Shown piece by piece: positions 1-64,000 of a stretch of 64,000 nt of DNA. Position numbers and translations under genes: made by a program. This DNA is from Ignavibacteriota bacterium (GTDB taxonomy: Bacteria; Bacteroidota; Ignavibacteria; Ignavibacteriales; Melioribacteraceae), in assembly GCA_002698995.1 (NCBI GenBank), contig PAAX01000005.1, positions 1 through 64,000 on the forward strand. Reading direction: 5' to 3'. Positions within the stretch are counted from its first letter, which is position 1; each line of letters opens with the position of its first letter. Under the pieces are notes generated by a model. It was given only the letters and a program-made list of their open reading frames with translations. It was not told where the DNA came from and made no database searches.

Positions 1-205
1 ATGCCCACCAAACACTTTTTCTTCAATCGTCATCTGTACGAATGCCCACCAAACACTTTTTCTTCAATCGTCATCTGTACGAATGCCCGCCAAACTCTTT
101 TTCTCCAATCGTCATTTGTACGAATGCCCGCCAAACACTTTTTCTCCAATCGTCATTTGTACGAATGCCCGCCAAACACTTTTTCTCCAATCGGCATGAG
201 TACAA
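1..205. repeat. 41-bp tandem repeat, five units
   Basis: Five head-to-tail copies of a 41-bp unit begin at 1, 42, 83, 124 and 165. Each starts with the same ATGCCC(A/G)CCAAAC core. Units 1-2 share one variant and units 3-5 share another (CGCC, CTCCAAT), and the fifth decays at its 3' end. There is no spacer between copies, so it is not a CRISPR. Because 41 is not a multiple of 3, each copy shifts reading frame, so the open frames across it are unlikely to be protein repeats. The array touches the window edge and may continue to the left. Confidence 0.95.
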
Positions 206-323
206 ATGTTTGGTTTATGAAAAAATCGATTAAAAGTAATACGAATTTGTAAAAAATTGGAAGGGTTGATGAAAGTTAGGAATTTTAAATGATAGCGAGA
301 ATTTGATTTAGCTTTTGAAAAAA

Positions 324-659
324 TTAGAATACAAAGTCAGCATTCCAACCACCGAATTGTCTATCTTCATCTAGTTTTTCTTCAAGAAGTTTTATCCAAT
401 TCATATCATGAAAAGAAATAAATGATTTCTTGAACAATTTTATACCTTTTTGCTTATTAAGAAAAATCGTTGAATCAATATCAGTTGTTTTCATCAATGG
501 ATAAATCAATTCGGATATAATGAAATTTAGATTTGTTATAACTGACTTTTGATTTGTCGTTTTATAATGACTTAGGATTTCAAAAGAATATTCTTTACCA
601 CATTCATACAAATTTATTGCAAAGTCATATCTCATTCCAAATATTTTATTAGTCTTCAT
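324..659 (-). CDS. hypothetical protein, 111 aa
   Basis: I do not recognise this protein. It is a small soluble-looking polypeptide with no signal peptide, no membrane segment and no cysteine cluster. The C-terminal third is rich in acidic and aromatic residues and ends in ...GGWNADFVF. It lies 41 nt downstream of the restriction endonuclease gene on the same strand, so it could be the last gene of the restriction-modification transcript. It could equally be an unrelated accessory gene. Its start codon is ATG, with an A-rich stretch but no clear Shine-Dalgarno sequence upstream. Confidence 0.55.
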   Translation of the reverse strand: MKTNKIFGMRYDFAINLYECGKEYSFEILSHYKTTNQKSVITNLNFIISELIYPLMKTTDIDSTIFLNKQKGIKLFKKSFISFHDMNWIKLLEEKLDEDRQFGGWNADFVF

Positions 660-700
660 GATGAACTTTTAAGTACACACGCAAATTTTGGTTATAAAAT

Positions 701-1528
701 TTATACTAGGTTAAAATCATCCACTAAAGGAGGTTCAAGACCCAAATATTCTCGATAAATTCTATCTCTATAAACTTTCCCTAATTTATTCACTTCTTTA
801 ATAAATAGATTATAAGTACCACTTCCTCCAAGGAAATCCCAAAACTCATTTCCAATGAGCACGACAGGATCATTCTGCATATCAAACCATCTTTTTGGAA
901 ATGACCAATTATAATCTTCTTTTTTACCGTATGGATTATAAGGTAAAACAAAAAAAGCATTATTAACTTGAGGTTCTTCCATACTAAGGAGCTTGAATAT
1001 TTTTTCTTTACTAACTTTAGTTTGATCGGAATTTGGAAGAGGAGCTTTCAATTCAAAAGCATATGCCGAGCCGGTTTTAATATTTTTTGCATAAACATCA
1101 CATACTACGGTTGTTGGAATAAGTTCACCTTTACCTTCCAAAATATATTTTATTTCACTCTCCCAATTTGGTTTTATCCTCTCTTTGCCTTTCTCTTTAT
1201 GTTCCAATCTATTAAGAACCTCTTGAATCCGTTTCTGTCTTTCTTGCCTAACTTGTCCTGTTATAGTATAACCTTTATATGCTTCTCCTAATCCTACTTT
1301 TGCACTAGTAACAGCTAATTTTTCCCAAACACCTCCAAATGGAGTAACAAATCTTCTTTCAAAATGACTTCCTTTAAAAATCTCATCTGGAACTAAAGCA
1401 GCATAAAGTGGTTTTTTAGCTCTATGCTCATCCCTATTAAATGGGTCTTCATATAAAACTTTATTCAATATTTTTTCCATTAATTCGTTTATAATGGAGG
1501 CAGTTGCTTCAACAATTATTTTACTCAT
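701..1528 (-). CDS. TdeIII-like type II restriction endonuclease
   Basis: The 275-aa protein resembles the TdeIII family of type II restriction enzymes, which cut unmodified DNA and are paired with a cognate methyltransferase. The sequence shows a PD-(D/E)xK-type core: D144 in a VVCDVYAK strand, then E159 and K161 in FELK. A conserved-looking EFWDFLGGSGTY segment follows near residue 230. There is no signal peptide or membrane segment. Its ATG overlaps the stop of the upstream methyltransferase by one base (TAATG), so the two are translationally coupled, with modification made first. The family call is from recalled motif similarity. Recognition specificity cannot be read here; TdeIII itself is associated with GGNCC. 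Confidence 0.75.
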   Translation of the reverse strand: MSKIIVEATASIINELMEKILNKVLYEDPFNRDEHRAKKPLYAALVPDEIFKGSHFERRFVTPFGGVWEKLAVTSAKVGLGEAYKGYTITGQVRQERQKRIQEVLNRLEHKEKGKERIKPNWESEIKYILEGKGELIPTTVVCDVYAKNIKTGSAYAFELKAPLPNSDQTKVSKEKIFKLLSMEEPQVNNAFFVLPYNPYGKKEDYNWSFPKRWFDMQNDPVVLIGNEFWDFLGGSGTYNLFIKEVNKLGKVYRDRIYREYLGLEPPLVDDFNLV

Positions 1529-3111
1529 TATTTTTCCTTTAAATGAAATATGATTTCTGAGTAAGCTGATCTGTCCTTCTCGACTCTATTCAACACGGGG
1601 CGTTTATATTGATTTACTATTTTCATTCCGCTTTTTTCTGCTATAGTTTCATATAATCCGTATTTATCATTTGCTACCAAAAAAACATCATAATCATCAC
1701 AAAAATATTTCTTAGAGTTTAGAAGTACTTCTGAAATACCATTAATGTATGTAACTCTTGCTTCTTTACCTTGACCATTAAATAAACTTCCAATTTCATT
1801 TGAATCATTTCTTTCAAAACCAAATAGATCATATGCATATGCATGTTGCTCATGGTAATCTATTAAACCAACATATGGCGGAGATGAAAATATTCCTTTT
1901 ATCTTTTGCTTTGAAATCAATTCACTGAATTCTGGATTTTTTGTTTTCATCACATCGATAATATCAATTTTTCTGCTATCACCGGTTAGACATTTTTGAA
2001 ATGTATCCGTTCTTAATTTTTGAAATTCGGATATTCTTTTTATAGTATCCTTATAATATCTACTCCACCAATTTGCAATAGTAAATAAGGGTTTACATAT
2101 TTTACCATGTTTTTTGCAGTAATAAGTTGTTGTAACCGGTTCTAAAAGTGTAGCTAAATCTGCATGTGTTGTAGCACGACAGGATCTAATCGTTCGACTA
2201 AGAATTATGCTTAGTATAGTTTTGGTCTTTTGATTATTTACTTTCTTTAACTGTTCAAAAACAAAATCTATTTCATCTCTAATTACTTGCAGATACCATT
2301 TTTCAAGAAATGTCGAATCAGTATTTTGCTTTAATGTTATGTTATAATCTTGTATTAACTTATTATAAGTTTTTAAGAATTCTTTTTCATGAAAAGAACC
2401 ATATTCCTTTTCATTAATTTCATTATTTCTAACTTTGAATCTAAAATCCGGTGCTGGGAAAAATTTGTCGTTATATTTTTTTAATTCTTCTAATAAATGA
2501 TTCTCAAATTCTATATTATTTTTGTGTTCTTGAAAATTATATAAATTATTTGCTATAGCTTTAGCCTGTATATAAACATCTTGTAAATCATACTTACCAA
2601 TTTTGACATTACTAATTAAAGAATTAAATGCAGATACATCTATTCCGACTGCATGAATTCCTAGTTCATTGGCTTGAACAAGAGTAGTTCCACTCCCACA
2701 GAAAGGATCAAGTATAATATCTCCAGGATTAAAGAATACTTCATGTTTAAATTCATCAGTATGATTATCTAAAAAATATTCTACCAATTGCGGAATAAAT
2801 TTGCCCTTATATGGATGAAGACGATGAACATGTTTAGTAGTTTCAGACTCCTTGTATTCCGAAAAAGATAAATGCCAATTTAAATCATTCCCTAATTTTG
2901 CTTTCCATTTTTCGGCTTTTGGAGAATGATGTTTATCGTAATAAGCAATTAAGTCATCTTTCTTAATAGTAGGGTTACCATTATTCCCAACCTTTGGAAC
3001 CCTTCCATATTGAACCAAATATGAAATATTCGAAACAGTTACTTCTTTATTAATATATTTTGAGGCAAATTCACTTGCTTGTTTGAAATCTAATAATTCG
3101 TCAAACATCAT
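1528..3111 (-). CDS. DNA amino-methyltransferase (N4-cytosine type) with N-terminal HTH
   Basis: This 527-aa protein is an S-adenosylmethionine-dependent DNA methyltransferase, the protective partner of the downstream endonuclease. Residues about 8-58 look like a helix-turn-helix of the excisionase/MerR kind (…TVSNISYLVQYGRVPKV…). The SAM-binding motif I is DPFCGSGTT at 135-143 and the catalytic motif IV is SPPY at 410-413, the form typical of N4-cytosine enzymes. Motif I precedes motif IV with some 265 residues between, so the target-recognition part probably sits between them (class alpha order). Start is the first of two adjacent ATGs; either is possible. The N-terminal HTH could allow self-regulation, since no separate controller gene is present. 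Confidence 0.87.
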   Translation of the reverse strand: MMFDELLDFKQASEFASKYINKEVTVSNISYLVQYGRVPKVGNNGNPTIKKDDLIAYYDKHHSPKAEKWKAKLGNDLNWHLSFSEYKESETTKHVHRLHPYKGKFIPQLVEYFLDNHTDEFKHEVFFNPGDIILDPFCGSGTTLVQANELGIHAVGIDVSAFNSLISNVKIGKYDLQDVYIQAKAIANNLYNFQEHKNNIEFENHLLEELKKYNDKFFPAPDFRFKVRNNEINEKEYGSFHEKEFLKTYNKLIQDYNITLKQNTDSTFLEKWYLQVIRDEIDFVFEQLKKVNNQKTKTILSIILSRTIRSCRATTHADLATLLEPVTTTYYCKKHGKICKPLFTIANWWSRYYKDTIKRISEFQKLRTDTFQKCLTGDSRKIDIIDVMKTKNPEFSELISKQKIKGIFSSPPYVGLIDYHEQHAYAYDLFGFERNDSNEIGSLFNGQGKEARVTYINGISEVLLNSKKYFCDDYDVFLVANDKYGLYETIAEKSGMKIVNQYKRPVLNRVEKDRSAYSEIIFHLKEK

Positions 3112-3135
3112 CTTACTAAGTTAGTTGAAAAATAA

Positions 3136-3155
3136 TGATAAAGATAACCTTATCA
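3136..3155. promoter_or_regulatory. possible operator upstream of the methyltransferase gene
   Basis: An imperfect inverted repeat, with TGATAA on one side and TTATCA on the other, lies 25 nt upstream of the methyltransferase start. It could be the target of the HTH segment at that protein's N-terminus. This is inference from position only. AT-rich palindromes also arise by chance. Confidence 0.25.
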
Positions 3156-3231
3156 TCAATCTTACTCAATTTATTTATTCTTGATTTTCATATCTAAAAA
3201 AAATATGTCCCACTTTGAGTTTTTTCCTAGA

Positions 3232-4206
3232 TCAATCATTTCTATACTGCTTCTGACTCCTTTCAAAAAATTCGCGTTCTGCATTTTTTCTTTCTTCTTC
3301 GGCTCTTTGTTTTGCCCATTTTTCTGATGTTTCTTTATAAATATCTCGTTTATCACTTTTAGGTTGTTGGCTGCCGCCAAATCCGCTTGCAATTAAAGCA
3401 ATTACACCAAAAATCAAAATTATAATTGCAATTGCAATAAAGGTCCATGATAAAATAAAAGAAGCTGCGGCAGAAAATACAACTGTTATTAATCCAAGTA
3501 CAAAACGGACTAACCCGTTAGAGATGCCATAATTTTTAATTCCGGAAAATAAATCTGAAAGCAGCGTAAGCCCGATTAAATAAAAAGAAATTGTCCATAA
3601 CCATTGAACCATATCTCCTTCCAAAGGAAGCCATGATGGATTTGTTATATAAAGTAGTGATTCTACATAATAGAAATAGAACAATACACTTTGAAAGGAG
3701 ACAATAATTGCAATATAAATTGGTGTTACATTTACTGCTGTATCCAAATCCCCTTTTACTTCTTTAACAAATTTTGCTTCTAATTTATTGCTGATAAAAA
3801 TATAAGAAACTATTGCCATTAAAGGGAAAAACAGAAATGAAGCCCAAAATGTCCATTCACTTATTTTTAATTTGTTATAAAAAATATCATCTATAAAAGT
3901 CTGAAGTTCATTCCCTTCAAATACATTTACTTTTACATATTCTTCTTTAGCAGTTAAGTTAATCATTCTAACATAACCTTGTTTTGCCGAATCACTAACA
4001 AAAAGCCAGTCCCCTTCTATTTCACCTTTGAGCTTTTCATTCAATTCAAGTCTTGCAACTACTCTAGACTTTGTAGATTGAGATTCATATAGATTTGCAT
4101 TCTCGGCAGTTACTAAATAATAGGTTTCTTTTTGAGAAACATATCTATCGGCACAAGAATTAAGAAGCAACAAAAGAATTAGTAAAGGGAAAAATGACTT
4201 TTTCAT
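3232..4206 (-). CDS. membrane-anchored lipoprotein with bacterial SH3-like domain
   Basis: The 324-aa protein starts with a lipoprotein signal (MKKSFFPLLILLLLLNSCAD, predicted lipidated Cys18). Residues about 28-90 look like a bacterial SH3 domain, with …ANLYESQSTKSRVVARL… and …GDWLFVSDSAKQGYV…, a fold often used to bind cell wall or peptides. About five hydrophobic segments follow (roughly residues 118-138, 162-184, 200-222, 232-252, 254-275). The C-terminus is a charged, probably coiled helix rich in E, K and R. An SH3 domain on one side of a multi-pass membrane region and a charged tail on the other suggests an envelope sensor or scaffold. Exact function is unknown. It stands alone on the minus strand. 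Confidence 0.75.
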   Translation of the reverse strand: MKKSFFPLLILLLLLNSCADRYVSQKETYYLVTAENANLYESQSTKSRVVARLELNEKLKGEIEGDWLFVSDSAKQGYVRMINLTAKEEYVKVNVFEGNELQTFIDDIFYNKLKISEWTFWASFLFFPLMAIVSYIFISNKLEAKFVKEVKGDLDTAVNVTPIYIAIIVSFQSVLFYFYYVESLLYITNPSWLPLEGDMVQWLWTISFYLIGLTLLSDLFSGIKNYGISNGLVRFVLGLITVVFSAAASFILSWTFIAIAIIILIFGVIALIASGFGGSQQPKSDKRDIYKETSEKWAKQRAEEERKNAEREFFERSQKQYRND

Positions 4207-4427
4207 AAAATTAACCGCTTAAATAAGTTAGAAATTGTTTATGTATTAAAAACGATTCGAAGAAACTAAAGAACGTCATTAATTAAATGAATCAATGCTT
4301 AAATATAATTAGGGAAGTTAATTTTTTCAGAGAATTGTAAATGATTTTTTTGAGCTGAAGATTTTTAGAGCAACATTTAAATAAATTGTAAAAAATTTCT
4401 TATTTCTTTTTTTAATCGAGTGAACTG

Positions 4428-4608
4428 GGCTGTCTCAAATTTCGGAAATCGTCATTGCGAAGCGATTTTTGCTGAAGCCTGCCTCGCTTCGCTTTGCAAG
4501 GCGGGCAATCTTACTTTTTTAGCTAAAAAATGAAATCACTTCGCTTCCTGCCTCGCCTCGCTCAGCAAGGCGGGCGCTCGTGATGACAAAATTCAATTTA
4601 AGACAGCC
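4428..4608. repeat. 181-bp inverted-repeat intergenic element (MITE-like)
   Basis: The element is bounded by a 14-bp inverted repeat, GGCTGTCTCAAATT at the left and AATTTAAGACAGCC at the right, with one mismatch. Inside are two related GC-rich blocks (near 4479-4506 and 4548-4575), each ending GCAAGGCGGGC. It also carries a GTCATTGCGAAGCGAT segment like the dispersed GTCATTGCGA repeats seen in many genomes. GC content is clearly above the surroundings. It holds no gene. The rest of the gap between 4207 and 4625 shows nothing else I can support. Confidence 0.8.
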
Positions 4609-4625
4609 GCATAATAATTCAAATC

Positions 4626-5369
4626 TCAATTCCCTTTCATACCACCATCAATTGGAATTATTGTTCCAGTAACCCAGCTCGACTTATCTGAAGCCAAATA
4701 TTCAATTCCGCCAAACACATCTTCCGGTTTTCCAATTCTTCCCATCGGGTGAATTGAAACTGAAGCTTTAAGTGACAATTCATTCTTAGTTAGAAATTCT
4801 GCAAGAGGAGTTTCTACTAATCCCAATGCAACATTGTTAAATCTTATTCCCTTTTTAGCATAAGTCACTGCAGATGAACGTACAAACGCTTCTAATCCCC
4901 CTTTTGCGGCACTTATTGCTTCATGATTCATCAATCCCTTTGAGCCAGCAATTGAAGAAATAAAAATACATGAACCGGAATTTTGCTTTAGCATTTGTGG
5001 AAGTACAGCTTTAGCAGAAAGAAATGGAGAAATTAAATTAAGCTCAATGGTCTCTCTGAAAGTTTTTTCGTCAATTGAGTTTAAGGGTTTTAATACAATA
5101 GAACCTACTGCATGAATTAAGACGTCAATCTTGTTGAATTTTTCAATTCCTAATTTTACTGCATTCTGTAAATCCGAAAAATTTTGTGCATCCCCTTTAA
5201 CAAATAAATGTTCTCCACCAATTTTTTCTTTTAGCAGATTTAATTTTTCTTCATTTCTTGAGAAACAAATTAGTTCTGCACCCAGCTCTGAAAATTTCTC
5301 AGAAATATAAGAACCAATTCCGCCGGTGGCTCCAATAATTAATATCGTTTTTGTTTTAAAATCTGACAA
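4626..5369 (-). CDS. short-chain dehydrogenase/reductase family protein, catalytic Tyr replaced
   Basis: This 247-aa protein has the SDR Rossmann fold. The nucleotide motif GATGGIG is at residues 13-19, the HAVGS version of the NAG motif is at 86-90, N111 and the serine of ISSIAG (139) are present, and it ends with the usual GTIIPIDGGM. The YxxxK position reads AISAAKGG: Lys156 is kept but the tyrosine position 152 is isoleucine. I recall other SDRs with a HEAI(S/A)AAK motif, so this is probably a subgroup rather than an error. Either catalysis differs or it binds NAD(P) without classic redox activity. Substrate unknown. It is divergent from the cbb3 operon, sharing the 5370-5615 intergenic region. 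Confidence 0.85.
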   Translation of the reverse strand: MSDFKTKTILIIGATGGIGSYISEKFSELGAELICFSRNEEKLNLLKEKIGGEHLFVKGDAQNFSDLQNAVKLGIEKFNKIDVLIHAVGSIVLKPLNSIDEKTFRETIELNLISPFLSAKAVLPQMLKQNSGSCIFISSIAGSKGLMNHEAISAAKGGLEAFVRSSAVTYAKKGIRFNNVALGLVETPLAEFLTKNELSLKASVSIHPMGRIGKPEDVFGGIEYLASDKSSWVTGTIIPIDGGMKGN

Positions 5370-5600
5370 AATTCAACTCCTTTTTATATTTTTAGATTAT
5401 AAATCACACTTACTGAACTGAGTAACATAAAAAACCGTAAAAAGATTTCTTAATTATGGGAAGATTGATTTTGTGATTAAGATTTCGGCAGCAATTTAAT
5501 GTGATATTTTATCTGTAAATCCTCTTTGAGAGCTCATTTTAAGCATTTTTCTCATAATTGCAATTGGCATCATTTATGATTTTAAATAAATTCGCTTCTA

Positions 5601-5606
5601 AGAGGG
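5601..5606 (+). promoter_or_regulatory. ribosome binding site deciding a TTG start
   Basis: AGAGGG lies nine bases before the TTG at 5616. There is no ATG in frame until residue 103 of ccoI, within the metal-binding motif, and the N-terminal cysteine cluster must be included. The TTG is therefore the likely start. Confidence 0.65.
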
Positions 5607-5615
5607 TATTAGTTT

Positions 5616-8024
5616 TTGTTAGAAATTAAAGAAAAAAAATTAGCCGAAGATTTGGTTTGTTATCATTGTGGTGATATCTGCAAGGATAATTCGATCGCTA
5701 TTAATGAAAAAGTTTTCTGCTGCAACGGCTGTAAAACTGTCTATGAATTATTAGATGCTAATGATCTTTGCAATTATTACAATATTGATGATAAACCTGG
5801 AATTACAAAAAATTATTCTGCTGTAAGAAATTATGATTTTCTTGATGATCAAGAATTAAAATCAAAACTAATTGATTTTACCGACAGTAAAATCACAACA
5901 ATCACATTTTATATTCCGCAGATGCATTGCAGTTCTTGTATTTGGCTTTTAGAAAACCTCTATAAATTAAATCCAGGTGTTGTTCAATCGCAAGTCAATT
6001 TCCTTCAGAAAAAATTATCTGTTAAGTATAAAGAAGAACTGATTTCAATTAAAGAATTAGTGCAGCTTTTAGATGCTTTAGGTTATGAGCCCAATTTGAA
6101 TCTCAATCAAGAAAGTGAAACTAAAGTAAAGAGTGAAAACAAAAAACTATATTTAAGATTAGGTGTTGCCGGATTTGCATTCGGAAATATTATGCTGCTA
6201 AGTTTTCCCGAATATTTATCTACTTCCGATCCGGAAAATCTTAAAGGCATTTTTGCTTATTTGAACATGATACTTTCACTTCCCGTTCTGCTCTACAGTT
6301 CAAGAGAATATTTTGATTCTGCATACAAAGGATTAAGAAAAAAAATAGTAAATATTGATGTCCCAATTTCACTTGGAATTATTGTTTTATTCTTGAGAAG
6401 TTTTATAGAAGTTGTTCTTGATCTTGGTCCCGGTTATTTTGATTCATTAGCCGGACTGGTATTCTTTCTATTAATTGGTAAGACTTTCCAGAATAAGACA
6501 TACGAAGCACTCAACTTTGAAAGAAATTATAAATCGTATTTCCCTATTGCAATTACAGTTAGAAGAGAAGGTAAAGAAACAACAATTCCGGTAAGCAAAC
6601 TGGAAATAGGTGAAAGAATAATTATAAGAAACAGCGAAATTATTCCGGCTGATTCTATTCTAATTAAAGGGAAAGCAAATATAGATTACAGCTTTGTTAC
6701 CGGCGAATCTACTCTTACAAAAGTAAATAATGGTGAAGTTATTTATGCCGGAGGAAGACATATAGGAAGTATAATAGAGGCAGAAATTATAAAAGAAGTA
6801 TCGCAGAGTTATTTAACTCAGTTATGGAATAATTCAGTCTTTACAAAGCAGAGTGAAAGTAAAACTACAACTTTAGCCAACGCAGTAAGTAAATATTTTA
6901 CTTTTGTTATTCTTGCAATAGGTTTTGGTGCATTTTTATACTGGCTTCCAATTTCTGTTGCCACTGGATTAAATGCTTTAACTGCAGTTCTCATTGTTGC
7001 TTGTCCTTGCGCTCTTGCTTTATCAACTCCTTTTACATTGGGTAATACATTGAGAATATTTGGTCGAAATAAATTTTATATAAAAAATGTAACCGTTATA
7101 GAAACATTAGCAAAACTTACCGATATAGTTTTTGATAAAACCGGCACAATTACAGATTCAGCAAAAAAAGATGTTTCGTTTGCTGGTAATGATTTAAATG
7201 ACTATGAAAAATCCTTAGTAAAAAGCAGCGTTAAAAGTTCTACTCACCCATTAAGTAGATCGATTTATGAATTTTTTGATACTAAGATTGAGGAATATAC
7301 TTTAGATAATTTTGAAGAGATTCCGGGAAAAGGAATTAAATCTTTAATTGAAGGAAACGAAATTAAAATTGGATCATCAAATTTTGTAAAGAATTATGAT
7401 GAAGAATCAAGTGATTCAACTGCTGTTTATGTTTCAATAAACAACAAAGTTTTAGGAAGTTTTCAGATCAAAAATGTTTATCGTAACGGATTAAAAGAAG
7501 TAGTAGAATCATTAAGCAGTAAATATAAGTTTAGTGTTATTTCCGGTGATAAAAGCAGTGAAGAAGCCAATCTGAAGAAAATATTTGGGACAAATGCTCC
7601 TATTTATTTTAACCAATCTCCTCAAGAAAAATTAGATTATATTAATGCTTTACAAAAAGAGAACAAGACTGTTTTAATGGTTGGTGATGGATTAAATGAT
7701 GCCGGAGCTTTAAAACAAAGCGATGCCGGTATTTCAATATCAGAAAATATAAATAACTTCTCCCCTGCTTGCGATGGTATTTTAGAAGCTGATTCATTTA
7801 CCAAACTGAAAGATTTTATAAACTTTTCTGCAGTAAGCAAAAACATAATAATAGTCAGCTTTATAATTTCATTTTTATATAATGTTGTTGGAATTTACTT
7901 TGCTGTTACCGGAAATTTATCTCCGTTATTTGCAGCTATTCTTATGCCTTTAAGTTCAATTACTGTTGTTGTCTTTACAACTGCCGCAACAAACTTATTT
8001 GCAAAATCCAAGAGGTTGATTTAA
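5616..8024 (+). CDS. ccoI: copper-translocating P-type ATPase CcoI/FixI for cbb3 assembly
   Basis: This 802-aa P1B-type ATPase supplies copper to the active site of cytochrome cbb3 oxidase. The N-terminus has a cysteine-rich metal-binding domain (CYHCG at 15-19, CCNGC at 35-39) followed by a heavy-metal-associated domain with MHCSSC at 103-108. The membrane part carries the CPC ion-binding motif at 463-465. The phosphorylation motif DKTGT starts at D507 and the hinge GDGLND is at 690-695. The start is TTG with an AGAGGG ribosome site. This double N-terminal architecture and the position directly before ccoS and ccoNO identify it as CcoI rather than a general copper exporter. Confidence 0.93.
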   Translation: MLEIKEKKLAEDLVCYHCGDICKDNSIAINEKVFCCNGCKTVYELLDANDLCNYYNIDDKPGITKNYSAVRNYDFLDDQELKSKLIDFTDSKITTITFYIPQMHCSSCIWLLENLYKLNPGVVQSQVNFLQKKLSVKYKEELISIKELVQLLDALGYEPNLNLNQESETKVKSENKKLYLRLGVAGFAFGNIMLLSFPEYLSTSDPENLKGIFAYLNMILSLPVLLYSSREYFDSAYKGLRKKIVNIDVPISLGIIVLFLRSFIEVVLDLGPGYFDSLAGLVFFLLIGKTFQNKTYEALNFERNYKSYFPIAITVRREGKETTIPVSKLEIGERIIIRNSEIIPADSILIKGKANIDYSFVTGESTLTKVNNGEVIYAGGRHIGSIIEAEIIKEVSQSYLTQLWNNSVFTKQSESKTTTLANAVSKYFTFVILAIGFGAFLYWLPISVATGLNALTAVLIVACPCALALSTPFTLGNTLRIFGRNKFYIKNVTVIETLAKLTDIVFDKTGTITDSAKKDVSFAGNDLNDYEKSLVKSSVKSSTHPLSRSIYEFFDTKIEEYTLDNFEEIPGKGIKSLIEGNEIKIGSSNFVKNYDEESSDSTAVYVSINNKVLGSFQIKNVYRNGLKEVVESLSSKYKFSVISGDKSSEEANLKKIFGTNAPIYFNQSPQEKLDYINALQKENKTVLMVGDGLNDAGALKQSDAGISISENINNFSPACDGILEADSFTKLKDFINFSAVSKNIIIVSFIISFLYNVVGIYFAVTGNLSPLFAAILMPLSSITVVVFTTAATNLFAKSKRLI

Positions 8025-8200
8025 TGTCGGTAATTCTGATACTAATTATTTTTAGTCTGCTTGTAGCAATAATATTTTTAGGAGCATTTTTCTGGGCTGT
8101 AAAAAGTGGTCAATACGATGACCAGTACACCCCTTCAATTAGAATGTTATTTGATAATAAAAAAGATAAAAAAGAACAAAACAATAATTCTACAAACTAA
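8024..8200 (+). CDS. ccoS: cbb3 oxidase assembly protein CcoS
   Basis: A 58-aa gene begins on the last base of the ccoI stop (TAATG), so it is translationally coupled. The product has one N-terminal membrane helix (SVILILIIFSLLVAIIFLGA), then FFWAVKSGQYDD, the hallmark of CcoS, and a charged tail rich in K and N. CcoS is needed to insert cofactors into the catalytic subunit of cbb3 oxidase. It ends 12 nt before ccoNO. Confidence 0.93.
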   Translation: MSVILILIIFSLLVAIIFLGAFFWAVKSGQYDDQYTPSIRMLFDNKKDKKEQNNNSTN

Positions 8201-8212
8201 GGAGCTCTGTTT

Positions 8213-10336
8213 ATGAATGTAGAAAAATTCAGTTATGACAATAAAATAGTAAGACTATTTACTATTGCCACAGTTGTTTGGGGATTAGTAGGCATGCTGG
8301 TTGGACTGCTGATTGCTTTCCAGATGTATCTCCCCGATCTGAGTTTTGGAATACAATATATTACTTTCGGAAGAATTAGACCTCTTCATACAAATGCTGT
8401 GATTTTTGCTTTTGTTGGTAATGCTATTTTTGCAGGAGTTTATTATTCTCTGCAAAGATTAACTAAAGCAAGAATGTACAATGATTTTCTAAGCAATTTC
8501 CATTTTTGGGGATGGCAGTTAATTATTGTTTCTGCTGCAATAACTTTACCATTAGGTTTAACTACAAGTAAAGAATATGCTGAACTTGAATGGCCGATAG
8601 ATATTGCAATTGCAGTTGTTTGGCTTGCATTTGGTGCCAACATGATGGGCACTATAATGAAAAGAAGAGAAAAACATATGTACGTTGCAATTTGGTTTTA
8701 CATTGCAACCTTTGTTACCGTTACTATTCTTCACGTAGTCAATTCTCTTGAACTTCCTGTAAGTTTATTTAAAAGTTACTCTATATATGCCGGTGTGCAG
8801 GATGCTTTGGTTCAATGGTGGTATGGACATAATGCAGTAGCGTTTTTCCTTACAACTCCTTATTTGGGTTTGATGTACTACTTCCTTCCAAAAGCAGCAA
8901 ACAGACCTGTTTACTCTTATAAATTGTCAATCGTTCACTTTTGGTCTTTGATATTTATATACATTTGGGCTGGACCGCATCATTTGCTTTATTCTGCTTT
9001 GCCGGATTGGGCTCAGTCATTAGGTACTGTTTTTTCGATAATGCTAATTGCTCCATCTTGGGGTGGAATGATAAATGGTCTGTTAACCTTAAGAGGTGCT
9101 TGGGATAAAGTCCGCGATGAACCTATGCTTAAATTTATGGTTGTTGCCGTAACTGCATACGGAATGGCTACTTTTGAAGGACCAATGTTATCATTAAAAA
9201 ATGTAAATGCAATTGCTCACTTTACAGATTACATTATTGGTCACGTTCATGTTGGAGCTTTAGCTTGGAACGGATTTTTAACTTATGGGATGTTCTATTG
9301 GATGATGCCGAAACTATATAGAACAACTCTATATTCAAAAAAATTGGCAAATGCACATTTTTGGATAGGCACACTTGGAATTGTATTTTATGCCGCTCCG
9401 CTTTATTGGGCTGGTATTGCACAAGCTTTAATGTGGAAAGAATTTACTCCTCTTGGAATTTTACAGTATCCTAACTTCTTAGAAACTGTTATCCAAATAG
9501 TTCCTATGTATATAATTCGTTCACTCGGCGGATTGCTTTATTATATAGGCGTTATTGTAATGGTTTATAACCTCTACAAAACTGCAAAACAAGGAAGCTT
9601 TTTAGCAAATGAAGAAGATGAAGCAGCACCGATTACAATAGAAAAAGATAAACCTAAAAAAGGTAAAATTCACAGATGGCTTGAAAAACGTCCGATTCAA
9701 TTTGCCGGTTTAGCTACTGTTGCAATTCTTATTGGCGGCGTTGTTGAATTTGTTCCTACTTATTTAGTTGAATCTAATATTCCAACTATAGCAAGTGTAA
9801 AACCTTATACTCCTCTTGAACTTCAAGGAAGAGATATTTATATAAGAGAAGGATGCGTAAGCTGTCACTCTCAGTTAGTTCGTCCTTTTAGGTCTGAGAC
9901 TGAGAGATACGGTGAATATTCAAAAGCAGGTGAATATGTGTACGATCATCCGTTTTTATGGGGATCAAAAAGAACAGGACCGGATCTGCATAGAGTTGGA
10001 GGAAAGTATTCTAATCTCTGGCACTATCTCCACTTTGAAGATCCAAGAAGTATGTCGCCGGGTTCTTTAATGCCAAGATATACATGGCTTCTTGAACAGA
10101 CACTTGATATAGAAACAACACCGGTTAAAATAGCCGCTATGAGAACTCTAGGTGTTCCGTATGAAGAAGGTTACGAAGAATATGCAGTGGAAGATTTGAT
10201 GAAACAAGCTGAAGAAATAACAAACGATTTAATGAATAACGGTGTTGTAACCGAACCGGATAAAGAAGTAATTGCTTTGATAGCTTATCTGCAGAGACTG
10301 GGAATGGATATCAAAGCTAACGCAAATGGGAACTAG
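8213..10336 (+). CDS. ccoNO: cbb3-type cytochrome c oxidase, fused CcoN-CcoO subunits I/II
   Basis: The 707-aa protein fuses the catalytic haem-copper subunit (CcoN, about 1-480) to the monohaem cytochrome c subunit (CcoO, about 500-707). The CcoN part shows RPLHTN, WWYGHNAV, GPHHLLYSALP and IIGHVHVGALAWNG, which supply haem and copper histidines in many transmembrane helices. The CcoO part has one haem c site, CVSCH at 548-552, followed by RPFRSET and the SPGSLMPRYTWL region with a probable methionine ligand. It reduces O2 to water at low oxygen tension and conserves energy as a proton gradient. A good ribosome site (AAGGAG) precedes the ATG. The fusion is intact and in frame. Confidence 0.96.
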   Translation: MNVEKFSYDNKIVRLFTIATVVWGLVGMLVGLLIAFQMYLPDLSFGIQYITFGRIRPLHTNAVIFAFVGNAIFAGVYYSLQRLTKARMYNDFLSNFHFWGWQLIIVSAAITLPLGLTTSKEYAELEWPIDIAIAVVWLAFGANMMGTIMKRREKHMYVAIWFYIATFVTVTILHVVNSLELPVSLFKSYSIYAGVQDALVQWWYGHNAVAFFLTTPYLGLMYYFLPKAANRPVYSYKLSIVHFWSLIFIYIWAGPHHLLYSALPDWAQSLGTVFSIMLIAPSWGGMINGLLTLRGAWDKVRDEPMLKFMVVAVTAYGMATFEGPMLSLKNVNAIAHFTDYIIGHVHVGALAWNGFLTYGMFYWMMPKLYRTTLYSKKLANAHFWIGTLGIVFYAAPLYWAGIAQALMWKEFTPLGILQYPNFLETVIQIVPMYIIRSLGGLLYYIGVIVMVYNLYKTAKQGSFLANEEDEAAPITIEKDKPKKGKIHRWLEKRPIQFAGLATVAILIGGVVEFVPTYLVESNIPTIASVKPYTPLELQGRDIYIREGCVSCHSQLVRPFRSETERYGEYSKAGEYVYDHPFLWGSKRTGPDLHRVGGKYSNLWHYLHFEDPRSMSPGSLMPRYTWLLEQTLDIETTPVKIAAMRTLGVPYEEGYEEYAVEDLMKQAEEITNDLMNNGVVTEPDKEVIALIAYLQRLGMDIKANANGN

Positions 10337-10344
10337 GTGTAATA

Positions 10345-10545
10345 ATGTTTTCTAATTATTTAACATCAATAAAAGATGTAGAGATTTTTCCAGTAATTAG
10401 TCTGATAATTTTCTTTGCCGTATTTGTATTTGTACTTATCAAAGTTATTAAAATGGATAAAACCTATATCAATAAAATGGGAAATCTCCCGTTAGAAAAT
10501 GATGATGAATTGAAAAATAAAACCGAGAATAAAAATGAAGATTAA
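10345..10545 (+). CDS. ccoQ: cbb3 oxidase small subunit CcoQ-like
   Basis: This 66-aa protein has a single membrane helix (about 18-37, ISLIIFFAVFVFVLIKVIKM) followed by a short charged cytoplasmic tail. It lies between ccoNO and ccoP, the place of CcoQ, which stabilises the oxidase. Sequence conservation of CcoQ is weak, so the call depends on size, topology and position. Its last 11 bases overlap ccoP. Confidence 0.82.
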   Translation: MFSNYLTSIKDVEIFPVISLIIFFAVFVFVLIKVIKMDKTYINKMGNLPLENDDELKNKTENKNED

Positions 10546-11368
10546 GAAATTCTTAAATACAATCTTACTTTTTGAAATAATCTTTCTTCTGCAGCAGAAC
10601 ATTTTTGCTGCTGGAGATGAACTAAATACTGTTATGTCAATCATGCTGGTATTTACCGTAATTATTATTGCGGTAACACTTTGGCTTTCAGTAGTTTATT
10701 CGGAAAAAAACGACAATGAAGGGAAAGCTTTTTTAAACCCATACAGAAAATTTTTGAAAATGCTTACCAAATCTACTCCGATTGAAAATGAGAAAGATAT
10801 TTTGCTTGATCATGAATATGATGGAATAAAAGAATTGGACAGCAAGGTTCCGCCATGGTTTGCTTTTCTTTTCTACGGTACTATTGTCTTCTCAATAATA
10901 TATATGGTAAGATTTCATGTTATCGGAAGCGGTGATGTTCAAGCTGAAGAGTATTTGGAAGAAATTAGAGCAGCTCAAGTTGAAAGACAAATTCTTATTA
11001 AAACCGGCGCCTTTCTTAATGAAGAAACGGTAACCTTTACAAAAGATGCCGGTGCTTTATCAAATGGGAAAGATATATTTATTAAAAACTGCGCTGCATG
11101 CCATGCTAACGATGGAGGAGGTTTAGTAGGTCCTAATCTTACAGATGAATATTGGATAAACGGCGGCGGAATTAAAAATGTTTTTAAAGTTATAAAGTAT
11201 GGTGTTCCCGCTAAAGGAATGATAAGCTGGCAGACACAATTGAGTCCGACCCAAATGCAGGAAGTAGCAAGTTATATTTTAACTCTTGAAGGGACTGAGC
11301 CGGCAAATCCTAAGCAGCCTGAAGGAGAAAAATGGGTTGAACCAAAAGAGGAAGAGACAAAATCATAA
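10535..11368 (+). CDS. ccoP: cbb3 oxidase subunit CcoP, mono-haem cytochrome c
   Basis: The 277-aa protein has two N-terminal hydrophobic segments (about 5-25 and 32-52) and another membrane helix around 103-125. The LLDHEYDGIKELDSKVPPWF segment between them is typical of CcoP. One cytochrome c domain follows, with CAACH at 186-190, GPNL and a KGMISW methionine ligand. Proteobacterial CcoP usually has two CxxCH motifs; only one is present here, so the subunit should carry one haem c. It passes electrons to CcoO. The gene overlaps ccoQ and ends 12 nt before ccoG. The C-terminal tail is acidic and proline-rich. Confidence 0.94.
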   Translation: MKIKKFLNTILLFEIIFLLQQNIFAAGDELNTVMSIMLVFTVIIIAVTLWLSVVYSEKNDNEGKAFLNPYRKFLKMLTKSTPIENEKDILLDHEYDGIKELDSKVPPWFAFLFYGTIVFSIIYMVRFHVIGSGDVQAEEYLEEIRAAQVERQILIKTGAFLNEETVTFTKDAGALSNGKDIFIKNCAACHANDGGGLVGPNLTDEYWINGGGIKNVFKVIKYGVPAKGMISWQTQLSPTQMQEVASYILTLEGTEPANPKQPEGEKWVEPKEEETKS

Positions 11369-11380
11369 TTCTGTAATTAT

Positions 11381-12808
11381 ATGAAAGATAGAGATTTGGA
11401 AAATAATCAAAATGCATTTAGAGATCAGATTTCAACTGTTACCGATGAAGGTAAACGAGTTTGGATTTATCCTAAAAAACCTTCCGGAAGATTCTACAAT
11501 GCAAGAACAATTGTAAGTATTTTTCTTTTAGCTTTTTTATTTGGTGCTCCGTTTTTAAAAGTAAACGGACACCAATTTATGCTTTTTAATGTGATTGAAA
11601 GAAAATTCATTTTATTCGGAATTCCTTTTGGTCCGCATGATTTTCACTTATTCGGTCTTGCAATGATTGCCATAATAGTTTCTATTTTTCTTTTTACAGT
11701 AGTTTATGGAAGAATTTTCTGCGGCTGGATTTGTCCTCAAACAATTTTCATGGAAATGGTTTTCCGTAAAATAGAATATTGGATTGAGGGGGATGCAAAC
11801 AAGCAGAGAGCTTTAGATAAAATGCCGATGAATGTAGAGAAGTTTATCAAAAAAACTTCAAAGCAAATCATATTTTTTATTATCTCATTTATTATTGCAA
11901 ACTTTTTCCTTTCGTACATTATCGGAATGGATCAACTAATTGTAATTGTTACTGATCCGATTACTGCTCATTTAGGTGGATTATTTGCAATTACTGTTTT
12001 CTCCGGAATTTTCTATTGGGTATTCAGTTATTTTAGAGAACAGGCTTGTACAATTGTCTGTCCTTATGGTCGTCTTCAAGGAGTAATGCTCGATCAAAAT
12101 TCTATTGTAATTGCTTATGATAATGTGCGAGGTGAACCAAGAGGCAAAATTAGAAAGAACAAATCAAGAGATGATAAAGGTGATTGTATAGATTGTAATT
12201 TATGCGTTGATGTATGTCCTACAGGAATTGATATTAGACACGGAACTCAGCTTGAATGCGTAAATTGTACTGCTTGTATTGATGCTTGTGACAACGTAAT
12301 GGATAAAATTAATAAACCGCGCGGATTGATAAGATATGCATCTAAAAATGAAATTGATACGCAGATAAGAAAAATATTTACTCCACGCGCTTTAGGATAT
12401 ACTTTTGTATTGATTCTGTTATTAGGTTTAATTTCATTTCTATTGATAAACAGAACTGAAGTTGAGCTAACAATTTTAAGAACTCCGGGAATATTATTTC
12501 AAGAACAGCCGAATAATAAAATAAGCAATTTGTATGATGTTAAAATAATCAACAAAACTTTTGATGAATTTCCGGTAACATTAAAACTTGAGAACATAGA
12601 TGGAGAAATTATTTTAATTGGTAATGAAAATCTTTTGGTTGAATCACAAGGAATTGCAGAAGCTAAATTCCTCGTTATTCTTTCAAAGGATGATATCAAA
12701 ACAATGAAAACACCGATTGATATTTCTGTAGCTTCTGATGAAAAAGTAATTGATGTAATCAGGACTTCTTTTCTCGGTAAAGTAAATAGAAATAATGAAG
12801 GAAACTAA
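11381..12808 (+). CDS. ccoG: CcoG/FixG ferredoxin-like cbb3 maturation protein
   Basis: This 475-aa membrane iron-sulfur protein has several N-terminal helices and a CGWICPQ motif near residue 115. It has two [4Fe-4S] motifs: CIDCNLCVDVCP starting at 269 and CVNCTACIDACD starting at 293. A membrane helix (about 335-355) precedes an Ig-like periplasmic C-terminal domain. CcoG reduces Cu(II) for delivery to the oxidase via CcoI. The next gene, fixH, starts 2 nt after its stop, so the group is co-translated. Confidence 0.95.
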   Translation: MKDRDLENNQNAFRDQISTVTDEGKRVWIYPKKPSGRFYNARTIVSIFLLAFLFGAPFLKVNGHQFMLFNVIERKFILFGIPFGPHDFHLFGLAMIAIIVSIFLFTVVYGRIFCGWICPQTIFMEMVFRKIEYWIEGDANKQRALDKMPMNVEKFIKKTSKQIIFFIISFIIANFFLSYIIGMDQLIVIVTDPITAHLGGLFAITVFSGIFYWVFSYFREQACTIVCPYGRLQGVMLDQNSIVIAYDNVRGEPRGKIRKNKSRDDKGDCIDCNLCVDVCPTGIDIRHGTQLECVNCTACIDACDNVMDKINKPRGLIRYASKNEIDTQIRKIFTPRALGYTFVLILLLGLISFLLINRTEVELTILRTPGILFQEQPNNKISNLYDVKIINKTFDEFPVTLKLENIDGEIILIGNENLLVESQGIAEAKFLVILSKDDIKTMKTPIDISVASDEKVIDVIRTSFLGKVNRNNEGN

Positions 12809-12810
12809 GG

Positions 12811-13248
12811 ATGTCTTGGGGAACTAAAATCGCTTTGACTTATATCATTTTTGTTGTTATTACTCTTGGTATAGTTTTATTTGCAATGACTAAAGATGTA
12901 GATCTGGTTACAGAAAATTATTACGAGAAAGAACTTGTTTATCAAAATCAAATTGACAAAATGAATAGAGCAAATTCTCTTTCTGAAAAAATTACGGTTA
13001 AGAAGAATGAATCATCTCTTTCATTTATCTTCCCAAAAGATTTTGATTATTACTCAGTTGAAGGAGAAATTCATTTTTATAGACCGGATAATTCAAAAAG
13101 AGATGTATTCTTTCCAATCCAATTAGATTCATCCTATCAGCAGATTGTTTACACAGACAAGTTTGATAAAGGAATGTGGAAATTAAATATTGATTGGTCT
13201 GTAAAAAATACTACATACTATAACGAATTTAGAGTAATGATAGATTAA
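12811..13248 (+). CDS. fixH: FixH-family protein
   Basis: The 145-aa protein has one N-terminal membrane helix (about 6-27), the ENYYEKELVYQNQIDK motif right after it, and a beta-rich periplasmic domain. These are features of FixH/CcoH, a cbb3 assembly or stability factor. It starts 2 nt after ccoG and its stop overlaps the next ATG (TAATG). The YxxELxYQ motif makes the assignment fairly secure despite low overall conservation of the family. Confidence 0.9.
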   Translation: MSWGTKIALTYIIFVVITLGIVLFAMTKDVDLVTENYYEKELVYQNQIDKMNRANSLSEKITVKKNESSLSFIFPKDFDYYSVEGEIHFYRPDNSKRDVFFPIQLDSSYQQIVYTDKFDKGMWKLNIDWSVKNTTYYNEFRVMID

Positions 13249-13970
13249 TGGAAATTTTAACCGGATTTGTAATTGGTCTTTTGGGAAGTCTTCATTGTGT
13301 AGGTATGTGCGGACCAATAGCATTAGCTCTGCCAATTCCAGGAGAATCTAAAGCTAAGTTAATTTTAAGCAGAATAAGTTATAACCTAGGGAGAGTTATA
13401 ACTTATTCATTCTTGGGAGCTGTTTTCGGATTATTCGGCAACAGACTGATATTAATTGGTCTGCAAAGTCAAATTTCAATTATTGTTGGTGTAATAATTT
13501 TACTTGCCGTTTTAATTCCACGTAAATGGCGGACAAAAATAACATCAATTGGAATTGTTCATGAATTCAATTCATTAATCAAAAGTTCTTTTTCAAAACT
13601 CTTTAAAAGTAAATCACAAGTTTCTTTTCTTTACATGGGAATCTTAAACGGATTTTTACCTTGCGGTTTCGTTTATATAGGTATAGCCGGTGCAGTTGCA
13701 ACAGCTGATGTATTATCAGGTACATTATTTATGATGATGTTTGGATTAGGTACTTTTCCAATTATGTTTTTTACTTCAATGGCTGGCAATTTGGTTAGCT
13801 TAAATTTGCGAAGAAGAATAACTAAAATTATTCCGGCACTAACCATTGTGCTGGCTTTATTATTTATTGTAAGAGGATTGGGTTTGGGAATTCCTTATTT
13901 AAGTCCTAAACTTTCAGGAGAAGTTGTAAAAACAGAAAATGCTGCTTCAACTGAAGAAAGCTGTCATTGA
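13248..13970 (+). CDS. SafE/TauE-like membrane protein of cbb3 biogenesis
   Basis: This 240-aa protein has about six membrane helices and opens with GFVIGLLGSLHCVGMCGPIA, in which the HCVGMC cysteines are characteristic of a DsbD-like transporter branch annotated as sulfite exporter TauE/SafE. A second half contains NGFLPCGFVYIGIAGA with another cysteine. In cbb3 operons members of this group are thought to help copper or thiol handling during oxidase assembly, not sulfite export. It is coupled to fixH by a one-base overlap and closes the operon. Its last 7 bases overlap the convergent NUDIX gene. Confidence 0.88.
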   Translation: MEILTGFVIGLLGSLHCVGMCGPIALALPIPGESKAKLILSRISYNLGRVITYSFLGAVFGLFGNRLILIGLQSQISIIVGVIILLAVLIPRKWRTKITSIGIVHEFNSLIKSSFSKLFKSKSQVSFLYMGILNGFLPCGFVYIGIAGAVATADVLSGTLFMMMFGLGTFPIMFFTSMAGNLVSLNLRRRITKIIPALTIVLALLFIVRGLGLGIPYLSPKLSGEVVKTENAASTEESCH

Positions 13971-14380
13971 GATTCTAATAAATATTCCGGTATTGATTTA
14001 ATTATTTTTTTTAGTTTTTTTCTTTCAACCTTTTCAACCGCATCACTAATTGGAAACCATTTTCTCTTTCTTGCATAATGCTCAAGCCAGGTTTCATGAA
14101 TCTTTTCTACTCCCAGTAAATAAACATCAACAACACAAAGTCCGCCCCATTTTTCATATTTGTACTTACCAATTCTTTCAAAGTGAACAAATCCTTCTAC
14201 ACCCGCTTCCTCTAATGCTTCCTTTGCAGCCGATTCTTGCGATGTAAATCCCTCTTCAACCAAACCTTTGGGAATAATCCACTTTTTTTTATTTCTTGAA
14301 GTAACTAATAATACTTCTATTTTTCCCTTTAATATTCTATAAGGAATTACTCCGGATTGTTCATAATACCATAATGACAT
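13964..14380 (-). CDS. NUDIX hydrolase, diphosphoinositol-polyphosphate hydrolase-like
   Basis: The 138-aa protein has a NUDIX box at residues 39-61: G39LVEEGFTSQESAAKEALEEAG. The metal-binding EExG is intact, but the usual second glutamate reads Phe and the REx position reads KE. This pattern is seen in the branch resembling diphosphoinositol polyphosphate and Ap4A hydrolases. The surrounding WIIPKG and the later YLLGVEKIHETWLE segment fit that branch. It would cleave a nucleoside diphosphate-X or polyphosphate bond. It is convergent with the cbb3 operon and may be part of the phosphate theme of the next genes, though it lies on the other strand. Confidence 0.88.
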   Translation of the reverse strand: MSLWYYEQSGVIPYRILKGKIEVLLVTSRNKKKWIIPKGLVEEGFTSQESAAKEALEEAGVEGFVHFERIGKYKYEKWGGLCVVDVYLLGVEKIHETWLEHYARKRKWFPISDAVEKVERKKLKKIIKSIPEYLLESQ

Positions 14381-14437
14381 ATTTATTCCAGACTTAATCG
14401 TAATTGGAAATAAAAAATATTATTTTTATAAAAACTA

Positions 14438-15265
14438 ATGGCCGATTATTTAATGAAATTTTTCACTCATCTAATTTTAATCATCTTAATAATAAATACC
14501 AACGAATTGTTTGCTCAAAATTCAATTTGGGAAGATCTTTCCGATGATGGAACAATCTTTTTAGATGACGGTATTTCTTACTTTTCTTATCCAGTTAAAA
14601 TGAGTTCAAATGAATGGATATTAGCCGGAAGTACAGCTCTCGGAACTTACGGTTTAATGTATTTTGATAATGACTTAATGAAAAAACTTAGTTTTAATAA
14701 CAAGGAAACATTGAACGGGGATTTTTGGGATGTGCCAACCAAATATGGCATTGTTCAATATATGAATATCGGTGCTCTTTCAGTTTATGCAGTAGGATTA
14801 CTATCAAGAGAAGATGAGATAAGAAAATTAGGAAGAATGATTTTTCAGAGTTTAAGCTATACCGGACTTTCAGTTATGGCAATTAGAATTGCAGCCGGAA
14901 GAGAAAGACCATATTCCGGTTTTGATCCTTTTACTTTTAATGGATTTACTCTTGATAATGAAATTCAATCATTTCCTTCCGGACATACAACAGTAGCTTT
15001 TGCGGTTTCTTCCGCAATCGCAGAATATTACAATAAGTGGTGGCTTAAAATAGGAATGTACGGTTTTGCTTCTTTAACAGCTTATGCCAGAATAAGAAAT
15101 AAACAGCACTGGACTAGCGATGTTATATTTGGTGCATTACTCGGTATTACCGGAGGTCTGCATACGGCCGCTCAGCAAAAAATTAGAGAAGGAAAATCTG
15201 AAGAGAACAATTTTTCTGTTATTCCTTCTTTTAATTCTATTTCTCTTGTGTATAGGATTAATTAA
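14438..15265 (+). CDS. PAP2-family phosphatase
   Basis: This 275-aa exported protein has a hydrophobic N-terminus ending in LFAQ and the three motifs of type 2 phosphatidic acid phosphatases: RERP at 155-158, PSGH at 180-183 and R218...H224...D228. The family removes phosphate from lipid phosphates, undecaprenyl diphosphate or similar substrates at the membrane. The first ATG is at 14438, but an ATG at 14453 would give a cleaner signal peptide (MKFFTHLILIILIIN), and neither has a clear ribosome site. A second PAP2 gene lies about 10 kb away at 24694, around a set of phosphate-related genes. Confidence 0.92.
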   Translation: MADYLMKFFTHLILIILIINTNELFAQNSIWEDLSDDGTIFLDDGISYFSYPVKMSSNEWILAGSTALGTYGLMYFDNDLMKKLSFNNKETLNGDFWDVPTKYGIVQYMNIGALSVYAVGLLSREDEIRKLGRMIFQSLSYTGLSVMAIRIAAGRERPYSGFDPFTFNGFTLDNEIQSFPSGHTTVAFAVSSAIAEYYNKWWLKIGMYGFASLTAYARIRNKQHWTSDVIFGALLGITGGLHTAAQQKIREGKSEENNFSVIPSFNSISLVYRIN

Positions 15266-15292
15266 TTTTTAAGAAATACTTTAAGGTTTTTT

Positions 15293-16531
15293 ATGAAAAA
15301 CGAATTGATGAAAACAGTAAATACTTATGTTAATCATTTGTTCAGCAGCAGTAATACTTCTACTTTAATTTACCATGATTTTACACATACTAAAAGTGTT
15401 GTTGATGTCTGCGAAAAAATAGGAAAATCAGTTCAACTAAATAATGACGAAATGGAAATACTTTTACTGGCAGCTTATTTCCATGATGCCGGATATATTG
15501 ATTCAAGAGAAAATCATGAAGAAAGATCAGCTGAAATTGCAAAGAGCTTTTTAGCTGAAAATCATTTTGAAAGAGAAAAAATAGAAAAAGTTGAAAAAGC
15601 AATTCTAGCAACAAAAATTCCTCAATCACCACAAAATTTAATTGAAGAAGTATTATGTGATGCTGACCTGCATCATCTTGGTTCTAAAGATTTTTTTGAA
15701 AGAAATGAAATTCTTCGGATTGAATTTGAAAGAGTTTCCGGAAAACAATTTACAGATATTGAATGGCTTAATTCTACAATTGAGTTTATGTCGTCACACA
15801 AATATTTTACCCAATATGCACATGATAAATATGATGAGTTAAAAAATAGTCATTTGGCAAAACTTCAAAAAAGATTAAGAAAGAAAATTGAGAAGAAAAA
15901 AGATGTTCATCTTAAAGATGAAAAAATTGCTCTGGAAAAAGAAAAAATCAAAAAGAAAAAATCTGATGAAAAGCTTGCTGAAAGAGGAATTGAAACAATG
16001 TTCAGAAATGTTATGCGGACTCATGTTAGTTTCAGTTCAATGGCTGATAATAAAGCTAATATTATGATTAGTGTTAATACATTGCTTTTAACTGCAATTA
16101 TTGCTGTACTTGCAAGAAAACTTGATTCTAATCCGCATTTGATAATTCCAACTGCTATACTAACCATTTTTAGTCTTGTTACATTAATATTTGCTGTTAT
16201 TGTAACGCGTCCTAAAATAACTGACGGCAGATTTACGAGAGATGATATTGAACAGAAACGTGCAAATCTTTTATTCTTTGGTAATTTCTTTAATGTAAAT
16301 CTTGAAGATTTCACATGGGGAATGGAAGAAATGATGAAAGACCGCGATTATCTTTATGGTTCTATGATAAAAGATTTTTATTACTTAGGTCAGGTTTTAG
16401 GAAAGAAATATAAATATTTACGAATCTGTTATACAATTTTTATGTATGGAATAATTATTTCGGTAATTGCATTTGCAATAGCAATCTTCTTTTATCCCGG
16501 AACAACCGAACTTGGATCACTAATAGAATAA
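15293..16531 (+). CDS. HD-domain phosphohydrolase fused to Pycsar effector-type (PycTM/DUF5706) membrane domain
   Basis: The 412-aa protein has an HD domain at about 20-165 with metal-ligand candidates H28, H64-D65, H75 and D123/D125. A highly charged lysine- and glutamate-rich helix follows (about 185-235). Then comes a module starting MFRNVMRTHVSFSSMADNKA with two adjacent membrane helices (about 258-305) and a third near 380-402. That module matches the Pycsar effector transmembrane family, whose known members act in cyclic-pyrimidine anti-phage defence. No cyclase gene is nearby. It sits 6 nt before sixA and 8 nt before the ppk1 cluster is completed, suggesting an operon with polyphosphate kinase. 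HD substrate unknown; a nucleotide or polyphosphate is plausible. Confidence 0.85.
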   Translation: MKNELMKTVNTYVNHLFSSSNTSTLIYHDFTHTKSVVDVCEKIGKSVQLNNDEMEILLLAAYFHDAGYIDSRENHEERSAEIAKSFLAENHFEREKIEKVEKAILATKIPQSPQNLIEEVLCDADLHHLGSKDFFERNEILRIEFERVSGKQFTDIEWLNSTIEFMSSHKYFTQYAHDKYDELKNSHLAKLQKRLRKKIEKKKDVHLKDEKIALEKEKIKKKKSDEKLAERGIETMFRNVMRTHVSFSSMADNKANIMISVNTLLLTAIIAVLARKLDSNPHLIIPTAILTIFSLVTLIFAVIVTRPKITDGRFTRDDIEQKRANLLFFGNFFNVNLEDFTWGMEEMMKDRDYLYGSMIKDFYYLGQVLGKKYKYLRICYTIFMYGIIISVIAFAIAIFFYPGTTELGSLIE

Positions 16532-16537
16532 AGTTTT

Positions 16538-17038
16538 ATGAAAAAATTATATTTAATAAGACATGCAAAATCAAGCTGGGATAATCCCAAGCTTATCGAC
16601 TTTGAAAGACCTTTAAATGAAAGAGGTTACCGCGATGCTCCTTTAATGGGAAAATTTCTTAAGGAAGAAAAAATAATACCGGATTTAATTATTTCTAGTC
16701 CCGCTTTGCGAGCCTATTTTACAGCAAGAACTATAGCTTCAAGTATTGGTTACTCGCTTAACAAAATAAGAACCAGCGAATTGTTATATGACTCGGATGC
16801 TGAAGATATTTTTGAAGTTGTAAATTCCGTTAAAGAAAAGTATAACAGTTTAATGCTGTTTGGACATAATCCGGCATTAACTCAATTTTCTAATTATGTA
16901 AGTGATAAAAAAATTGATAATATTCCAACTACCGGTTTTGTTGAAATAGAAATGAATGTAACAACTTGGAAAGAAGTAGTAGTTGACTGCGGTAATATTA
17001 AAAGATTTCTTTCCCCAAAGATTTTAATGAATAAGTAA
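16538..17038 (+). CDS. SixA-family histidine phosphatase
   Basis: The 166-aa protein is a small histidine phosphatase. It has the catalytic LIRHAKSSW motif at 6-14, the SSPALRA segment near residue 53 and a second catalytic histidine in LFGHNPAL near 108. Relatives of SixA remove phosphate from phosphohistidine proteins; others act on small phosphoesters. It is only 6 nt after the HD gene and 2 nt before ppk1, so it is almost certainly co-transcribed with them. A partner protein cannot be named. Confidence 0.92.
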   Translation: MKKLYLIRHAKSSWDNPKLIDFERPLNERGYRDAPLMGKFLKEEKIIPDLIISSPALRAYFTARTIASSIGYSLNKIRTSELLYDSDAEDIFEVVNSVKEKYNSLMLFGHNPALTQFSNYVSDKKIDNIPTTGFVEIEMNVTTWKEVVVDCGNIKRFLSPKILMNK

Positions 17039-17040
17039 AT

Positions 17041-19089
17041 ATGAAAAAGAATGAATTATACTTTAACAGAGAATTAAGCTGGCTCTCTTTTAATTACCGG
17101 GTGCTGCAGGAAGCAAAGGATAAATCCAATCCTTTATTTGAGCGATTAAAATTTCTCGCTATATATTCTTCCAACCTTGATGAATTCTTTAGAGTTAGAG
17201 TAGCATCATTAAGAACTTTATTGGATAATAAAAAGAAAACTCTGCAAGAATTAAATTTTGATCCTAAGATACTGCTAAAGGATATTCATAAAATTGTATA
17301 TAAGCAGCAGGAAGAATTCGGTAAGATTTATCATACTGAAATTCTACCGGAATTAAAAAATAACAAAATTGTTATACTCAATGAAAAGACTGTTTCGGCT
17401 GATCAGATAAGGTTTACATCAGAATACTACAGCAGTAATATTTCATATTTAATTCAACCAATTTTGCTTATAAAGAAAAAGATTTTCCCTTTTTTAAAAA
17501 ATCAGTCTTTGTATCTTGCAGTAAGATTAAAATCAAAGAAAATTAAAGATGCGCGCAAAAAAGAAAACTATAAATATTCTTTAATTGAAATCCCTTCTCA
17601 GATTATTTCAAGATTTATAAAGCTTCCAAGCAATAATGAGAACAATTATTATATTTTTCTAGATGATGTTATTAGACTTAATCTTTCAAAAGTTTTCCCG
17701 GGTTATGAAATTGATTCAAGCTATTCTTTTAAGCTGACAAGAGATGCCGAATTATTTATTGATGATGAATTTTCAGGTAATCTTTTAGAAAAGATCAAAA
17801 AGAATTTAAAGAAAAGAGATACAGGTGTTCCAAGTAGATTTTTATTTGATAAATCTATTCCTAAAGATTTTCTTAAATTTTTGAAGGAAGCACTTAATCT
17901 AAATAAAGATGATTTAGTAGCCGGAGGAAAGTATCATAACTTCAGCGACTTCTTCAAGTTTCCCAATCCGAATAATGACAACCTTGTTTATAAACCTTTA
18001 GAACAGATTACACATAAGCAAGCCGGAAATAGTCTATTCAAAGCTATATCAAGAAAGGATATTGGATTTTATTTCCCTTATCACAATTACAATCATGTAG
18101 TTAATTTTTTTAAGCAGGCCGCTGATGATCCCGATGTAACTGAGATTAAAATTACTCAGTACAGAGTTGCAAAAAATTCCAAAATAATTAACTCATTAAT
18201 TGATGCAAAAAATAATGGGAAAGATGTTAGCGTATTTGTTGAAGTGAAAGCCAGATTTGATGAAGAGCTGAACATTCAGTGGGCTGAGGAAATGGAAAAC
18301 TGCGGTATAAAAGTTCATTATAGTTTTCCCGGATTAAAAGTTCATTCTAAGATCGCACTTATTAAAAGAAAAGAAGAGAGCGGAATTAATTCCTATTGTT
18401 ATTTAGGAACGGGAAATTTCAATGAGAATACTGCAAAGATATATACTGATTTTGGTCTACTTACTAAAAATGAAAAGATAACAAAGGAAGTTGAAAAAGT
18501 ATTCGACTTCTTAATAAACAAAAATAAAAAGAGTTACTTTGAAAATATGCTTGTTGCTCAATTCAATATGCGTAAAAGATTTGATGAATTGATTGATAAT
18601 GAAATTTCAAATGCAAAGAAAGGAAAACCGGCTTTTATCAAGGCTAAGATGAATAGTCTAGAGGATAAAAAATTAATAAAAAAGTTATATGAAGCTAGTA
18701 AAGCAGGAGTTAAAATAGATTTATTAGTAAGGGGAATTTGCTGTTTAGTTCCCGGAGTAAAAGGTTTAAGTGATAACATAAAAGTAACCAGCATTGTTGG
18801 AAGATTTTTAGAACACAGCAGAGTTTATATTTTCTGTAATAACAAAAAAGAATTAGTTTATGCAGGTTCTGCTGATTTGATGAAAAGGAATTTAAGCAGA
18901 AGAATTGAAACAATTTTCCCAATTCTTGATAAGGATATTCGTAAAAATGTTCAGCGAATGATTGATCTTCAGCTGAATGATAATGTAAAGGCTAGAATTA
19001 TTGACAGCAGACAAAAAAATAAATATGTAAAAAATGATAGTGCTGCAATAAACTCACAAACGGATTTCTACAATTTACTAAGCAGCTAA
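17041..19089 (+). CDS. ppk1: polyphosphate kinase 1
   Basis: This 682-aa enzyme makes inorganic polyphosphate from ATP. It opens with the PPK N-terminal signature (NRELSWLSFNYRVLQEA) and IYSSNLDEFFRVRVA. The phosphohistidine is H435 in KVHSKIAL, and the second catalytic histidine is H592 in EHSRVYIF, the same numbers as in E. coli Ppk. GTGNFNENTAKIYTDFGLL and AGSADLMKRNL are also present. Length is normal. It ends the HD-sixA-ppk1 run and its last 4 bases overlap the convergent outer-membrane gene. Confidence 0.97.
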   Translation: MKKNELYFNRELSWLSFNYRVLQEAKDKSNPLFERLKFLAIYSSNLDEFFRVRVASLRTLLDNKKKTLQELNFDPKILLKDIHKIVYKQQEEFGKIYHTEILPELKNNKIVILNEKTVSADQIRFTSEYYSSNISYLIQPILLIKKKIFPFLKNQSLYLAVRLKSKKIKDARKKENYKYSLIEIPSQIISRFIKLPSNNENNYYIFLDDVIRLNLSKVFPGYEIDSSYSFKLTRDAELFIDDEFSGNLLEKIKKNLKKRDTGVPSRFLFDKSIPKDFLKFLKEALNLNKDDLVAGGKYHNFSDFFKFPNPNNDNLVYKPLEQITHKQAGNSLFKAISRKDIGFYFPYHNYNHVVNFFKQAADDPDVTEIKITQYRVAKNSKIINSLIDAKNNGKDVSVFVEVKARFDEELNIQWAEEMENCGIKVHYSFPGLKVHSKIALIKRKEESGINSYCYLGTGNFNENTAKIYTDFGLLTKNEKITKEVEKVFDFLINKNKKSYFENMLVAQFNMRKRFDELIDNEISNAKKGKPAFIKAKMNSLEDKKLIKKLYEASKAGVKIDLLVRGICCLVPGVKGLSDNIKVTSIVGRFLEHSRVYIFCNNKKELVYAGSADLMKRNLSRRIETIFPILDKDIRKNVQRMIDLQLNDNVKARIIDSRQKNKYVKNDSAAINSQTDFYNLLSS

Positions 19090-21650
19090 AATCCCATTTT
19101 AGTTCTCAAGTAAAATTGTGTGCTTTCCTCTGAAAAAATTGTAGTGAATGAAAAGCCGGCAGTATCTTCAAATGAAGTTGCAAATATTCCAAAACCATAA
19201 GCTGGATGCCATTTTTGCGACATATCTCCTTCAATAAAAACTCTTCCGGTTTCTGCTGAAAATGAAATTCCAAAGTTGAATGGAATTATCAAATCAAAGT
19301 TGAAAAGATAATTTCTTAATTCAGATTGGAAAAAGATTAATGAATTTCCTGCAAATCTTTCTCTATCATAACCTCTAAGAGAATTCTTGCCTCCAAGCAT
19401 TGGAATTAAATAGAACGGTATTTTATGTCCCAAAATATGTTCACCGCTTGTCCTTAAAGCAAAAACAGTTTTATTAAAATGCTGAATCGATTTATAATAT
19501 CTGAAATCAAAAAGGAATTTTGCAAATGTTGATTCATTCTCAATTATTGTTGGAAATGTATTAATTCTTAAATTTATATTCATTCCATCACTTGGAAAGT
19601 AAATATTATCAACTGAATTATGCTTGAATGAAAAATCAAGTGAAAGAAGTTTAATTCCGTTAAGACCATAATTAAAATACTTATACGTTTGTAATAGATT
19701 CAGATTTATTTCCTGAGCTTCATAGTACCAATATGTTAAACCTGCTTCAAAATTACTCATTGATTTTCTGTTAAAAAGAATGGATGATGAGATTTTCACA
19801 ATTTCATTTCGTGCTCTGTAATACTCTTTTTCGAATAAATCCTTACTGTATTTGGTATCATTTCCAAAACCGAAAAAGTTGCCGTATTCAATTTCAGTTT
19901 TTGATGCAGAAATTTTTAACGAATGCTTATCAAATAAGTTATTAAAAGTACCGTTGTAATTGATTGAATAACTATTCAATAATGTTGAATAATAGAAATC
20001 AGCTTGATGAAAAGTACTGTAGGGATATTTATTAAATGAATATGTCCAGTAATCAATAAATCCGCCAAACAAAAAACCGTCATCAGAACTAATTGTTAAG
20101 GAAGGGAATATTTGATACTCACTCCCCTGTTGATTGTATTGAGGTTCAAATCTAATTTCCGGAATCTCACTTATTCTTGGGTATGATTCATCAATTTGAA
20201 TAAATTCATTATTATCAAAAATAGTTTTCTCTTTATCATCATAAACGAGTAATTCTTCTGTGCTGTTATTTATTATTACATCTTTACCTTTATCGCCAAT
20301 TATTCTGACTGTAGGAATGTTTTCACCAATACCATTGACTACTACTTTATCATCATCTTCTAACAAAAATAACCGTACTTCATCAGTAATTTTATTATCG
20401 ATTACTTTTGTGAAAAGAGACTGCTCTTTTTTGCTGCCGGTTTCTTTATCAAGTTTGTAGATTTTTATTTCTGTAATCCATTCATAAAAATTAACCTCTA
20501 TAAAATCTTTATCTATTGTTCCATAAATATGAGCAACTTCATTAGTCAATTCATAAAAATCGTTTGAGATATCTTTAAGCTTATTTCTCCTTGATTTTAA
20601 TTTCGTTATGATTTCATCACCGGCAATTTCATAATATTCATTTGGTAAGGCTGCAACAGATTTTTCAATAACCACATCTGAGATTCTATTATAAACAAAG
20701 TTAGTAACTGAATCCCATTCGGATTTATTTAATTCAATAAGAAATCTTCTATCAAGATATCTACCGCTCCAAGCTTGATATTTTACATTAGAGTATCCTT
20801 CACCAAAATGATTTAATTGCGGAACAATAACTGAAGTGAGATAAGGAAAGAGTCCGGTATATTTAGCAAAAGCTTGATCTCTATCGCGCGGAAAAGGAGA
20901 CCAGAATTTCAAAGTATCTTTTTGGAATCTAGCCCAGCGCCATTGATCAGTATGTCTATCCCAATCATTAATTAGAAAGTCGACTAATCTTGCTTTTAAA
21001 TAATCAGCAGAATTAATTCTGTTACTTCTTTTGTCCTCAATAGTCTCAAGTAGTTTATAAGTGCCTTTAATTTTATCAGAACCTTCTACTGTAGAAGTGC
21101 CGTCTTCAAATTCATCCGGATGAATTTCAATAAATCCTAGTACATTTTTAAATTCATCTCTGTACTCACCAAGCTTTTCATCATCCGGCATATAGACTAA
21201 AATTGGTTTTGCTTGAATTATATTAACTGCTTCAAGAATTTCTCCGGCAATTAAAGGAGCCATAGGATTTGATGAACTTATCTGATCTTTCAGAATATCG
21301 GCGGCAAATGTTTCTCTTAATTCTTCAGGTAAAACTTTTGAGGGATCTTTATTGATCGATCTAAATTTCCATTGAACTCCTTTAGGGGTAATTAATCGTA
21401 ATGATTTAGTTTGAAAACCTCCCCCTTTTTTTATTGGAGTAAGTCCACCATTAAATTTTTCTAAATCTAAAACTTCTACAGTAATAGGTGTAACCCATAA
21501 ATCTCGCCAATGGTGACCAAAGAAAACTTCAAAGAGCCGGCTTTGTTCATATTCTTCTCCTGGAATTACTTCAAGATATTTTTTTTCATAAACATTCTGT
21601 GCAGAAATATTTATAAAAAATAGAATGATTATTATGAATACAAATTTCAT
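19086..21650 (-). CDS. outer-membrane Omp85-like barrel protein with N-terminal kinase-like domain
   Basis: The 854-aa protein has a signal peptide (to about residue 18) and ends in phenylalanine after an Omp85/surface-antigen barrel (GGKNSLRGYDRERFAGNSL near 760). The N-terminal half is not POTRA-like. It has a glycine-rich GGGFQ at 76-80, a basic strand QWKFRS at 93-98, the segment NDWDRHTDQWRW at 228-239 and PRDRDQAF at 254-261. The last two resemble the catalytic DxxxxN/H loop and metal-binding DxD/DFG-like motif of HipA, CotH and PI-kinase-type folds. A middle region is beta-rich. The kinase idea is my inference; the barrel is well supported. It overlaps the upstream propeller gene by ATGA. 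Confidence 0.82.
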   Translation of the reverse strand: MKFVFIIIILFFINISAQNVYEKKYLEVIPGEEYEQSRLFEVFFGHHWRDLWVTPITVEVLDLEKFNGGLTPIKKGGGFQTKSLRLITPKGVQWKFRSINKDPSKVLPEELRETFAADILKDQISSSNPMAPLIAGEILEAVNIIQAKPILVYMPDDEKLGEYRDEFKNVLGFIEIHPDEFEDGTSTVEGSDKIKGTYKLLETIEDKRSNRINSADYLKARLVDFLINDWDRHTDQWRWARFQKDTLKFWSPFPRDRDQAFAKYTGLFPYLTSVIVPQLNHFGEGYSNVKYQAWSGRYLDRRFLIELNKSEWDSVTNFVYNRISDVVIEKSVAALPNEYYEIAGDEIITKLKSRRNKLKDISNDFYELTNEVAHIYGTIDKDFIEVNFYEWITEIKIYKLDKETGSKKEQSLFTKVIDNKITDEVRLFLLEDDDKVVVNGIGENIPTVRIIGDKGKDVIINNSTEELLVYDDKEKTIFDNNEFIQIDESYPRISEIPEIRFEPQYNQQGSEYQIFPSLTISSDDGFLFGGFIDYWTYSFNKYPYSTFHQADFYYSTLLNSYSINYNGTFNNLFDKHSLKISASKTEIEYGNFFGFGNDTKYSKDLFEKEYYRARNEIVKISSSILFNRKSMSNFEAGLTYWYYEAQEINLNLLQTYKYFNYGLNGIKLLSLDFSFKHNSVDNIYFPSDGMNINLRINTFPTIIENESTFAKFLFDFRYYKSIQHFNKTVFALRTSGEHILGHKIPFYLIPMLGGKNSLRGYDRERFAGNSLIFFQSELRNYLFNFDLIIPFNFGISFSAETGRVFIEGDMSQKWHPAYGFGIFATSFEDTAGFSFTTIFSEESTQFYLRTKMGF

Positions 21651-22492
21651 TTGCTATCTTTCTTTGATTTATAGAGTGTGATACTTCCTTTTTTCTTTTC
21701 GGCTTCATCACTTATTAGTAAGTCGCCATTCTTTAAAATAATCATTCCTTCAGGCTGAAAATGATATTTATCATTAAGCTCAATTTGATTAATAATTTCA
21801 CTTTTTCTGTTGAGTTCTATTAAAGCCAGACTCTTTCCCCCAAGTATAAAATAAGTATTTGATTTTTCATTTTTGATTATTGCTGAGGGCTTAAATTCTT
21901 CTTTTTTCTTTCCCTTTTTAATTTTTGACAAGTCAATTACTAAAAATGGTTCTTCATTTAGTTTGTTATTTTGAAGATCAAATCTGAATATATATTTTTT
22001 ACTGCTTTTTTTAACAGATTCTTTTGAAGCAATCAGTAGTGAATTAATCGATTTATCATAACATAAACCTTCGGTATCATACTTTGAATTCAATCCCGTT
22101 CTATATTTTTTATATATCACAAATTCATTATTATCTGCTTCTGGAAAAACCAGCAAATCCCCTTTACTATTGAGTAGATAAAATAAATCATTTACAAAAG
22201 TTATATCTTCAAAATCATCTTTAATTTTGCTGCTTCCTATTTGAAATTCTTTTATGATTTGACCGTTATTGGGATTTAACTCATAAACCATTCCATATTC
22301 ATCATTGTGAGCAAAAACTCTTCCATTTTTGCCAATGGTTAATCCTGATATTTCCTTTAATTCTTTAGGAAGATCAACCGAGTATTCTGCTTTGGAAAAA
22401 TCATAATTATCCAATCCTTGTCCAAAGTTATAATTACATAAGAACAGCAGATTTAACAAACTGATTTTTACAAACAATTTTAATTTCGCCAT
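21647..22492 (-). CDS. exported SdiA-regulated/phytase-like beta-propeller protein
   Basis: This 281-aa protein has an N-terminal signal segment ending near NFGQG, then repeated strands of a six-bladed propeller type: LKEISGLTIGKNGRVFAHNDE, DDFEDITFVNDLFYLL, YDTEGLCYD and FQPEGMIILKNGDLLISDE. The repeated E(G/D)(L/I) pattern with nearby acidic residues is that of the SdiA-regulated domain family, related to esterase-like phytases. It may bind calcium and a phosphoester, but activity is not proved. Its stop overlaps the start of the barrel-kinase gene by 4 bases, so both belong to one transcript. Confidence 0.82.
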   Translation of the reverse strand: MAKLKLFVKISLLNLLFLCNYNFGQGLDNYDFSKAEYSVDLPKELKEISGLTIGKNGRVFAHNDEYGMVYELNPNNGQIIKEFQIGSSKIKDDFEDITFVNDLFYLLNSKGDLLVFPEADNNEFVIYKKYRTGLNSKYDTEGLCYDKSINSLLIASKESVKKSSKKYIFRFDLQNNKLNEEPFLVIDLSKIKKGKKKEEFKPSAIIKNEKSNTYFILGGKSLALIELNRKSEIINQIELNDKYHFQPEGMIILKNGDLLISDEAEKKKGSITLYKSKKDSK

Positions 22493-22587
22493 ATTAAATC
22501 GTTCTCAATTTTTATTACTTTAGTAATATAAAATAATGTTTTACTGATATTTGTTCATTATAAAGTTTTGATTATCGGAGAAAATGA

Positions 22588-23589
22588 ATGAGAATTACTT
22601 TTTTAATTATCATTTCTATTTTGTTCACATTTATCACCTCTGCTCAGGAAGTAGATTTTGAAGGTTATGGTGCAGCAGGATTTAAGTTTTATAATAGAGA
22701 AACAGTAATAGAATATAACCAAGAAACCTACTATGAAGGAAAACTTCAGGCAGAAATAAAATACAACAAAAAGATTAAAGCCCAGCTAGATTTTAGAGGC
22801 AACTCGACTGATAATGCAGTTAGTTTGCGAGAATTTTCTTTAAAACTGGAGTTTTTTAAAAAGCTTTATTTCAAAATAGGTAACCTGAAAATGCCTTTTG
22901 GATATGAGCAGTTAGTTAATCGTGAAGAACTCTACACTGTTGATAGAAGTTTTGTGAATAACAAAATATCAGAAGTAGGTTATGGAGAGAGAAGAATTAG
23001 CATAATGGCTTATCACGAGTTTGACAAAGATGAAAAAGATTTTCCATTCTCCTATTACTTTTATGTGTTCAAAGATAACTCACTTTATCATGGTGCCATG
23101 ACAAGGTTAAGTTATCACAACAATGATTTTATTTACTCTATAAATTATTTGTTTCAGCAGAAAGGAGGAAATAATCCAATAACAGCAAACGGATTTGGAG
23201 CTGATGTTGCAATTGAGAAAAAAGATTTCCATTCAAGTCTGCAGTTATTTTATGTTCAGGATCCGGAAGAAGGAATAAGAAGAGAACTGCAAAATCTCAA
23301 CAATAAAATTTTTTCAACCGGTGCTACATATACGGCGGCTTATAATTTTGAATTTAATGAGGAATTTTTAAAAGGAATTGAACCATTAATTTTAGTGGGA
23401 ATTTTTGTACCGGATTCTGATCTTTCCGAATACCATACAATACAATCTATTCTTGGAATTAATTTTTATATCGATAAAGATGTTAGATTCAGAATAAACG
23501 GTGATTTACGATTTATTAAATCAAAATTTAATTCAGCTTATTCAACTCAAAGTTCAAGAGGAATTTTTGAGATACAAGTGAGCTTTTAA
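22588..23589 (+). CDS. outer-membrane porin, phosphate-selective porin O/P-like
   Basis: The 333-aa protein has a signal peptide (about 1-19), alternating beta strands throughout and a C-terminal aromatic residue (EIQVSF). The stretch YFKIGNLKMPFGYEQ followed by a VDRSF segment near residues 95-125 is the characteristic piece of porin O/P family proteins, which pass phosphate or polyphosphate in the best-studied cases. It is divergent from the propeller gene (95 nt between starts) and coupled to cotH by a one-base TAATG overlap. The specificity is family knowledge, not seen here. Confidence 0.82.
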   Translation: MRITFLIIISILFTFITSAQEVDFEGYGAAGFKFYNRETVIEYNQETYYEGKLQAEIKYNKKIKAQLDFRGNSTDNAVSLREFSLKLEFFKKLYFKIGNLKMPFGYEQLVNREELYTVDRSFVNNKISEVGYGERRISIMAYHEFDKDEKDFPFSYYFYVFKDNSLYHGAMTRLSYHNNDFIYSINYLFQQKGGNNPITANGFGADVAIEKKDFHSSLQLFYVQDPEEGIRRELQNLNNKIFSTGATYTAAYNFEFNEEFLKGIEPLILVGIFVPDSDLSEYHTIQSILGINFYIDKDVRFRINGDLRFIKSKFNSAYSTQSSRGIFEIQVSF

Positions 23590-24707
23590 TGAAATATTTT
23601 TATACACTTTTAATAATTCTTCTAATTGTTAGCTGCAATAATGATGTGATATTAAATCCATCTGAAAACTTTTCAAACGTTGATATTATTGATATTTATG
23701 CCGATGAAGAGGATTTAATTACTTTGCTTTCAAATAGAATGTATAACACGGAAATTTCCGTTATACTATTTTATAAAGGTGAAAAATACAATGCTTTATT
23801 AAGATCTTCAGGTGCAGGTTCAAGATATCACTCCAAATGGTCATATCGCGTAATATTAAATGGTAATAAATTTATTGAAGGAATTAGGGAATTCAATCTT
23901 AGTGCGCAAATTTTTGACAAAACATTCTTAAGTACTACAATCGCTACTAAAATATATAGAGATAACGGATTTATCTTATTCGATTCCAAACATGTTTTTC
24001 TTAGAATTAATGACGAGGAAAAAGGACTTTATTTATTAATTGAAAAGATTGATGAAGATTTTTTTTCAAGAAGAAATAAAAAAGTAAACGAACTATTCAA
24101 ACTAAATTTTAATGCCGATTTTACATTCAATAATCCGAATTACCCGGAACTCACATTTGACAAGGAAATTCCAAATGATGAAAATTTCAATTCAATTTCC
24201 GACTTTATTTATGCAGTTGATACTTCACAAAATGATCGAATATATTCTTCTTTAGGTAAGTTTTTAGATATCGATAATTATTTAAATTATCATGCTATTA
24301 CAACGATTATAAATAATTCCGATGCATTTCGAAATAATTTTTATTTTCTTAAACAAGAACCTCAATCCCCTTTTATAATAATGCCGTGGGATTTTGATAA
24401 GGTATTTGAAGAAGCATCAGCAATAAATAGTATTTACGGTTATAATGCACTCATAGTAAAACTGCTTTCAGCAGAAAGTACCCGAAATAAATATCTGGAT
24501 ATTTTTGAGGAGAAACTTAATATTCTCGACATGAATTATCTTAATAATGTAATTGATTCTACATCAAATAAAATTAGAGAGGCTTATAATGCCGATCCCT
24601 ATCTGGGTAACGGAAGATATAATTTTGATGCGGAAATAAACAGTTTGAAAAATTTTATAAATAACAGAAAAGTTTTACTCAAGTCACTTTTAGATGAATA
24701 CAGATAA
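23589..24707 (+). CDS. CotH-family kinase lipoprotein
   Basis: This 372-aa protein has a lipoprotein signal (LLIVSCNN, Cys16). It shows the CotH pattern: GLYLLIEKIDEDFFSRR around 145-160, NNSDAFRNNFYFL with D245, and MPWDFD at 265-270. CotH is an atypical protein kinase fold that phosphorylates spore-coat proteins in Bacillus; in other bacteria it is often found with polyphosphate genes. Here it is predicted in the periplasm or outer membrane. It overlaps the porin gene by one base and the following PAP2 gene by 14 bases, so the three are one translationally coupled unit. Confidence 0.87.
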   Translation: MKYFYTLLIILLIVSCNNDVILNPSENFSNVDIIDIYADEEDLITLLSNRMYNTEISVILFYKGEKYNALLRSSGAGSRYHSKWSYRVILNGNKFIEGIREFNLSAQIFDKTFLSTTIATKIYRDNGFILFDSKHVFLRINDEEKGLYLLIEKIDEDFFSRRNKKVNELFKLNFNADFTFNNPNYPELTFDKEIPNDENFNSISDFIYAVDTSQNDRIYSSLGKFLDIDNYLNYHAITTIINNSDAFRNNFYFLKQEPQSPFIIMPWDFDKVFEEASAINSIYGYNALIVKLLSAESTRNKYLDIFEEKLNILDMNYLNNVIDSTSNKIREAYNADPYLGNGRYNFDAEINSLKNFINNRKVLLKSLLDEYR

Positions 24708-25551
24708 ACTTAGAAAATCCGTATTAATAATCTGGTTAATAATTTCTTTTACCGGAATAAGTTATTCGCAATCAATTGAAAGTAATAGCTCATCATTCGA
24801 AACCAGTATTAACAATTTAAGTGAAGGATTTATATCATCTGTTAATTGGATTGATATCCCCATTGGTGCAGCGTACATTGGGAGAAATCTAATTAATCCA
24901 AATACAATCGGTGATAAAATTATTTTCGGTCCATCTAGATACGAAAATGACTATTCAATGTTTGTTGGAAAAGATAACTCTTACACAATTGGCAGTATGG
25001 ATAAAGATATTATTCCAAACATAATATTTTACGGCAGATTAACATTCCTATTCTTAAACGATACATTTAGTGAAAACGATATATCTTCTGAATCTTATAA
25101 AGATATTTTCTTATTTAAGAAATCACTGATATACACATTCACAATAACAGAAATTGTAAAAAACTTAGTAAAAAGAAAACGCCCAGATGGAAGCAATGAC
25201 AGAAGTTTTTTTAGCGGACATACATCTACAGCATTCGCCTCTTCGACTTTTTTGGCTTTAGAATTAAACTCATTTTTTAATAATTGGAGCTTAACCAGAA
25301 ATAATAGTCCTTTACGAATAAGCTTTAAAATAGCAAGTTTTTCTGTTTTATACGGATGGGCTGGATATGTGGGTTATTCCAGAATAAAAGATAAAAAGCA
25401 TTACCTTTCCGATGTTTTAGTAGGAGCAGCAGCCGGTTCTTTAATTTCCTACTTTATATATGATTCTAATGATAATGGAATTGGAGATAATCTTAATTTT
25501 ACTACATATAATGGAAAAGATTTTTATCTGAATTTAGGTTTGAATTTGTAA
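24694..25551 (+). CDS. PAP2-family phosphatase (second copy)
   Basis: The 285-aa exported protein has an N-terminal signal (to about SYSQ, residue 26) and PAP2 motifs: KRKRP at 160-164, the FSGH form of the second motif at 173-176 and SRIKDKKHYLSD in the third. Its PSGH is changed to FSGH, a tolerated variation. It overlaps cotH by 14 bases, so kinase and phosphatase are made together. The pairing suggests opposing reactions on the same kind of envelope phosphate. A hairpin terminator follows. Confidence 0.9.
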   Translation: MNTDKLRKSVLIIWLIISFTGISYSQSIESNSSSFETSINNLSEGFISSVNWIDIPIGAAYIGRNLINPNTIGDKIIFGPSRYENDYSMFVGKDNSYTIGSMDKDIIPNIIFYGRLTFLFLNDTFSENDISSESYKDIFLFKKSLIYTFTITEIVKNLVKRKRPDGSNDRSFFSGHTSTAFASSTFLALELNSFFNNWSLTRNNSPLRISFKIASFSVLYGWAGYVGYSRIKDKKHYLSDVLVGAAAGSLISYFIYDSNDNGIGDNLNFTTYNGKDFYLNLGLNL

Positions 25552-25567
25552 TTTGATTTAAAATAAA

Positions 25568-25600
25568 AAAACCGGAATTCCTTAATGGTCATCCGGTTTT
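25568..25600. terminator. bidirectional hairpin terminator
   Basis: A 9-bp perfect stem (AAAACCGGA / TCCGGTTTT) with a 15-base loop sits between the convergent PAP2 and chemoreceptor genes. The arm ends in a T run on each strand, with the longer run on the minus strand. Confidence 0.85.
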
Positions 25601-25617
25601 ACAATATTCATCTATAT

Positions 25618-27714
25618 TTAACTTGTAATCAGCTTACCGTTTTTTCTTACCGAAAGGTGTGAATGATCTTTACTTAATTCAAGATCCAACTTAAACTGAT
25701 TAATTAATGCCTGGAGATTATGAGTAAGATTTGATAATCCTTCAGCAGATTGACTAATAAGATGAGTTCCCTGCACAGATTGCTGAGTTACATTGCTAAT
25801 TGTTTCAACATTTCTGCTAATTTGTTCACTTGTAGAAGCTTGTTCTTCACTGGCAACTGCAAGTTGTGCAATAATTTCAGAAACTTTTTCAGATTGATTT
25901 ATAATCTTACTTAATGCATCGCCGGCTTGAGATGCTAATTCTTTTCCTTTATCTACTTCATTCTTTCCTTCTAAAATTGAGCTTACAGCTTCTGAAGAAA
26001 CTCTCTGAATTTGTTTTATCATTTCCTCAATTTCTTTAGTAGCTTTGGTGGTTCTTTCAGCAAGTTTTCTAACTTCATCGGCAACAACGGCAAAACCTCT
26101 TCCTTGTTCACCTGCTCTGGCAGCTTCTATTGCGGCGTTAAGTGCAAGTAAGTTTGTCTGTTCTGCAATATCATTAATTACTTTTACTATTTCACCAATT
26201 TCATTACTGCTCTTTCCTAATTCTTCAATTGTAGCAGATGATTTATTAACTACTTCTGCAATACGTTTAATTCCGTCAATAGTTTTAACAACAACATCTC
26301 CGCCTTGTACAGCTTCAGTACCGGCAGCTTTAGCAGATTCAGCCGCAAGATTTGCATTTCGCGTATTTTCAAGAATTGTTTTAGTCATTTGTTCAACAGA
26401 TGCGGCAACTTCAGAAGTTTGATTATTTTGTTCATTAGCACCAACAGCCATTTCTTCGGTACTTGCAGAAATTTCAGATGCTGCATTTGATAATTCGTTA
26501 GAGCTTTTTGCAACTTCACCAATTAAATGATTCATTGAAGCAATTAATGTATTAACACTTTGTTTTATTACATCATAATCACCTTTGTAATCTCCGGTCA
26601 TTCTGGATCTAAAATCACCTTTTGATAAAGTTTCAAGAACAGAAGAGGCTTCTTTAATAGGTACAATAACAGAATCAAGAATTGAATTGATACCAAGAAT
26701 TAATTCTTTCCAGCCGCCTGAGAATTTATCAACATTTCCTCTTACTGATAAATCACCTCTTTGGTTTGCATCAATTAACTTTTTAGCTTCCTGCAGTAAT
26801 TCATTAATTGTTTCTACTTCGGAATTAAATGATTGAGCAAGTTTATCTTTAGAAGATGCTTCTTTAACTTTTTCTAAACTTCCGGAAGCAATTTTTTCTG
26901 CAGCAATAATTTTTTCGTTTTGAGTCTCTCTCAACTGCCTCATTTTTGTCGCTAATTCACCAATTTCATCTTGAGAATTTACACCTATTTCGGTGTCAAA
27001 ATTTCCCAAAGTAAATTCTGTAAGGGCGTCTTTCAATTTATTAATCGGTTTGGTGATTGCCGGAGCAACAATAAATGTTGATGCCAAGAAAATTAAAGTA
27101 CCGAATATCATTCCAATTATTATGTAAGTAATGGAAGCTTGAACCGTACTGTTGATTTCATCTTTAGTTGATTGAGCATTTTGATTTAATAACTCAATTA
27201 TTGCTTTGAATTCGCCATCAAGCATGTTGCCGACTTCTTCTCCGGATGTTACGGAAATAATAGCAGCCATTTCATAACTTTGAGTTGCAGCAGCACTAAG
27301 TATTGCATCTGCAACGTTATTGTTATAGTTTTTCCAAATTTCCGATATGGATTGAAGTTTTAATTTAACTTCTTCATTTAAGTTTTCTTGATTGGAAAGT
27401 TCTTCTAAGTCGGTTGTAAATGAAGATTTAAGTTCGCCAAATTTTTGATAGTTGCTTTCAAATTGATCTGCAAATACATCCATTGAAAACTTCAGCATCA
27501 TTCCTTGTATTTCATTGTAATTTCTCTGCAGATGTTCAATCTTAGCTCTAGGTTCAATATAATCTGTAAATAAAGATTCAGAAGTACTTTTAAAATTTGA
27601 CATTTGGACTGCATCACTTAAGGCAATTGCGGCAGAAACAAATGCAATTAATAAAAATCCCAACTGAAGTTTACGTACAAATTTTAATTTCTTTAATCCA
27701 CTTAAGAACTTCAT
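25618..27714 (-). CDS. methyl-accepting chemotaxis protein with four-helix-bundle sensor
   Basis: This 698-aa chemoreceptor has a membrane helix near 16-33, an all-helical periplasmic sensor (about 35-190) of the four-helix-bundle kind and a second membrane helix near 195-217. It then has a HAMP domain, a further HAMP-like linker (about 300-400) and the MCP signalling domain. The conserved hairpin tip [20 protein letters not shown] and [15 protein letters not shown] is intact. It would control a CheA kinase not present in this window. It starts 12 nt after the small TonB-domain gene and should be co-transcribed with it. Ligand unknown. Confidence 0.95.
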
Positions 27715-27726
27715 TTTATAGTTCCT

Positions 27727-28128
27727 TTAACTTAATTTGAATTCAATAGAAAGGGATAATTTTACTTTAACTGCTTGTCCCTTATTTTTTGCTGATGTAA
27801 ACTTAGAACTTTTTACAGCAGCAGAAGCAGCTTCGTCACAACCGCCGCCAATTCCTTTAATTACTTTAACATCATCTACAGTACCGTTTTCATTAATCAT
27901 TGCCATTATAAAAACTTTACCTTGAACTCCGGCTTTTTTGGCAATTTCAGGATATTTTATTTTAGCATAAATTTCTTGTAAACCGCCAACAGGTTCCGGC
28001 ATCTGTTCTGCAAACGCTAAGTATTGATCTCCCTCACCTAAATCTGCAGCCTTAATAAAATTTGGCTGAAATACGAGGGTAATTAATATGAAAAGAGCAA
28101 ACATCCTTGTAATATTTAATTTGCCCAT
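27727..28128 (-). CDS. exported stand-alone TonB C-terminal domain protein
   Basis: The 133-aa protein has a cleavable-looking signal peptide (to about FIKA, residue 27) and then a TonB C-terminal domain: PEPVGGLQEIYAKIKYPEIAKKAGVQG, VIKG and a final KLSLSIEFKLS strand. There is no proline-rich spanning region, so it cannot couple ExbB to the outer membrane like classical TonB. It lies 12 nt upstream of the chemoreceptor, so it may be a periplasmic ligand-binding or partner protein for it. That role is inference. Confidence 0.85.
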   Translation of the reverse strand: MGKLNITRMFALFILITLVFQPNFIKAADLGEGDQYLAFAEQMPEPVGGLQEIYAKIKYPEIAKKAGVQGKVFIMAMINENGTVDDVKVIKGIGGGCDEAASAAVKSSKFTSAKNKGQAVKVKLSLSIEFKLS

Positions 28129-28222
28129 AATAAACCTCCATGTTTATAATTTGACACCTTATTATCGGATGTTTATAAGAATTTTAAAGTGATTTTTAGG
28201 AAAAAAATCAGTTCGAATGGAT

Positions 28223-28777
28223 TTATTTTACGATTTTAGAAACAGACTTAAACTCTTCTGTTCCACATACGTTTAGAAGCTCAAATAGTATTGATTCAGT
28301 AGAAGTTATTTCTACTCCATTTGCTCTCATTCTCTCAATTGCAATTTGATAATCGGATATTTTTCTTGATGTGACTGCATCTGCTGCTAAATTTACTTGA
28401 AATCCGTTTTCTATCAAATCCAATGCTGTCTGCATCACGCAAACATGAGATTCAATTCCACATAATATAACTTGTGAAATATTTTTGTTTATCAGTTCTT
28501 GGAATAAGTTTTCAGCTCCAAAACAACTAAAACTCATTTTTTGAATTGCTGTGTTTTCTAATTCCGATTTAATTTCATGAATTGTTTCACCTAAACCTTT
28601 TGGATACTGCTCAGTTAAAAATATAGGAACATCTAATACTTTAATTCCCTTTATCAGTTTAATAATATTTTCGAGGAAAAATTCTTTATTATTCATCACT
28701 CCAAGAATTCTTTCCTGTACATCAATAATTAAAAGAGCTGATTTATTTCTATCTAATAATTTTGAATATCTTTTCAT
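28223..28777 (-). CDS. isochorismatase-family cysteine hydrolase
   Basis: The 184-aa protein has the isochorismatase-like fold with the catalytic triad D19 (LLIIDVQER), K80 (QKMSFSCF) and C113 (GIESHVCV). It has no signal peptide. Members hydrolyse amides such as nicotinamide or carbamates; this one cannot be assigned to a substrate. It starts 9 nt after the C39-like protease gene on the same strand, and so is probably co-transcribed. Confidence 0.92.
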   Translation of the reverse strand: MKRYSKLLDRNKSALLIIDVQERILGVMNNKEFFLENIIKLIKGIKVLDVPIFLTEQYPKGLGETIHEIKSELENTAIQKMSFSCFGAENLFQELINKNISQVILCGIESHVCVMQTALDLIENGFQVNLAADAVTSRKISDYQIAIERMRANGVEITSTESILFELLNVCGTEEFKSVSKIVK

Positions 28778-28785
28778 TTTTTCTC

Positions 28786-29622
28786 CTAATACATTGGATC
28801 CATTCCATATTTGCCGCAGCTGTACATCATTAAAATTGCGGTAAGATCAATTAAACATTTCTTTTCTTCGTTTTCGGGAATTATTAAATCATAAACATCA
28901 GCTAATATTTTCATGTTATCCAAAATATTTTTCAATTCTGTGTAGGATGGAATTCCATGCCAGTTAGCAACTTGATGAATTAATCTGGTTTCATTTCTTC
29001 TTAAAAATTCATTAAATGTAATAAAATTTACTGATAATTTTGTCCGAGGTCTGCAGACATTTGTTAAATCATTAAAATACTCATCCCATTTAAGAGCAAG
29101 TCTTTCATATTTATGATACATAATTTCTTTAGCTGTCTTAACATCAAGTTTTGCTTTACTATGACTTTTAAACTTTGGAATTACCGCATAGCCGTCATAA
29201 CTGATTACCCCTTGCTTTTTATCTTTGTATCTCCAGTCTCTTAATAATTGAGCAGAAGTTTTTATTGTAATTACTTTATCCAAACCGCTGTCAATTACTA
29301 CATATTTCCCTTTTTCATATCTTACAACTGTGTACCAGTGTTCCCAATTTTGAACACTTAAGATGCATGGGATTCCTTTTTTCAATTCTTTGTTCAACAT
29401 TCGTCTTGCATCATCCGGATTGGATGATTGGAAATATTTCATTCCGCATTTATACTTTTTTGCAGCTCGTGAAAGTCCTATTTCATCAGTACCTGCCCAC
29501 CAAGTGCTTCCGGCAGTTATTCCGATATCGTTTTCATGTTTAAATATACCAAGCATAACAAGAGCATGCTTTAATGCAAAAGGACCGCATTGATAAGAAT
29601 TTGGTTGTGGATAAAAACTCAT
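28786..29622 (-). CDS. C39-like cysteine peptidase family protein
   Basis: This 278-aa protein begins with a papain-like C39 pattern: Q11-C12-GP with helix, His95 in NWEHWYTVV and D111 in VVIDSGLD. Those are the usual Gln, Cys, His and Asp. There is no signal peptide, so it is probably cytoplasmic. The C-terminal 120 residues are not recognised. Unlike bacteriocin exporters it is not fused to an ABC transporter. Its divergent neighbour is a Ddl-like ATP-grasp gene and its co-directional neighbour an isochorismatase-like hydrolase. The combination suggests amide or peptide chemistry, but no pathway is established. Confidence 0.8.
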   Translation of the reverse strand: MSFYPQPNSYQCGPFALKHALVMLGIFKHENDIGITAGSTWWAGTDEIGLSRAAKKYKCGMKYFQSSNPDDARRMLNKELKKGIPCILSVQNWEHWYTVVRYEKGKYVVIDSGLDKVITIKTSAQLLRDWRYKDKKQGVISYDGYAVIPKFKSHSKAKLDVKTAKEIMYHKYERLALKWDEYFNDLTNVCRPRTKLSVNFITFNEFLRRNETRLIHQVANWHGIPSYTELKNILDNMKILADVYDLIIPENEEKKCLIDLTAILMMYSCGKYGMDPMY

Positions 29623-29731
29623 GATGTAATTTTCAGTCTTCTTTTATGAATTCTAAAATAATAAAAAGTTTTGTATAGCTTTCATAATTTAATTACTTTT
29701 ATAAATCTTTTCTCAAATAAGTCAATTAAAA

Positions 29732-30808
29732 ATGAAAATAGCTGTAGTTTATAATGAAGCTTATCCTGAAATAAAGAATGAATATTCTGTAAAACTCCCT
29801 AAAAATCTGGGGTTTAAGCCATATTTTGATATTGAGCAAAGTGATCCGATTGCCGAATATGAAAATATTGCAAAAATATTAAGAAGTGCCGGACATAATG
29901 CATACATCATAAACATACTTGATGATTTAGATAAATTTCTAAATGATTATCAAAAGAATTCACCGGATGTGATTTTTAATTTTGTAGAAATTTATAAAGA
30001 TAATGCTCAATTAGAAATGAGCTTTGCCGGATTAATGGAAATGATGAAAATTCCTTTTACCGGTGCATCATCAATAGCTTTAGGTACTTGCCAGAATAAA
30101 ACTCTCGCAAAAAGGATATTAAAAGAAAATGAAATCCCTACTCCAAAATTTAGATTTATAAAGAAAAAAAGAAGCAGCTATAAATTTGATCTCAATTTCC
30201 CAATAATTGTTAAACCTGCTTTTGAAGATGCAAGTGTTGGAATTGAGAATGATTCTATTGTTAAGAATAATAATGATTTGAAAAAAAGAGTTGAATACAT
30301 TCTCGATTATTATCTGCAGCCCGCTTTAATTGAAGAATTTATTGACGGTAGAGAACTAAACGTTGCAGTAATGGGAGATAAGAGAATCCGTGCCTTACCA
30401 ATAAGTGAAATTGATTTCTCAAGAATGCCAGATCATCTTTATAATATTGTAAGTTATCAAGCAAAATGGGACCCGCTGCATGAATCATATCACAAAACGA
30501 TTCCTAAATGTCCTGCTAAGCTCCCTAAAAAAATTGAATTGGAAGCAAAAGAAATTGCGATGAAATGTTTTAAGACTATGAAATGCAGAGATTATGCAAG
30601 AATTGATATGCGGCTTTCTAAAGATAATAAATTATATGTGTTGGAAGTTAATCCTAATCCCGATTTAACTGAGGATGCCGGATTTATGCGATCTGCAAAA
30701 CAGGCGGGAATGTCCTACAGAAAAGCATTATTAAAAATTATCGACTATGCTATTAAACGTGGAGTGAATTCACAAAATTTTAATAAGAAGTTTGCAAAGA
30801 TCGGATAG
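29732..30808 (+). CDS. D-alanine--D-alanine ligase-like ATP-grasp protein
   Basis: The 358-aa protein has the ATP-grasp fold of the Ddl type. The N-terminus is Ddl-like (VIFNFVEIYKDNAQLEMSFAGLMEMMKIPFTGAS), then an ATP-binding region with IIVKPAFEDASVGIEN and LIEEFIDGRELNVAVMG, and metal ligands in YVLEVNPNPDLTEDAGF. It ligates a carboxylate to an amine or amino acid. It differs from housekeeping Ddl in its N-terminal extension, and its neighbours are not cell-wall genes. A specialised peptide ligase is equally likely. Its 3' end overlaps the convergent HAD gene by 39 bases. Confidence 0.87.
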   Translation: MKIAVVYNEAYPEIKNEYSVKLPKNLGFKPYFDIEQSDPIAEYENIAKILRSAGHNAYIINILDDLDKFLNDYQKNSPDVIFNFVEIYKDNAQLEMSFAGLMEMMKIPFTGASSIALGTCQNKTLAKRILKENEIPTPKFRFIKKKRSSYKFDLNFPIIVKPAFEDASVGIENDSIVKNNNDLKKRVEYILDYYLQPALIEEFIDGRELNVAVMGDKRIRALPISEIDFSRMPDHLYNIVSYQAKWDPLHESYHKTIPKCPAKLPKKIELEAKEIAMKCFKTMKCRDYARIDMRLSKDNKLYVLEVNPNPDLTEDAGFMRSAKQAGMSYRKALLKIIDYAIKRGVNSQNFNKKFAKIG

Positions 30809-31534
30809 ATTGTTCACTTCATAATCTACAAACTTTTTCTGCTCTTCTGTAATTGGTTTTTTAGTTTTTCCGGTATAAATCAATATAGTTTCAGCCCCTA
30901 ATTTTTTAGCTCCTTCAATATCATTTATTATGTCGTCACCAATCATAATAAAATTTGATTCTGCCTTACAATTTATTTTCTTTAGTGCCGACTTAAAATA
31001 TTCACTCGATGGTTTGCCGATCAATAAGGCTTCTTTATCTGCAGCATATTCAATTCCTTTTATAAAAGCACCGGCATCCAATAAAATTCCATCTTCCGGT
31101 GTATTCCAAAACCGGTTTTTCTGCATTGCAATAAAGTCTTTTCCGTCTCTTACAAATCTGAATATCTCATTCATAATTTCATAATTCCATTCTTTATCTA
31201 AATCACCAACCAAAACAGCTTCCGGATTTTTATAATCCAAAAAATCAGAAAATATTGTTTTTACTTTTTCAACTGCATAAACAGCCACCTTTTTATATTT
31301 TCCTTTAATGTATTCCAGACTTGCATCAGAAGCGGTTATAATTGGAATTTTAATGCTGATGTTTCTCTTTTCAAAAAAATCCGAAATTTCATTTGATGTA
31401 ACTAAAGTAGAATTACTAAGTATTATTTTTGGGTTTTCGTATTTATCGAGTAAATCTAAAAACTCTTTTGTATTTGGAAGAATTGTATTTCCAGACTTTA
31501 TAACTCCGTCTAAATCAATCAGTAATGGTTTCAA
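30770..31534 (-). CDS. HAD phosphatase, LHPP/HDHD2-like
   Basis: This 254-aa enzyme has HAD motif I DLDGV at 7-11 (Asp nucleophile), motif II SNST, and motif III/IV with GKPSSEYF and IGDDIINDIEGA. The central cap segment FIAMQKNRFWNTPEDGILLDAGAFIKGIEYA resembles the LHPP/HDHD2 branch of HAD-IIA phosphatases (human LHPP is a phosphohistidine/phospholysine phosphatase). The substrate is not determined. Its 3' end overlaps the Ddl-like gene by 39 bases in opposite orientation, and it is divergent from feoA. Confidence 0.9.
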   Translation of the reverse strand: MKPLLIDLDGVIKSGNTILPNTKEFLDLLDKYENPKIILSNSTLVTSNEISDFFEKRNISIKIPIITASDASLEYIKGKYKKVAVYAVEKVKTIFSDFLDYKNPEAVLVGDLDKEWNYEIMNEIFRFVRDGKDFIAMQKNRFWNTPEDGILLDAGAFIKGIEYAADKEALLIGKPSSEYFKSALKKINCKAESNFIMIGDDIINDIEGAKKLGAETILIYTGKTKKPITEEQKKFVDYEVNNLSDLCKLLIKIL

Positions 31535-31619
31535 GTTTCACCTTTATTTTATAAATCAAAACAAAATAGAAAAATTTTTTCTTTAAAATATAATAAGATT
31601 ATATTGTATTTTATTTCTA

Positions 31620-31636
31620 TTTAGACTAAGTTTAAA
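31620..31636. promoter_or_regulatory. 17-bp palindrome, putative metalloregulator site before feoA
   Basis: TTTAGACTAAGTTTAAA is a palindrome around its central base, with one mismatched pair. It sits 26 nt upstream of the feoA ATG, where an iron-responsive repressor of the DtxR or Fur type would act. It overlaps a possible Bacteroidota-type -7 element. No regulator gene is nearby. This is an inference. Confidence 0.4.
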
Positions 31637-31662
31637 TAACAGAAAAATTCGGATATTAAAAA

Positions 31663-31887
31663 ATGCGTTTAATAGATTGTTTAAATGGATCAAAAGTTAA
31701 AATATTATCTATAGATGCCGGAAAAGGTGCAGAGCTTAATCTAATGAATTTAGGCTTGAATATTGGCGATGTAATTACGGTAAGTAAAAGATCGAGATTG
31801 CGCGGACCGGTTGTGATAATTAATAAAGATTCGGAAATAGCTATTGGACATGGATTAGCTGAAAAAATTTTAGTGGAAGGATTATAG
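31663..31887 (+). CDS. feoA: ferrous iron transport protein FeoA
   Basis: The 74-aa protein is an SH3-like FeoA domain: CLNGSKVKILSIDAGKGAELNLMNLGLNIGD, a RGPVVI strand and the terminal ISEIAIGHGLAEKILV-type strand. It assists Fe(II) uptake by FeoB. It ends 2 nt before feoB, so the two are a tight operon, with a palindromic site upstream. Confidence 0.95.
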   Translation: MRLIDCLNGSKVKILSIDAGKGAELNLMNLGLNIGDVITVSKRSRLRGPVVIINKDSEIAIGHGLAEKILVEGL

Positions 31888-31889
31888 AA

Positions 31890-33815
31890 TTGCAGTTTAT
31901 TTTAGTTGGACAACCAAATTGCGGTAAGAGTACAATATTCAACCATGTTGTAGGTTACAAAGCGGTAGTTGCAAATTTTCCCGGTGCAACAGTTAAATAT
32001 ACAAAGGGAAATATTGAGCTTGAAAATCAAAAAATAGATGTTGTTGATCTTCCAGGTACTTATTCATCTCAAACAACAGATGAAGCTGAATTAGTAGCGA
32101 TTAATTACTTAAGAAATTCATCTAATAATTCAGTTCTAATAAATGTAATTGATGCTTCGGTTTTATCAAGAAGTCTGCAGTTAACAATTCAGCTTGCTTC
32201 TCTTCAAATGCCTATGGTTATAGCATTAAATATGATGGATGAAGCCGAAAATAAAGGAATAAAAATATTTAAGGAAAGATTACAAGAAATCTTTCAAGTA
32301 CCAGTTATTGAAACAATCGGAAGAAAAGGAACCGGAGTTTTTGAATTATTTGTAAAAGCCAAAGAGATTTATGAGAAAAAACAAATTCCCAAAAACGTAA
32401 AGTTTGATGATAAAACGGAAGAATTAATATCCAAAATTGAATCTGTTTTAGAGAATTCAAAAAATGATTTAAGATGGTATTCCAGATTTAACGCACTTAA
32501 ATTAATCGAAAAAGATCCTTTGCTTATTAATGAGTACAAATCAATAATTCATCCTAATGATTTTAAAAAAATTGAAGAAATAATCTCATCTGCAGAAAAG
32601 GATTATAAAAAACCAAGCGAACTGATTAGCTCTTCAGCTAGAATTGAAGCGGCTTATAGAATATTTGAAAAAACTGCCGAAGTTAAATCTCATGATAAAA
32701 TTGACATAAGAAAAAGAATTGATGATCTGCTAATGCATCCAATTCTTGGTTATATATTTATGATAGCTATTTTATCAATTATGTTCTTCTCAATATTTAA
32801 GCTTGGAAGTTTTGTAGAACCTATATTTTTAGACTCTTTTGATTTATTGAATAACTATTTAGCAGAACAGTTTAAAGATAACCAAGTTGTTGCTTCAATA
32901 TTAATTGGTATTGCATCAGGTATTGGCGGCGGAGTTGGGATTGTTATTCCCTTTTTAATTCCATTCTTTATTTTCCTTTCTATACTTGAAGATACTGGAT
33001 ATTTAGCAAGAATAGCTTTTCTAGTTGATAATTTAATGCATAAAATCGGTCTTCACGGATTATCAATAATTCCAATAATTCTTGGTTACGGTTGTACTGT
33101 TCCAGGAATTTTAGCAACAAGAATATTGAAGTCAAAAAGAGATAAATTTATTACGGCTACTTTAACTACTTTAATTCCATGTACAGCAAAAATGACAGTC
33201 ATATTCGGATTGGTTGGATTTTTCATTTCGATGAAAGCAGCTGTTCTTATTTATCTATTGAATATTGTGATTGTAGGTCTAACTGGAAAATTCTTGTCTA
33301 AAGTTTTACCTGAAATAAGTCCCGGTCTAATTCTTGAAATTCCAAAATATCACATGCCTTCATTTACAACAGTAATGAATAAAACATGGTTCAGACTGAA
33401 AGAATTTATTATTGTAGCATGGCCTCTTCTTGTAGTAGGAAGTATAATTCTAGAATTAATTACTCATTTCAATTGGGTTGAAGGAATTAATAGTTTTATT
33501 GCGCCGTTTACTTCCGGATTACTCGGTTTACCGGCTGCAGTAGGTATTACTTTACTTTTCGGAATTATGAGAAAAGAATTAGCATTAATTCTTTTATTTG
33601 CCGCACTAGGAACGAGGGATGTCCTTTCGGTTATGACATTAACTCAAGTATTTAGTTTTACTGTATTTGTTACTTTTTATGTTCCTTGTCTTGCAACTAT
33701 TGCTGCTTTAGCAAGAGAATTAAATTGGAAAAACGCTCTATTAATTTCCGTTATAACTGCAGTAATAGCTGTTTTATTATCGGTTGGATTAAGAGTGATT
33801 GGAATTACATTCTAA
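31890..33815 (+). CDS. feoB: ferrous iron transporter FeoB
   Basis: This 641-aa Fe(II) transporter starts at a TTG at 31890, with an AAGG ribosome site nine bases before; no ATG occurs in frame until well past the G1 motif. The cytoplasmic G domain has G1 GQPNCGKST at 7-15, G3 DLPGTYS and G4 NMMD. The membrane part carries the conserved GYGCTVPGILATRI and CTAKMTVI segments in Nramp-unrelated Gate-type helices. Length is on the short side but has both halves. It is the second gene of feoAB, convergent with cobO. Confidence 0.95.
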   Translation: MQFILVGQPNCGKSTIFNHVVGYKAVVANFPGATVKYTKGNIELENQKIDVVDLPGTYSSQTTDEAELVAINYLRNSSNNSVLINVIDASVLSRSLQLTIQLASLQMPMVIALNMMDEAENKGIKIFKERLQEIFQVPVIETIGRKGTGVFELFVKAKEIYEKKQIPKNVKFDDKTEELISKIESVLENSKNDLRWYSRFNALKLIEKDPLLINEYKSIIHPNDFKKIEEIISSAEKDYKKPSELISSSARIEAAYRIFEKTAEVKSHDKIDIRKRIDDLLMHPILGYIFMIAILSIMFFSIFKLGSFVEPIFLDSFDLLNNYLAEQFKDNQVVASILIGIASGIGGGVGIVIPFLIPFFIFLSILEDTGYLARIAFLVDNLMHKIGLHGLSIIPIILGYGCTVPGILATRILKSKRDKFITATLTTLIPCTAKMTVIFGLVGFFISMKAAVLIYLLNIVIVGLTGKFLSKVLPEISPGLILEIPKYHMPSFTTVMNKTWFRLKEFIIVAWPLLVVGSIILELITHFNWVEGINSFIAPFTSGLLGLPAAVGITLLFGIMRKELALILLFAALGTRDVLSVMTLTQVFSFTVFVTFYVPCLATIAALARELNWKNALLISVITAVIAVLLSVGLRVIGITF

Positions 33816-33821
33816 TTATTA

Positions 33822-34349
33822 TTAAGATTCTATTCCCTTTCTGGATAGAATGCCTTTCTGGTAATAATGTTTGATTTCCTTCATCTCTGTAACTAAATCA
33901 GCCATATCAATTAATTCTTGTGGACAATATCTGCCGGTTAATATTAATTCAACATTATCCGGTTTATATGTAAAGAAGGGTATTAAATCTTCTTTTGTTA
34001 TTAACCCAAAATAAATTGAGACTAATGATTCATCGAGAATTATTAAGTCGAAATTATTGCTTTGCATTGCATTATAAGCTTTTTCAATTCCAAGTTTCAT
34101 TTCTTTTTTAATTTCTTCGGATGGCTCTTCTTTTTTAAAGACAAAACTATCATTACCAAATTGATTAATTGTAATTAGATCATTAAATCTAGCAAGAGCT
34201 TTTAATTCAGAGTAATGATAATCTTTCATAAACATTACAAAATAAGTTTTGAGTCCATACCCCGCAGCTCTTACAGCTTGACCGATAGCAGCAGTCGTTT
34301 TTCCCTTTCCATTACCGGTATAAATCTGAATAAATCCTTTTTTCAGCAT
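33822..34349 (-). CDS. cobO: corrinoid adenosyltransferase (CobO/BtuR type)
   Basis: The 175-aa enzyme transfers adenosine from ATP to cob(I)alamin. It has the P-loop GNGKGKTT at 12-19 and the Walker-B-like IILDE segment, followed by ILTGRYCPQELIDMADLVTEM, which is typical of CobO/BtuR. No other cobalamin genes are near; a salvage role is likely. It follows the DUF1289 gene by one base. Confidence 0.95.
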   Translation of the reverse strand: MLKKGFIQIYTGNGKGKTTAAIGQAVRAAGYGLKTYFVMFMKDYHYSELKALARFNDLITINQFGNDSFVFKKEEPSEEIKKEMKLGIEKAYNAMQSNNFDLIILDESLVSIYFGLITKEDLIPFFTYKPDNVELILTGRYCPQELIDMADLVTEMKEIKHYYQKGILSRKGIES

Positions 34350-34350
34350 T

Positions 34351-34536
34351 TTACTTTTGTGACATTTTTAATTTTCTTTTTCCAATTTCATTATAAATAA
34401 GATCTTTTTGATTTTCGTTCAGCATTCCCCAGACAGCAATTTCGGAAATTGTTCTAAAGCAGCCTTTACAGAGCTGAGTTTCTTTATCCATTTCACAAAT
34501 TTTTATACATGGAGTAGTTGGATTCTTTAATATCAT
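34351..34536 (-). CDS. DUF1289-family small cysteine protein
   Basis: The 61-aa protein contains the DUF1289 pattern TPCIKICEMDKETQLCKGCFRT, with four cysteines in a probable metal- or iron-sulfur-binding motif, followed by the helix WGMLNENQKDLIYNEI. Function is not known. It is one nucleotide upstream of cobO, so co-translated with it. The link to cobalamin is only by position. Confidence 0.87.
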   Translation of the reverse strand: MILKNPTTPCIKICEMDKETQLCKGCFRTISEIAVWGMLNENQKDLIYNEIGKRKLKMSQK

Positions 34537-34605
34537 AGTCTGCTAAAACCTCAGAGAATATTGGGCTAAACCAATTTAATTTTGATTCAGCCCAAAATAA
34601 TTTTG

Positions 34606-36645
34606 TTAATCTAGTATTTCTAATTTGTAATCTAAATCAGTATTTGGTTTAGTCGATTTATCATTATTACCTTTAAGATAATAATCAAACCATTCCATTG
34701 TTCTGAGAGCATAATCAAGTTTGGCAGTATTTTTACTATTGCCATGCCCTTGACCAGGATACCAGACTAATCTAACCGGTGCATTACCGAACATTTTAAC
34801 TGAGCGATAAAGTTCTAAACTTTGTGAGGGATGAACTCTCGGATCTTCAGTTCCATGTAAAATTAATAATGGTGTTTGATTTAAATATGCCCATTTAACA
34901 GGACTTCTATCATAAACTTTCTCCAAATTTTCATTAGTCCAAATTCCCCAATGTACATAATAATCTTCCCAAGGAATATCGGTTGTATTGCGTTTAGAAA
35001 TTTGATTGCCAATACCTACAAAACAAACGGAAGCAGCAAATCTTTCTGAATGTCTAGTTGCAGCCCAAGCCGAGAAATAACCACCATAAGAACCTCCGCC
35101 AATCCCAACTTTTTTATGATCTACCAATCCTTTAGAAATTAGGAAATCTATTCCATCAATAACATCTTCAAATTCTTTTCCGGCCAAATCTCCAAGACCC
35201 ATTAAAGCAAATTCGTAACCTCTTCCGGCACTAGCTCTGTAGTTTGGAATAAAGACGAAATAATCTTTTGCAGCTGCAGCTTGTCCCCATCTGCTGTATG
35301 AAGTCTGCCAGCCATCCATTTCAGCTGCTTCAGGTCCGCCATGTATATATGTAATAAGAGGATATGATTCCCCTTCTTCATAATTCAACGGATAAATTAA
35401 AACAGCTTCTATATCTAGTCCATCTTTAGCATAGTATACTATTTTTTCCTGCTTAGCTAATTTGTAATCTTTCAGCCAACTGTTATGATTTGTTAATTTA
35501 TTTAATTCTTTTGAATTATGTTCAAAGACGAATAATTCGTTAGGGTGCATTTTCGTATTCCCGGCAAATACAAATTTTTCACCGTTAAAACTGAATGATG
35601 ACAAAATTAACTTATCTTCTTCTAAAAGAATTTCTCTTTCATCTTGATCAACCTTCTGTTTACTTATAACTGTATAAACACCTTCCTCGGCAAGAAATAA
35701 AAATGTTGAATTATCAAGCCAATCAATATCTATTACTGAACCTCTAAATCCTTTAGAATAATTTTTCAATCCCTTGAAATTGTTTTCTGATTTAGTATCA
35801 GCAATAAAAATACTTCCCGCTACAGAATCATTGGTATCGGCTGCAGAGATAAATGCAAGTTTAGAATCATCAGGACTAAAACTCATTTCACCTAATTTAC
35901 CTGGATTATTTACAAGCTTTTTAATTTCTCCAGATTCAATGTCAATCAGATGAATTCTTTTGAACATGTACGAATCATCAACTAAGTTATTTGGAGCTAT
36001 TGCAGCAGCTATTTGTTTTCCACTATTACTCCAGGTAAAATCAAAAACACTTACATCTTTTGTCAATTGCTTTACTTCATTGTTTTCAAGAGTCATTAAA
36101 TAAAGATTAACATCAGCTAAATTTTCTTCAAATATTTCTTGATCAAATCCTTTTTCAATTATTTCTTTATTTGATGGAAGAACTTCTTCTGAAGTGTATA
36201 ATAAATGCTTGCCATCAGGACTTAGTTCATATTGACTTACGGAATTTTCAGAATTTGTAACTAATTTGATTTCTTTGTTTTCTAAATCAATCCTATAGAC
36301 TTGTGTCTTAGGTGATTGCTCAAGTTTTGCTCTGAAGAAAATCGATTTTGAATCAACGTTCCATGAAGGAGAATAGATATTTAATTTTCCTGTTACTAAT
36401 TCTTCAGATTCTTTTTTAGAAAAATCGTAAACATAAAGATTGGAATAATCTGATCCAGCCTTTTCTGTAAAAGGTCTTGGTACACTTAAAGTATAAAGAG
36501 CATAATTACCATCGGGAGAAACGATTGCATTTCCCACATTCTGAATTCTAAAAATATCATGTGTTGTAAAAACTTTTTCTTGTGCAGTTATTTGAAATAG
36601 AAAAAGGGCTAAAAAAAAGATTGATATATTTTTTATTCTATGCAT
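34606..36645 (-). CDS. S9-family prolyl oligopeptidase-like exported peptidase
   Basis: This 679-aa protein has a signal peptide (to about ITAQ), an N-terminal beta-propeller with repeated strands, and an alpha/beta-hydrolase domain. The nucleophile S519 is in GGGSYGGYFSAW, the acid lies in HGTEDPRVHPSQS and the histidine in PGQGHGNS. These fit the S9C (acylaminoacyl/dipeptidyl peptidase) type. It cleaves peptides to dipeptides or acyl amino acids in the periplasm. It lies 54 nt after the S46 gene on the same strand and looks like part of the same peptide-degrading set. Confidence 0.93.
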   Translation of the reverse strand: MHRIKNISIFFLALFLFQITAQEKVFTTHDIFRIQNVGNAIVSPDGNYALYTLSVPRPFTEKAGSDYSNLYVYDFSKKESEELVTGKLNIYSPSWNVDSKSIFFRAKLEQSPKTQVYRIDLENKEIKLVTNSENSVSQYELSPDGKHLLYTSEEVLPSNKEIIEKGFDQEIFEENLADVNLYLMTLENNEVKQLTKDVSVFDFTWSNSGKQIAAAIAPNNLVDDSYMFKRIHLIDIESGEIKKLVNNPGKLGEMSFSPDDSKLAFISAADTNDSVAGSIFIADTKSENNFKGLKNYSKGFRGSVIDIDWLDNSTFLFLAEEGVYTVISKQKVDQDEREILLEEDKLILSSFSFNGEKFVFAGNTKMHPNELFVFEHNSKELNKLTNHNSWLKDYKLAKQEKIVYYAKDGLDIEAVLIYPLNYEEGESYPLITYIHGGPEAAEMDGWQTSYSRWGQAAAAKDYFVFIPNYRASAGRGYEFALMGLGDLAGKEFEDVIDGIDFLISKGLVDHKKVGIGGGSYGGYFSAWAATRHSERFAASVCFVGIGNQISKRNTTDIPWEDYYVHWGIWTNENLEKVYDRSPVKWAYLNQTPLLILHGTEDPRVHPSQSLELYRSVKMFGNAPVRLVWYPGQGHGNSKNTAKLDYALRTMEWFDYYLKGNNDKSTKPNTDLDYKLEILD

Positions 36646-36699
36646 TTGCTTCCTTTCATTTATGATTAACTATAACTCAAAACTGATAAAAATAGTTTA

Positions 36700-38748
36700 C
36701 TATTTTTCTAATAATTCGCTTAATAATCTTTCGGCTTTATAAACTTTCTTTAATGCTTCTATAATTCCCCTTGAGTCAACGGCTACAGCTCTGTTGGTTT
36801 CCGGCAAAAATATAAAATTACCATAAAGACTTTCCATGTTGCCGTCAAAAACCAACCCTATTACTTCGGCATTCTTATTAATAATTGAACTTCCGGAATT
36901 TCCACCAACAATATCATTTGTTGAAGCAAAATTTAGCGGAGTAGATAAGTTAATATCGTCATAAGCTTCAGCCCAGTTAGGTGTTAATCCCCAAGGATAA
37001 CTCTCTTTGCCAAATCCAAAGTATCTGTCATATAATCCATAAAAGGTTGTAAATGGTTGAGCTAATGTTCCGTTGTATTCATAACGCTTAACTTTTCCGT
37101 CTGAAATTCTCAAAGTTGAAGTTGCATCCGGTGACATCTTGTCTCCAAATACTGCAAATACTGATTCTCCGTAAAGCTTTGTGAGATCATCAATAGTTTT
37201 GTTTACTTCATTTAATTTTGGATTTAATCTTGCAATTATTTCTTTAGAATTGTTAATCAGTTTTACTAAAGGATCATTATTCAATTTTTCCAAATCACTT
37301 TCAATAAGAACAGTTTTCAATTCTTCTCTATTTTTGAATAACGATCGGTTCAAAAATTCAGCAGCATTCATTTCATAATTTGTAATCAATTCAATTATAA
37401 CAGGATGATCGTTGCTCAATGATCTTTCTAGGAGATTAAAAAATGCTTGAGTAATTTTTATTGATTTTTCTTCGTCAATATTTTTGTCATATTCCTCTTC
37501 AATAAACTTATTTATTTTTTCTTCTGATTTAGCTGAATCATTAATAAGCTCAATAGCTTTTTGTGCAATTGCAGAATAATCAGAATTAAATCTAGAACCT
37601 AATCTGAAAGCATAAAATTCAGCAGAAAATTCAGAAAGCTCATTAAAAGCCAAATCCAAAGCTGGGAAAATATGAGAGTACTTTTCTTCTAATTTATCAT
37701 CGGAACTAATTTTCTTTCTCAAGTCATCTTCAAAAGCTTTCTTTCTATTTCTTACATAAGAATCATGAAGAGCTTTGTATTCACCCAAATAGGCTTTCTT
37801 ACCGTTACCAATTCCCATAACTTGATTTAACAGCTCGGATTCTCTTTCAGGATACTTTTGGAATAATTCAAAATAAACATTGTAAAATTCATCAAACATT
37901 GAGAGATAAACTGGATAACGTATATCCCTCTGATATTCAAATTCTCTGAATGATATTAATCTTTCAGTACTACCGGGACGGCCAACTGTAAAAATCAATT
38001 CATCTTCTTCTGTTCCTTTTTCACTCCATTCGAAATAGTTTTCAACATTAACCGGTTTCCCATTTTCATCATAGGCTCTGAAGAATGCGAAATCCAATTC
38101 ATATCTTGGATAAGTAAAGTTATCCCAATCCCATCCTGTTGAAGCTATCTGAAACTCAGGTGCCATTACAAGTCTAATATCATTATACCTTTTATAGCCA
38201 TACATTGAAAATTTATTACCATTATATAGATTTACAACTCTGCAAGTTAAACCGGTTTCTCTTACGAATTGGGCTTCTAAAGAATCAATCATTTCTTTTT
38301 TGTTATCTGAGTTAATTATTTTATCTGTCACATCCCATATTTCAACTAATTGATCAACAAATAAATTAGGAATTCTTCGTTCCTCTTCAAGTTCGGCAGC
38401 GTAAAATCCGTTTTTAAGAATATCTTCACCCTCCTTTTGAACTGATACAAATCCCCCTCTAGCACAGTGATGATTACTCATTATTAATCCATTTGCAGAA
38501 ACAAAAGCTCCCGAACAGCCCCATCCAAACTGCAAAGCAGATTTCATAACATCATCAATCCATTCTTCATTAGGAGAAAAACCATATTCAGTTTCCCAAT
38601 AATCAATTGGTAAATCGTCAAAAGTCCACATTTTACCAAAATCATTTAAAGAATATTCAGCTTTATCGGATTGAAAAATCTTCTGCATTTCTGTTTGCGC
38701 CTGCAGAGATAAAAAAGAAAAGAGTGTAATTAATAAAATGTTTTTCAT
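36700..38748 (-). CDS. S46-family dipeptidyl-peptidase (DPP7-type) copy 1
   Basis: The 682-aa exported protein has a signal peptide (about 1-18), the catalytic histidine pair in MSNHHCARGG (H93-H94) and an acid in NFTYPRYELDFAFFRAYD. Its nucleophile serine is in GGNSGSSI near residue 621. The residue deciding P1 specificity reads Gly in VFDGN, as in DPP7, so it should release dipeptides with a hydrophobic residue in P1. Length is normal for S46. It is the last of three tandem S46 paralogues on this strand. Confidence 0.94.
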   Translation of the reverse strand: MKNILLITLFSFLSLQAQTEMQKIFQSDKAEYSLNDFGKMWTFDDLPIDYWETEYGFSPNEEWIDDVMKSALQFGWGCSGAFVSANGLIMSNHHCARGGFVSVQKEGEDILKNGFYAAELEEERRIPNLFVDQLVEIWDVTDKIINSDNKKEMIDSLEAQFVRETGLTCRVVNLYNGNKFSMYGYKRYNDIRLVMAPEFQIASTGWDWDNFTYPRYELDFAFFRAYDENGKPVNVENYFEWSEKGTEEDELIFTVGRPGSTERLISFREFEYQRDIRYPVYLSMFDEFYNVYFELFQKYPERESELLNQVMGIGNGKKAYLGEYKALHDSYVRNRKKAFEDDLRKKISSDDKLEEKYSHIFPALDLAFNELSEFSAEFYAFRLGSRFNSDYSAIAQKAIELINDSAKSEEKINKFIEEEYDKNIDEEKSIKITQAFFNLLERSLSNDHPVIIELITNYEMNAAEFLNRSLFKNREELKTVLIESDLEKLNNDPLVKLINNSKEIIARLNPKLNEVNKTIDDLTKLYGESVFAVFGDKMSPDATSTLRISDGKVKRYEYNGTLAQPFTTFYGLYDRYFGFGKESYPWGLTPNWAEAYDDINLSTPLNFASTNDIVGGNSGSSIINKNAEVIGLVFDGNMESLYGNFIFLPETNRAVAVDSRGIIEALKKVYKAERLLSELLEK

Positions 38749-38779
38749 TTTTGAATCCGGTTTAATTTTAATAAAAAGA

Positions 38780-38802
38780 AAGGGGTGCTTGCCGCACCCC
38801 TT
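38780..38802 (-). terminator. hairpin terminator after S46 copy 2
   Basis: A 9-bp perfect stem AAGGGGTGC / GCACCCCTT with a short loop follows the stop of the S46 gene ending at 38813 (minus strand). A T-rich stretch comes next, so S46 copy 1 may have its own promoter or be reached by read-through. Confidence 0.85.
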
Positions 38803-38812
38803 GAAAGAAAAG

Positions 38813-40903
38813 TTATTTTATTTTACCGTTTCTAAGTTCATCGGCTAGTTTTTGTGCTTTATAAATTTTTTCAATTGCTTCAACCATACCTTGTGAAGTA
38901 ACAGAAACCATTCTATTATTATGCGGAAGATAAATAAAATTACCAATAATACTATCCATGTTACCGTCAAATGCTAAACCAACAACTTCTGCATTTTTAT
39001 TGATAACAGCGCTGCCGGAATTTCCGCCGATAATATCATTAGTCGAAACAAAATTAAACTTAACAGATTTATCAAGAGCACTTTCATTTTCAATCCATCT
39101 TTCATGAAGTCCCCAAGGATAAGCTCCATCTTTAGAATAATAACGGTCATATAGTCCATAGAATGTTGTAAATTCAGGAGCGACAGTTCCGTTATATTCA
39201 AATCCTTTTAATACGCCGTCACTTATTCTTAATGATCTGTTAGCATCCGGAGGAATATTTGTTCCGTAAATTTTAAATAAAACTTGTCCAAGCATATTCG
39301 AATATACTTCTTCAGTATCTCTAATTTCTTTAACCAAATTATTGGCTTTGTCTAATCTTTCTTTTTTAAGTTGAATAAACTGAATGAATGGATCTTGAAC
39401 AGCTAAAATTTCTTCTGGAGATTTTTCTAATAATTCTGCGGCTTTATCTTTACTAGTTAAGTGTGATTCTGCCAGAATTTTATTCACATCATCATCACCG
39501 AATAATTTATTTAGAAGTTCATCATCCCCAATATTTAAGCGCATATACTCTAAATTATATGCAAGTTTCATATCTTCTAAAACTTTATCAAATTCTTCTG
39601 GAAAAATTGACTGTTTCAATGAATCAATATTTACATTTTTATATGATTCACTTCTTTCTTCCTCAGGTTTACTTAGCTCTTGCGCCATTTCAACTATTTT
39701 ATCAGCCATAATAAAATATTGAGCATTCCATCTTCTTGAAAGGGTTAAAGCAGATTGAACAGGATAAACATTTGCAAGTTCTGTCTGTAGATTTTCTATT
39801 TTATTCCAAATATCACCATATTCTTCTTTTAGTTCTGCATCAGCAAAAACTTTATCCTTTAATTCTCTTTCGAATGCATTTTTTCTTGCAAGCATATAAT
39901 CATCTTGCAAACCCTTATAAACATTAGAAATTACTTTTTGACCATTACCGATAGCAACTCTTAAGTCTTCATAATAATCAGCATTCTCGGGATTAACTTT
40001 TTTTAGAGTTTCTAATCTTTTATAATATTCATCATAAAGAAAAGCTAAATTTCTATAAGCATAATCTCTATTAAATTTCAATTGAGAAAAGGTTTTTAAT
40101 CTGCTGGTTCTTCCCGGAAATCCGACAGCAAAAATTGGTTCACCTAATTGTGCCCCATTTTCACTGAACTTGAAATAATTTTCTGTTTTAACAGGCTGGT
40201 CATTTTCATAAACTCTAAAAAATGCACAGTCAAGGTTATATCTAGGATAAGTAAAGTTATCAAAATCGCCGCCGAAGTAACCTATTTTTTCTTCAGGCAT
40301 GAATACTAATCTTACATCATCATATTTTTTCATTCCATGCAATGAATATTTTCCACCGTTGTAATATTCAACTACTCTGCAATTCAATCCGGTTTCGTCT
40401 GCATATTTTTTTTCTAATTCAGAAATTGCACTTTTCTTTTTTTCTAATTTTTCTGATTCAGTATTTCCCTCATCAATTTTAGATTGAATTTCTTCGGTAA
40501 CATCTTTTATAAGAACTAATTGTTCTGCGTAAAGTCCCGGAACTCTTCTTTCTTCTTCAAGAGTCTCAGCATAAAATCCACTAAGTTTAAGTTCTTCACC
40601 TTCTTTTTGAACTTTATCTCTATGCCATTCTGAGCAATGGTGGTTTGTCATAATCAATCCATCTTCAGAAACAAAAGATGATGTACATCCCGGAATCCTC
40701 AGCGCAGATAATCTAACATCCTTAAACCATTCATCATCAGGAGTGAACTCATAAGTTTCATCAAAATATAAAGATGGAGGATAGTCAAAAGTCCACATTT
40801 TTCCGTTATCAAACTTTTGAGCCTTAACGGAATCATAGTCAACATTTAATTGAGCTTGTAAAGAGATTGCACACAGTAAAACCAGAAGAGCAAATTTTTT
40901 CAT
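38813..40903 (-). CDS. S46-family dipeptidyl-peptidase (DPP7-type) copy 2
   Basis: The 696-aa protein is an S46 serine peptidase with a signal peptide (MKKFALLVLLCAISLQAQ). The second ATG (40903) is preferred, because AAAGGGA then sits at the right distance; the first (40909) abuts it. It has NHHCSEWH with the catalytic histidines, NFTYPRYNLDCAFF, and GGNSGSAV with the serine; the specificity position is Gly (AFDGN). It is the middle paralogue. All three differ enough not to be a recent duplication. Confidence 0.94.
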   Translation of the reverse strand: MKKFALLVLLCAISLQAQLNVDYDSVKAQKFDNGKMWTFDYPPSLYFDETYEFTPDDEWFKDVRLSALRIPGCTSSFVSEDGLIMTNHHCSEWHRDKVQKEGEELKLSGFYAETLEEERRVPGLYAEQLVLIKDVTEEIQSKIDEGNTESEKLEKKKSAISELEKKYADETGLNCRVVEYYNGGKYSLHGMKKYDDVRLVFMPEEKIGYFGGDFDNFTYPRYNLDCAFFRVYENDQPVKTENYFKFSENGAQLGEPIFAVGFPGRTSRLKTFSQLKFNRDYAYRNLAFLYDEYYKRLETLKKVNPENADYYEDLRVAIGNGQKVISNVYKGLQDDYMLARKNAFERELKDKVFADAELKEEYGDIWNKIENLQTELANVYPVQSALTLSRRWNAQYFIMADKIVEMAQELSKPEEERSESYKNVNIDSLKQSIFPEEFDKVLEDMKLAYNLEYMRLNIGDDELLNKLFGDDDVNKILAESHLTSKDKAAELLEKSPEEILAVQDPFIQFIQLKKERLDKANNLVKEIRDTEEVYSNMLGQVLFKIYGTNIPPDANRSLRISDGVLKGFEYNGTVAPEFTTFYGLYDRYYSKDGAYPWGLHERWIENESALDKSVKFNFVSTNDIIGGNSGSAVINKNAEVVGLAFDGNMDSIIGNFIYLPHNNRMVSVTSQGMVEAIEKIYKAQKLADELRNGKIK

Positions 40904-41021
40904 TATCATTCCCTTTTATTTATTATTGGTTAGATATGCCAAAATTATGAAATAGAGATAAATATTTCCTCAAAATAATGATGAAAAATCTGGACAAGCA
41001 GTTTGGTTGGAATTAAAGGAG

Positions 41022-41061
41022 AATCCGGTTTCAATTCCTGTACTAGAATTAAAACCGGATT
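41022..41061 (-). terminator. hairpin downstream of S46 copy 3
   Basis: AATCCGGTTT and AAACCGGATT arms with further base pairing inside (AATTC/GAATT) form a long hairpin 15 nt past the stop of the S46 gene at 41077. The following T run is weak, so it may be an attenuator or RNA-stabilising structure instead of a full terminator. Confidence 0.6.
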
Positions 41062-41076
41062 TAGAATGTTTATAGG

Positions 41077-43263
41077 TTACTCAGCTATTTGAGCTTTTTC
41101 TTCAGTTTGCACTTTATATAATTTACCTGTTCTAATTTCTTCAGCTAATCTTTTCATTTTCAGCAAATCACTAACGATTTCATAAATGCCGGGTGAAGCT
41201 ACTGAAACCATTCTGTTTTTTTCGGTAGAGTATAGGAAATTACCTGTTATACTTTCGATATTTCCGTCAAATGCTAATCCAACAACTTCAAGATTTTTAT
41301 TTATTACAGGGCTGCCGGAACTTCCCCCTACAATATCATTTGTCGAAATAAAATTATACATTTTTGATAAATCGAATGAATCATCGAATTTAGTCCATCT
41401 TTCTGGTAAAGCCCATGGATACTCTTTTTGATGAGAATAGTATCTATCATATAAACCATAAAATGTTGTAAACCAAGGAGCTACAGTTCCGTTATATTCA
41501 TAACCTTTTACAACCCCGTCATTAATTCTTAAAGTAAAAGTTGCATCCGGTGCAATTGTAGTACCATAAACTTCATAAAGTGCTTTCCCTAATTGGACTT
41601 GAAGGGCTTCTAAAGCTGAGTTTAATTCCTTCATTTTCTTAGAATAACCACTAAATACTTTTTCTTTTTCAAGTTGATAATTAATGAAAGGATCGCCGGA
41701 ATTTAAAATTGCATCTCCTCCTTTTGAAGCTAATTCTTTAAGCTTTTCTGGAGTAGAAATTTTTGATTTTTCAACAGCAAATTCAGCAGCTGCCATTCCT
41801 TTTTTATCTGAAAATAAATTCTTAACTAATGAATTATCATCACCAAGATTAATTCTGAAATAATCGGCAACAATTGCTAAAAGATTTTTTTCTACATAAG
41901 GATCAAAATCTTCTGGGAAGATTAATGATATGGTTTCTTCTAAATTTTCACTCTTAAATGATTCATCTCTTTGATCTTCAGGAAGTTGTAATTGTTTTGC
42001 TAGATTTACAGCATCAGAAGCAATCATAAAGTAATCGGGAGTTACTTGAGGATTTAAATTGAATACTGAATATTCATTAGCAAATTGAAGTTTTTCATTA
42101 TTAATATCTTCAATTGCTTTCCATAGATGTCCATATTCAGCATCAAGTTTTGCATCTGATTTAACTAAATTCTTAAAGTCTCTTTCAAATGCTTTTTTTC
42201 TTGCCATAAACATTTCATCATTCAAACCCTCATCAACATATTTAAATACTTTTGCACTGTTAGAAATCATCATGTAAATATCTTCAAATTCCTCTTTCTT
42301 GGATTCATCTTCTCTCATTAATCTATCCAAAGTTTGAGTAAGATTATTATAAAGGAATGAAAGATTTTTATAACTAACATCGCGGGCATATTCTAATTGC
42401 GAAACAGTATTCAAACGGTTTGTACTTCCGGGATTTCCGATCACGAAAATCGGTTCATTTTCTTCTGGTCCGCTTAAGCTCCAGCCGAAAAAGTTATCAA
42501 CTTTTAATGGTTCACCATTATCATCATAAACTCTTAAAAAGGCAAAATCAGCATTATATCTTGGGTAAGTAAAATTATCAGGATCTCCGCCATATAAACC
42601 AACTTCTGATTCTAAAAACAAGACTGCTCTTACATCATTATATCTTTTGTAACCGTATAATGAATATTTTCCTCCATTATAAAGCGAGGTTATTTTTATT
42701 ACTAATCCGGTTTCTTCGGAATATTTTTTTTCAATCTCTTCGATTTTCTTATCTCTTAATAGAATTTTCTCTTCATCGGTTTTTCCATTAGCCATTTCAT
42801 CATATAATTCATCAGTAACATCTTTTGTTAAAACTAATTGATCTACAAAAACACCCGGCACTTGTCTTTCATCTTCTAAAGTTTCTGCATAAAAACCATT
42901 TGTTTTAATATCTTCACCTTCTTTTTCAATTCCGGTAGAAACAAAATCAATACAATGGTGATTAGTCATAATTAATCCATCACCGGAAACAAAAGAACCG
43001 CTGCACCAGCTTGCAAATTTTAATGATGATAATCTAGCTTTTTTAAGCCATTCATCGTTTGCATCAAATCCATAGGTCTCCTTAAAATAATTGATAGGTG
43101 CATCTTCAAAAGTCCACATTTTACCTGTATCAAATTTCCCGGCTTTAACGGTATCATAATTAATTTTATTAGAACCGGAAGTAACTTTTTCAGAAGTACT
43201 GCACGCACTTATGATAAATAGAACTGAAAACAACATTGTGAAAAACAAAAAATTCTTTTTCAT
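41077..43263 (-). CDS. S46-family dipeptidyl-peptidase lipoprotein (DPP7-type) copy 3
   Basis: The best start is the ATG at 43263, not the upstream ATG at 43305, because GAGGGGATTT lies before it. The protein is then 728 aa with a lipoprotein signal (…FIISACSTSEK). It has TNHHCIDF with the histidines, NFTYPRYNADFAFL, and GGSSGSPV with the serine. It reads GGSSGS where the other two copies have GGNSGS, and the specificity position is Gly (AFDGN). Lipidation separates it from the soluble copies. A C-terminal tail rich in E and K extends past the family core. Confidence 0.93.
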   Translation of the reverse strand: MKKNFLFFTMLFSVLFIISACSTSEKVTSGSNKINYDTVKAGKFDTGKMWTFEDAPINYFKETYGFDANDEWLKKARLSSLKFASWCSGSFVSGDGLIMTNHHCIDFVSTGIEKEGEDIKTNGFYAETLEDERQVPGVFVDQLVLTKDVTDELYDEMANGKTDEEKILLRDKKIEEIEKKYSEETGLVIKITSLYNGGKYSLYGYKRYNDVRAVLFLESEVGLYGGDPDNFTYPRYNADFAFLRVYDDNGEPLKVDNFFGWSLSGPEENEPIFVIGNPGSTNRLNTVSQLEYARDVSYKNLSFLYNNLTQTLDRLMREDESKKEEFEDIYMMISNSAKVFKYVDEGLNDEMFMARKKAFERDFKNLVKSDAKLDAEYGHLWKAIEDINNEKLQFANEYSVFNLNPQVTPDYFMIASDAVNLAKQLQLPEDQRDESFKSENLEETISLIFPEDFDPYVEKNLLAIVADYFRINLGDDNSLVKNLFSDKKGMAAAEFAVEKSKISTPEKLKELASKGGDAILNSGDPFINYQLEKEKVFSGYSKKMKELNSALEALQVQLGKALYEVYGTTIAPDATFTLRINDGVVKGYEYNGTVAPWFTTFYGLYDRYYSHQKEYPWALPERWTKFDDSFDLSKMYNFISTNDIVGGSSGSPVINKNLEVVGLAFDGNIESITGNFLYSTEKNRMVSVASPGIYEIVSDLLKMKRLAEEIRTGKLYKVQTEEKAQIAE

Positions 43264-43353
43264 AAATCCCCTCAATTGTAAAATTTCTTTTAAAATGATA
43301 AACAATCTAAATTGTTCACTTCGAAATGTAATGCAAAGAATAGAAAATATAAA

Positions 43354-43662
43354 TTAAATGTATGCCTCTAGATAAAAATATGGAACAACATTTCTTTCAT
43401 CTTCAAGTGTACCTTTACATTTGGAACATTTTTCTACATAAAACATAACAGGATTTTCACTTGGTTCAGCTTCCATAAAATTTATTATTGTTTCACAGTT
43501 TGTACACTGTACAATATGGTGAGTGTCTAATTTTTCAACACACGAAGGACAAAGAAGCCCTGCAACACCAATTACTTTTCTGGGATCAAATTCAAAAACT
43601 AGATTACATTTGGAATTGTTGCAGCGGGCAAACTTTTTACGGGTTGTAGAATTTGGTTCGAT
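43354..43662 (-). CDS. multi-zinc-ribbon protein with apparent ATC start
   Basis: This unlisted 102-aa gene is open from a TAG near 43677 to the TAA at 43354 and has no ATG, GTG or TTG before the first metal ligands. An ATC at 43660-43662 lies six bases after a perfect AGGAG. The product has cysteines arranged as CNNSKC, CPSC, CTNC and CSKC, i.e. probably two zinc ribbons, and no signal peptide. The spacing and the CxxC pairs argue strongly for a real gene. The start could be ATC by non-standard initiation, or a base error for ATG. Function unknown; it lies between S46 copy 3 and the phosphomutase, on the S46 strand. Confidence 0.75.
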   Translation of the reverse strand: MEPNSTTRKKFARCNNSKCNLVFEFDPRKVIGVAGLLCPSCVEKLDTHHIVQCTNCETIINFMEAEPSENPVMFYVEKCSKCKGTLEDERNVVPYFYLEAYI

Positions 43663-43668
43663 ATCTTT

Positions 43669-43673
43669 CTCCT
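43669..43673 (-). promoter_or_regulatory. Shine-Dalgarno sequence for the ATC-start gene
   Basis: AGGAG on the minus strand, six bases before the ATC at 43662. It is better matched than most ribosome sites in this window and is the main support for the start. Confidence 0.7.
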
Positions 43674-43807
43674 AATTTTATGCCCAAATCTATTTCATTT
43701 AAAAATCGAATTCTATACAAAAAAAAGTGCCTCAGCAGTGAAATATTTTTCCCCATTTTGTTAACTTAGATAGTTGAAAGAAAAAATAATAATTCCAGGA
43801 GAAAAGA

Positions 43808-45154
43808 ATGTCCAATATTTCTTGTTTTAAAGCTTATGATATAAGAGGGAAAGTCCCATCTGAATTAAATGAAGATTTAGCTTATAAAGTAGGGAGATCA
43901 TTTGCCAAACTTTTAGGATGCAAAAAAGTAGTAATCGGAAGGGATGTTAGAGAATCATCGGAACCTATTGCAAAAGCTTTAGCAGATGGTTTAACAGATG
44001 CAGGTTCTGATGTAATTGATTTGGGGTTATGCGGAACTGAAATGATTTACTTTGCAACTCCATATTTGAATGCTGATGGCGGAATTATGATTACTGCAAG
44101 TCATAATCCCCCGGAATATAATGGACTAAAATTTGTAAAAGCCGGTTCTGTTCCAATGGGCTATTCATCCGGATTAAATCAAGTTGAAAAAATGATTTTA
44201 GATAATAATATGGGAGATAAAGCTGAAGTAAAAGGTAAAGTTTCAACTCTTGATGTTATGGATGAATTCATAAATAATCTTAATAAATTTTATGATGCAT
44301 CAAAGATGAAACCATACAAAGTGGTTGTTAATGCCGGAAACGGATGTGTTGGTCCCGCTTTAGATAAACTGGAAAGTAAACTCCCGATTGAAATGATAAA
44401 AGTTTTTCATGAGCCCGATTCTTCTTTCCCTAATGGAGTTCCAAATCCTTTACTTCCAGAAAATAGACAACCTACAATTGATGCAATCAAAAACAACAAT
44501 GCTGATCTTGGTGTTGCATGGGATGGTGATTACGACCGCTGTTTCTTCTTTGATGAAAAAGGAGAATTTATTGAAGGATATTATATAGTTGGATTATTAG
44601 CTAAATCAATTCTTAAAACAAATCCCGGTGAAAAAATTGTTCATGATCCAAGATTGACATGGAATACTGTTGATGTGGTTGCAAGTGCTGGTGGTGAAGC
44701 TGTTGTTTCAAAGAGCGGTCATGCTTTCATTAAAGAAAAAATGAGAGAAGTAAATTCAATTTACGGCGGAGAAATGAGCGCTCATCACTATTTTAGAGAT
44801 AATGCATATTCCGACAGCGGATTAATTCCTTTCCTTTTAATTCTTCAGTTAATGGCTGATGAAAACAAATCATTATCTGAATTATGTAATGAAATGATAA
44901 GTAATTATCCTTGCTCAGGTGAAATAAATTCTGTTGTGGATAATCCAAAGGAAAAAATTGAACTTATAAAAGAAAAATATTCGGACGGCAAACAGGATTT
45001 TCTTGATGGTATAAGTGTAGACTATGAAGACTGGAGATTCAACGTAAGAATGAGTAACACAGAACCTTTATTAAGATTAAATGTAGAGAGCAAAAATGAT
45101 GCTGATCTAATGAAAAAGAAAACAGATGAACTTTTAAGCTTAATTCGCAGTTAA
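43808..45154 (+). CDS. phosphomannomutase/phosphoglucomutase
   Basis: The 448-aa alpha-D-phosphohexomutase has the active serine S98 in TASHNPPEYNG, the magnesium loop AWDGDYDRCFFFDE near 237-250, the sugar-binding GEMSAHHYF and the phosphate-binding MSNTEPLLRLN. It interconverts hexose 1- and 6-phosphates for sugar nucleotide and polysaccharide synthesis. AGGAG precedes the ATG. Whether mannose, glucose or glucosamine is preferred is not readable with certainty; bacterial PMM/PGM is the closest type. Confidence 0.94.
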   Translation: MSNISCFKAYDIRGKVPSELNEDLAYKVGRSFAKLLGCKKVVIGRDVRESSEPIAKALADGLTDAGSDVIDLGLCGTEMIYFATPYLNADGGIMITASHNPPEYNGLKFVKAGSVPMGYSSGLNQVEKMILDNNMGDKAEVKGKVSTLDVMDEFINNLNKFYDASKMKPYKVVVNAGNGCVGPALDKLESKLPIEMIKVFHEPDSSFPNGVPNPLLPENRQPTIDAIKNNNADLGVAWDGDYDRCFFFDEKGEFIEGYYIVGLLAKSILKTNPGEKIVHDPRLTWNTVDVVASAGGEAVVSKSGHAFIKEKMREVNSIYGGEMSAHHYFRDNAYSDSGLIPFLLILQLMADENKSLSELCNEMISNYPCSGEINSVVDNPKEKIELIKEKYSDGKQDFLDGISVDYEDWRFNVRMSNTEPLLRLNVESKNDADLMKKKTDELLSLIRS

Positions 45155-45235
45155 TTTACTTGTATTATATTATTATAAAATGTAAACTTCTTTCGAAATT
45201 TATCGTCTAAAGAGAGAAATTTTTAGGAGAATAAA

Positions 45236-45454
45236 ATGGCAGACGGAAAAGAAAAAGCAATTGATGTAGAAAAACTACTGAAAAATAAATTAAAATCAGT
45301 AAGTGTAGGTGCTCTTGAGCAAGGTATAGGAAAAGTTGTAAGTGAATTAGTTGGCGAAGATTACAAATGCACAATTAATGATGTAAAATATACATTATTC
45401 AGCGGTGCCGATCTTCATATTAAAATTGAATTGACTTATAACCCTGAAGAATAA
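45236..45454 (+). CDS. small protein of unknown function, 72 aa
   Basis: The 72-aa protein has a strong ribosome site (TAGGAG, 7 nt before ATG) and an independent terminator right after it, so it is a genuine gene. It is soluble and helical at the N-terminus, with two beta-like strands after a DYKCTIND turn and an acidic C-terminus. No domain is recognised. Its own terminator and start site suggest a single-gene transcript. Confidence 0.75.
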   Translation: MADGKEKAIDVEKLLKNKLKSVSVGALEQGIGKVVSELVGEDYKCTINDVKYTLFSGADLHIKIELTYNPEE

Positions 45455-45479
45455 ACTACATCAAAAAAAAATCATTAAT

Positions 45480-45507
45480 AGAACAGATTGATAATTCAAT
45501 CTGTTCT
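45480..45507 (+). terminator. hairpin terminator after the 72-aa gene
   Basis: An 11-bp perfect stem AGAACAGATTG / CAATCTGTTCT is followed by ACTTTTATTT, a good rho-independent terminator on the plus strand. Confidence 0.9.
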
Positions 45508-45573
45508 ACTTTTATTTATCTCTTTACTTAATTTTCATTAAGTTTACCTCTCAAAAAACTAAACAGATTTTAA

Positions 45574-46491
45574 ATGCTTATTGATTCAATAATTATTTTA
45601 CTTTCCATCTTTGGACTGTGGTTTGGTGCACTTTGGGTTGTTGATTCAGCTACTCATATTGCAAAAAAACTTGGTATATCGGAATTAGTGATTGGCTTGA
45701 CAGTTGTAGCTATCGCTACTTCTGCACCAGAATTTGCAGTAACCGTTTCAGCAGCTCTTTCTGGTCAATCTGCAATCAGTCTTGGAAATGTTATCGGTTC
45801 CAATATATTCAATCTTGGTCTAATTTTAGGAATTGTTGCAATCTTTAGTTCTATCTCAACAAATAAAACTATTTGGTTAAGAGACGGGGGACTTTTAGTA
45901 ATTACTGGAATTTTACTATTAACTTTTTATTATGATCTTCAATTAGTCTGGTATGAAGGACTTATTCTCTTCACAATTCTAGTATCATATATTGTATTCT
46001 TAATTAAAAAGAAAGAACCGATAGAAGAAGAAATCCCAACCGGAGATTTTACTTGGATTGATATCCCAAAAATTATTGTTGGAATTGTTTTAATTATTGG
46101 AAGTGCTAATTTTCTAGTTGAATCTGCTACTTCAATTGCAAAGGTGTTTGGTGTATCAGACTGGTTAATAGGTATTACCATTGTTGCCGGCGGTACTTCT
46201 GTACCGGAATTTGCAACTTCAATTGTTGCATTAATAAAAGGAAGACATGGTATTTCTGCAGGTAATTTAATCGGCAGTGATTTGTTTAATATGCTTGGCG
46301 TTCTTGGAGTTGCTTCAGTTTTAAGATCTATTTCGATAACTGAATCAGAATATTTATCACTTCTTGTTATGCTTATAAATCTTATGATATTTTTTATAAT
46401 GCTTAGAACAAGTTGGAAGATTACTAGAATAGAAGGATTTATATTAATAACTATCGCTCTCTTTAGATGGAGCTTAGATTTCTGGATTTAG
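45574..46491 (+). CDS. calcium/sodium antiporter (CaCA, YrbG-type)
   Basis: The 305-aa protein has about ten membrane helices in two homologous halves. The ion-binding alpha repeats read ATSAPEFAVTVSAALSGQ at about 49-66 and GGTSVPEFATSIVALIKG near 208-225. It exchanges Ca2+ (or K+) for Na+ across the inner membrane. No signal peptide. It stands alone on the plus strand. Confidence 0.95.
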   Translation: MLIDSIIILLSIFGLWFGALWVVDSATHIAKKLGISELVIGLTVVAIATSAPEFAVTVSAALSGQSAISLGNVIGSNIFNLGLILGIVAIFSSISTNKTIWLRDGGLLVITGILLLTFYYDLQLVWYEGLILFTILVSYIVFLIKKKEPIEEEIPTGDFTWIDIPKIIVGIVLIIGSANFLVESATSIAKVFGVSDWLIGITIVAGGTSVPEFATSIVALIKGRHGISAGNLIGSDLFNMLGVLGVASVLRSISITESEYLSLLVMLINLMIFFIMLRTSWKITRIEGFILITIALFRWSLDFWI

Positions 46492-46502
46492 TGTAAAGAA
46501 AA

Positions 46503-46694
46503 TTACATTTTCTTTACGAGTCTTGATGGAAGGTAGAAAAGTGCTTTTACTAATTCCAAAACAGAATCAACCGTAAATCCAATTATTTTAAAGGGAATTA
46601 AAAGCAGCCAAACAATTGGATAAAGAATCAATGTTAATAATGCCAAAGGAAAACAAATCATTGCAAGTAAAATCCAAGCTAAAAATGTTAACAT
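46503..46694 (-). CDS. small hydrophobic membrane protein, 63 aa
   Basis: The 63-aa protein is almost wholly hydrophobic, with one long or two short membrane helices (about 2-36) and a short, positively charged C-terminal helix ending RLVKKM. An AAGGA ribosome site lies 10 nt before ATG. No family recognised. It lies 34 nt after mfd on the same strand, so it may share its transcript. Confidence 0.65.
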   Translation of the reverse strand: MLTFLAWILLAMICFPLALLTLILYPIVWLLLIPFKIIGFTVDSVLELVKALFYLPSRLVKKM

Positions 46695-46728
46695 TTCAAT
46701 TCATCCTTTTTTTTGAATTTTTAGACGC

Positions 46729-49700
46729 TTAATTCACCTCAACAGTTTCATTATTATTAATAATATTTGAATGCATATCTTTAATAAACTTTATTGTGTA
46801 CTGCAGTGATTTTTCCGGTGAATCATACTTATTATTAATCTCCAATTTCATTACATCTTTAATCTGTTTGAATTGCACATCTTTAGAATGATTTTCCATA
46901 ATCCATTGCATCAATAAAGAAAATTTATTTTGATAAAACTCTTCTCTTTCTGCTTTTGGTAACACAATTATTATTTTATTTTCTTGAATAACAACTCTTT
47001 CAAGAAGTGAGTACGACGCATAATATCTCAAAACTGCAGTTGAAATTAATCTTTCAATTATAACCGGAAGTCTTCCAAATTTATCAATCATTTCTTCCTT
47101 TATTTCATCTACTTCCTCAATATTTACCATTGAGAATAATGCTGTGTAATAGCTTAATCTATCTGATTGATCCGGCATAAATGATTTTGGAATTCCAATC
47201 TCAAAATATGTATCAATATTAGTATCTGCTCTTTCAATATGTTGAGGAAGGTCCTTAAATTCCGATTTGAATTCACTCTGCTTCAATTCTTCAACTGCTT
47301 CATCTAATAATTTCATGTACATATCAAATCCAACCGAATCAATTGCACCGCTTTGTTCAGTGCCAAGTAAGTTACCGGCTCCACGAATTTCCAAATCACG
47401 CATCGATAAATTAAATCCTTCACCTAAATCTGTATATTCTTCAATTGCCTGCAGTCTTCTAACCGCTTTTTTGGTTATCGAATCTAATGAAGGAACAATT
47501 AAATATGCATAAGCTTGTCTGTCTGATCTACCTACTCTTCCCCTTAGCTGATGTAGTTCTGCCAAGCCAAATCTATCTGCTCTATTGATAATAATTGTAT
47601 TAACATTTGGAATGTCAATTCCGGACTCAATAATTTTTGTAGCTAAAAGAACATGATATTTTTTGTGAAGAAAATCATGAATTACATTTTCTAAATCCTG
47701 AGGTTTCATCTGTCCATGTGCAATTCCTATTTCAATTTTTGGAATATGCTTTTTAATATAAGCTGCAATCTTATCAATTGATTGAACTCTATCATGAACA
47801 AAATAAACTTGCCCATTTCTGATTAACTCATCTAAAATCCATTCACGAATTTTTGTAATATTGAATACATCAACTTTTGTATAAATTGGCTGTCGGTTTG
47901 GCGGCGGAGTTGCAATAATTGATAAATCTCTTGCACCGAGTAAAGATAGATTCAAGGTTCTTGGAATTGGAGTTGCAGTTAAAGTTAAGGTATCAACATT
48001 TGCTTTTAATTGACGAAGTCTTTCTTTATGCATTACACCGAATCTATGTTCTTCATCTATAATTAATAATCCAAGTTCTTTGAATATTACATCTTTAGAA
48101 AGAATTCTATGTGTACCGATTAATATATCAACTTCCCCTTTTACAACTTGCTCAACAATTGTTTTCTGCTGAGTTTTTGTCTGAAACCTTGAAAGTACAG
48201 CAACCTTTACAGGAAACTGTCCAAGTCTGTCCTTAAATGTATTGTAATGCTGTTCAGCCAAAATTGTTGTTGGAACTAGAAGTGCAACTTGTTTGGAATC
48301 GTTAACAGCTTTGAATGCTGCTCTTACTGCTATTTCGGTCTTGCCAAAACCAACATCACCGCACACTAATCTATCCATCGGGTTGATAGATTCCATATCA
48401 TTTTTAACTTCTTCATTAACTTTGGATTGATCAGGTGTATCTTCATAAAAAAATGAAGCTTCCAATTCCTTTTGTAAAATTGTATCTGGACCAAACATAT
48501 ATCCTTCGGCAGATTTTCTTTGCGCATACAATTTTATTAAATCTCTTGCAGCATCTTTTATTTTTGCTTTTACTTTTTTCTTCGTGTTCTTCCATTCATT
48601 GCTACCGAGTAATGAAAGTCTTGGTGCAGCATTATCCTTTGAAGAAAACTTTTTTACCAAAGAAAGATAATTGAGATTTACATATACAACTCCTCCTTCA
48701 GCATATAAAATCTTAATACTTTCTTGATCGACATTCCCGATTTTTATTGTCTGCAATCCATCATACTGACCAATACCAAAATTTTCATGAACTACAAAAT
48801 CCCCTCTTTTTAATGAAGCAAAATCTTTGGCTCTTGTTCTTTTATATTTACTTTTTGTAGAAAGCTTTGTCCGGTAAGGTTTATTGAATATTTCATAATC
48901 AGTAAGAATCATTAACTGATCCGATTTAATCACAAAACCTTTCTTTAAAGGAAGAATTTTTATTTGAACTCTTTCGCTTTCAATTAACGATTTCAATTCA
49001 TCATTAAAATTAGTAAGTAAATCTCTAAGTCTTTTTAATTGAAGTTCATTTTCGACAGCTATATATGTGGTAAATCCTTTTTGCGAATATTCATCAAGTC
49101 GGTTAAAAAGTGTTTCATAATTTGAATTGATAATAGGAGTATCAAAAATTCCTAAGCTAATTCTGTTTTCACTCTGATTTAGTTCATCTTCAATTAACCA
49201 ATGATTTCCTTTAGATAAAATTTCATTTAATGAATTGAATAAAAATTCATCTTCGGTTGGTTCCTCTTCTATAAGTTCTTTCGGCTTTACTTGTCCTTCA
49301 AACAATTCGCTCTTTAATTCTTCATCAAGATCATTTTCTTCTTCAATGACTTTTTCTTTTTTCTTTTTAACATAAAGTTGATTCAGTTCGATGTATGAAG
49401 CAAAAACAATCGCATCTTTCAGATAATCAAAAATAGTAGAGGACTTTTCTTTATCTGCATTCAAAGGTGCGGCTAATGTTATTGAATTTATTGAGAGTGA
49501 AGAACGCTGACTTTCATGATCAAAATGACGAATTGATTCAAGAAAATCTCCATCAAATTCTAACCGGCATGGTTGTTTTTCAGAATATGACCAAAAATCA
49601 ATTATCGAACCTCTTACTGCATATTCACCTGGATTTTCAACAAACTTATCATTTTGGTAATTCAATAAATTTAAGTACTCTATAATATCATCATAACTCA

Positions 49701-50103
49701 GTTCCCCGCCAATTTCAATGTTTGTAGTGCTTTCGCTTAATTCCTTTTGAGTGTATAAAGGAATATTTATCAATTTATAAGGAGCTAGCATTATAAATTG
49801 ATTTCTGCTAGCTAAATCAGTCAATCTTTCTTGTAATTCTTCTCTTATCAAACTTTCAAAAACTACCAGTTCCTTTTCAAATCCAAGCAGACTAAGTTCA
49901 ACTTTTGTTTCACTTATTTCTTGAACGGAATTAAAAAAGAGTACACACTTTTGATATTTTTTAAAGATCGAAACCGCTGTTAAACTTCTTGCAGAACCGG
50001 CTAATTTTGAGATATATTTTATATCTGTTTTTCCATTGAAATTCAGGTGTAATAATTCAAAAGAATTTGACTTAAAAAAATTTTCAAGAATCTCTGATTT
50101 CAT
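46729..50103 (-). CDS. mfd: transcription-repair coupling factor Mfd
   Basis: The 1124-aa Mfd removes stalled RNA polymerase and recruits UvrA. It has an N-terminal UvrB-homology part and an RNA-polymerase-interacting CarD-like domain (SLKRGDFVVHENFGIGQYDG). A RecG-like motor follows with GDVGFGKTE, DEEHRFGV, TATPIPRTL and the QLRGRVGRSD motif VI, then a C-terminal TRCF domain. The start at 50103 (MKSEILENFF) is chosen because AAAGGA lies before it; an ATG 21 bases upstream at 50124 has no ribosome site. Housekeeping gene. Confidence 0.96.
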   Translation of the reverse strand: MKSEILENFFKSNSFELLHLNFNGKTDIKYISKLAGSARSLTAVSIFKKYQKCVLFFNSVQEISETKVELSLLGFEKELVVFESLIREELQERLTDLASRNQFIMLAPYKLINIPLYTQKELSESTTNIEIGGELSYDDIIEYLNLLNYQNDKFVENPGEYAVRGSIIDFWSYSEKQPCRLEFDGDFLESIRHFDHESQRSSLSINSITLAAPLNADKEKSSTIFDYLKDAIVFASYIELNQLYVKKKKEKVIEEENDLDEELKSELFEGQVKPKELIEEEPTEDEFLFNSLNEILSKGNHWLIEDELNQSENRISLGIFDTPIINSNYETLFNRLDEYSQKGFTTYIAVENELQLKRLRDLLTNFNDELKSLIESERVQIKILPLKKGFVIKSDQLMILTDYEIFNKPYRTKLSTKSKYKRTRAKDFASLKRGDFVVHENFGIGQYDGLQTIKIGNVDQESIKILYAEGGVVYVNLNYLSLVKKFSSKDNAAPRLSLLGSNEWKNTKKKVKAKIKDAARDLIKLYAQRKSAEGYMFGPDTILQKELEASFFYEDTPDQSKVNEEVKNDMESINPMDRLVCGDVGFGKTEIAVRAAFKAVNDSKQVALLVPTTILAEQHYNTFKDRLGQFPVKVAVLSRFQTKTQQKTIVEQVVKGEVDILIGTHRILSKDVIFKELGLLIIDEEHRFGVMHKERLRQLKANVDTLTLTATPIPRTLNLSLLGARDLSIIATPPPNRQPIYTKVDVFNITKIREWILDELIRNGQVYFVHDRVQSIDKIAAYIKKHIPKIEIGIAHGQMKPQDLENVIHDFLHKKYHVLLATKIIESGIDIPNVNTIIINRADRFGLAELHQLRGRVGRSDRQAYAYLIVPSLDSITKKAVRRLQAIEEYTDLGEGFNLSMRDLEIRGAGNLLGTEQSGAIDSVGFDMYMKLLDEAVEELKQSEFKSEFKDLPQHIERADTNIDTYFEIGIPKSFMPDQSDRLSYYTALFSMVNIEEVDEIKEEMIDKFGRLPVIIERLISTAVLRYYASYSLLERVVIQENKIIIVLPKAEREEFYQNKFSLLMQWIMENHSKDVQFKQIKDVMKLEINNKYDSPEKSLQYTIKFIKDMHSNIINNNETVEVN

Positions 50104-50124
50104 TCGCTTTCCTTTAAAATGCAT

Positions 50125-50524
50125 AATAATCCCTTACAGCAATGCTGCGGGATTGTGTTTACAAAGTTAACATTAAAACAGAAGATTTTAAATTTAAGTT
50201 CGTATTTGTTTTGGATGAATTAATTAACAAAGCAAAGTTCATGTCAGTTTTTGCTGGATTAAAATTACAATTTCATGCTAATTGTAATTTTTCTTGTAGA
50301 AAAAGTCCTATATAAGAGAGTAAATCTCTAAACTCTCAATTTTCATTTTCGATGATATAGTGGGGAAATTTTTACAAAAAGGAATTACCCCGAATGAGAG
50401 AGATGAAAAGCTGAATTTTTAATTGCAATCCAATTTCCCAAAAAATTGCAAAGTCCACATCAGCTATTCTATTTATAAAAATTTAATTAATTATAATCTG
50501 CTAATAAGCAAGAAGAGGATAACT
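50125..50524. other. intergenic region between mfd and chemoreceptor
   Basis: About 400 bases with no gene I can support. It must hold the promoters for the divergent mfd and chemoreceptor genes. It contains a loose inverted repeat (GGGGAAATT at about 50361-50369, AATTACCCC at about 50384-50392). No riboswitch class, tRNA or strong operator was recognised. Confidence 0.6.
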
Positions 50525-52462
50525 ATGCATATTTTTAATCCCAAAGATTGGAAGATGTTTACTAAATCGGCATGGCTGGTAGTCAGCATTGTTGGTTTAT
50601 TTTTAGTTTCATACTTTCTATTTATTCTTCCAATAATAGAAAATGATTTACTGGAAGGAAAAAGAAAAGATGTAAGTCATGCCGTAGAAGTTGCTTACGG
50701 AATTATAGATTCATATAATCAATTAGCAGAAAATGGTTTAATTTCTGAAGAGGAAGCCAAGCAAACTGCTAGAAAAGTGATTAGTGAAATTAGATACAAT
50801 AATGATGAATATTTTTGGATAAATGATTATGATTTGAAAATGATCATGCATCCCATTAATAAAGCCTTAGATGGAACTAATGTCGCATCAATTAAAGATG
50901 CAAACGGTGTAAGAATGTTTCAAACAATGGCAGATGTAGTAAAATCTGAAGGCAGCGGATTTGTAGAATATCAATGGATGAATCCGACTTCGAAAGAAGT
51001 AGAATCAAAAATTTCTTACGTAATTGGTTTCAAAAAATGGAATTGGATTGTTGGCAGCGGAATGTATTTGACCGAAGTGCAGGAAATGCTTACTAGTCTA
51101 AGAAATAATGTAATCCTTGTTCTCTTAATAGTAGCTTTAATTGCTGTTATAGCCGGATATTATTTTGCAGTAATTATTAGTAGTCCAATTAAATCACTTA
51201 ATAATGCAGCAAGTAAAGTTGCTTCCGGAGATACAAATATTAAGGTTGATTATAACAGTAAAGATGAAATTGGAGAATTAACCAATTCGTTCAATTTAAT
51301 GGTCGGCAATATCAATAATTCTATTGAAGAAATAAATCAGAAATCAAAAGAAGCTGAAACAGCAACTATTGAAGCAAAAAAAGCTCAGCAAATTGCCGTT
51401 AATCAACAGGAATATTTAGCAAATAACACATCCATAATACTACAAGAAATGGAGAAATTTGCCAATGGTGATTTAACAGTTAATGTAAAAGCAGAAAACA
51501 GCGATGATGAAATCGGGAAGTTATTTAATGGATTTAATAAAGCAGTAAATAATATCAAAGAGATGATAAAACGAGTTCAGGAAGCAGTTCAAGCAGCAGC
51601 AAGTGCATCTTCGCAAATATCTGCAAGTTCGGAAGAATTAGCGGCAGGCTCTCAAGAGCAGTCTGCACAAGCTTCTGAAGTTGCTACTGCAATTGAACAG
51701 ATGGCAACGACAATAATGGAAACAACTAAAAATGTTACCGGTGCAACAGAGAATGCAAAGAATGCAGGCTCAATTGCCGATGAAGGTGGAAAAGCTGTTA
51801 TTGATACTATTAATGGAATGGAGAGAATTGCAGATGTAGTTAAAAAAGCGGCTGAAACAGTTGAAAAACTTGGGGCAAGCAGTGATCAAATAGGTGAAAT
51901 TATTCAAGTGATTGATGAAATTGCAGATCAAACAAATTTATTAGCTTTGAATGCAGCGATTGAAGCTGCTAGAGCCGGTGAACATGGAAGAGGTTTTGCT
52001 GTTGTTGCTGATGAAGTAAGAAAACTTGCTGAAAGAACAACAAAAGCTACAAAAGAAATTGCATCAATGATTAAGCAGATTCAAGAAGATACCAATGGTG
52101 CCGTGCAATCTATAACTACCGGAAAAGTTGAAGTAGAACATGGAAAAGAATTAGCTAAAAAAGCCGGTAATTCCTTAAAATTAATTATTGAATCAAGTAA
52201 AAAAGTTGTTGATGATGTTACACAAGTTGCCAGTGCAAGTGAAGAGCAGTCAACTGCTGCAGAACAAATTAGCAGAAGCATTGAAGGTATTAATAGTGTT
52301 ACACAAGAAACCGCTGCCGGAACTCAACAAATTGCTAGAGCTGCGGAAGATTTAAACAGATTAACAGAAAATCTGCAACAATTGATTGATGCTTTTAAGA
52401 TTGATCATAATTATTCTTCTGCTGTTAATAATCACTATACTTCTAAACGTTATCTTAATTAA
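50525..52462 (+). CDS. methyl-accepting chemotaxis protein with single Cache sensor
   Basis: The start is the ATG at 50525, five bases after AAGAGGA; an upstream in-frame extension to 50423 lacks a ribosome site. The 645-aa receptor has a first membrane helix (about 14-36) and a periplasmic single-Cache domain (…[18 protein letters not shown]…, [14 protein letters not shown]). A second membrane helix lies near 198-220, followed by HAMP and the MCP domain with [20 protein letters not shown]. Single Cache receptors often sense small organic acids. A strong terminator follows. No pentapeptide tether is seen at the C-terminus. Confidence 0.95.
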
Positions 52463-52472
52463 TTATTGCTAA

Positions 52473-52505
52473 AAGCGCTTAAAGTTATATTTTCTTTAAG
52501 CGCTT
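52473..52505 (+). terminator. hairpin terminator after the Cache chemoreceptor
   Basis: A 12-bp perfect stem AAGCGCTTAAAG / CTTTAAGCGCTT with a 9-base loop, followed by a T-rich tract, lies 11 nt after the chemoreceptor stop. Confidence 0.92.
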
Positions 52506-52637
52506 AATTCCTCTTTTATCCGCTGTAACTTATTTATTTTATTTAAGTTGATTTCACTATCTTAGCTTAAACTTCTTTCGGAAATTGAACTATTACCCAA
52601 TAAAATTGATTTAGAAATAAAATTAAAAGGACAACTA

Positions 52638-53315
52638 ATGAATTCTATGAAGAATATATTGTTAATTTTTCTGATAACCGGTTCAGTTTTATATGGTAGT
52701 AACAAAAATGAAAAAGTAAGTTTTGAAAGAAATAAATTTTTCCCCATAAACTCTAAAATCAACTTGATTTATGAATCCTCCTTTGGTGAAGTAAAAAATT
52801 CGATTACTATTGTTAAGGATACGGTTCATATTATAAATGAAGCGGAGGATTTTTATTATGCTCAAAAGATGCTGATCAAAAACGATTCCGTTATGGTTAT
52901 CGAAACGCATCAAAAATTGTCTGTTCTCCTTTTTATCAACAGAGAAAATAAAATTTCTTATCAAGAACCATTATTAAGAATTCCATTTCCATTAATGTCT
53001 AATTCAGAATGGCAAAGTTCAACAACTCAGTTTTCGGGTAAATATAAAAGCAAAGTAAGTATGTCCGGTTCTATGATTAAAAAAGAAAAAATAAATACTA
53101 AGATTGGCTCATTTGATACAATAAAACTTACTACAATTGTAAAAACCGATTACGGTTCTGAGAATGTTGTAACTGAATGGTATGCTGAAAATATCGGTCT
53201 GGTTAAGGCTCAGATTGAAGTTAAAGGGGGTGGGTTTACCGGATTTTTAAGAGATCTGCTTGGATATGATTTAATAACATTTGAGATTTCCGATATAAAA
53301 TACAATTCAAAATAG
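52638..53315 (+). CDS. exported protein of unknown function, DUF3108-like
   Basis: The 225-aa protein has a signal peptide (to about VLYGS). The rest is beta-rich with a GSFDTIKLTTIVKTDYGSENVV segment and EWYAENIGLVKAQIEVKGGG, a pattern of outer-membrane-associated proteins of the DUF3108 kind. That match is suggestive only. It is convergent with the M28 peptidase gene, separated by 26 nt. No catalytic motif seen. Confidence 0.7.
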   Translation: MNSMKNILLIFLITGSVLYGSNKNEKVSFERNKFFPINSKINLIYESSFGEVKNSITIVKDTVHIINEAEDFYYAQKMLIKNDSVMVIETHQKLSVLLFINRENKISYQEPLLRIPFPLMSNSEWQSSTTQFSGKYKSKVSMSGSMIKKEKINTKIGSFDTIKLTTIVKTDYGSENVVTEWYAENIGLVKAQIEVKGGGFTGFLRDLLGYDLITFEISDIKYNSK

Positions 53316-53341
53316 TTATACCGGAAATCCCATTAACAATT

Positions 53342-54841
53342 TTACTTTAGGAAAGTCATCTTTCCTTTTTGATATTGATCATTATACTTTAGAATATAGA
53401 AGTAATTTCCACTGCTTAATTCTGCTGCATCAAATTCTATTTTGTGATTGCCAGCTGATTGATAATCATTAACCAATGTTTTTATTTCATTTCCTAAAAG
53501 ATTGTACACTTTTAAAGATACATTGCCATCAACCGGAATTTGATAACTTATTGTTGTAGATGGATTAAAAGGATTTGGGTAATTAGGATAAAGTTCAAAC
53601 GTCATCTGCTCAATTGTGTTTATAAATATTTCATCTGAATATTCATGTTTACCGTCATAATCAATTTGCTTTAACTTGTATAAATAACCTCCGCCTGAAA
53701 TACTTGCATCGGTATAGCTATAATTACTGGTAAATGCAGTAGTTCCCTTTCCTTCAACAAAACCAATTACATTAAATTGATTAGATTTGTTTTCAGAATT
53801 GACTTTTGCTCTTTCTATTTCAAAACCAAAATTATTTGTTTCGGTTGCTGTAGTCCAATTCAATATTACTTTATTACCAAATTGATTACCCGAAAAAGAA
53901 ACCAATTCAACCGGTACAATCATATTAACACCTACTAATTCCGAGAGTGTTCCAATTGCTAGTTTAGAAGAGTTATGAAAATAATTGTTGTTGAAATATT
54001 GAATTTTGTCATTAGCTGTATGATAATAGAAATTAAAATCATTATAGTAATCATCTTCAATTAATAAAATTGCGGGAAAACCTCTCTGCCAAAAAGAAGC
54101 ATGATCGCTGTATGTAGAACCCGGATTGTTAATATAATAAGTCAACGGAATTGAATAAGTAGAAATTACTTGAACCATTTTAGACGAAATTACAGTAGAA
54201 TTACCTGTACTTCTTGTATGAATATTGACTCTACCATCGTTATTGTTATCAAATGCGATCATATCTAGATTGATAACTCCTTTAATATCATCATTTTGGG
54301 AAGCTGCCCTTGCAGCATAATAATAGCTTCCAATTAATCCTTGTTCTTCTTCATCCCATAATGCATAAATAATTGTATACATAGTTTCATAGTTGGATAA
54401 AATTCTAGCTGCTTCAATTACTCCGGCAACTCCGCTTGCATTATCATCAGCCCCGGGAGCAGCACCGTATCCAGGCATATTATCATAATGAGCGCAGATA
54501 ATATATTGCTGATCGGGATACACCGTTCCCTGCTGAACAGCATATACGTTTCTTCCATTGCTGTCATAATTATGATTAAAAACTTGTAAGCCATACGATT
54601 GAAGTTTTGCTTCAATATAATCTGCAGCAATATCATTCATTGCATTATTACTATGCCTAGATGTAATTGTATATTCTGATCCATTAATAATTACAGGTAC
54701 CTCACCTGAAAGCTCGTTAACATATTTTTTTAATGAATCAATATTAACTTGACTTATAATGTTTTGAACAAGTGGATTGGGAGTCTGTGCAGAAATATTC
54801 ACAACAAACAGTATTAGAAATAATAAAAGAAATTTTCTCAT
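53342..54841 (-). CDS. M28-family aminopeptidase with T9SS sorting domain
   Basis: The 499-aa secreted peptidase has a signal peptide (to about NISAQ) and an M28 catalytic domain. Zinc ligands are likely in HYDNMPGYG, PGADDNASG, WDEEEQG, NLDMIAFD and YSDHASFW. The C-terminal about 80 residues (YPNYPNPFNPSTTISYQIP onwards, ending KMTFLK) form a type A type IX secretion sorting domain that sends it across the outer membrane. A linker of Ig-like strands (WTTATETNNFGFEIER) precedes it. It releases N-terminal amino acids from extracellular peptides. Confidence 0.94.
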   Translation of the reverse strand: MRKFLLLFLILFVVNISAQTPNPLVQNIISQVNIDSLKKYVNELSGEVPVIINGSEYTITSRHSNNAMNDIAADYIEAKLQSYGLQVFNHNYDSNGRNVYAVQQGTVYPDQQYIICAHYDNMPGYGAAPGADDNASGVAGVIEAARILSNYETMYTIIYALWDEEEQGLIGSYYYAARAASQNDDIKGVINLDMIAFDNNNDGRVNIHTRSTGNSTVISSKMVQVISTYSIPLTYYINNPGSTYSDHASFWQRGFPAILLIEDDYYNDFNFYYHTANDKIQYFNNNYFHNSSKLAIGTLSELVGVNMIVPVELVSFSGNQFGNKVILNWTTATETNNFGFEIERAKVNSENKSNQFNVIGFVEGKGTTAFTSNYSYTDASISGGGYLYKLKQIDYDGKHEYSDEIFINTIEQMTFELYPNYPNPFNPSTTISYQIPVDGNVSLKVYNLLGNEIKTLVNDYQSAGNHKIEFDAAELSSGNYFYILKYNDQYQKGKMTFLK

Positions 54842-54919
54842 CTTAACTTTTCCTGTTAAATAATTTTAATAAATTAATTAAATAAGACCTCTAAGTCAAT
54901 ATTACATTGCTTAAAATTA

Positions 54920-54934
54920 AGTTGCACTGCAACT
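54920..54934. promoter_or_regulatory. 15-bp perfect palindrome in divergent promoter region
   Basis: AGTTGCACTGCAACT lies between the divergent M28 peptidase and DUF4159 genes. It is a perfect inverted repeat around the central C and could be an operator. No regulator is linked to it. Confidence 0.35.
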
Positions 54935-55023
54935 CTTAGTAAATAAAGTTGTTTAAGAATTTTACATTACATTTTTATTTGCTGCTTCTTATGTTAAATT
55001 AGTTTTTAATTTTTTTGAGAATT

Positions 55024-55674
55024 ATGAAAACTTTCTTTTTGCTATTGTTGCTTACAGTAGAAATTACATCACAGATTGAACCTGGATTTCAAATAGCCCG
55101 GGTGAAATATGACGGCGGAGGCGATTGGTACAATGATCCCTCAGCCGAAGTAAATTTATTAAATTTTATAAATGATAAGACCAACATAAAAGTAAAACCT
55201 GAATATACTTTTGTTGAATTAGATGATCCTCAGATTTTTAACTATCCGGTATTATTTTTAACCGGACATGGAAATATTTCATTTTCTGATTCAGAAATTA
55301 GTTCATTAAGAGAATACATACTCAGTGGCGGTTTTCTTTATGTTGATGATGATTACGGTATAGATTCCCCATTTAGAAGAGAGATAAAAAAGATATTCCC
55401 GGAAAAAGATTTAGTTGAAATTCCCTACTCGCACGGAATATTTAATGTAGTTTTTGATTTCCCAAATGGAACACCTAAAACGCACGAGCATGATAATAAA
55501 TCTCCGCAGACTTTCGGAATTTTTATAGGAGAAAGACTTTCTGTACTTTACACTTTTGAAAGCAATCCAAGTGACGGCTGGGCTGATAAAGAAATTCATA
55601 ATAATAGTGATAATATTAGAGAAGAAGCTTTAAAATTCGGGACTAATATTATTGTCTGGGCTCTTACAAATTAA
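55024..55674 (+). CDS. DUF4159-family exported protein
   Basis: The ATG at 55024 (MKTFFLLLLLTVEITSQ) is preferred over an in-frame TTG nine bases upstream. The 216-aa protein has a signal peptide, an IARVKYDGGGDWYNDPSAEVNLL motif and a LFLTGHGNISFSDSEISSLREYI plus YVDDDYGID segment. These match DUF4159, a glutamine-amidotransferase-like fold without the usual catalytic cysteine. Such proteins usually occur with MoxR/DUF58/DUF4175 genes; here only a DUF4175-like gene follows (26 nt). Function unknown. Confidence 0.85.
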   Translation: MKTFFLLLLLTVEITSQIEPGFQIARVKYDGGGDWYNDPSAEVNLLNFINDKTNIKVKPEYTFVELDDPQIFNYPVLFLTGHGNISFSDSEISSLREYILSGGFLYVDDDYGIDSPFRREIKKIFPEKDLVEIPYSHGIFNVVFDFPNGTPKTHEHDNKSPQTFGIFIGERLSVLYTFESNPSDGWADKEIHNNSDNIREEALKFGTNIIVWALTN

Positions 55675-55700
55675 TACTTATTGAAAAAGAAATTGTTTTA

Positions 55701-58700
55701 ATGAATAATTACAATAGCATATTAAAAATCATAAATAAAGTAGTAAAACAAGTACGACTTAATAAATTTATAAAATACTTTTCAATAAGTCTTTTGTTTA
55801 CTTTCATATCAATACTGTTGCTCGGTTTTCTTGAATATTTATTCAGGTTTGATCATGAAATTAGATTTATAATTTTCTCAACAATATCATTTCTGTTCAT
55901 TTCTTTTATAGGATTTAATTTAGTTTCTTTCTTAAGATATAAGCTAAGTATAACAAGCAATATAGAGATTAAGAATGCTGCAGAATTAATAGGTGCTAAG
56001 TTTGATGATATAAAAGATCAATTATTTAATGCAATTCAATTATTTGAAGAGAAAAACACTAAATTTTCATCTGACTTAATTGATGCATCTTTGGAATCAG
56101 TTTATAAAAATATTTCATCAAAAGATTTATCGAATGTTATTGAGTCGAAAGATGCGAAAAAAATCCTTAGCAGATCTTTAGGAACTGCATTTATTATTAT
56201 TATTTCCTTTTTCACGTTATCCCCTCTTTCAAATGCAATCAACAGAATTTATAATTATGATATTTCATACGAAGAACCGCTTAAATTTAGTTTTAATATT
56301 GAACCGGGAAACAGCAGAATTACAAAGGGCGATGATATTGAGATTAATGTTAAAGTAATTGGTATTGCTCCTAAAAGTATCGGTTTATTTTACAAAGATG
56401 AAGATGATGCCCAATTCAATAAGATAAATCTTAGTTTGGATTCAAACCAAACCTCATCATATAAATTAAATGAACTAACTCGTTCCGTAGTTTATTATGT
56501 TCAAGCAGATGATATACAAAGTGATCAATTTAAAATAGAAGTTCTAAATCGCCCATTAATAAATTCACTCGCAATAGAAGTCATTCCTCCTTCTTATTCA
56601 AAACTTCCAATCGAAATCTTAAATGATAATGGAAACATTCAAGCACTTAAAGGAAGTTTGGCAAAGTTCAATATCGGATCAAATAAGGAATTAAAGAAAG
56701 CGGAAATAGTTTTTTCGGATTCTACAACTCTTCCTTTTGAATTAATTAATAAATCAGCTAGCAGTGAACTGCGATTATTAACTGAACAAGATTATTCAAT
56801 TAGATTAATAGATGAAGAAAATATTTCTAATGAAAATCCGATTCAATACAGTATAAAAATTATTGATGATGAATTCCCTTTTATTGAGTTGACAAATCCA
56901 ACTGAGGACATAAAACTTGGTGCTACGGATTTAATTCCAATTTCAGTAAAAGTCTCCGATGATTTTGGATTTTCTAAGTTGACATTGAATTACAGATTAT
57001 CAGCTTCAAGATATAAAGAAGTGACAGGTCAAATTAATTCTAAGATTATAGACATTGACAAGAATATTAATGAGCAGATTATAAATCACATTTGGGATAT
57101 TTCTCCTGAACAACTTGCCGAAGATGATGTTGTAACTTTCTATTTAGAAATTTTTGACAATGATAATATCAGCGGACCTAAATCTGCAAAATCTGTTTCA
57201 ATAAATATCAGAGTTCCTTCGTTAGATGAACTATTTGCTCAAGCTGATAATGTTAATAAATCGGCACAAGAAGATTTTAAGGAAATTTTTGAAGAAGCAA
57301 AAAAGCTGAGTGATGAATTAAAGAATATTGAAAATGAGTTAAAGAAAGATTCAAAAGAAATTACGTACGAAGAAAAAGATAAAATTGAAAAATCGATAGA
57401 GAAATTTAATGAGCTTGCTGATAAGGTAGAAGATATTCAGCAGGAAATGCAAAAGATGCAGAAAGATTTAGCCGAGAATAATCTTCTTTCTGAAGAGACA
57501 TTAAAAAAATATATGGAACTTCAGGAATTACTTGATGAATTAAGCAGTCCGGAAATGAGAGAATCATTAGAACGTATGCAGGAAATGTTAAAAAATCTAA
57601 ATAGAGATCAAGTTCAAAATTCTTTTGAAGATATGCAGCTTAACGAAGAAATGTTTCAAAAGAGTATTGAACGGACTTTAAATCTGCTTAAACGAGTACA
57701 AGCAGAACAAAAAATTGATGAGTTGATTAAACGTGCGGAAAACCTAACAGAACAATTAAATGAATTAAAAGAGCAGACAGAACAAAGTGATTTGAATAAT
57801 CAATCGGAGAATAAAAATCTGCAGCAAAAACAAGATGATGTTACTTCCTCTTTAGATAAGTTCGAAAAAGAGATGGAAGCATTAAAAGAAATGCTTGAAG
57901 AAATCCCCGAAATGTCATCTGAAGAATTAGATGAAATTAAGGAGGAATTTGAGAAACAAAATAATGATGAAAAATCAAATGAAGCGAAGGAACAGATTGC
58001 AAAAAAAATGAAGCAAAACGCAATGCAGCAACAACAGCAGCTTTCACAAAATATGCAGAGTATGCAGCAGCAAATGGAACAAATGATGGAAAGCATGATG
58101 ATGCAGAGTCAGATGGAAACATTTGGAGAAATGTATCAAGCGCTTGACAATCTTTTATCTCTCTCAAAATCACAAGAAAATTTGAAGGAAAAATCGAAGT
58201 CACTTTCACCTAATTCACCGCAGTTTAATAAACAGGCTCAGGAACAAAATCAACTAACACAAAATTTAGATAGAGTTTTAGCACAATTAGGTGAGCTTTC
58301 GCAAAAAACATTTGCGATTACTCCGGAAATGGGTAGAGCACTTGGTAATGCGCGATCGGAAATGTCCCAGGCAGTAAATCAAATGCAGGGAAGGAATGGT
58401 TCTTTAGCATTTCAGAAGCAAAGCGGGGCAATGCAAAGTTTGAATGAAGCAGCAAATTTAATGCAGAGCATGATGAATCAAATGATGAATCAAAGCGGCG
58501 GCGGAAGCGGAATGATGAGTATGATGCAGCAGCTTCAGCAAATGAGTCAGCAGCAAATGAACTTAAATCAAATGACGCAGATGTTAAAGAGCGGACAAAT
58601 GACTCAGCAGCAAATGGCACAGATGCAGAGACTTGCACAACAGCAGCAAATGATTCAAAAATCACTTGAACAGTTGAACAAAGAGACTAAGGAAACCGGT

Positions 58701-59057
58701 CAGTCAAAAAAACTTGCTGGTAATTTGGAAGATATAATAAACGAAATAAAAGAAGTTGTTCAGAATATGAATACACAGAAAGTTGATGATGATTTAATTG
58801 AGTCACAAAATAGAATTCTTTCAAAATTACTTGATGCACAAAGATCAATTAATGAGAGGGATTTTGAAAAGAACAGAGAATCTAATGAAGGAAAGAATAT
58901 TGCTCAAGATTCTCCTGGTGAACTGTTGTTAAATAACAAGGAAATTCTTGATAGATTAAGAGACCAGTTATTAAATGCCGCTAAAGAAGGTTATTCAAAA
59001 GATTATCAAGAATTAATTAAAAAATATTTTGAAGCATTAGAAAAAAAATCAAATTGA
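55701..59057 (+). CDS. DUF4175-like large membrane coiled-coil protein
   Basis: The 1118-aa protein has two N-terminal membrane helices (about 25-47, 52-74) and a third near 155-175. Ig-like periplasmic domains span about 190-500, then come long coiled coils (about 510-755). A glutamine- and methionine-rich tract (about 770-1000, with many MMQQ-type clusters) precedes a charged end. The order fits DUF4175. With DUF4159 it resembles the gene sets around BatA/MoxR-type ATPases, thought to act in envelope assembly or stress. Its stop shares a base with the following MurI-like start (TGATG). Confidence 0.82.
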   Translation: MNNYNSILKIINKVVKQVRLNKFIKYFSISLLFTFISILLLGFLEYLFRFDHEIRFIIFSTISFLFISFIGFNLVSFLRYKLSITSNIEIKNAAELIGAKFDDIKDQLFNAIQLFEEKNTKFSSDLIDASLESVYKNISSKDLSNVIESKDAKKILSRSLGTAFIIIISFFTLSPLSNAINRIYNYDISYEEPLKFSFNIEPGNSRITKGDDIEINVKVIGIAPKSIGLFYKDEDDAQFNKINLSLDSNQTSSYKLNELTRSVVYYVQADDIQSDQFKIEVLNRPLINSLAIEVIPPSYSKLPIEILNDNGNIQALKGSLAKFNIGSNKELKKAEIVFSDSTTLPFELINKSASSELRLLTEQDYSIRLIDEENISNENPIQYSIKIIDDEFPFIELTNPTEDIKLGATDLIPISVKVSDDFGFSKLTLNYRLSASRYKEVTGQINSKIIDIDKNINEQIINHIWDISPEQLAEDDVVTFYLEIFDNDNISGPKSAKSVSINIRVPSLDELFAQADNVNKSAQEDFKEIFEEAKKLSDELKNIENELKKDSKEITYEEKDKIEKSIEKFNELADKVEDIQQEMQKMQKDLAENNLLSEETLKKYMELQELLDELSSPEMRESLERMQEMLKNLNRDQVQNSFEDMQLNEEMFQKSIERTLNLLKRVQAEQKIDELIKRAENLTEQLNELKEQTEQSDLNNQSENKNLQQKQDDVTSSLDKFEKEMEALKEMLEEIPEMSSEELDEIKEEFEKQNNDEKSNEAKEQIAKKMKQNAMQQQQQLSQNMQSMQQQMEQMMESMMMQSQMETFGEMYQALDNLLSLSKSQENLKEKSKSLSPNSPQFNKQAQEQNQLTQNLDRVLAQLGELSQKTFAITPEMGRALGNARSEMSQAVNQMQGRNGSLAFQKQSGAMQSLNEAANLMQSMMNQMMNQSGGGSGMMSMMQQLQQMSQQQMNLNQMTQMLKSGQMTQQQMAQMQRLAQQQQMIQKSLEQLNKETKETGQSKKLAGNLEDIINEIKEVVQNMNTQKVDDDLIESQNRILSKLLDAQRSINERDFEKNRESNEGKNIAQDSPGELLLNNKEILDRLRDQLLNAAKEGYSKDYQELIKKYFEALEKKSN

Positions 59058-59980
59058 TGAATATGAAAAATTTTGCTGATAATGAATTGAGGATTGTTGT
59101 AACTGATTCAGGATTAGGTGGATTATCGGTTATGGCAGAACTGGAAAAAGAATTAAGAAGAAGAAATCATTTTGGAAATATAAGATTGATCTTTTTTAAT
59201 TCATTGGCAGCATCAGATTTTGGTTATAATTCAATTATCACTAAAGAAAAAAAAGCGGAAGTTTTTAATTCCTCATTAAATTCAATTGAGAATCTGTTTA
59301 ATCCGCATTTAATTTTAATTGCATGCAATACCTTATCCGTTGTTTACGAAGATACCGATTTCAAAAAAAGAACTTATACTGAAGTACTTGGAATTATTGA
59401 CCTTGGAATCGAACTAATTGAAGAAAAATTACACAGCAATAAAAGTAGTAATATTTTACTTCTTGGAACACCGACTACTATTAACTCAAATTCATATAAA
59501 AACAGATTGATAAAACATGGAATCAGTGAAAGTAAAATTATAAACCAATCATGCCCTTTGCTGGAAAGCGAAATACAAATTAATCCTAAAAGTAATAAAG
59601 TAAAGCTGATGATTAATAATTTTCTTAAAGAAGCATTAAGTCAATCAGAATATTTGAGTGATAAAGTAATAACTTCTCTTTGCTGCACCCATTACGGATA
59701 CAGTGAAGAGATAATAAGAAAATCTGCAGAAGAGATTTTTAATAAAGAAATTGAAATTGTTAATCCGAATACCAAAATGGTAGAAGAAACATTGCAACGC
59801 TTAAAACTTATCACAAAAGACTTCTCAAACATTACTTCAGAAGTATTTTCTCAAGTATTATTGAAAGACGAGGAAATAAAATCATTATCTGAAATAATTT
59901 ATCAAGATTCACCACAAGTATCACAGGCTTTACAAAATTATCTTTTCGAAAAAAATCTCTTCGATTTCACCAGAGTGTAA
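59057..59980 (+). CDS. glutamate/aspartate racemase family protein, divergent MurI-like
   Basis: The 307-aa protein keeps the two-cysteine racemase frame: VTDSGLGGLS near 17-26, the first catalytic cysteine in IACNTLS and the second in LCCTHYG near 213. The usual (G/A)CTHYPL is CCTHYGY, and the D(T)A...PYG segment reads SLAASDFGYN, so it is a divergent member. It could be the D-glutamate source for peptidoglycan, or a racemase for another amino acid. The start is the ATG at 59057 overlapping the previous stop. Confidence 0.82.
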   Translation: MNMKNFADNELRIVVTDSGLGGLSVMAELEKELRRRNHFGNIRLIFFNSLAASDFGYNSIITKEKKAEVFNSSLNSIENLFNPHLILIACNTLSVVYEDTDFKKRTYTEVLGIIDLGIELIEEKLHSNKSSNILLLGTPTTINSNSYKNRLIKHGISESKIINQSCPLLESEIQINPKSNKVKLMINNFLKEALSQSEYLSDKVITSLCCTHYGYSEEIIRKSAEEIFNKEIEIVNPNTKMVEETLQRLKLITKDFSNITSEVFSQVLLKDEEIKSLSEIIYQDSPQVSQALQNYLFEKNLFDFTRV

Positions 59981-60132
59981 ATTTTTTACACAACATTCTA
60001 TTAAACCAAACTTCAATACTTTACAAATGAAAATCATTTGATACTTATAAGTTATTGACATTATTTACTTTTTTATCTAAAATCACTTTGAAATTTGCTT
60101 TCATCATTATCACACCATAAAAAGGAGACTTT

Positions 60133-61794
60133 ATGAAAAAAGTTATACCTCTATTCATATTCGTTCTAATATTTAATTTGTTCGCTCAAGAAAATAACTG
60201 GGAAGTTATTTGGAAAATGGAGCAGTTACCTTTCATGGATCCGCAGCAGCCTTCTGAAATGGCAATAGTAAAAGCTGGCTTAGATACTGATGAAGATGGC
60301 TGGGGAGAATTTTTATGTGCCTGGACCGATTCTCCGGAAAATTATGTTGTTATGTATGAAGCCACAGGTGATAATCAATTTGAATTGGTTTGGTGGTTCA
60401 AAATTCCAATTGCAATTAATACTTTTATAGGTATAACTGTTGGAGATATTGATAACAGTGGTTTGGTTGAACTAATAATTACTGCGCCGGCTGTTGTTGG
60501 AACTGATCCTAATCCGCCAAGATTATGGACTTTTGAATGGAGCGGTAATATTGGTGAAAACAAATACGGCAAATACAATGGCGATGTTGCCGAACCAAGT
60601 AGTTCTTGGAATTTCAATGTTGAAGATAATACCGATTTTCGTCCTTACAGTCTGCAAGTAGAAGATATTGATAATGATGGAATGAATGAATTAATTGCCG
60701 GAGTAAGACAAAGTGGAAGAGGTAGAGAAGTTATTGTTGCTTCTGTTAACGGTCAATTAACCGGATTTGGTTTTTGGGAAGTTGAATATAATTTTGCACA
60801 GACTTTTGGCGGTTCTTTATACAGTGTAACAACTGGTGATCTTGATAATGACAGCAATCAAGAAATTTATGCTTTGATTTGGAACTACTTTACAATGAGG
60901 ATTTTTGAATATAACGGTACTACTTATGACATCACAACAGAACTAGATGAAATCTACAAAGATCAAAATATTGATTATGGCGCTGTGGATGCCGTTAGAG
61001 TTGCCGATGTAAATAATGACGGAGTAAAAGAATTATATATTGCCGGAACAGAACCTCAAAACACTTTATTTATTATTACTGATGTAAACGATGTAACTCA
61101 AATTACAGCAGATGATGTAAAAGAGTTGTTAACAATTACTCCAATTAATGTCGGGAAGTTTAGATCAATGCAAGTTGCCGATCCTGATCATGATGGAAAT
61201 TTATCTTTAATGATTGCTGGTGAAGGAAACGGACAAATTTATGATATCGAATATAAAGGAACCGGTGATCCTGCTAGTGCAGAGAGCTGGGACGTAAACG
61301 TAATTTTTGATGTTTGGGAATATGCTGGCTTTTCTCCTACTGCTGATCCTACTTTAACTCCTAGATTTTTCTATGGTCATCCGGCAAGTGATATGGATAA
61401 AGACGGAAAGGACGAATATTTATTTGTTAACTACAGCAGTGATTTTTCACTTTATCCCGAAGATGTTTATGTGTGGATGATAGAAATTGACAAAGCTGTT
61501 AGCGTTGAAGAAAATGTAACTTTGGCTCCAAATAAATTTGAACTTATGCAGAATTTCCCAAATCCTTTTAACCCGTCAACTAGCATTGAATACTCGGTAC
61601 AAGGAAATGAATTTGTGAGTTTGAAAGTTTATGATGTATTAGGAAATGAAATTAGTACTTTAGTTAACGAGACAAAATCTGCCGGTACTTATAAAGTAAA
61701 TTTTGATGCTTCTCAATTAACTAGTGGAATTTATTTGTATAAAATGACTGCCGGTAATTTTACAAAAACTAATAAGATGATGCTTGTTAAGTAG
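60133..61794 (+). CDS. secreted FG-GAP/VCBS-repeat protein with T9SS sorting domain
   Basis: The 553-aa protein has a signal peptide (to about LFAQ). It then has several calcium-binding-like repeats of the FG-GAP type: DTDEDGWGEF, GDIDNSGLVEL, EDIDNDGMNEL, GDLDNDSNQEI, ADVNNDGVKEL, ADPDHDGNLSL and SDMDKDGKDEY. These build a beta-propeller similar to integrin alpha subunits. It ends in a T9SS type A sorting domain (FPNPFNPSTSIEYSV... NKMMLVK). AAGGAG precedes ATG. It is probably a surface or secreted adhesin-like protein; ligand unknown. A terminator follows. Confidence 0.93.
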   Translation: MKKVIPLFIFVLIFNLFAQENNWEVIWKMEQLPFMDPQQPSEMAIVKAGLDTDEDGWGEFLCAWTDSPENYVVMYEATGDNQFELVWWFKIPIAINTFIGITVGDIDNSGLVELIITAPAVVGTDPNPPRLWTFEWSGNIGENKYGKYNGDVAEPSSSWNFNVEDNTDFRPYSLQVEDIDNDGMNELIAGVRQSGRGREVIVASVNGQLTGFGFWEVEYNFAQTFGGSLYSVTTGDLDNDSNQEIYALIWNYFTMRIFEYNGTTYDITTELDEIYKDQNIDYGAVDAVRVADVNNDGVKELYIAGTEPQNTLFIITDVNDVTQITADDVKELLTITPINVGKFRSMQVADPDHDGNLSLMIAGEGNGQIYDIEYKGTGDPASAESWDVNVIFDVWEYAGFSPTADPTLTPRFFYGHPASDMDKDGKDEYLFVNYSSDFSLYPEDVYVWMIEIDKAVSVEENVTLAPNKFELMQNFPNPFNPSTSIEYSVQGNEFVSLKVYDVLGNEISTLVNETKSAGTYKVNFDASQLTSGIYLYKMTAGNFTKTNKMMLVK

Positions 61795-61827
61795 TTAGAA
61801 ATAGTTTTGACAAATAATTATCAAACA

Positions 61828-61860
61828 AAAAATCCCACATAAATTATATGTGGGATTTTT
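61828..61860. terminator. bidirectional hairpin terminator
   Basis: A 14-bp stem AAAAATCCCACATA / TATGTGGGATTTTT with a 5-base loop is between the convergent T9SS protein and M14 carboxypeptidase genes, with T runs on both strands. Confidence 0.93.
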
Positions 61861-61897
61861 ATTTTAAAAACCTTTTCCCCATTAACTTAATAACACA

Positions 61898-63298
61898 TTA
61901 AAATACTAACCCATTTTTAACTTTGCTCAAATCATCAGGATCGCAAAGCCAGCCGTTTAATACTATTTTTTTTATCTCGTTATTTTTCTTCAGTACAAAA
62001 TTTGTCGGTTTATTGAGATTAAATTCCAGAGCAGAATCGTTTTGATTTGTTATAAGATTAATCGGCATTCGTAAATCATTTAATTCAGTTTGTTGATTGG
62101 TTCTCAAAAAGAGAATTCCCTTTTCATGATATTTTTTCAGATCACTTTCTTTTAAATTGCTGACAGATTTTAATTCTTCATCTGATATTAATCCTAAATC
62201 AAATTCAAATCCGGTGCAGTCAAATTCTTCAATTCCATAAAAAACCGATAAATCACCAATATCCATGATGTAACTTTTAAAGAAAGGAATTCGAGAATTT
62301 TCTTTATAAACTTCTTCTCTATTGATAGCAATATCAATTAATGCTTTTTCACTTTGGGTTTCATAGGTTACATTTCGCAGAATTAAATCAACCATGAAAT
62401 TGCCGTTTGTTGGAATCTCAAAGTATTCTGTAATATTTATTTCAGAATAACTATTATTAATTATTTCTGTAAATGAAAATAAAAGCATCATAAAATTAAT
62501 TTTTCTATAAAAGAATTTATTATAATCATTAATATCTCTTCCGCTTTCTATTAAAATAGTACTAATATTTTTACCAGCTATTAAATCACCAAATGATCTT
62601 GGTTCATAATCATCTTTATATCTTGCAATTTTATTTGGGAGATACTTTTCAAAACTTCTGCGCAATTGAGCAACTAATTTTATCGCATTCAATCTTGATG
62701 AATCAATCGATTTTTCATAATCATAAACAGGAGCAAGTAAAGAAATTGCTGCCAGTTGATTAGTATTACCAACCGACCATCGAAAATCTTGATCATGAAG
62801 ATTAAATCCAAATACTGGTTGATACTCTTCAACAAGATTGAGTAATATTTTTGATTCGGGTGATTGTAATCTTTTTGCATCTCTATTTAAATCAATTCCA
62901 ACTGCATTTTGTCTAGTTATTCTTTCTGCACCATCTGGATTAAGCATCGGTACAAAAATCAATTTCAAATTCTTCTTGATTTGATTTCTAATCTCATTGA
63001 ATTCATCATCTGCCAGCAGAAAATTAAAAATATCAAATAAAGCCATAGTTGCCGTTGGTTCGTCGCCATGCATTTGACTCCATAATAATACCGTACTTTC
63101 TCCTACACCAAACTCAATTGAATAAATTTCTCTATTCTCTATTGACCTTCCCAACAATTTTACAGAAAAATTATTCTGAATTTTTGAATCATTGATTAAT
63201 TGCTTCACATATGAATGTGTAAATCTTTTTTGAGTTAGAACTGATTCAAAATATTTATCATATTCATTATTTAGTTTTTCTAGAAAGTCTAAAGTCAC
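61898..63298 (-). CDS. M14-family zinc carboxypeptidase
   Basis: The 466-aa protein is an M14 peptidase. First zinc ligands are in LLWSQMHGDEPTATM (HxxE), NPDGAERITRQNAVGIDLNRDAK gives the arginine and catalytic residues, FNLHDQDF the second histidine, and LIESGRDI the glutamate. There is no signal peptide, so it should be cytoplasmic, unlike most secreted peptidases in this window. The C-terminal half is beta-rich. It starts 10 nt after the YpdA-like gene and is very likely co-transcribed with it. Confidence 0.92.
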   Translation of the reverse strand: MTLDFLEKLNNEYDKYFESVLTQKRFTHSYVKQLINDSKIQNNFSVKLLGRSIENREIYSIEFGVGESTVLLWSQMHGDEPTATMALFDIFNFLLADDEFNEIRNQIKKNLKLIFVPMLNPDGAERITRQNAVGIDLNRDAKRLQSPESKILLNLVEEYQPVFGFNLHDQDFRWSVGNTNQLAAISLLAPVYDYEKSIDSSRLNAIKLVAQLRRSFEKYLPNKIARYKDDYEPRSFGDLIAGKNISTILIESGRDINDYNKFFYRKINFMMLLFSFTEIINNSYSEINITEYFEIPTNGNFMVDLILRNVTYETQSEKALIDIAINREEVYKENSRIPFFKSYIMDIGDLSVFYGIEEFDCTGFEFDLGLISDEELKSVSNLKESDLKKYHEKGILFLRTNQQTELNDLRMPINLITNQNDSALEFNLNKPTNFVLKKNNEIKKIVLNGWLCDPDDLSKVKNGLVF

Positions 63299-63308
63299 AA
63301 TTTCCTCA

Positions 63309-64000
63309 TTAGATTTTGTTTACTATGTCTTCTATAATATTAACTGCATGAAATCTTGAATTTTCAATAAACCACTTACCTGTATCTAAACCGCAGCAAA
63401 CAACTCCGGCTAAATAAATTCCTTTTATATTGGTTTCAAAAGTAACTTCATCATAAATAGGTTCTTTAGAAAAATCATCTTTTAGTTGAATTCCAATTTT
63501 GCTTAAAAAATCAAAATCGGGATGGTAGCCAGTCATTGCAAGAACAAAATCATTTTCTAATTTTAATAATGCGGAAGGAGTTTTGATTAACACATACTTA
63601 TCATTTATTTCAATAAGTTCAGAATTAAAATATGCTTTAATGGAATTTTCTCTAATCCTGTTTTCTATATCCGGTTTTACCCAGTATTTTACATTATCTT
63701 CCAAGCGGTCTTTTCTAATTACCATCGTAACTTCGGATGCACCGTATCTGTAAGTTTCCAACGCAACGTCAACTGCTGAATTTCCACCCCCGATTACTAA
63801 AACTTTTTGATCTACGTATGCATGCGGTTCATCATAATAATGTTTTACTTTTGGGAGTTCTTCCCCTTTAATATTAAGTCTATTTACTTTATCATAAAAT
63901 CCGATTGCAATTATTACCTTCTTAGCAGAATAGATTCCTTTAGATGATTCTACAATAAAGCTTCCCTCTTCTCTCTTTAATGAATTGACTTTTTCATAAG
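63309..64000 (-). CDS. YpdA-family NAD(P)-disulfide reductase, 5' end beyond window
   Basis: The visible part runs in one open frame to the window end (about 230 residues), although the first ATG inside is at 63761. It has a YEKVNSLKREEGSF strand, VIIAIGFYDKVNRLNIKGEELPKVKHYYDE, the second nucleotide-binding motif VLVIGGGNSAVDVALETYRYG and VLAMTGYHPDFDFL. It ends with IYLAGVVCCGLDTGKWFIENSRFHA. This is the YpdA (bacillithiol disulfide reductase) pattern. If a bacillithiol pathway exists in this organism, this gene would recycle it. The 5' part is not visible. Confidence 0.88.
   Translation of the reverse strand, partial: YEKVNSLKREEGSFIVESSKGIYSAKKVIIAIGFYDKVNRLNIKGEELPKVKHYYDEPHAYVDQKVLVIGGGNSAVDVALETYRYGASEVTMVIRKDRLEDNVKYWVKPDIENRIRENSIKAYFNSELIEINDKYVLIKTPSALLKLENDFVLAMTGYHPDFDFLSKIGIQLKDDFSKEPIYDEVTFETNIKGIYLAGVVCCGLDTGKWFIENSRFHAVNIIEDIVNKI

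Follow-up and report, generated by a model that had tools for sequence, protein, structure and literature searches.

Organization of the locus and of the protein

The genes and protein features discussed here are collected in Table 1, where positions are counted along the window, that is, the whole stretch of 64,000 nucleotides that was analysed.

Table 1. Genes of the neighbourhood and features of the protein under study, with the basis of each assignment. Residue numbers refer to that protein.
Feature	Position	Strand	Basis
HD-domain protein with PycTM membrane domain	15293..16531	+	PF01966 and PF18967
SixA-like histidine phosphatase	16538..17038	+	PF00300
Polyphosphate kinase PPK1; its gene converges on the barrel gene	17041..19089	+	four PPK Pfam domains
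Protein with kinase-fold head, beta linker and Omp85 barrel	19086..21650	-	854 aa; Pfam Omp85; AlphaFold2 models
Omp85-type barrel, residues 531-854	19089..20060	-	PF01103; phmmer to BamA; LRGY
Beta-rich linker domain, residues 371-530	20061..20540	-	strands in the residue 20-540 model
Kinase-like domain, residues 20-370	20541..21593	-	AlphaFold2, Foldseek, VIA-align
Metal-loop-like PRDRDQAF, residues 254-261 (D256, D258)	20868..20891	-	after model strands 218-225/228-235
Catalytic-loop-like NDWDRHTDQWRW, residues 228-239 (D231, Q236)	20934..20969	-	conservation; weak hmmsearch alignment to CtkA
Strand into presumed hinge, residues 170-176, with E175	21123..21143	-	model strand 151-157
Helix C-like, residues 115-124, with D122	21279..21308	-	model helix 96-105
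Strand 3, residues 93-101, with R97 and K101	21348..21374	-	model strand 74-82
Glycine-rich loop GGGFQ, residues 76-80	21411..21425	-	turn between DSSP strands 71-76 and 81-87
Putative export signal, residues 1-18	21597..21650	-	hydrophobic N-terminus ending SAQ, by eye
SdiA-regulated-type propeller	21647..22492	-	PF06977, E 9.8e-9
CotH-family kinase, lipobox-like N-terminus (by eye)	23589..24707	+	PF08757, E 7.6e-48

The translated reading frame of the protein opens with an ATG start codon, and the end of the propeller gene, on the same strand, overlaps this start by four bases. A first-pass annotation had described the protein as an Omp85-type barrel that lacks POTRA domains, and both points hold: PF01103 is matched at residues 574-768 with E 2.2e-12 and 47.6 bits against a cut-off of 24, and no POTRA model of Pfam is matched at E<=1. 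At that threshold Omp85 is the sole Pfam family found on the 854-residue protein. The barrel of BamA in the PDB was matched by phmmer at 2.1e-7, and NCBIfam returned Omp85_fam alone, with a score under its cut-off. Residues 758-761 read LRGY, which we take to be the RGF/Y motif of the Omp85 superfamily barrel. BamA and TamA have N-terminal POTRA domains, whereas in this protein residues 20-370 are modelled as kinase-like and residues 371-530 as beta-rich. The arms listed by Heinz and Lithgow in the part of their survey that treats bacterial Omp85 proteins are POTRA, patatin, a WD40 propeller, PF00149, or none (PMC4104836).

The motifs of the N-terminal domain lie where they had been placed at first. 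Reading residue by residue put GGGFQ at 76-80, the basic strand QWKFRS at 93-98, NDWDRHTDQWRW at 228-239 and PRDRDQAF at 254-261, so that the numbering of D231, D256 and D258 is correct. The extent of the domain had to be revised. In the models the kinase-like N-terminal domain ends near residue 370 and not at residue 270. Relatives that consist of the head alone match model positions only up to 352-355.

Predicted fold of the N-terminal domain

Two AlphaFold2 models were made, one of residues 20-540 from an 80-row alignment (pLDDT 89.7, pTM 0.90) and one of residues 20-370 alone from a 105-row alignment (pLDDT 94.3, pTM 0.92). For the isolated domain Foldseek returned CtkA at 5.5e-6, HipT at 4.6e-5, CotH at 5.2e-5, PI4KII-alpha at 1.2e-4 and Fam20C at 2.1e-4. 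The best VIA-align match of the isolated domain was the CotH entry 5jda (Z 15.1, 249 residues aligned, 4.0 A, 12% identity); PI4KII followed with Z 14.9 over 263-269 residues, then CtkA (13.7), an mTORC1 entry (12.3), HipA (11.4) and Fam20C (10.7). The residue 20-540 model found the same kinase groups with both tools, PI4KII reaching Z 15.3 over 262-267 residues, and across the two models Fam20C scored 10.7-11.0. By title, all 50 entries listed by VIA-align for either model are kinase-fold proteins. The structural matches share 6-15% sequence identity with the domain.

The first-pass annotation had claimed a kinase-like bilobal fold and had set structure prediction beforehand as the test that could refute it. 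Both models are confident, both yielded a kinase-like fold, and CtkA, CotH, PI4KII, HipA/HipT and Fam20C were the top matches. It is well supported by these models that residues 20 to about 370 adopt a kinase-like fold, although the fold alone is no proof of function.

No kinase family occurs among the 25 listed of 45 Pfam families that were weakly matched by 80 members, which agrees with the earlier suggestion of a conserved but poorly described family. NCBIfam listed no kinase family for 105 members save LanM, whose dehydratase domains have a kinase-like fold; 2 of the 105 matched it, with a best E of 0.0096, and 1 of the 80 matched Pfam DUF4135 at 0.069. Both are at chance level, other and unrelated names stood beside them, some with better E-values, and neither kinship is upheld. 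When a 100-row alignment of the kinase domain was compared by hhalign, CotH (21 stretches) gave 0.8% and HipA_C (7 stretches) gave 0.4%, no better than the 0.1-1.6% of five unrelated controls. Membership of the CotH or HipA families at the sequence level was therefore rejected, and no homology to them is claimed. Could the resemblance to kinases then be accidental, and the fold of the domain an unrelated one? The non-significant profile-profile match and the lack of a kinase family among the Pfam families listed would fit, but this is extremely improbable given two confident models with Z 13-15 over 220-270 residues versus CotH, PI4KII and CtkA, well above the 7-8 that is typical of the tool's best match for models without a clear one.

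A profile of residues 20-540 found chance-level matches only in the PDB (best E 0.69). The domain-only profile, searched with hmmsearch against 177,635 PDB sequences, found two matches, of which CtkA was the first (E 0.008, best stretch 0.015). This weak alignment sets in close to the catalytic loop. In it D231 falls on an Asp and Q236 on an Asn of CtkA; the CtkA Asp closest to D256 is one column off, on R255. The CtkA match is suggestive of kinship at the level of sequence.

Each of the known kinase groups resembles the domain and differs from it. CotH (PF08757; 5jda, 5jd9) is structurally the closest to the isolated domain and its PWDFD is in register with PRDRD of the window protein, but the hhalign match is non-significant, and PF08757 is matched neither by the window protein at E<=1 nor among the 25 listed of the 45 families for the 80 members. 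Type II phosphatidylinositol 4-kinases, which are cytoplasmic lipid kinases of eukaryotes (PF00454; 8a5x, 9hhm, 4yc4), reach Z 15.3; however, the identity is 10-12%, the window protein has no PF00454 match at E<=1, and this family was matched in 0 of 58 genomes, the window's own among them. HipA, HipT and CtkA are top Foldseek matches, and CtkA is the only kinase found by the PDB sequence profile, but the window protein has no PF07804 match at E<=1 and those proteins have no barrel.

Conservation of the active-site pattern

Conservation was counted over matches with E<=1e-10 covering the greater part of the model. There were 122 of these, dereplicated to 104, and the window protein brings the set to 105; loci L160-L162 lie outside it and the counts describe full-domain members only. 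The model begins this pattern with GGG at the turn between strands 71-76 and 81-87; residue numbers here are those of the protein, 19 higher than positions in the residue 20-370 model. Strand 93-101 carries R97 and K101, helix 115-124 follows with D122, and strand 170-176 holds E175. Then come helix 214-226, the loop at 228-239 with D231, strands 237-244 and 247-254, and PRDRDQAF with D256 and D258. This is the usual order of elements in kinases. Taken with the one weak CtkA alignment, the order of secondary structure suggests that D231, D256 and D258 may lie in one pocket.

The glycine loop is kept at G76 in 101, G77 in 101 and G78 in 100 of the 105 members. R97, K101 and E175 are each found in 102 members, D122 in 104, W230 in all 105, D231 in 99, Q236 in 101, D256 in 103 and D258 in 101. 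The catalytic-type positions are thus 94-99% conserved versus about 50% (0.50) for the median column of these dereplicated relatives, so the conservation of the motifs is more than chance. The positions are also lost together. The Gly loop, R97/K101 and D231/D256 are kept by 99 of the 105, all three sets are lost by 4, and D231 only is lost by 2 (Fisher p 3e-6, which is no true probability since the members are related). Four of the 6 members with degenerate active sites (L003, L014, L155, L156) have an intact copy on the same stretch of DNA. For the other two, L166 and L167, a profile search found no second match in their genomes (G023 and G043).

Arg97 apparently occupies the presumed place of the ATP-binding Lys of kinases, an equivalence that we infer, and K101 stands four residues past it. 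An Arg at this place is uncommon among kinases. A head that binds a nucleotide, a phosphorylated sugar or a lipid and gates the barrel or recruits clients to it, with no transfer of phosphate, would account for this Arg in 102 of 105 members. It would also account for the persistence of six members with degenerate sites, two of them the only match of their genome, and for L161 and L162, in which the barrel persists and the head is reduced or missing. Such a pseudokinase is nevertheless rather unlikely. The 94-99% conservation of D231, D256, D258 and GGG and their joint loss fit a functional active site better, and a change of Lys to Arg at the ATP-binding position is also reported for one kinase-like family, Lani_1194, in the part of the Legionella pan-kinome that describes it (PMC9758233).

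Distribution and architectures of the family

When one genome from each species was scanned, 99 pattern stretches came up, 90 of which were relatives, and the best 80 of the 90 gave the 79 loci to which the counts of loci below refer. The 80-row alignment consists of 79 stretches and the window protein; it leaves out L019 (frame-split) and L022 and L078 (partial) and includes three paralogous copies, from L003, L008 and L014. Where records bear taxon names, the relatives belong to Ignavibacteria/Melioribacteraceae and to other Bacteroidota, many of them Flavobacteriaceae. The residue 20-540 profile detects the family in 113 of the 296 genomes that were sampled from the whole phylum. Within the taxonomic family of the window it detects it in 18 of 57 genomes, one of them the window's own. 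Viral contigs gave 6 pattern stretches and 0 relatives. For five homologues found on plasmids, the annotation reads hypothetical protein in four cases and is missing under the match in the fifth.

Complete frames in the 79 loci (best 80 of 90 relatives) mostly fall into two size classes, one of about 850-940 aa, to which the window protein belongs, and one of about 1,200-1,280 aa. Some others run off the end of a contig, the frame of L019 is split, and L076 lacks a barrel. Four architectures occur. The first is head, linker and barrel, as in the window. The second has a phosphoesterase in front of these three and is represented by 53 ORFs over 1,200 aa in those loci. Pfam identified the extra N-terminal part as the calcineurin-like phosphoesterase PF00149 in L024, L061 and L169, the last from another genome; in the remaining long ORFs PF00149 was assigned with a profile for which 40 of the 53 had served as input. 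The third is head and linker with no barrel, 498-570 aa (L155-L159; also L076, 534 aa), and by eye the N-termini are lipobox-like in L155, L156, L158 and L159 and signal-like in L157. The fourth is the head alone behind a single hydrophobic segment, 423-425 aa (L150-L154). Among the loci outside the conservation set, L162 is matched over linker and barrel and has no head, the match of L161 lacks most of the N-lobe, and L160 is too diverged to tell.

The same modules are also found as separate genes. In L158 and L159 three consecutive genes on the same strand, with gaps of less than 20 bases, encode head-linker, phosphoesterase and a barrel-only Omp85 protein; the triplet was assigned by Pfam in L158 and by 80-90% identity to L158 in L159. 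A separate phosphoesterase gene adjoins the head-barrel gene in L001, where it is convergent, and in L016 and L022, where it lies just upstream. The phosphoesterase motifs GDAG, GDN, GNHD, HHP and GH(E/D)H are kept in most of nine rows compared. The two modules are fused in some genomes and adjacent in others, which is good evidence of joint action by the phosphoesterase and the kinase-fold head in the genomes concerned. The pairing does not seem to be general across the family, since the phosphoesterase profile found no match in five genomes with head-barrel genes (the window's, G019, G022, G036 and G060); its positive controls were two genomes of profile members, and a more distant relative could be missed.

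Heinz and Lithgow (2014) described a 'Metallo' subfamily of PF00149-Omp85 proteins and termed PF00149 a metalloprotease; their section on this subfamily names no domain between PF00149 and the barrel (PMC4104836). The phosphoesterase-fused relatives have the PF00149 and Omp85 barrel architecture named there and, equated by architecture, may be this subfamily. Head, linker and barrel of the window protein all align with theirs, but Pfam finds no PF00149 in it, in contrast to L024, L061 and L169. PlpD, a patatin-Omp85 protein treated in the same survey, likewise has an enzyme-type domain on an Omp85-type barrel; its lipolytic domain is delivered to the surface, however, and the window head is unrelated to it (PMC4104836).

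Is the protein simply an outer-membrane assembly factor, with the head a periplasmic docking module that replaces POTRA? The PF01103 barrel and the LRGY motif would be expected of one, and this matches the conservative assumption stated by Heinz and Lithgow for unknown Omp85 subfamilies (PMC4104836). It is very unlikely all the same, for docking alone needs no conserved Asp and Gly-loop residues, and the kinase domain occurs in barrel-free proteins in 10 loci (L150-L159).

Gene neighbourhood and the phosphate donor

Neighbour counts over the 79 loci of the best 80 of 90 relatives are inflated by shared descent. Of the window genes tested, the HD-PycTM gene is the most constant neighbour (61 of 79 loci, and 55 of the 66 loci that span 12 kb or more); a single gene of this kind is present in the genome of the window. 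The propeller of the SdiA-regulated type is found in 10 of 79 loci, and either this or the weakly related flavobacterial type in 54. Relatives of the PF00300 protein, which we presume to be SixA-like, occur near the head in 13 loci, those of PPK1 in 12, those of the window's PAP2 proteins in 6 and 3, and that of its porin in 3. Among loci with long flanks, it is the unfused type alone that has relatives of PPK1, SixA, PAP2, CotH and the porin as neighbours. The fused L024 has a different PAP2 protein next to it, one that belongs to a neighbour cluster spanning 21 loci. PPK1 was rejected as a constant partner, being near in 12 of 79 loci and, where 12 kb or more was analysed, in 0 of 50 long-ORF loci.

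The neighbouring CotH protein has D245 and MPWDFD (265-270 by count on the translation), as the first reading had it. As a functional partner CotH was rejected, for it is near in 3 of the 79 loci only and is a local feature.

The phosphate-themed neighbours (PPK1, SixA-like, HD, PAP2) fit a role in phosphotransfer but prove none. Where would a kinase in the periplasm find its donor? This compartment is not known to have an ATP pool, and the donor is for this reason the strongest objection to reading the protein as a kinase. The same fold could carry out another chemistry or use another donor, such as AMPylation, or phosphotransfer from polyphosphate or isoprenoid diphosphate; either of these two donors would solve the problem of the missing ATP. 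SelO and SidJ are precedents for kinase folds with a different chemistry, and PPK1 adjoins in 12 of 79 loci with PAP2 nearby. PPK1 is a cytoplasmic enzyme, though, and no relative of it was found in the analysed flanks of the 50 long-ORF loci, so that this explanation is quite unlikely.

Proposed role

The reading that we favour, and to which we give about an even chance, is that the protein is an atypical kinase, anchored in the outer membrane and facing the envelope, that is often paired with a phosphatase. What this proposal takes from computation is the barrel homology, the kinase-like fold, the conservation and the association of modules; the side of the membrane, donor binding, catalysis and substrate are its inferred parts. 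The Omp85 barrel would be seated in the outer membrane with the kinase-like arm in the place of POTRA, facing the periplasm. The N-terminus of Omp85 proteins is usually periplasmic, and this usual position together with the export-type N-termini of the barrel-free forms points to the periplasmic side for the head. A nucleotide or other phosphate donor would bind between the lobe with the GGG loop, R97, K101 and D122 and the lobe with D231 and D256-x-D258. Phosphate would then be moved to a substrate in the envelope, which could be an outer-membrane protein or the head group of a lipid or glycan. In relatives with a calcineurin-type phosphoesterase fused in front or encoded next door, addition and removal of phosphate could be coupled at a single site.

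The kinase reading is favoured by the kinase fold of two models and 94-99% conserved catalytic-type positions, by the loss of the Gly loop together with R97/K101 and D231/D256, and by CtkA as the first of two PDB profile matches (E 0.008). The export-type N-termini seen by eye in barrel-free forms, the association with the phosphoesterase module and the phosphate-metabolism genes nearby also favour it. It is weakened by an Arg, in 102 of 105 members, where the ATP-binding Lys would presumably stand, by hhalign scores to CotH and HipA at the level of controls, and by 6 degenerate members of 105, two of which (L166, L167) are the sole match of their genome. The loss of the head in L162 and of most of the N-lobe in L161 weakens it further, as does the search of the window's genome, which yielded no relative of this phosphoesterase.

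In the titles and abstract openings of the open-access papers that were searched, no Omp85 barrel with a kinase-like domain was found described. The barrel superfamily and the fold are known; their combination appears to be new, and the kinase-like family is unnamed. A broader possibility, tentative and somewhat unlikely, is that reversible phosphorylation takes place in the periplasm or outer membrane of Bacteroidota with a donor other than cytoplasmic ATP, by a kinase, a phosphatase and a barrel that are fused, part-fused or encoded consecutively. The family is large and unnamed (113 of 296 sampled genomes), and its members may phosphorylate outside the inner membrane. 'Metallo' Omp85 proteins may be reinterpreted as a phosphatase, a kinase-like domain and a barrel, and not as metalloproteases. 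A published Riemerella metallophosphoesterase, as cited in PMC10281475, was considered as a possible studied member of the family.

Variant architectures and neighbouring genes

A homologue of the HD-PycTM protein of the window lies close to members of the outer-membrane family, the relatives of the barrel gene, in 61 of the 79 loci that were drawn from the best 80 of 90 relatives with one genome per species. The PycTM domain takes its Pfam name from the Pycsar (anti-phage) effectors. The recurrence of the homologue beside the family suggests that the HD-PycTM protein has a housekeeping role and not one in defence. At the locus of the headless linker-barrel gene (L162) an HD-PycTM relative is still present inside the same 11.5 kb.

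Features of the window (bare coordinates) and of loci of relatives (coordinates within the numbered locus)
Feature	Coordinates	Remarks
HD domain + PycTM domain fusion protein	15293-16531
SdiA-regulated-type propeller	21647-22492	four-base overlap with start of barrel gene
Second, tandem head-barrel gene copy	L014:8596-10224	Gly loop lost, catalytic Asp changed; intact copy alongside
Second, tandem head-barrel gene copy	L003:3483-5027	Gly loop lost, catalytic Asp changed; intact copy alongside
Degenerate head copy	L166:5422-8022
Degenerate head copy	L167:4979-7585
Linker + barrel without kinase head	L162:4517-6298
Kinase-fold lipoprotein-like gene + phosphoesterase + barrel-only Omp85, in succession	L158:3341-7293
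As L158	L159:5551-9594
DUF5686/carboxypeptidase-regulatory type protein	L150:6658-9165	adjoins kinase-only form (head without linker or barrel)

The degenerate head copies of L166 and L167 both come from genomes of a single genus (g24), and a search of these genomes found no further family match beside the degenerate copy. Flavobacterial members are adjoined by a propeller that is weakly similar to that of the window (26% over 121 residues, E 7.6e-5).

Elsewhere in the window, the ORF at 25618-27714 was assigned by eye as a methyl-accepting-chemotaxis-like protein, and three more minus-strand ORFs of comparable length (679-698 aa) follow one another at 34606-40909.
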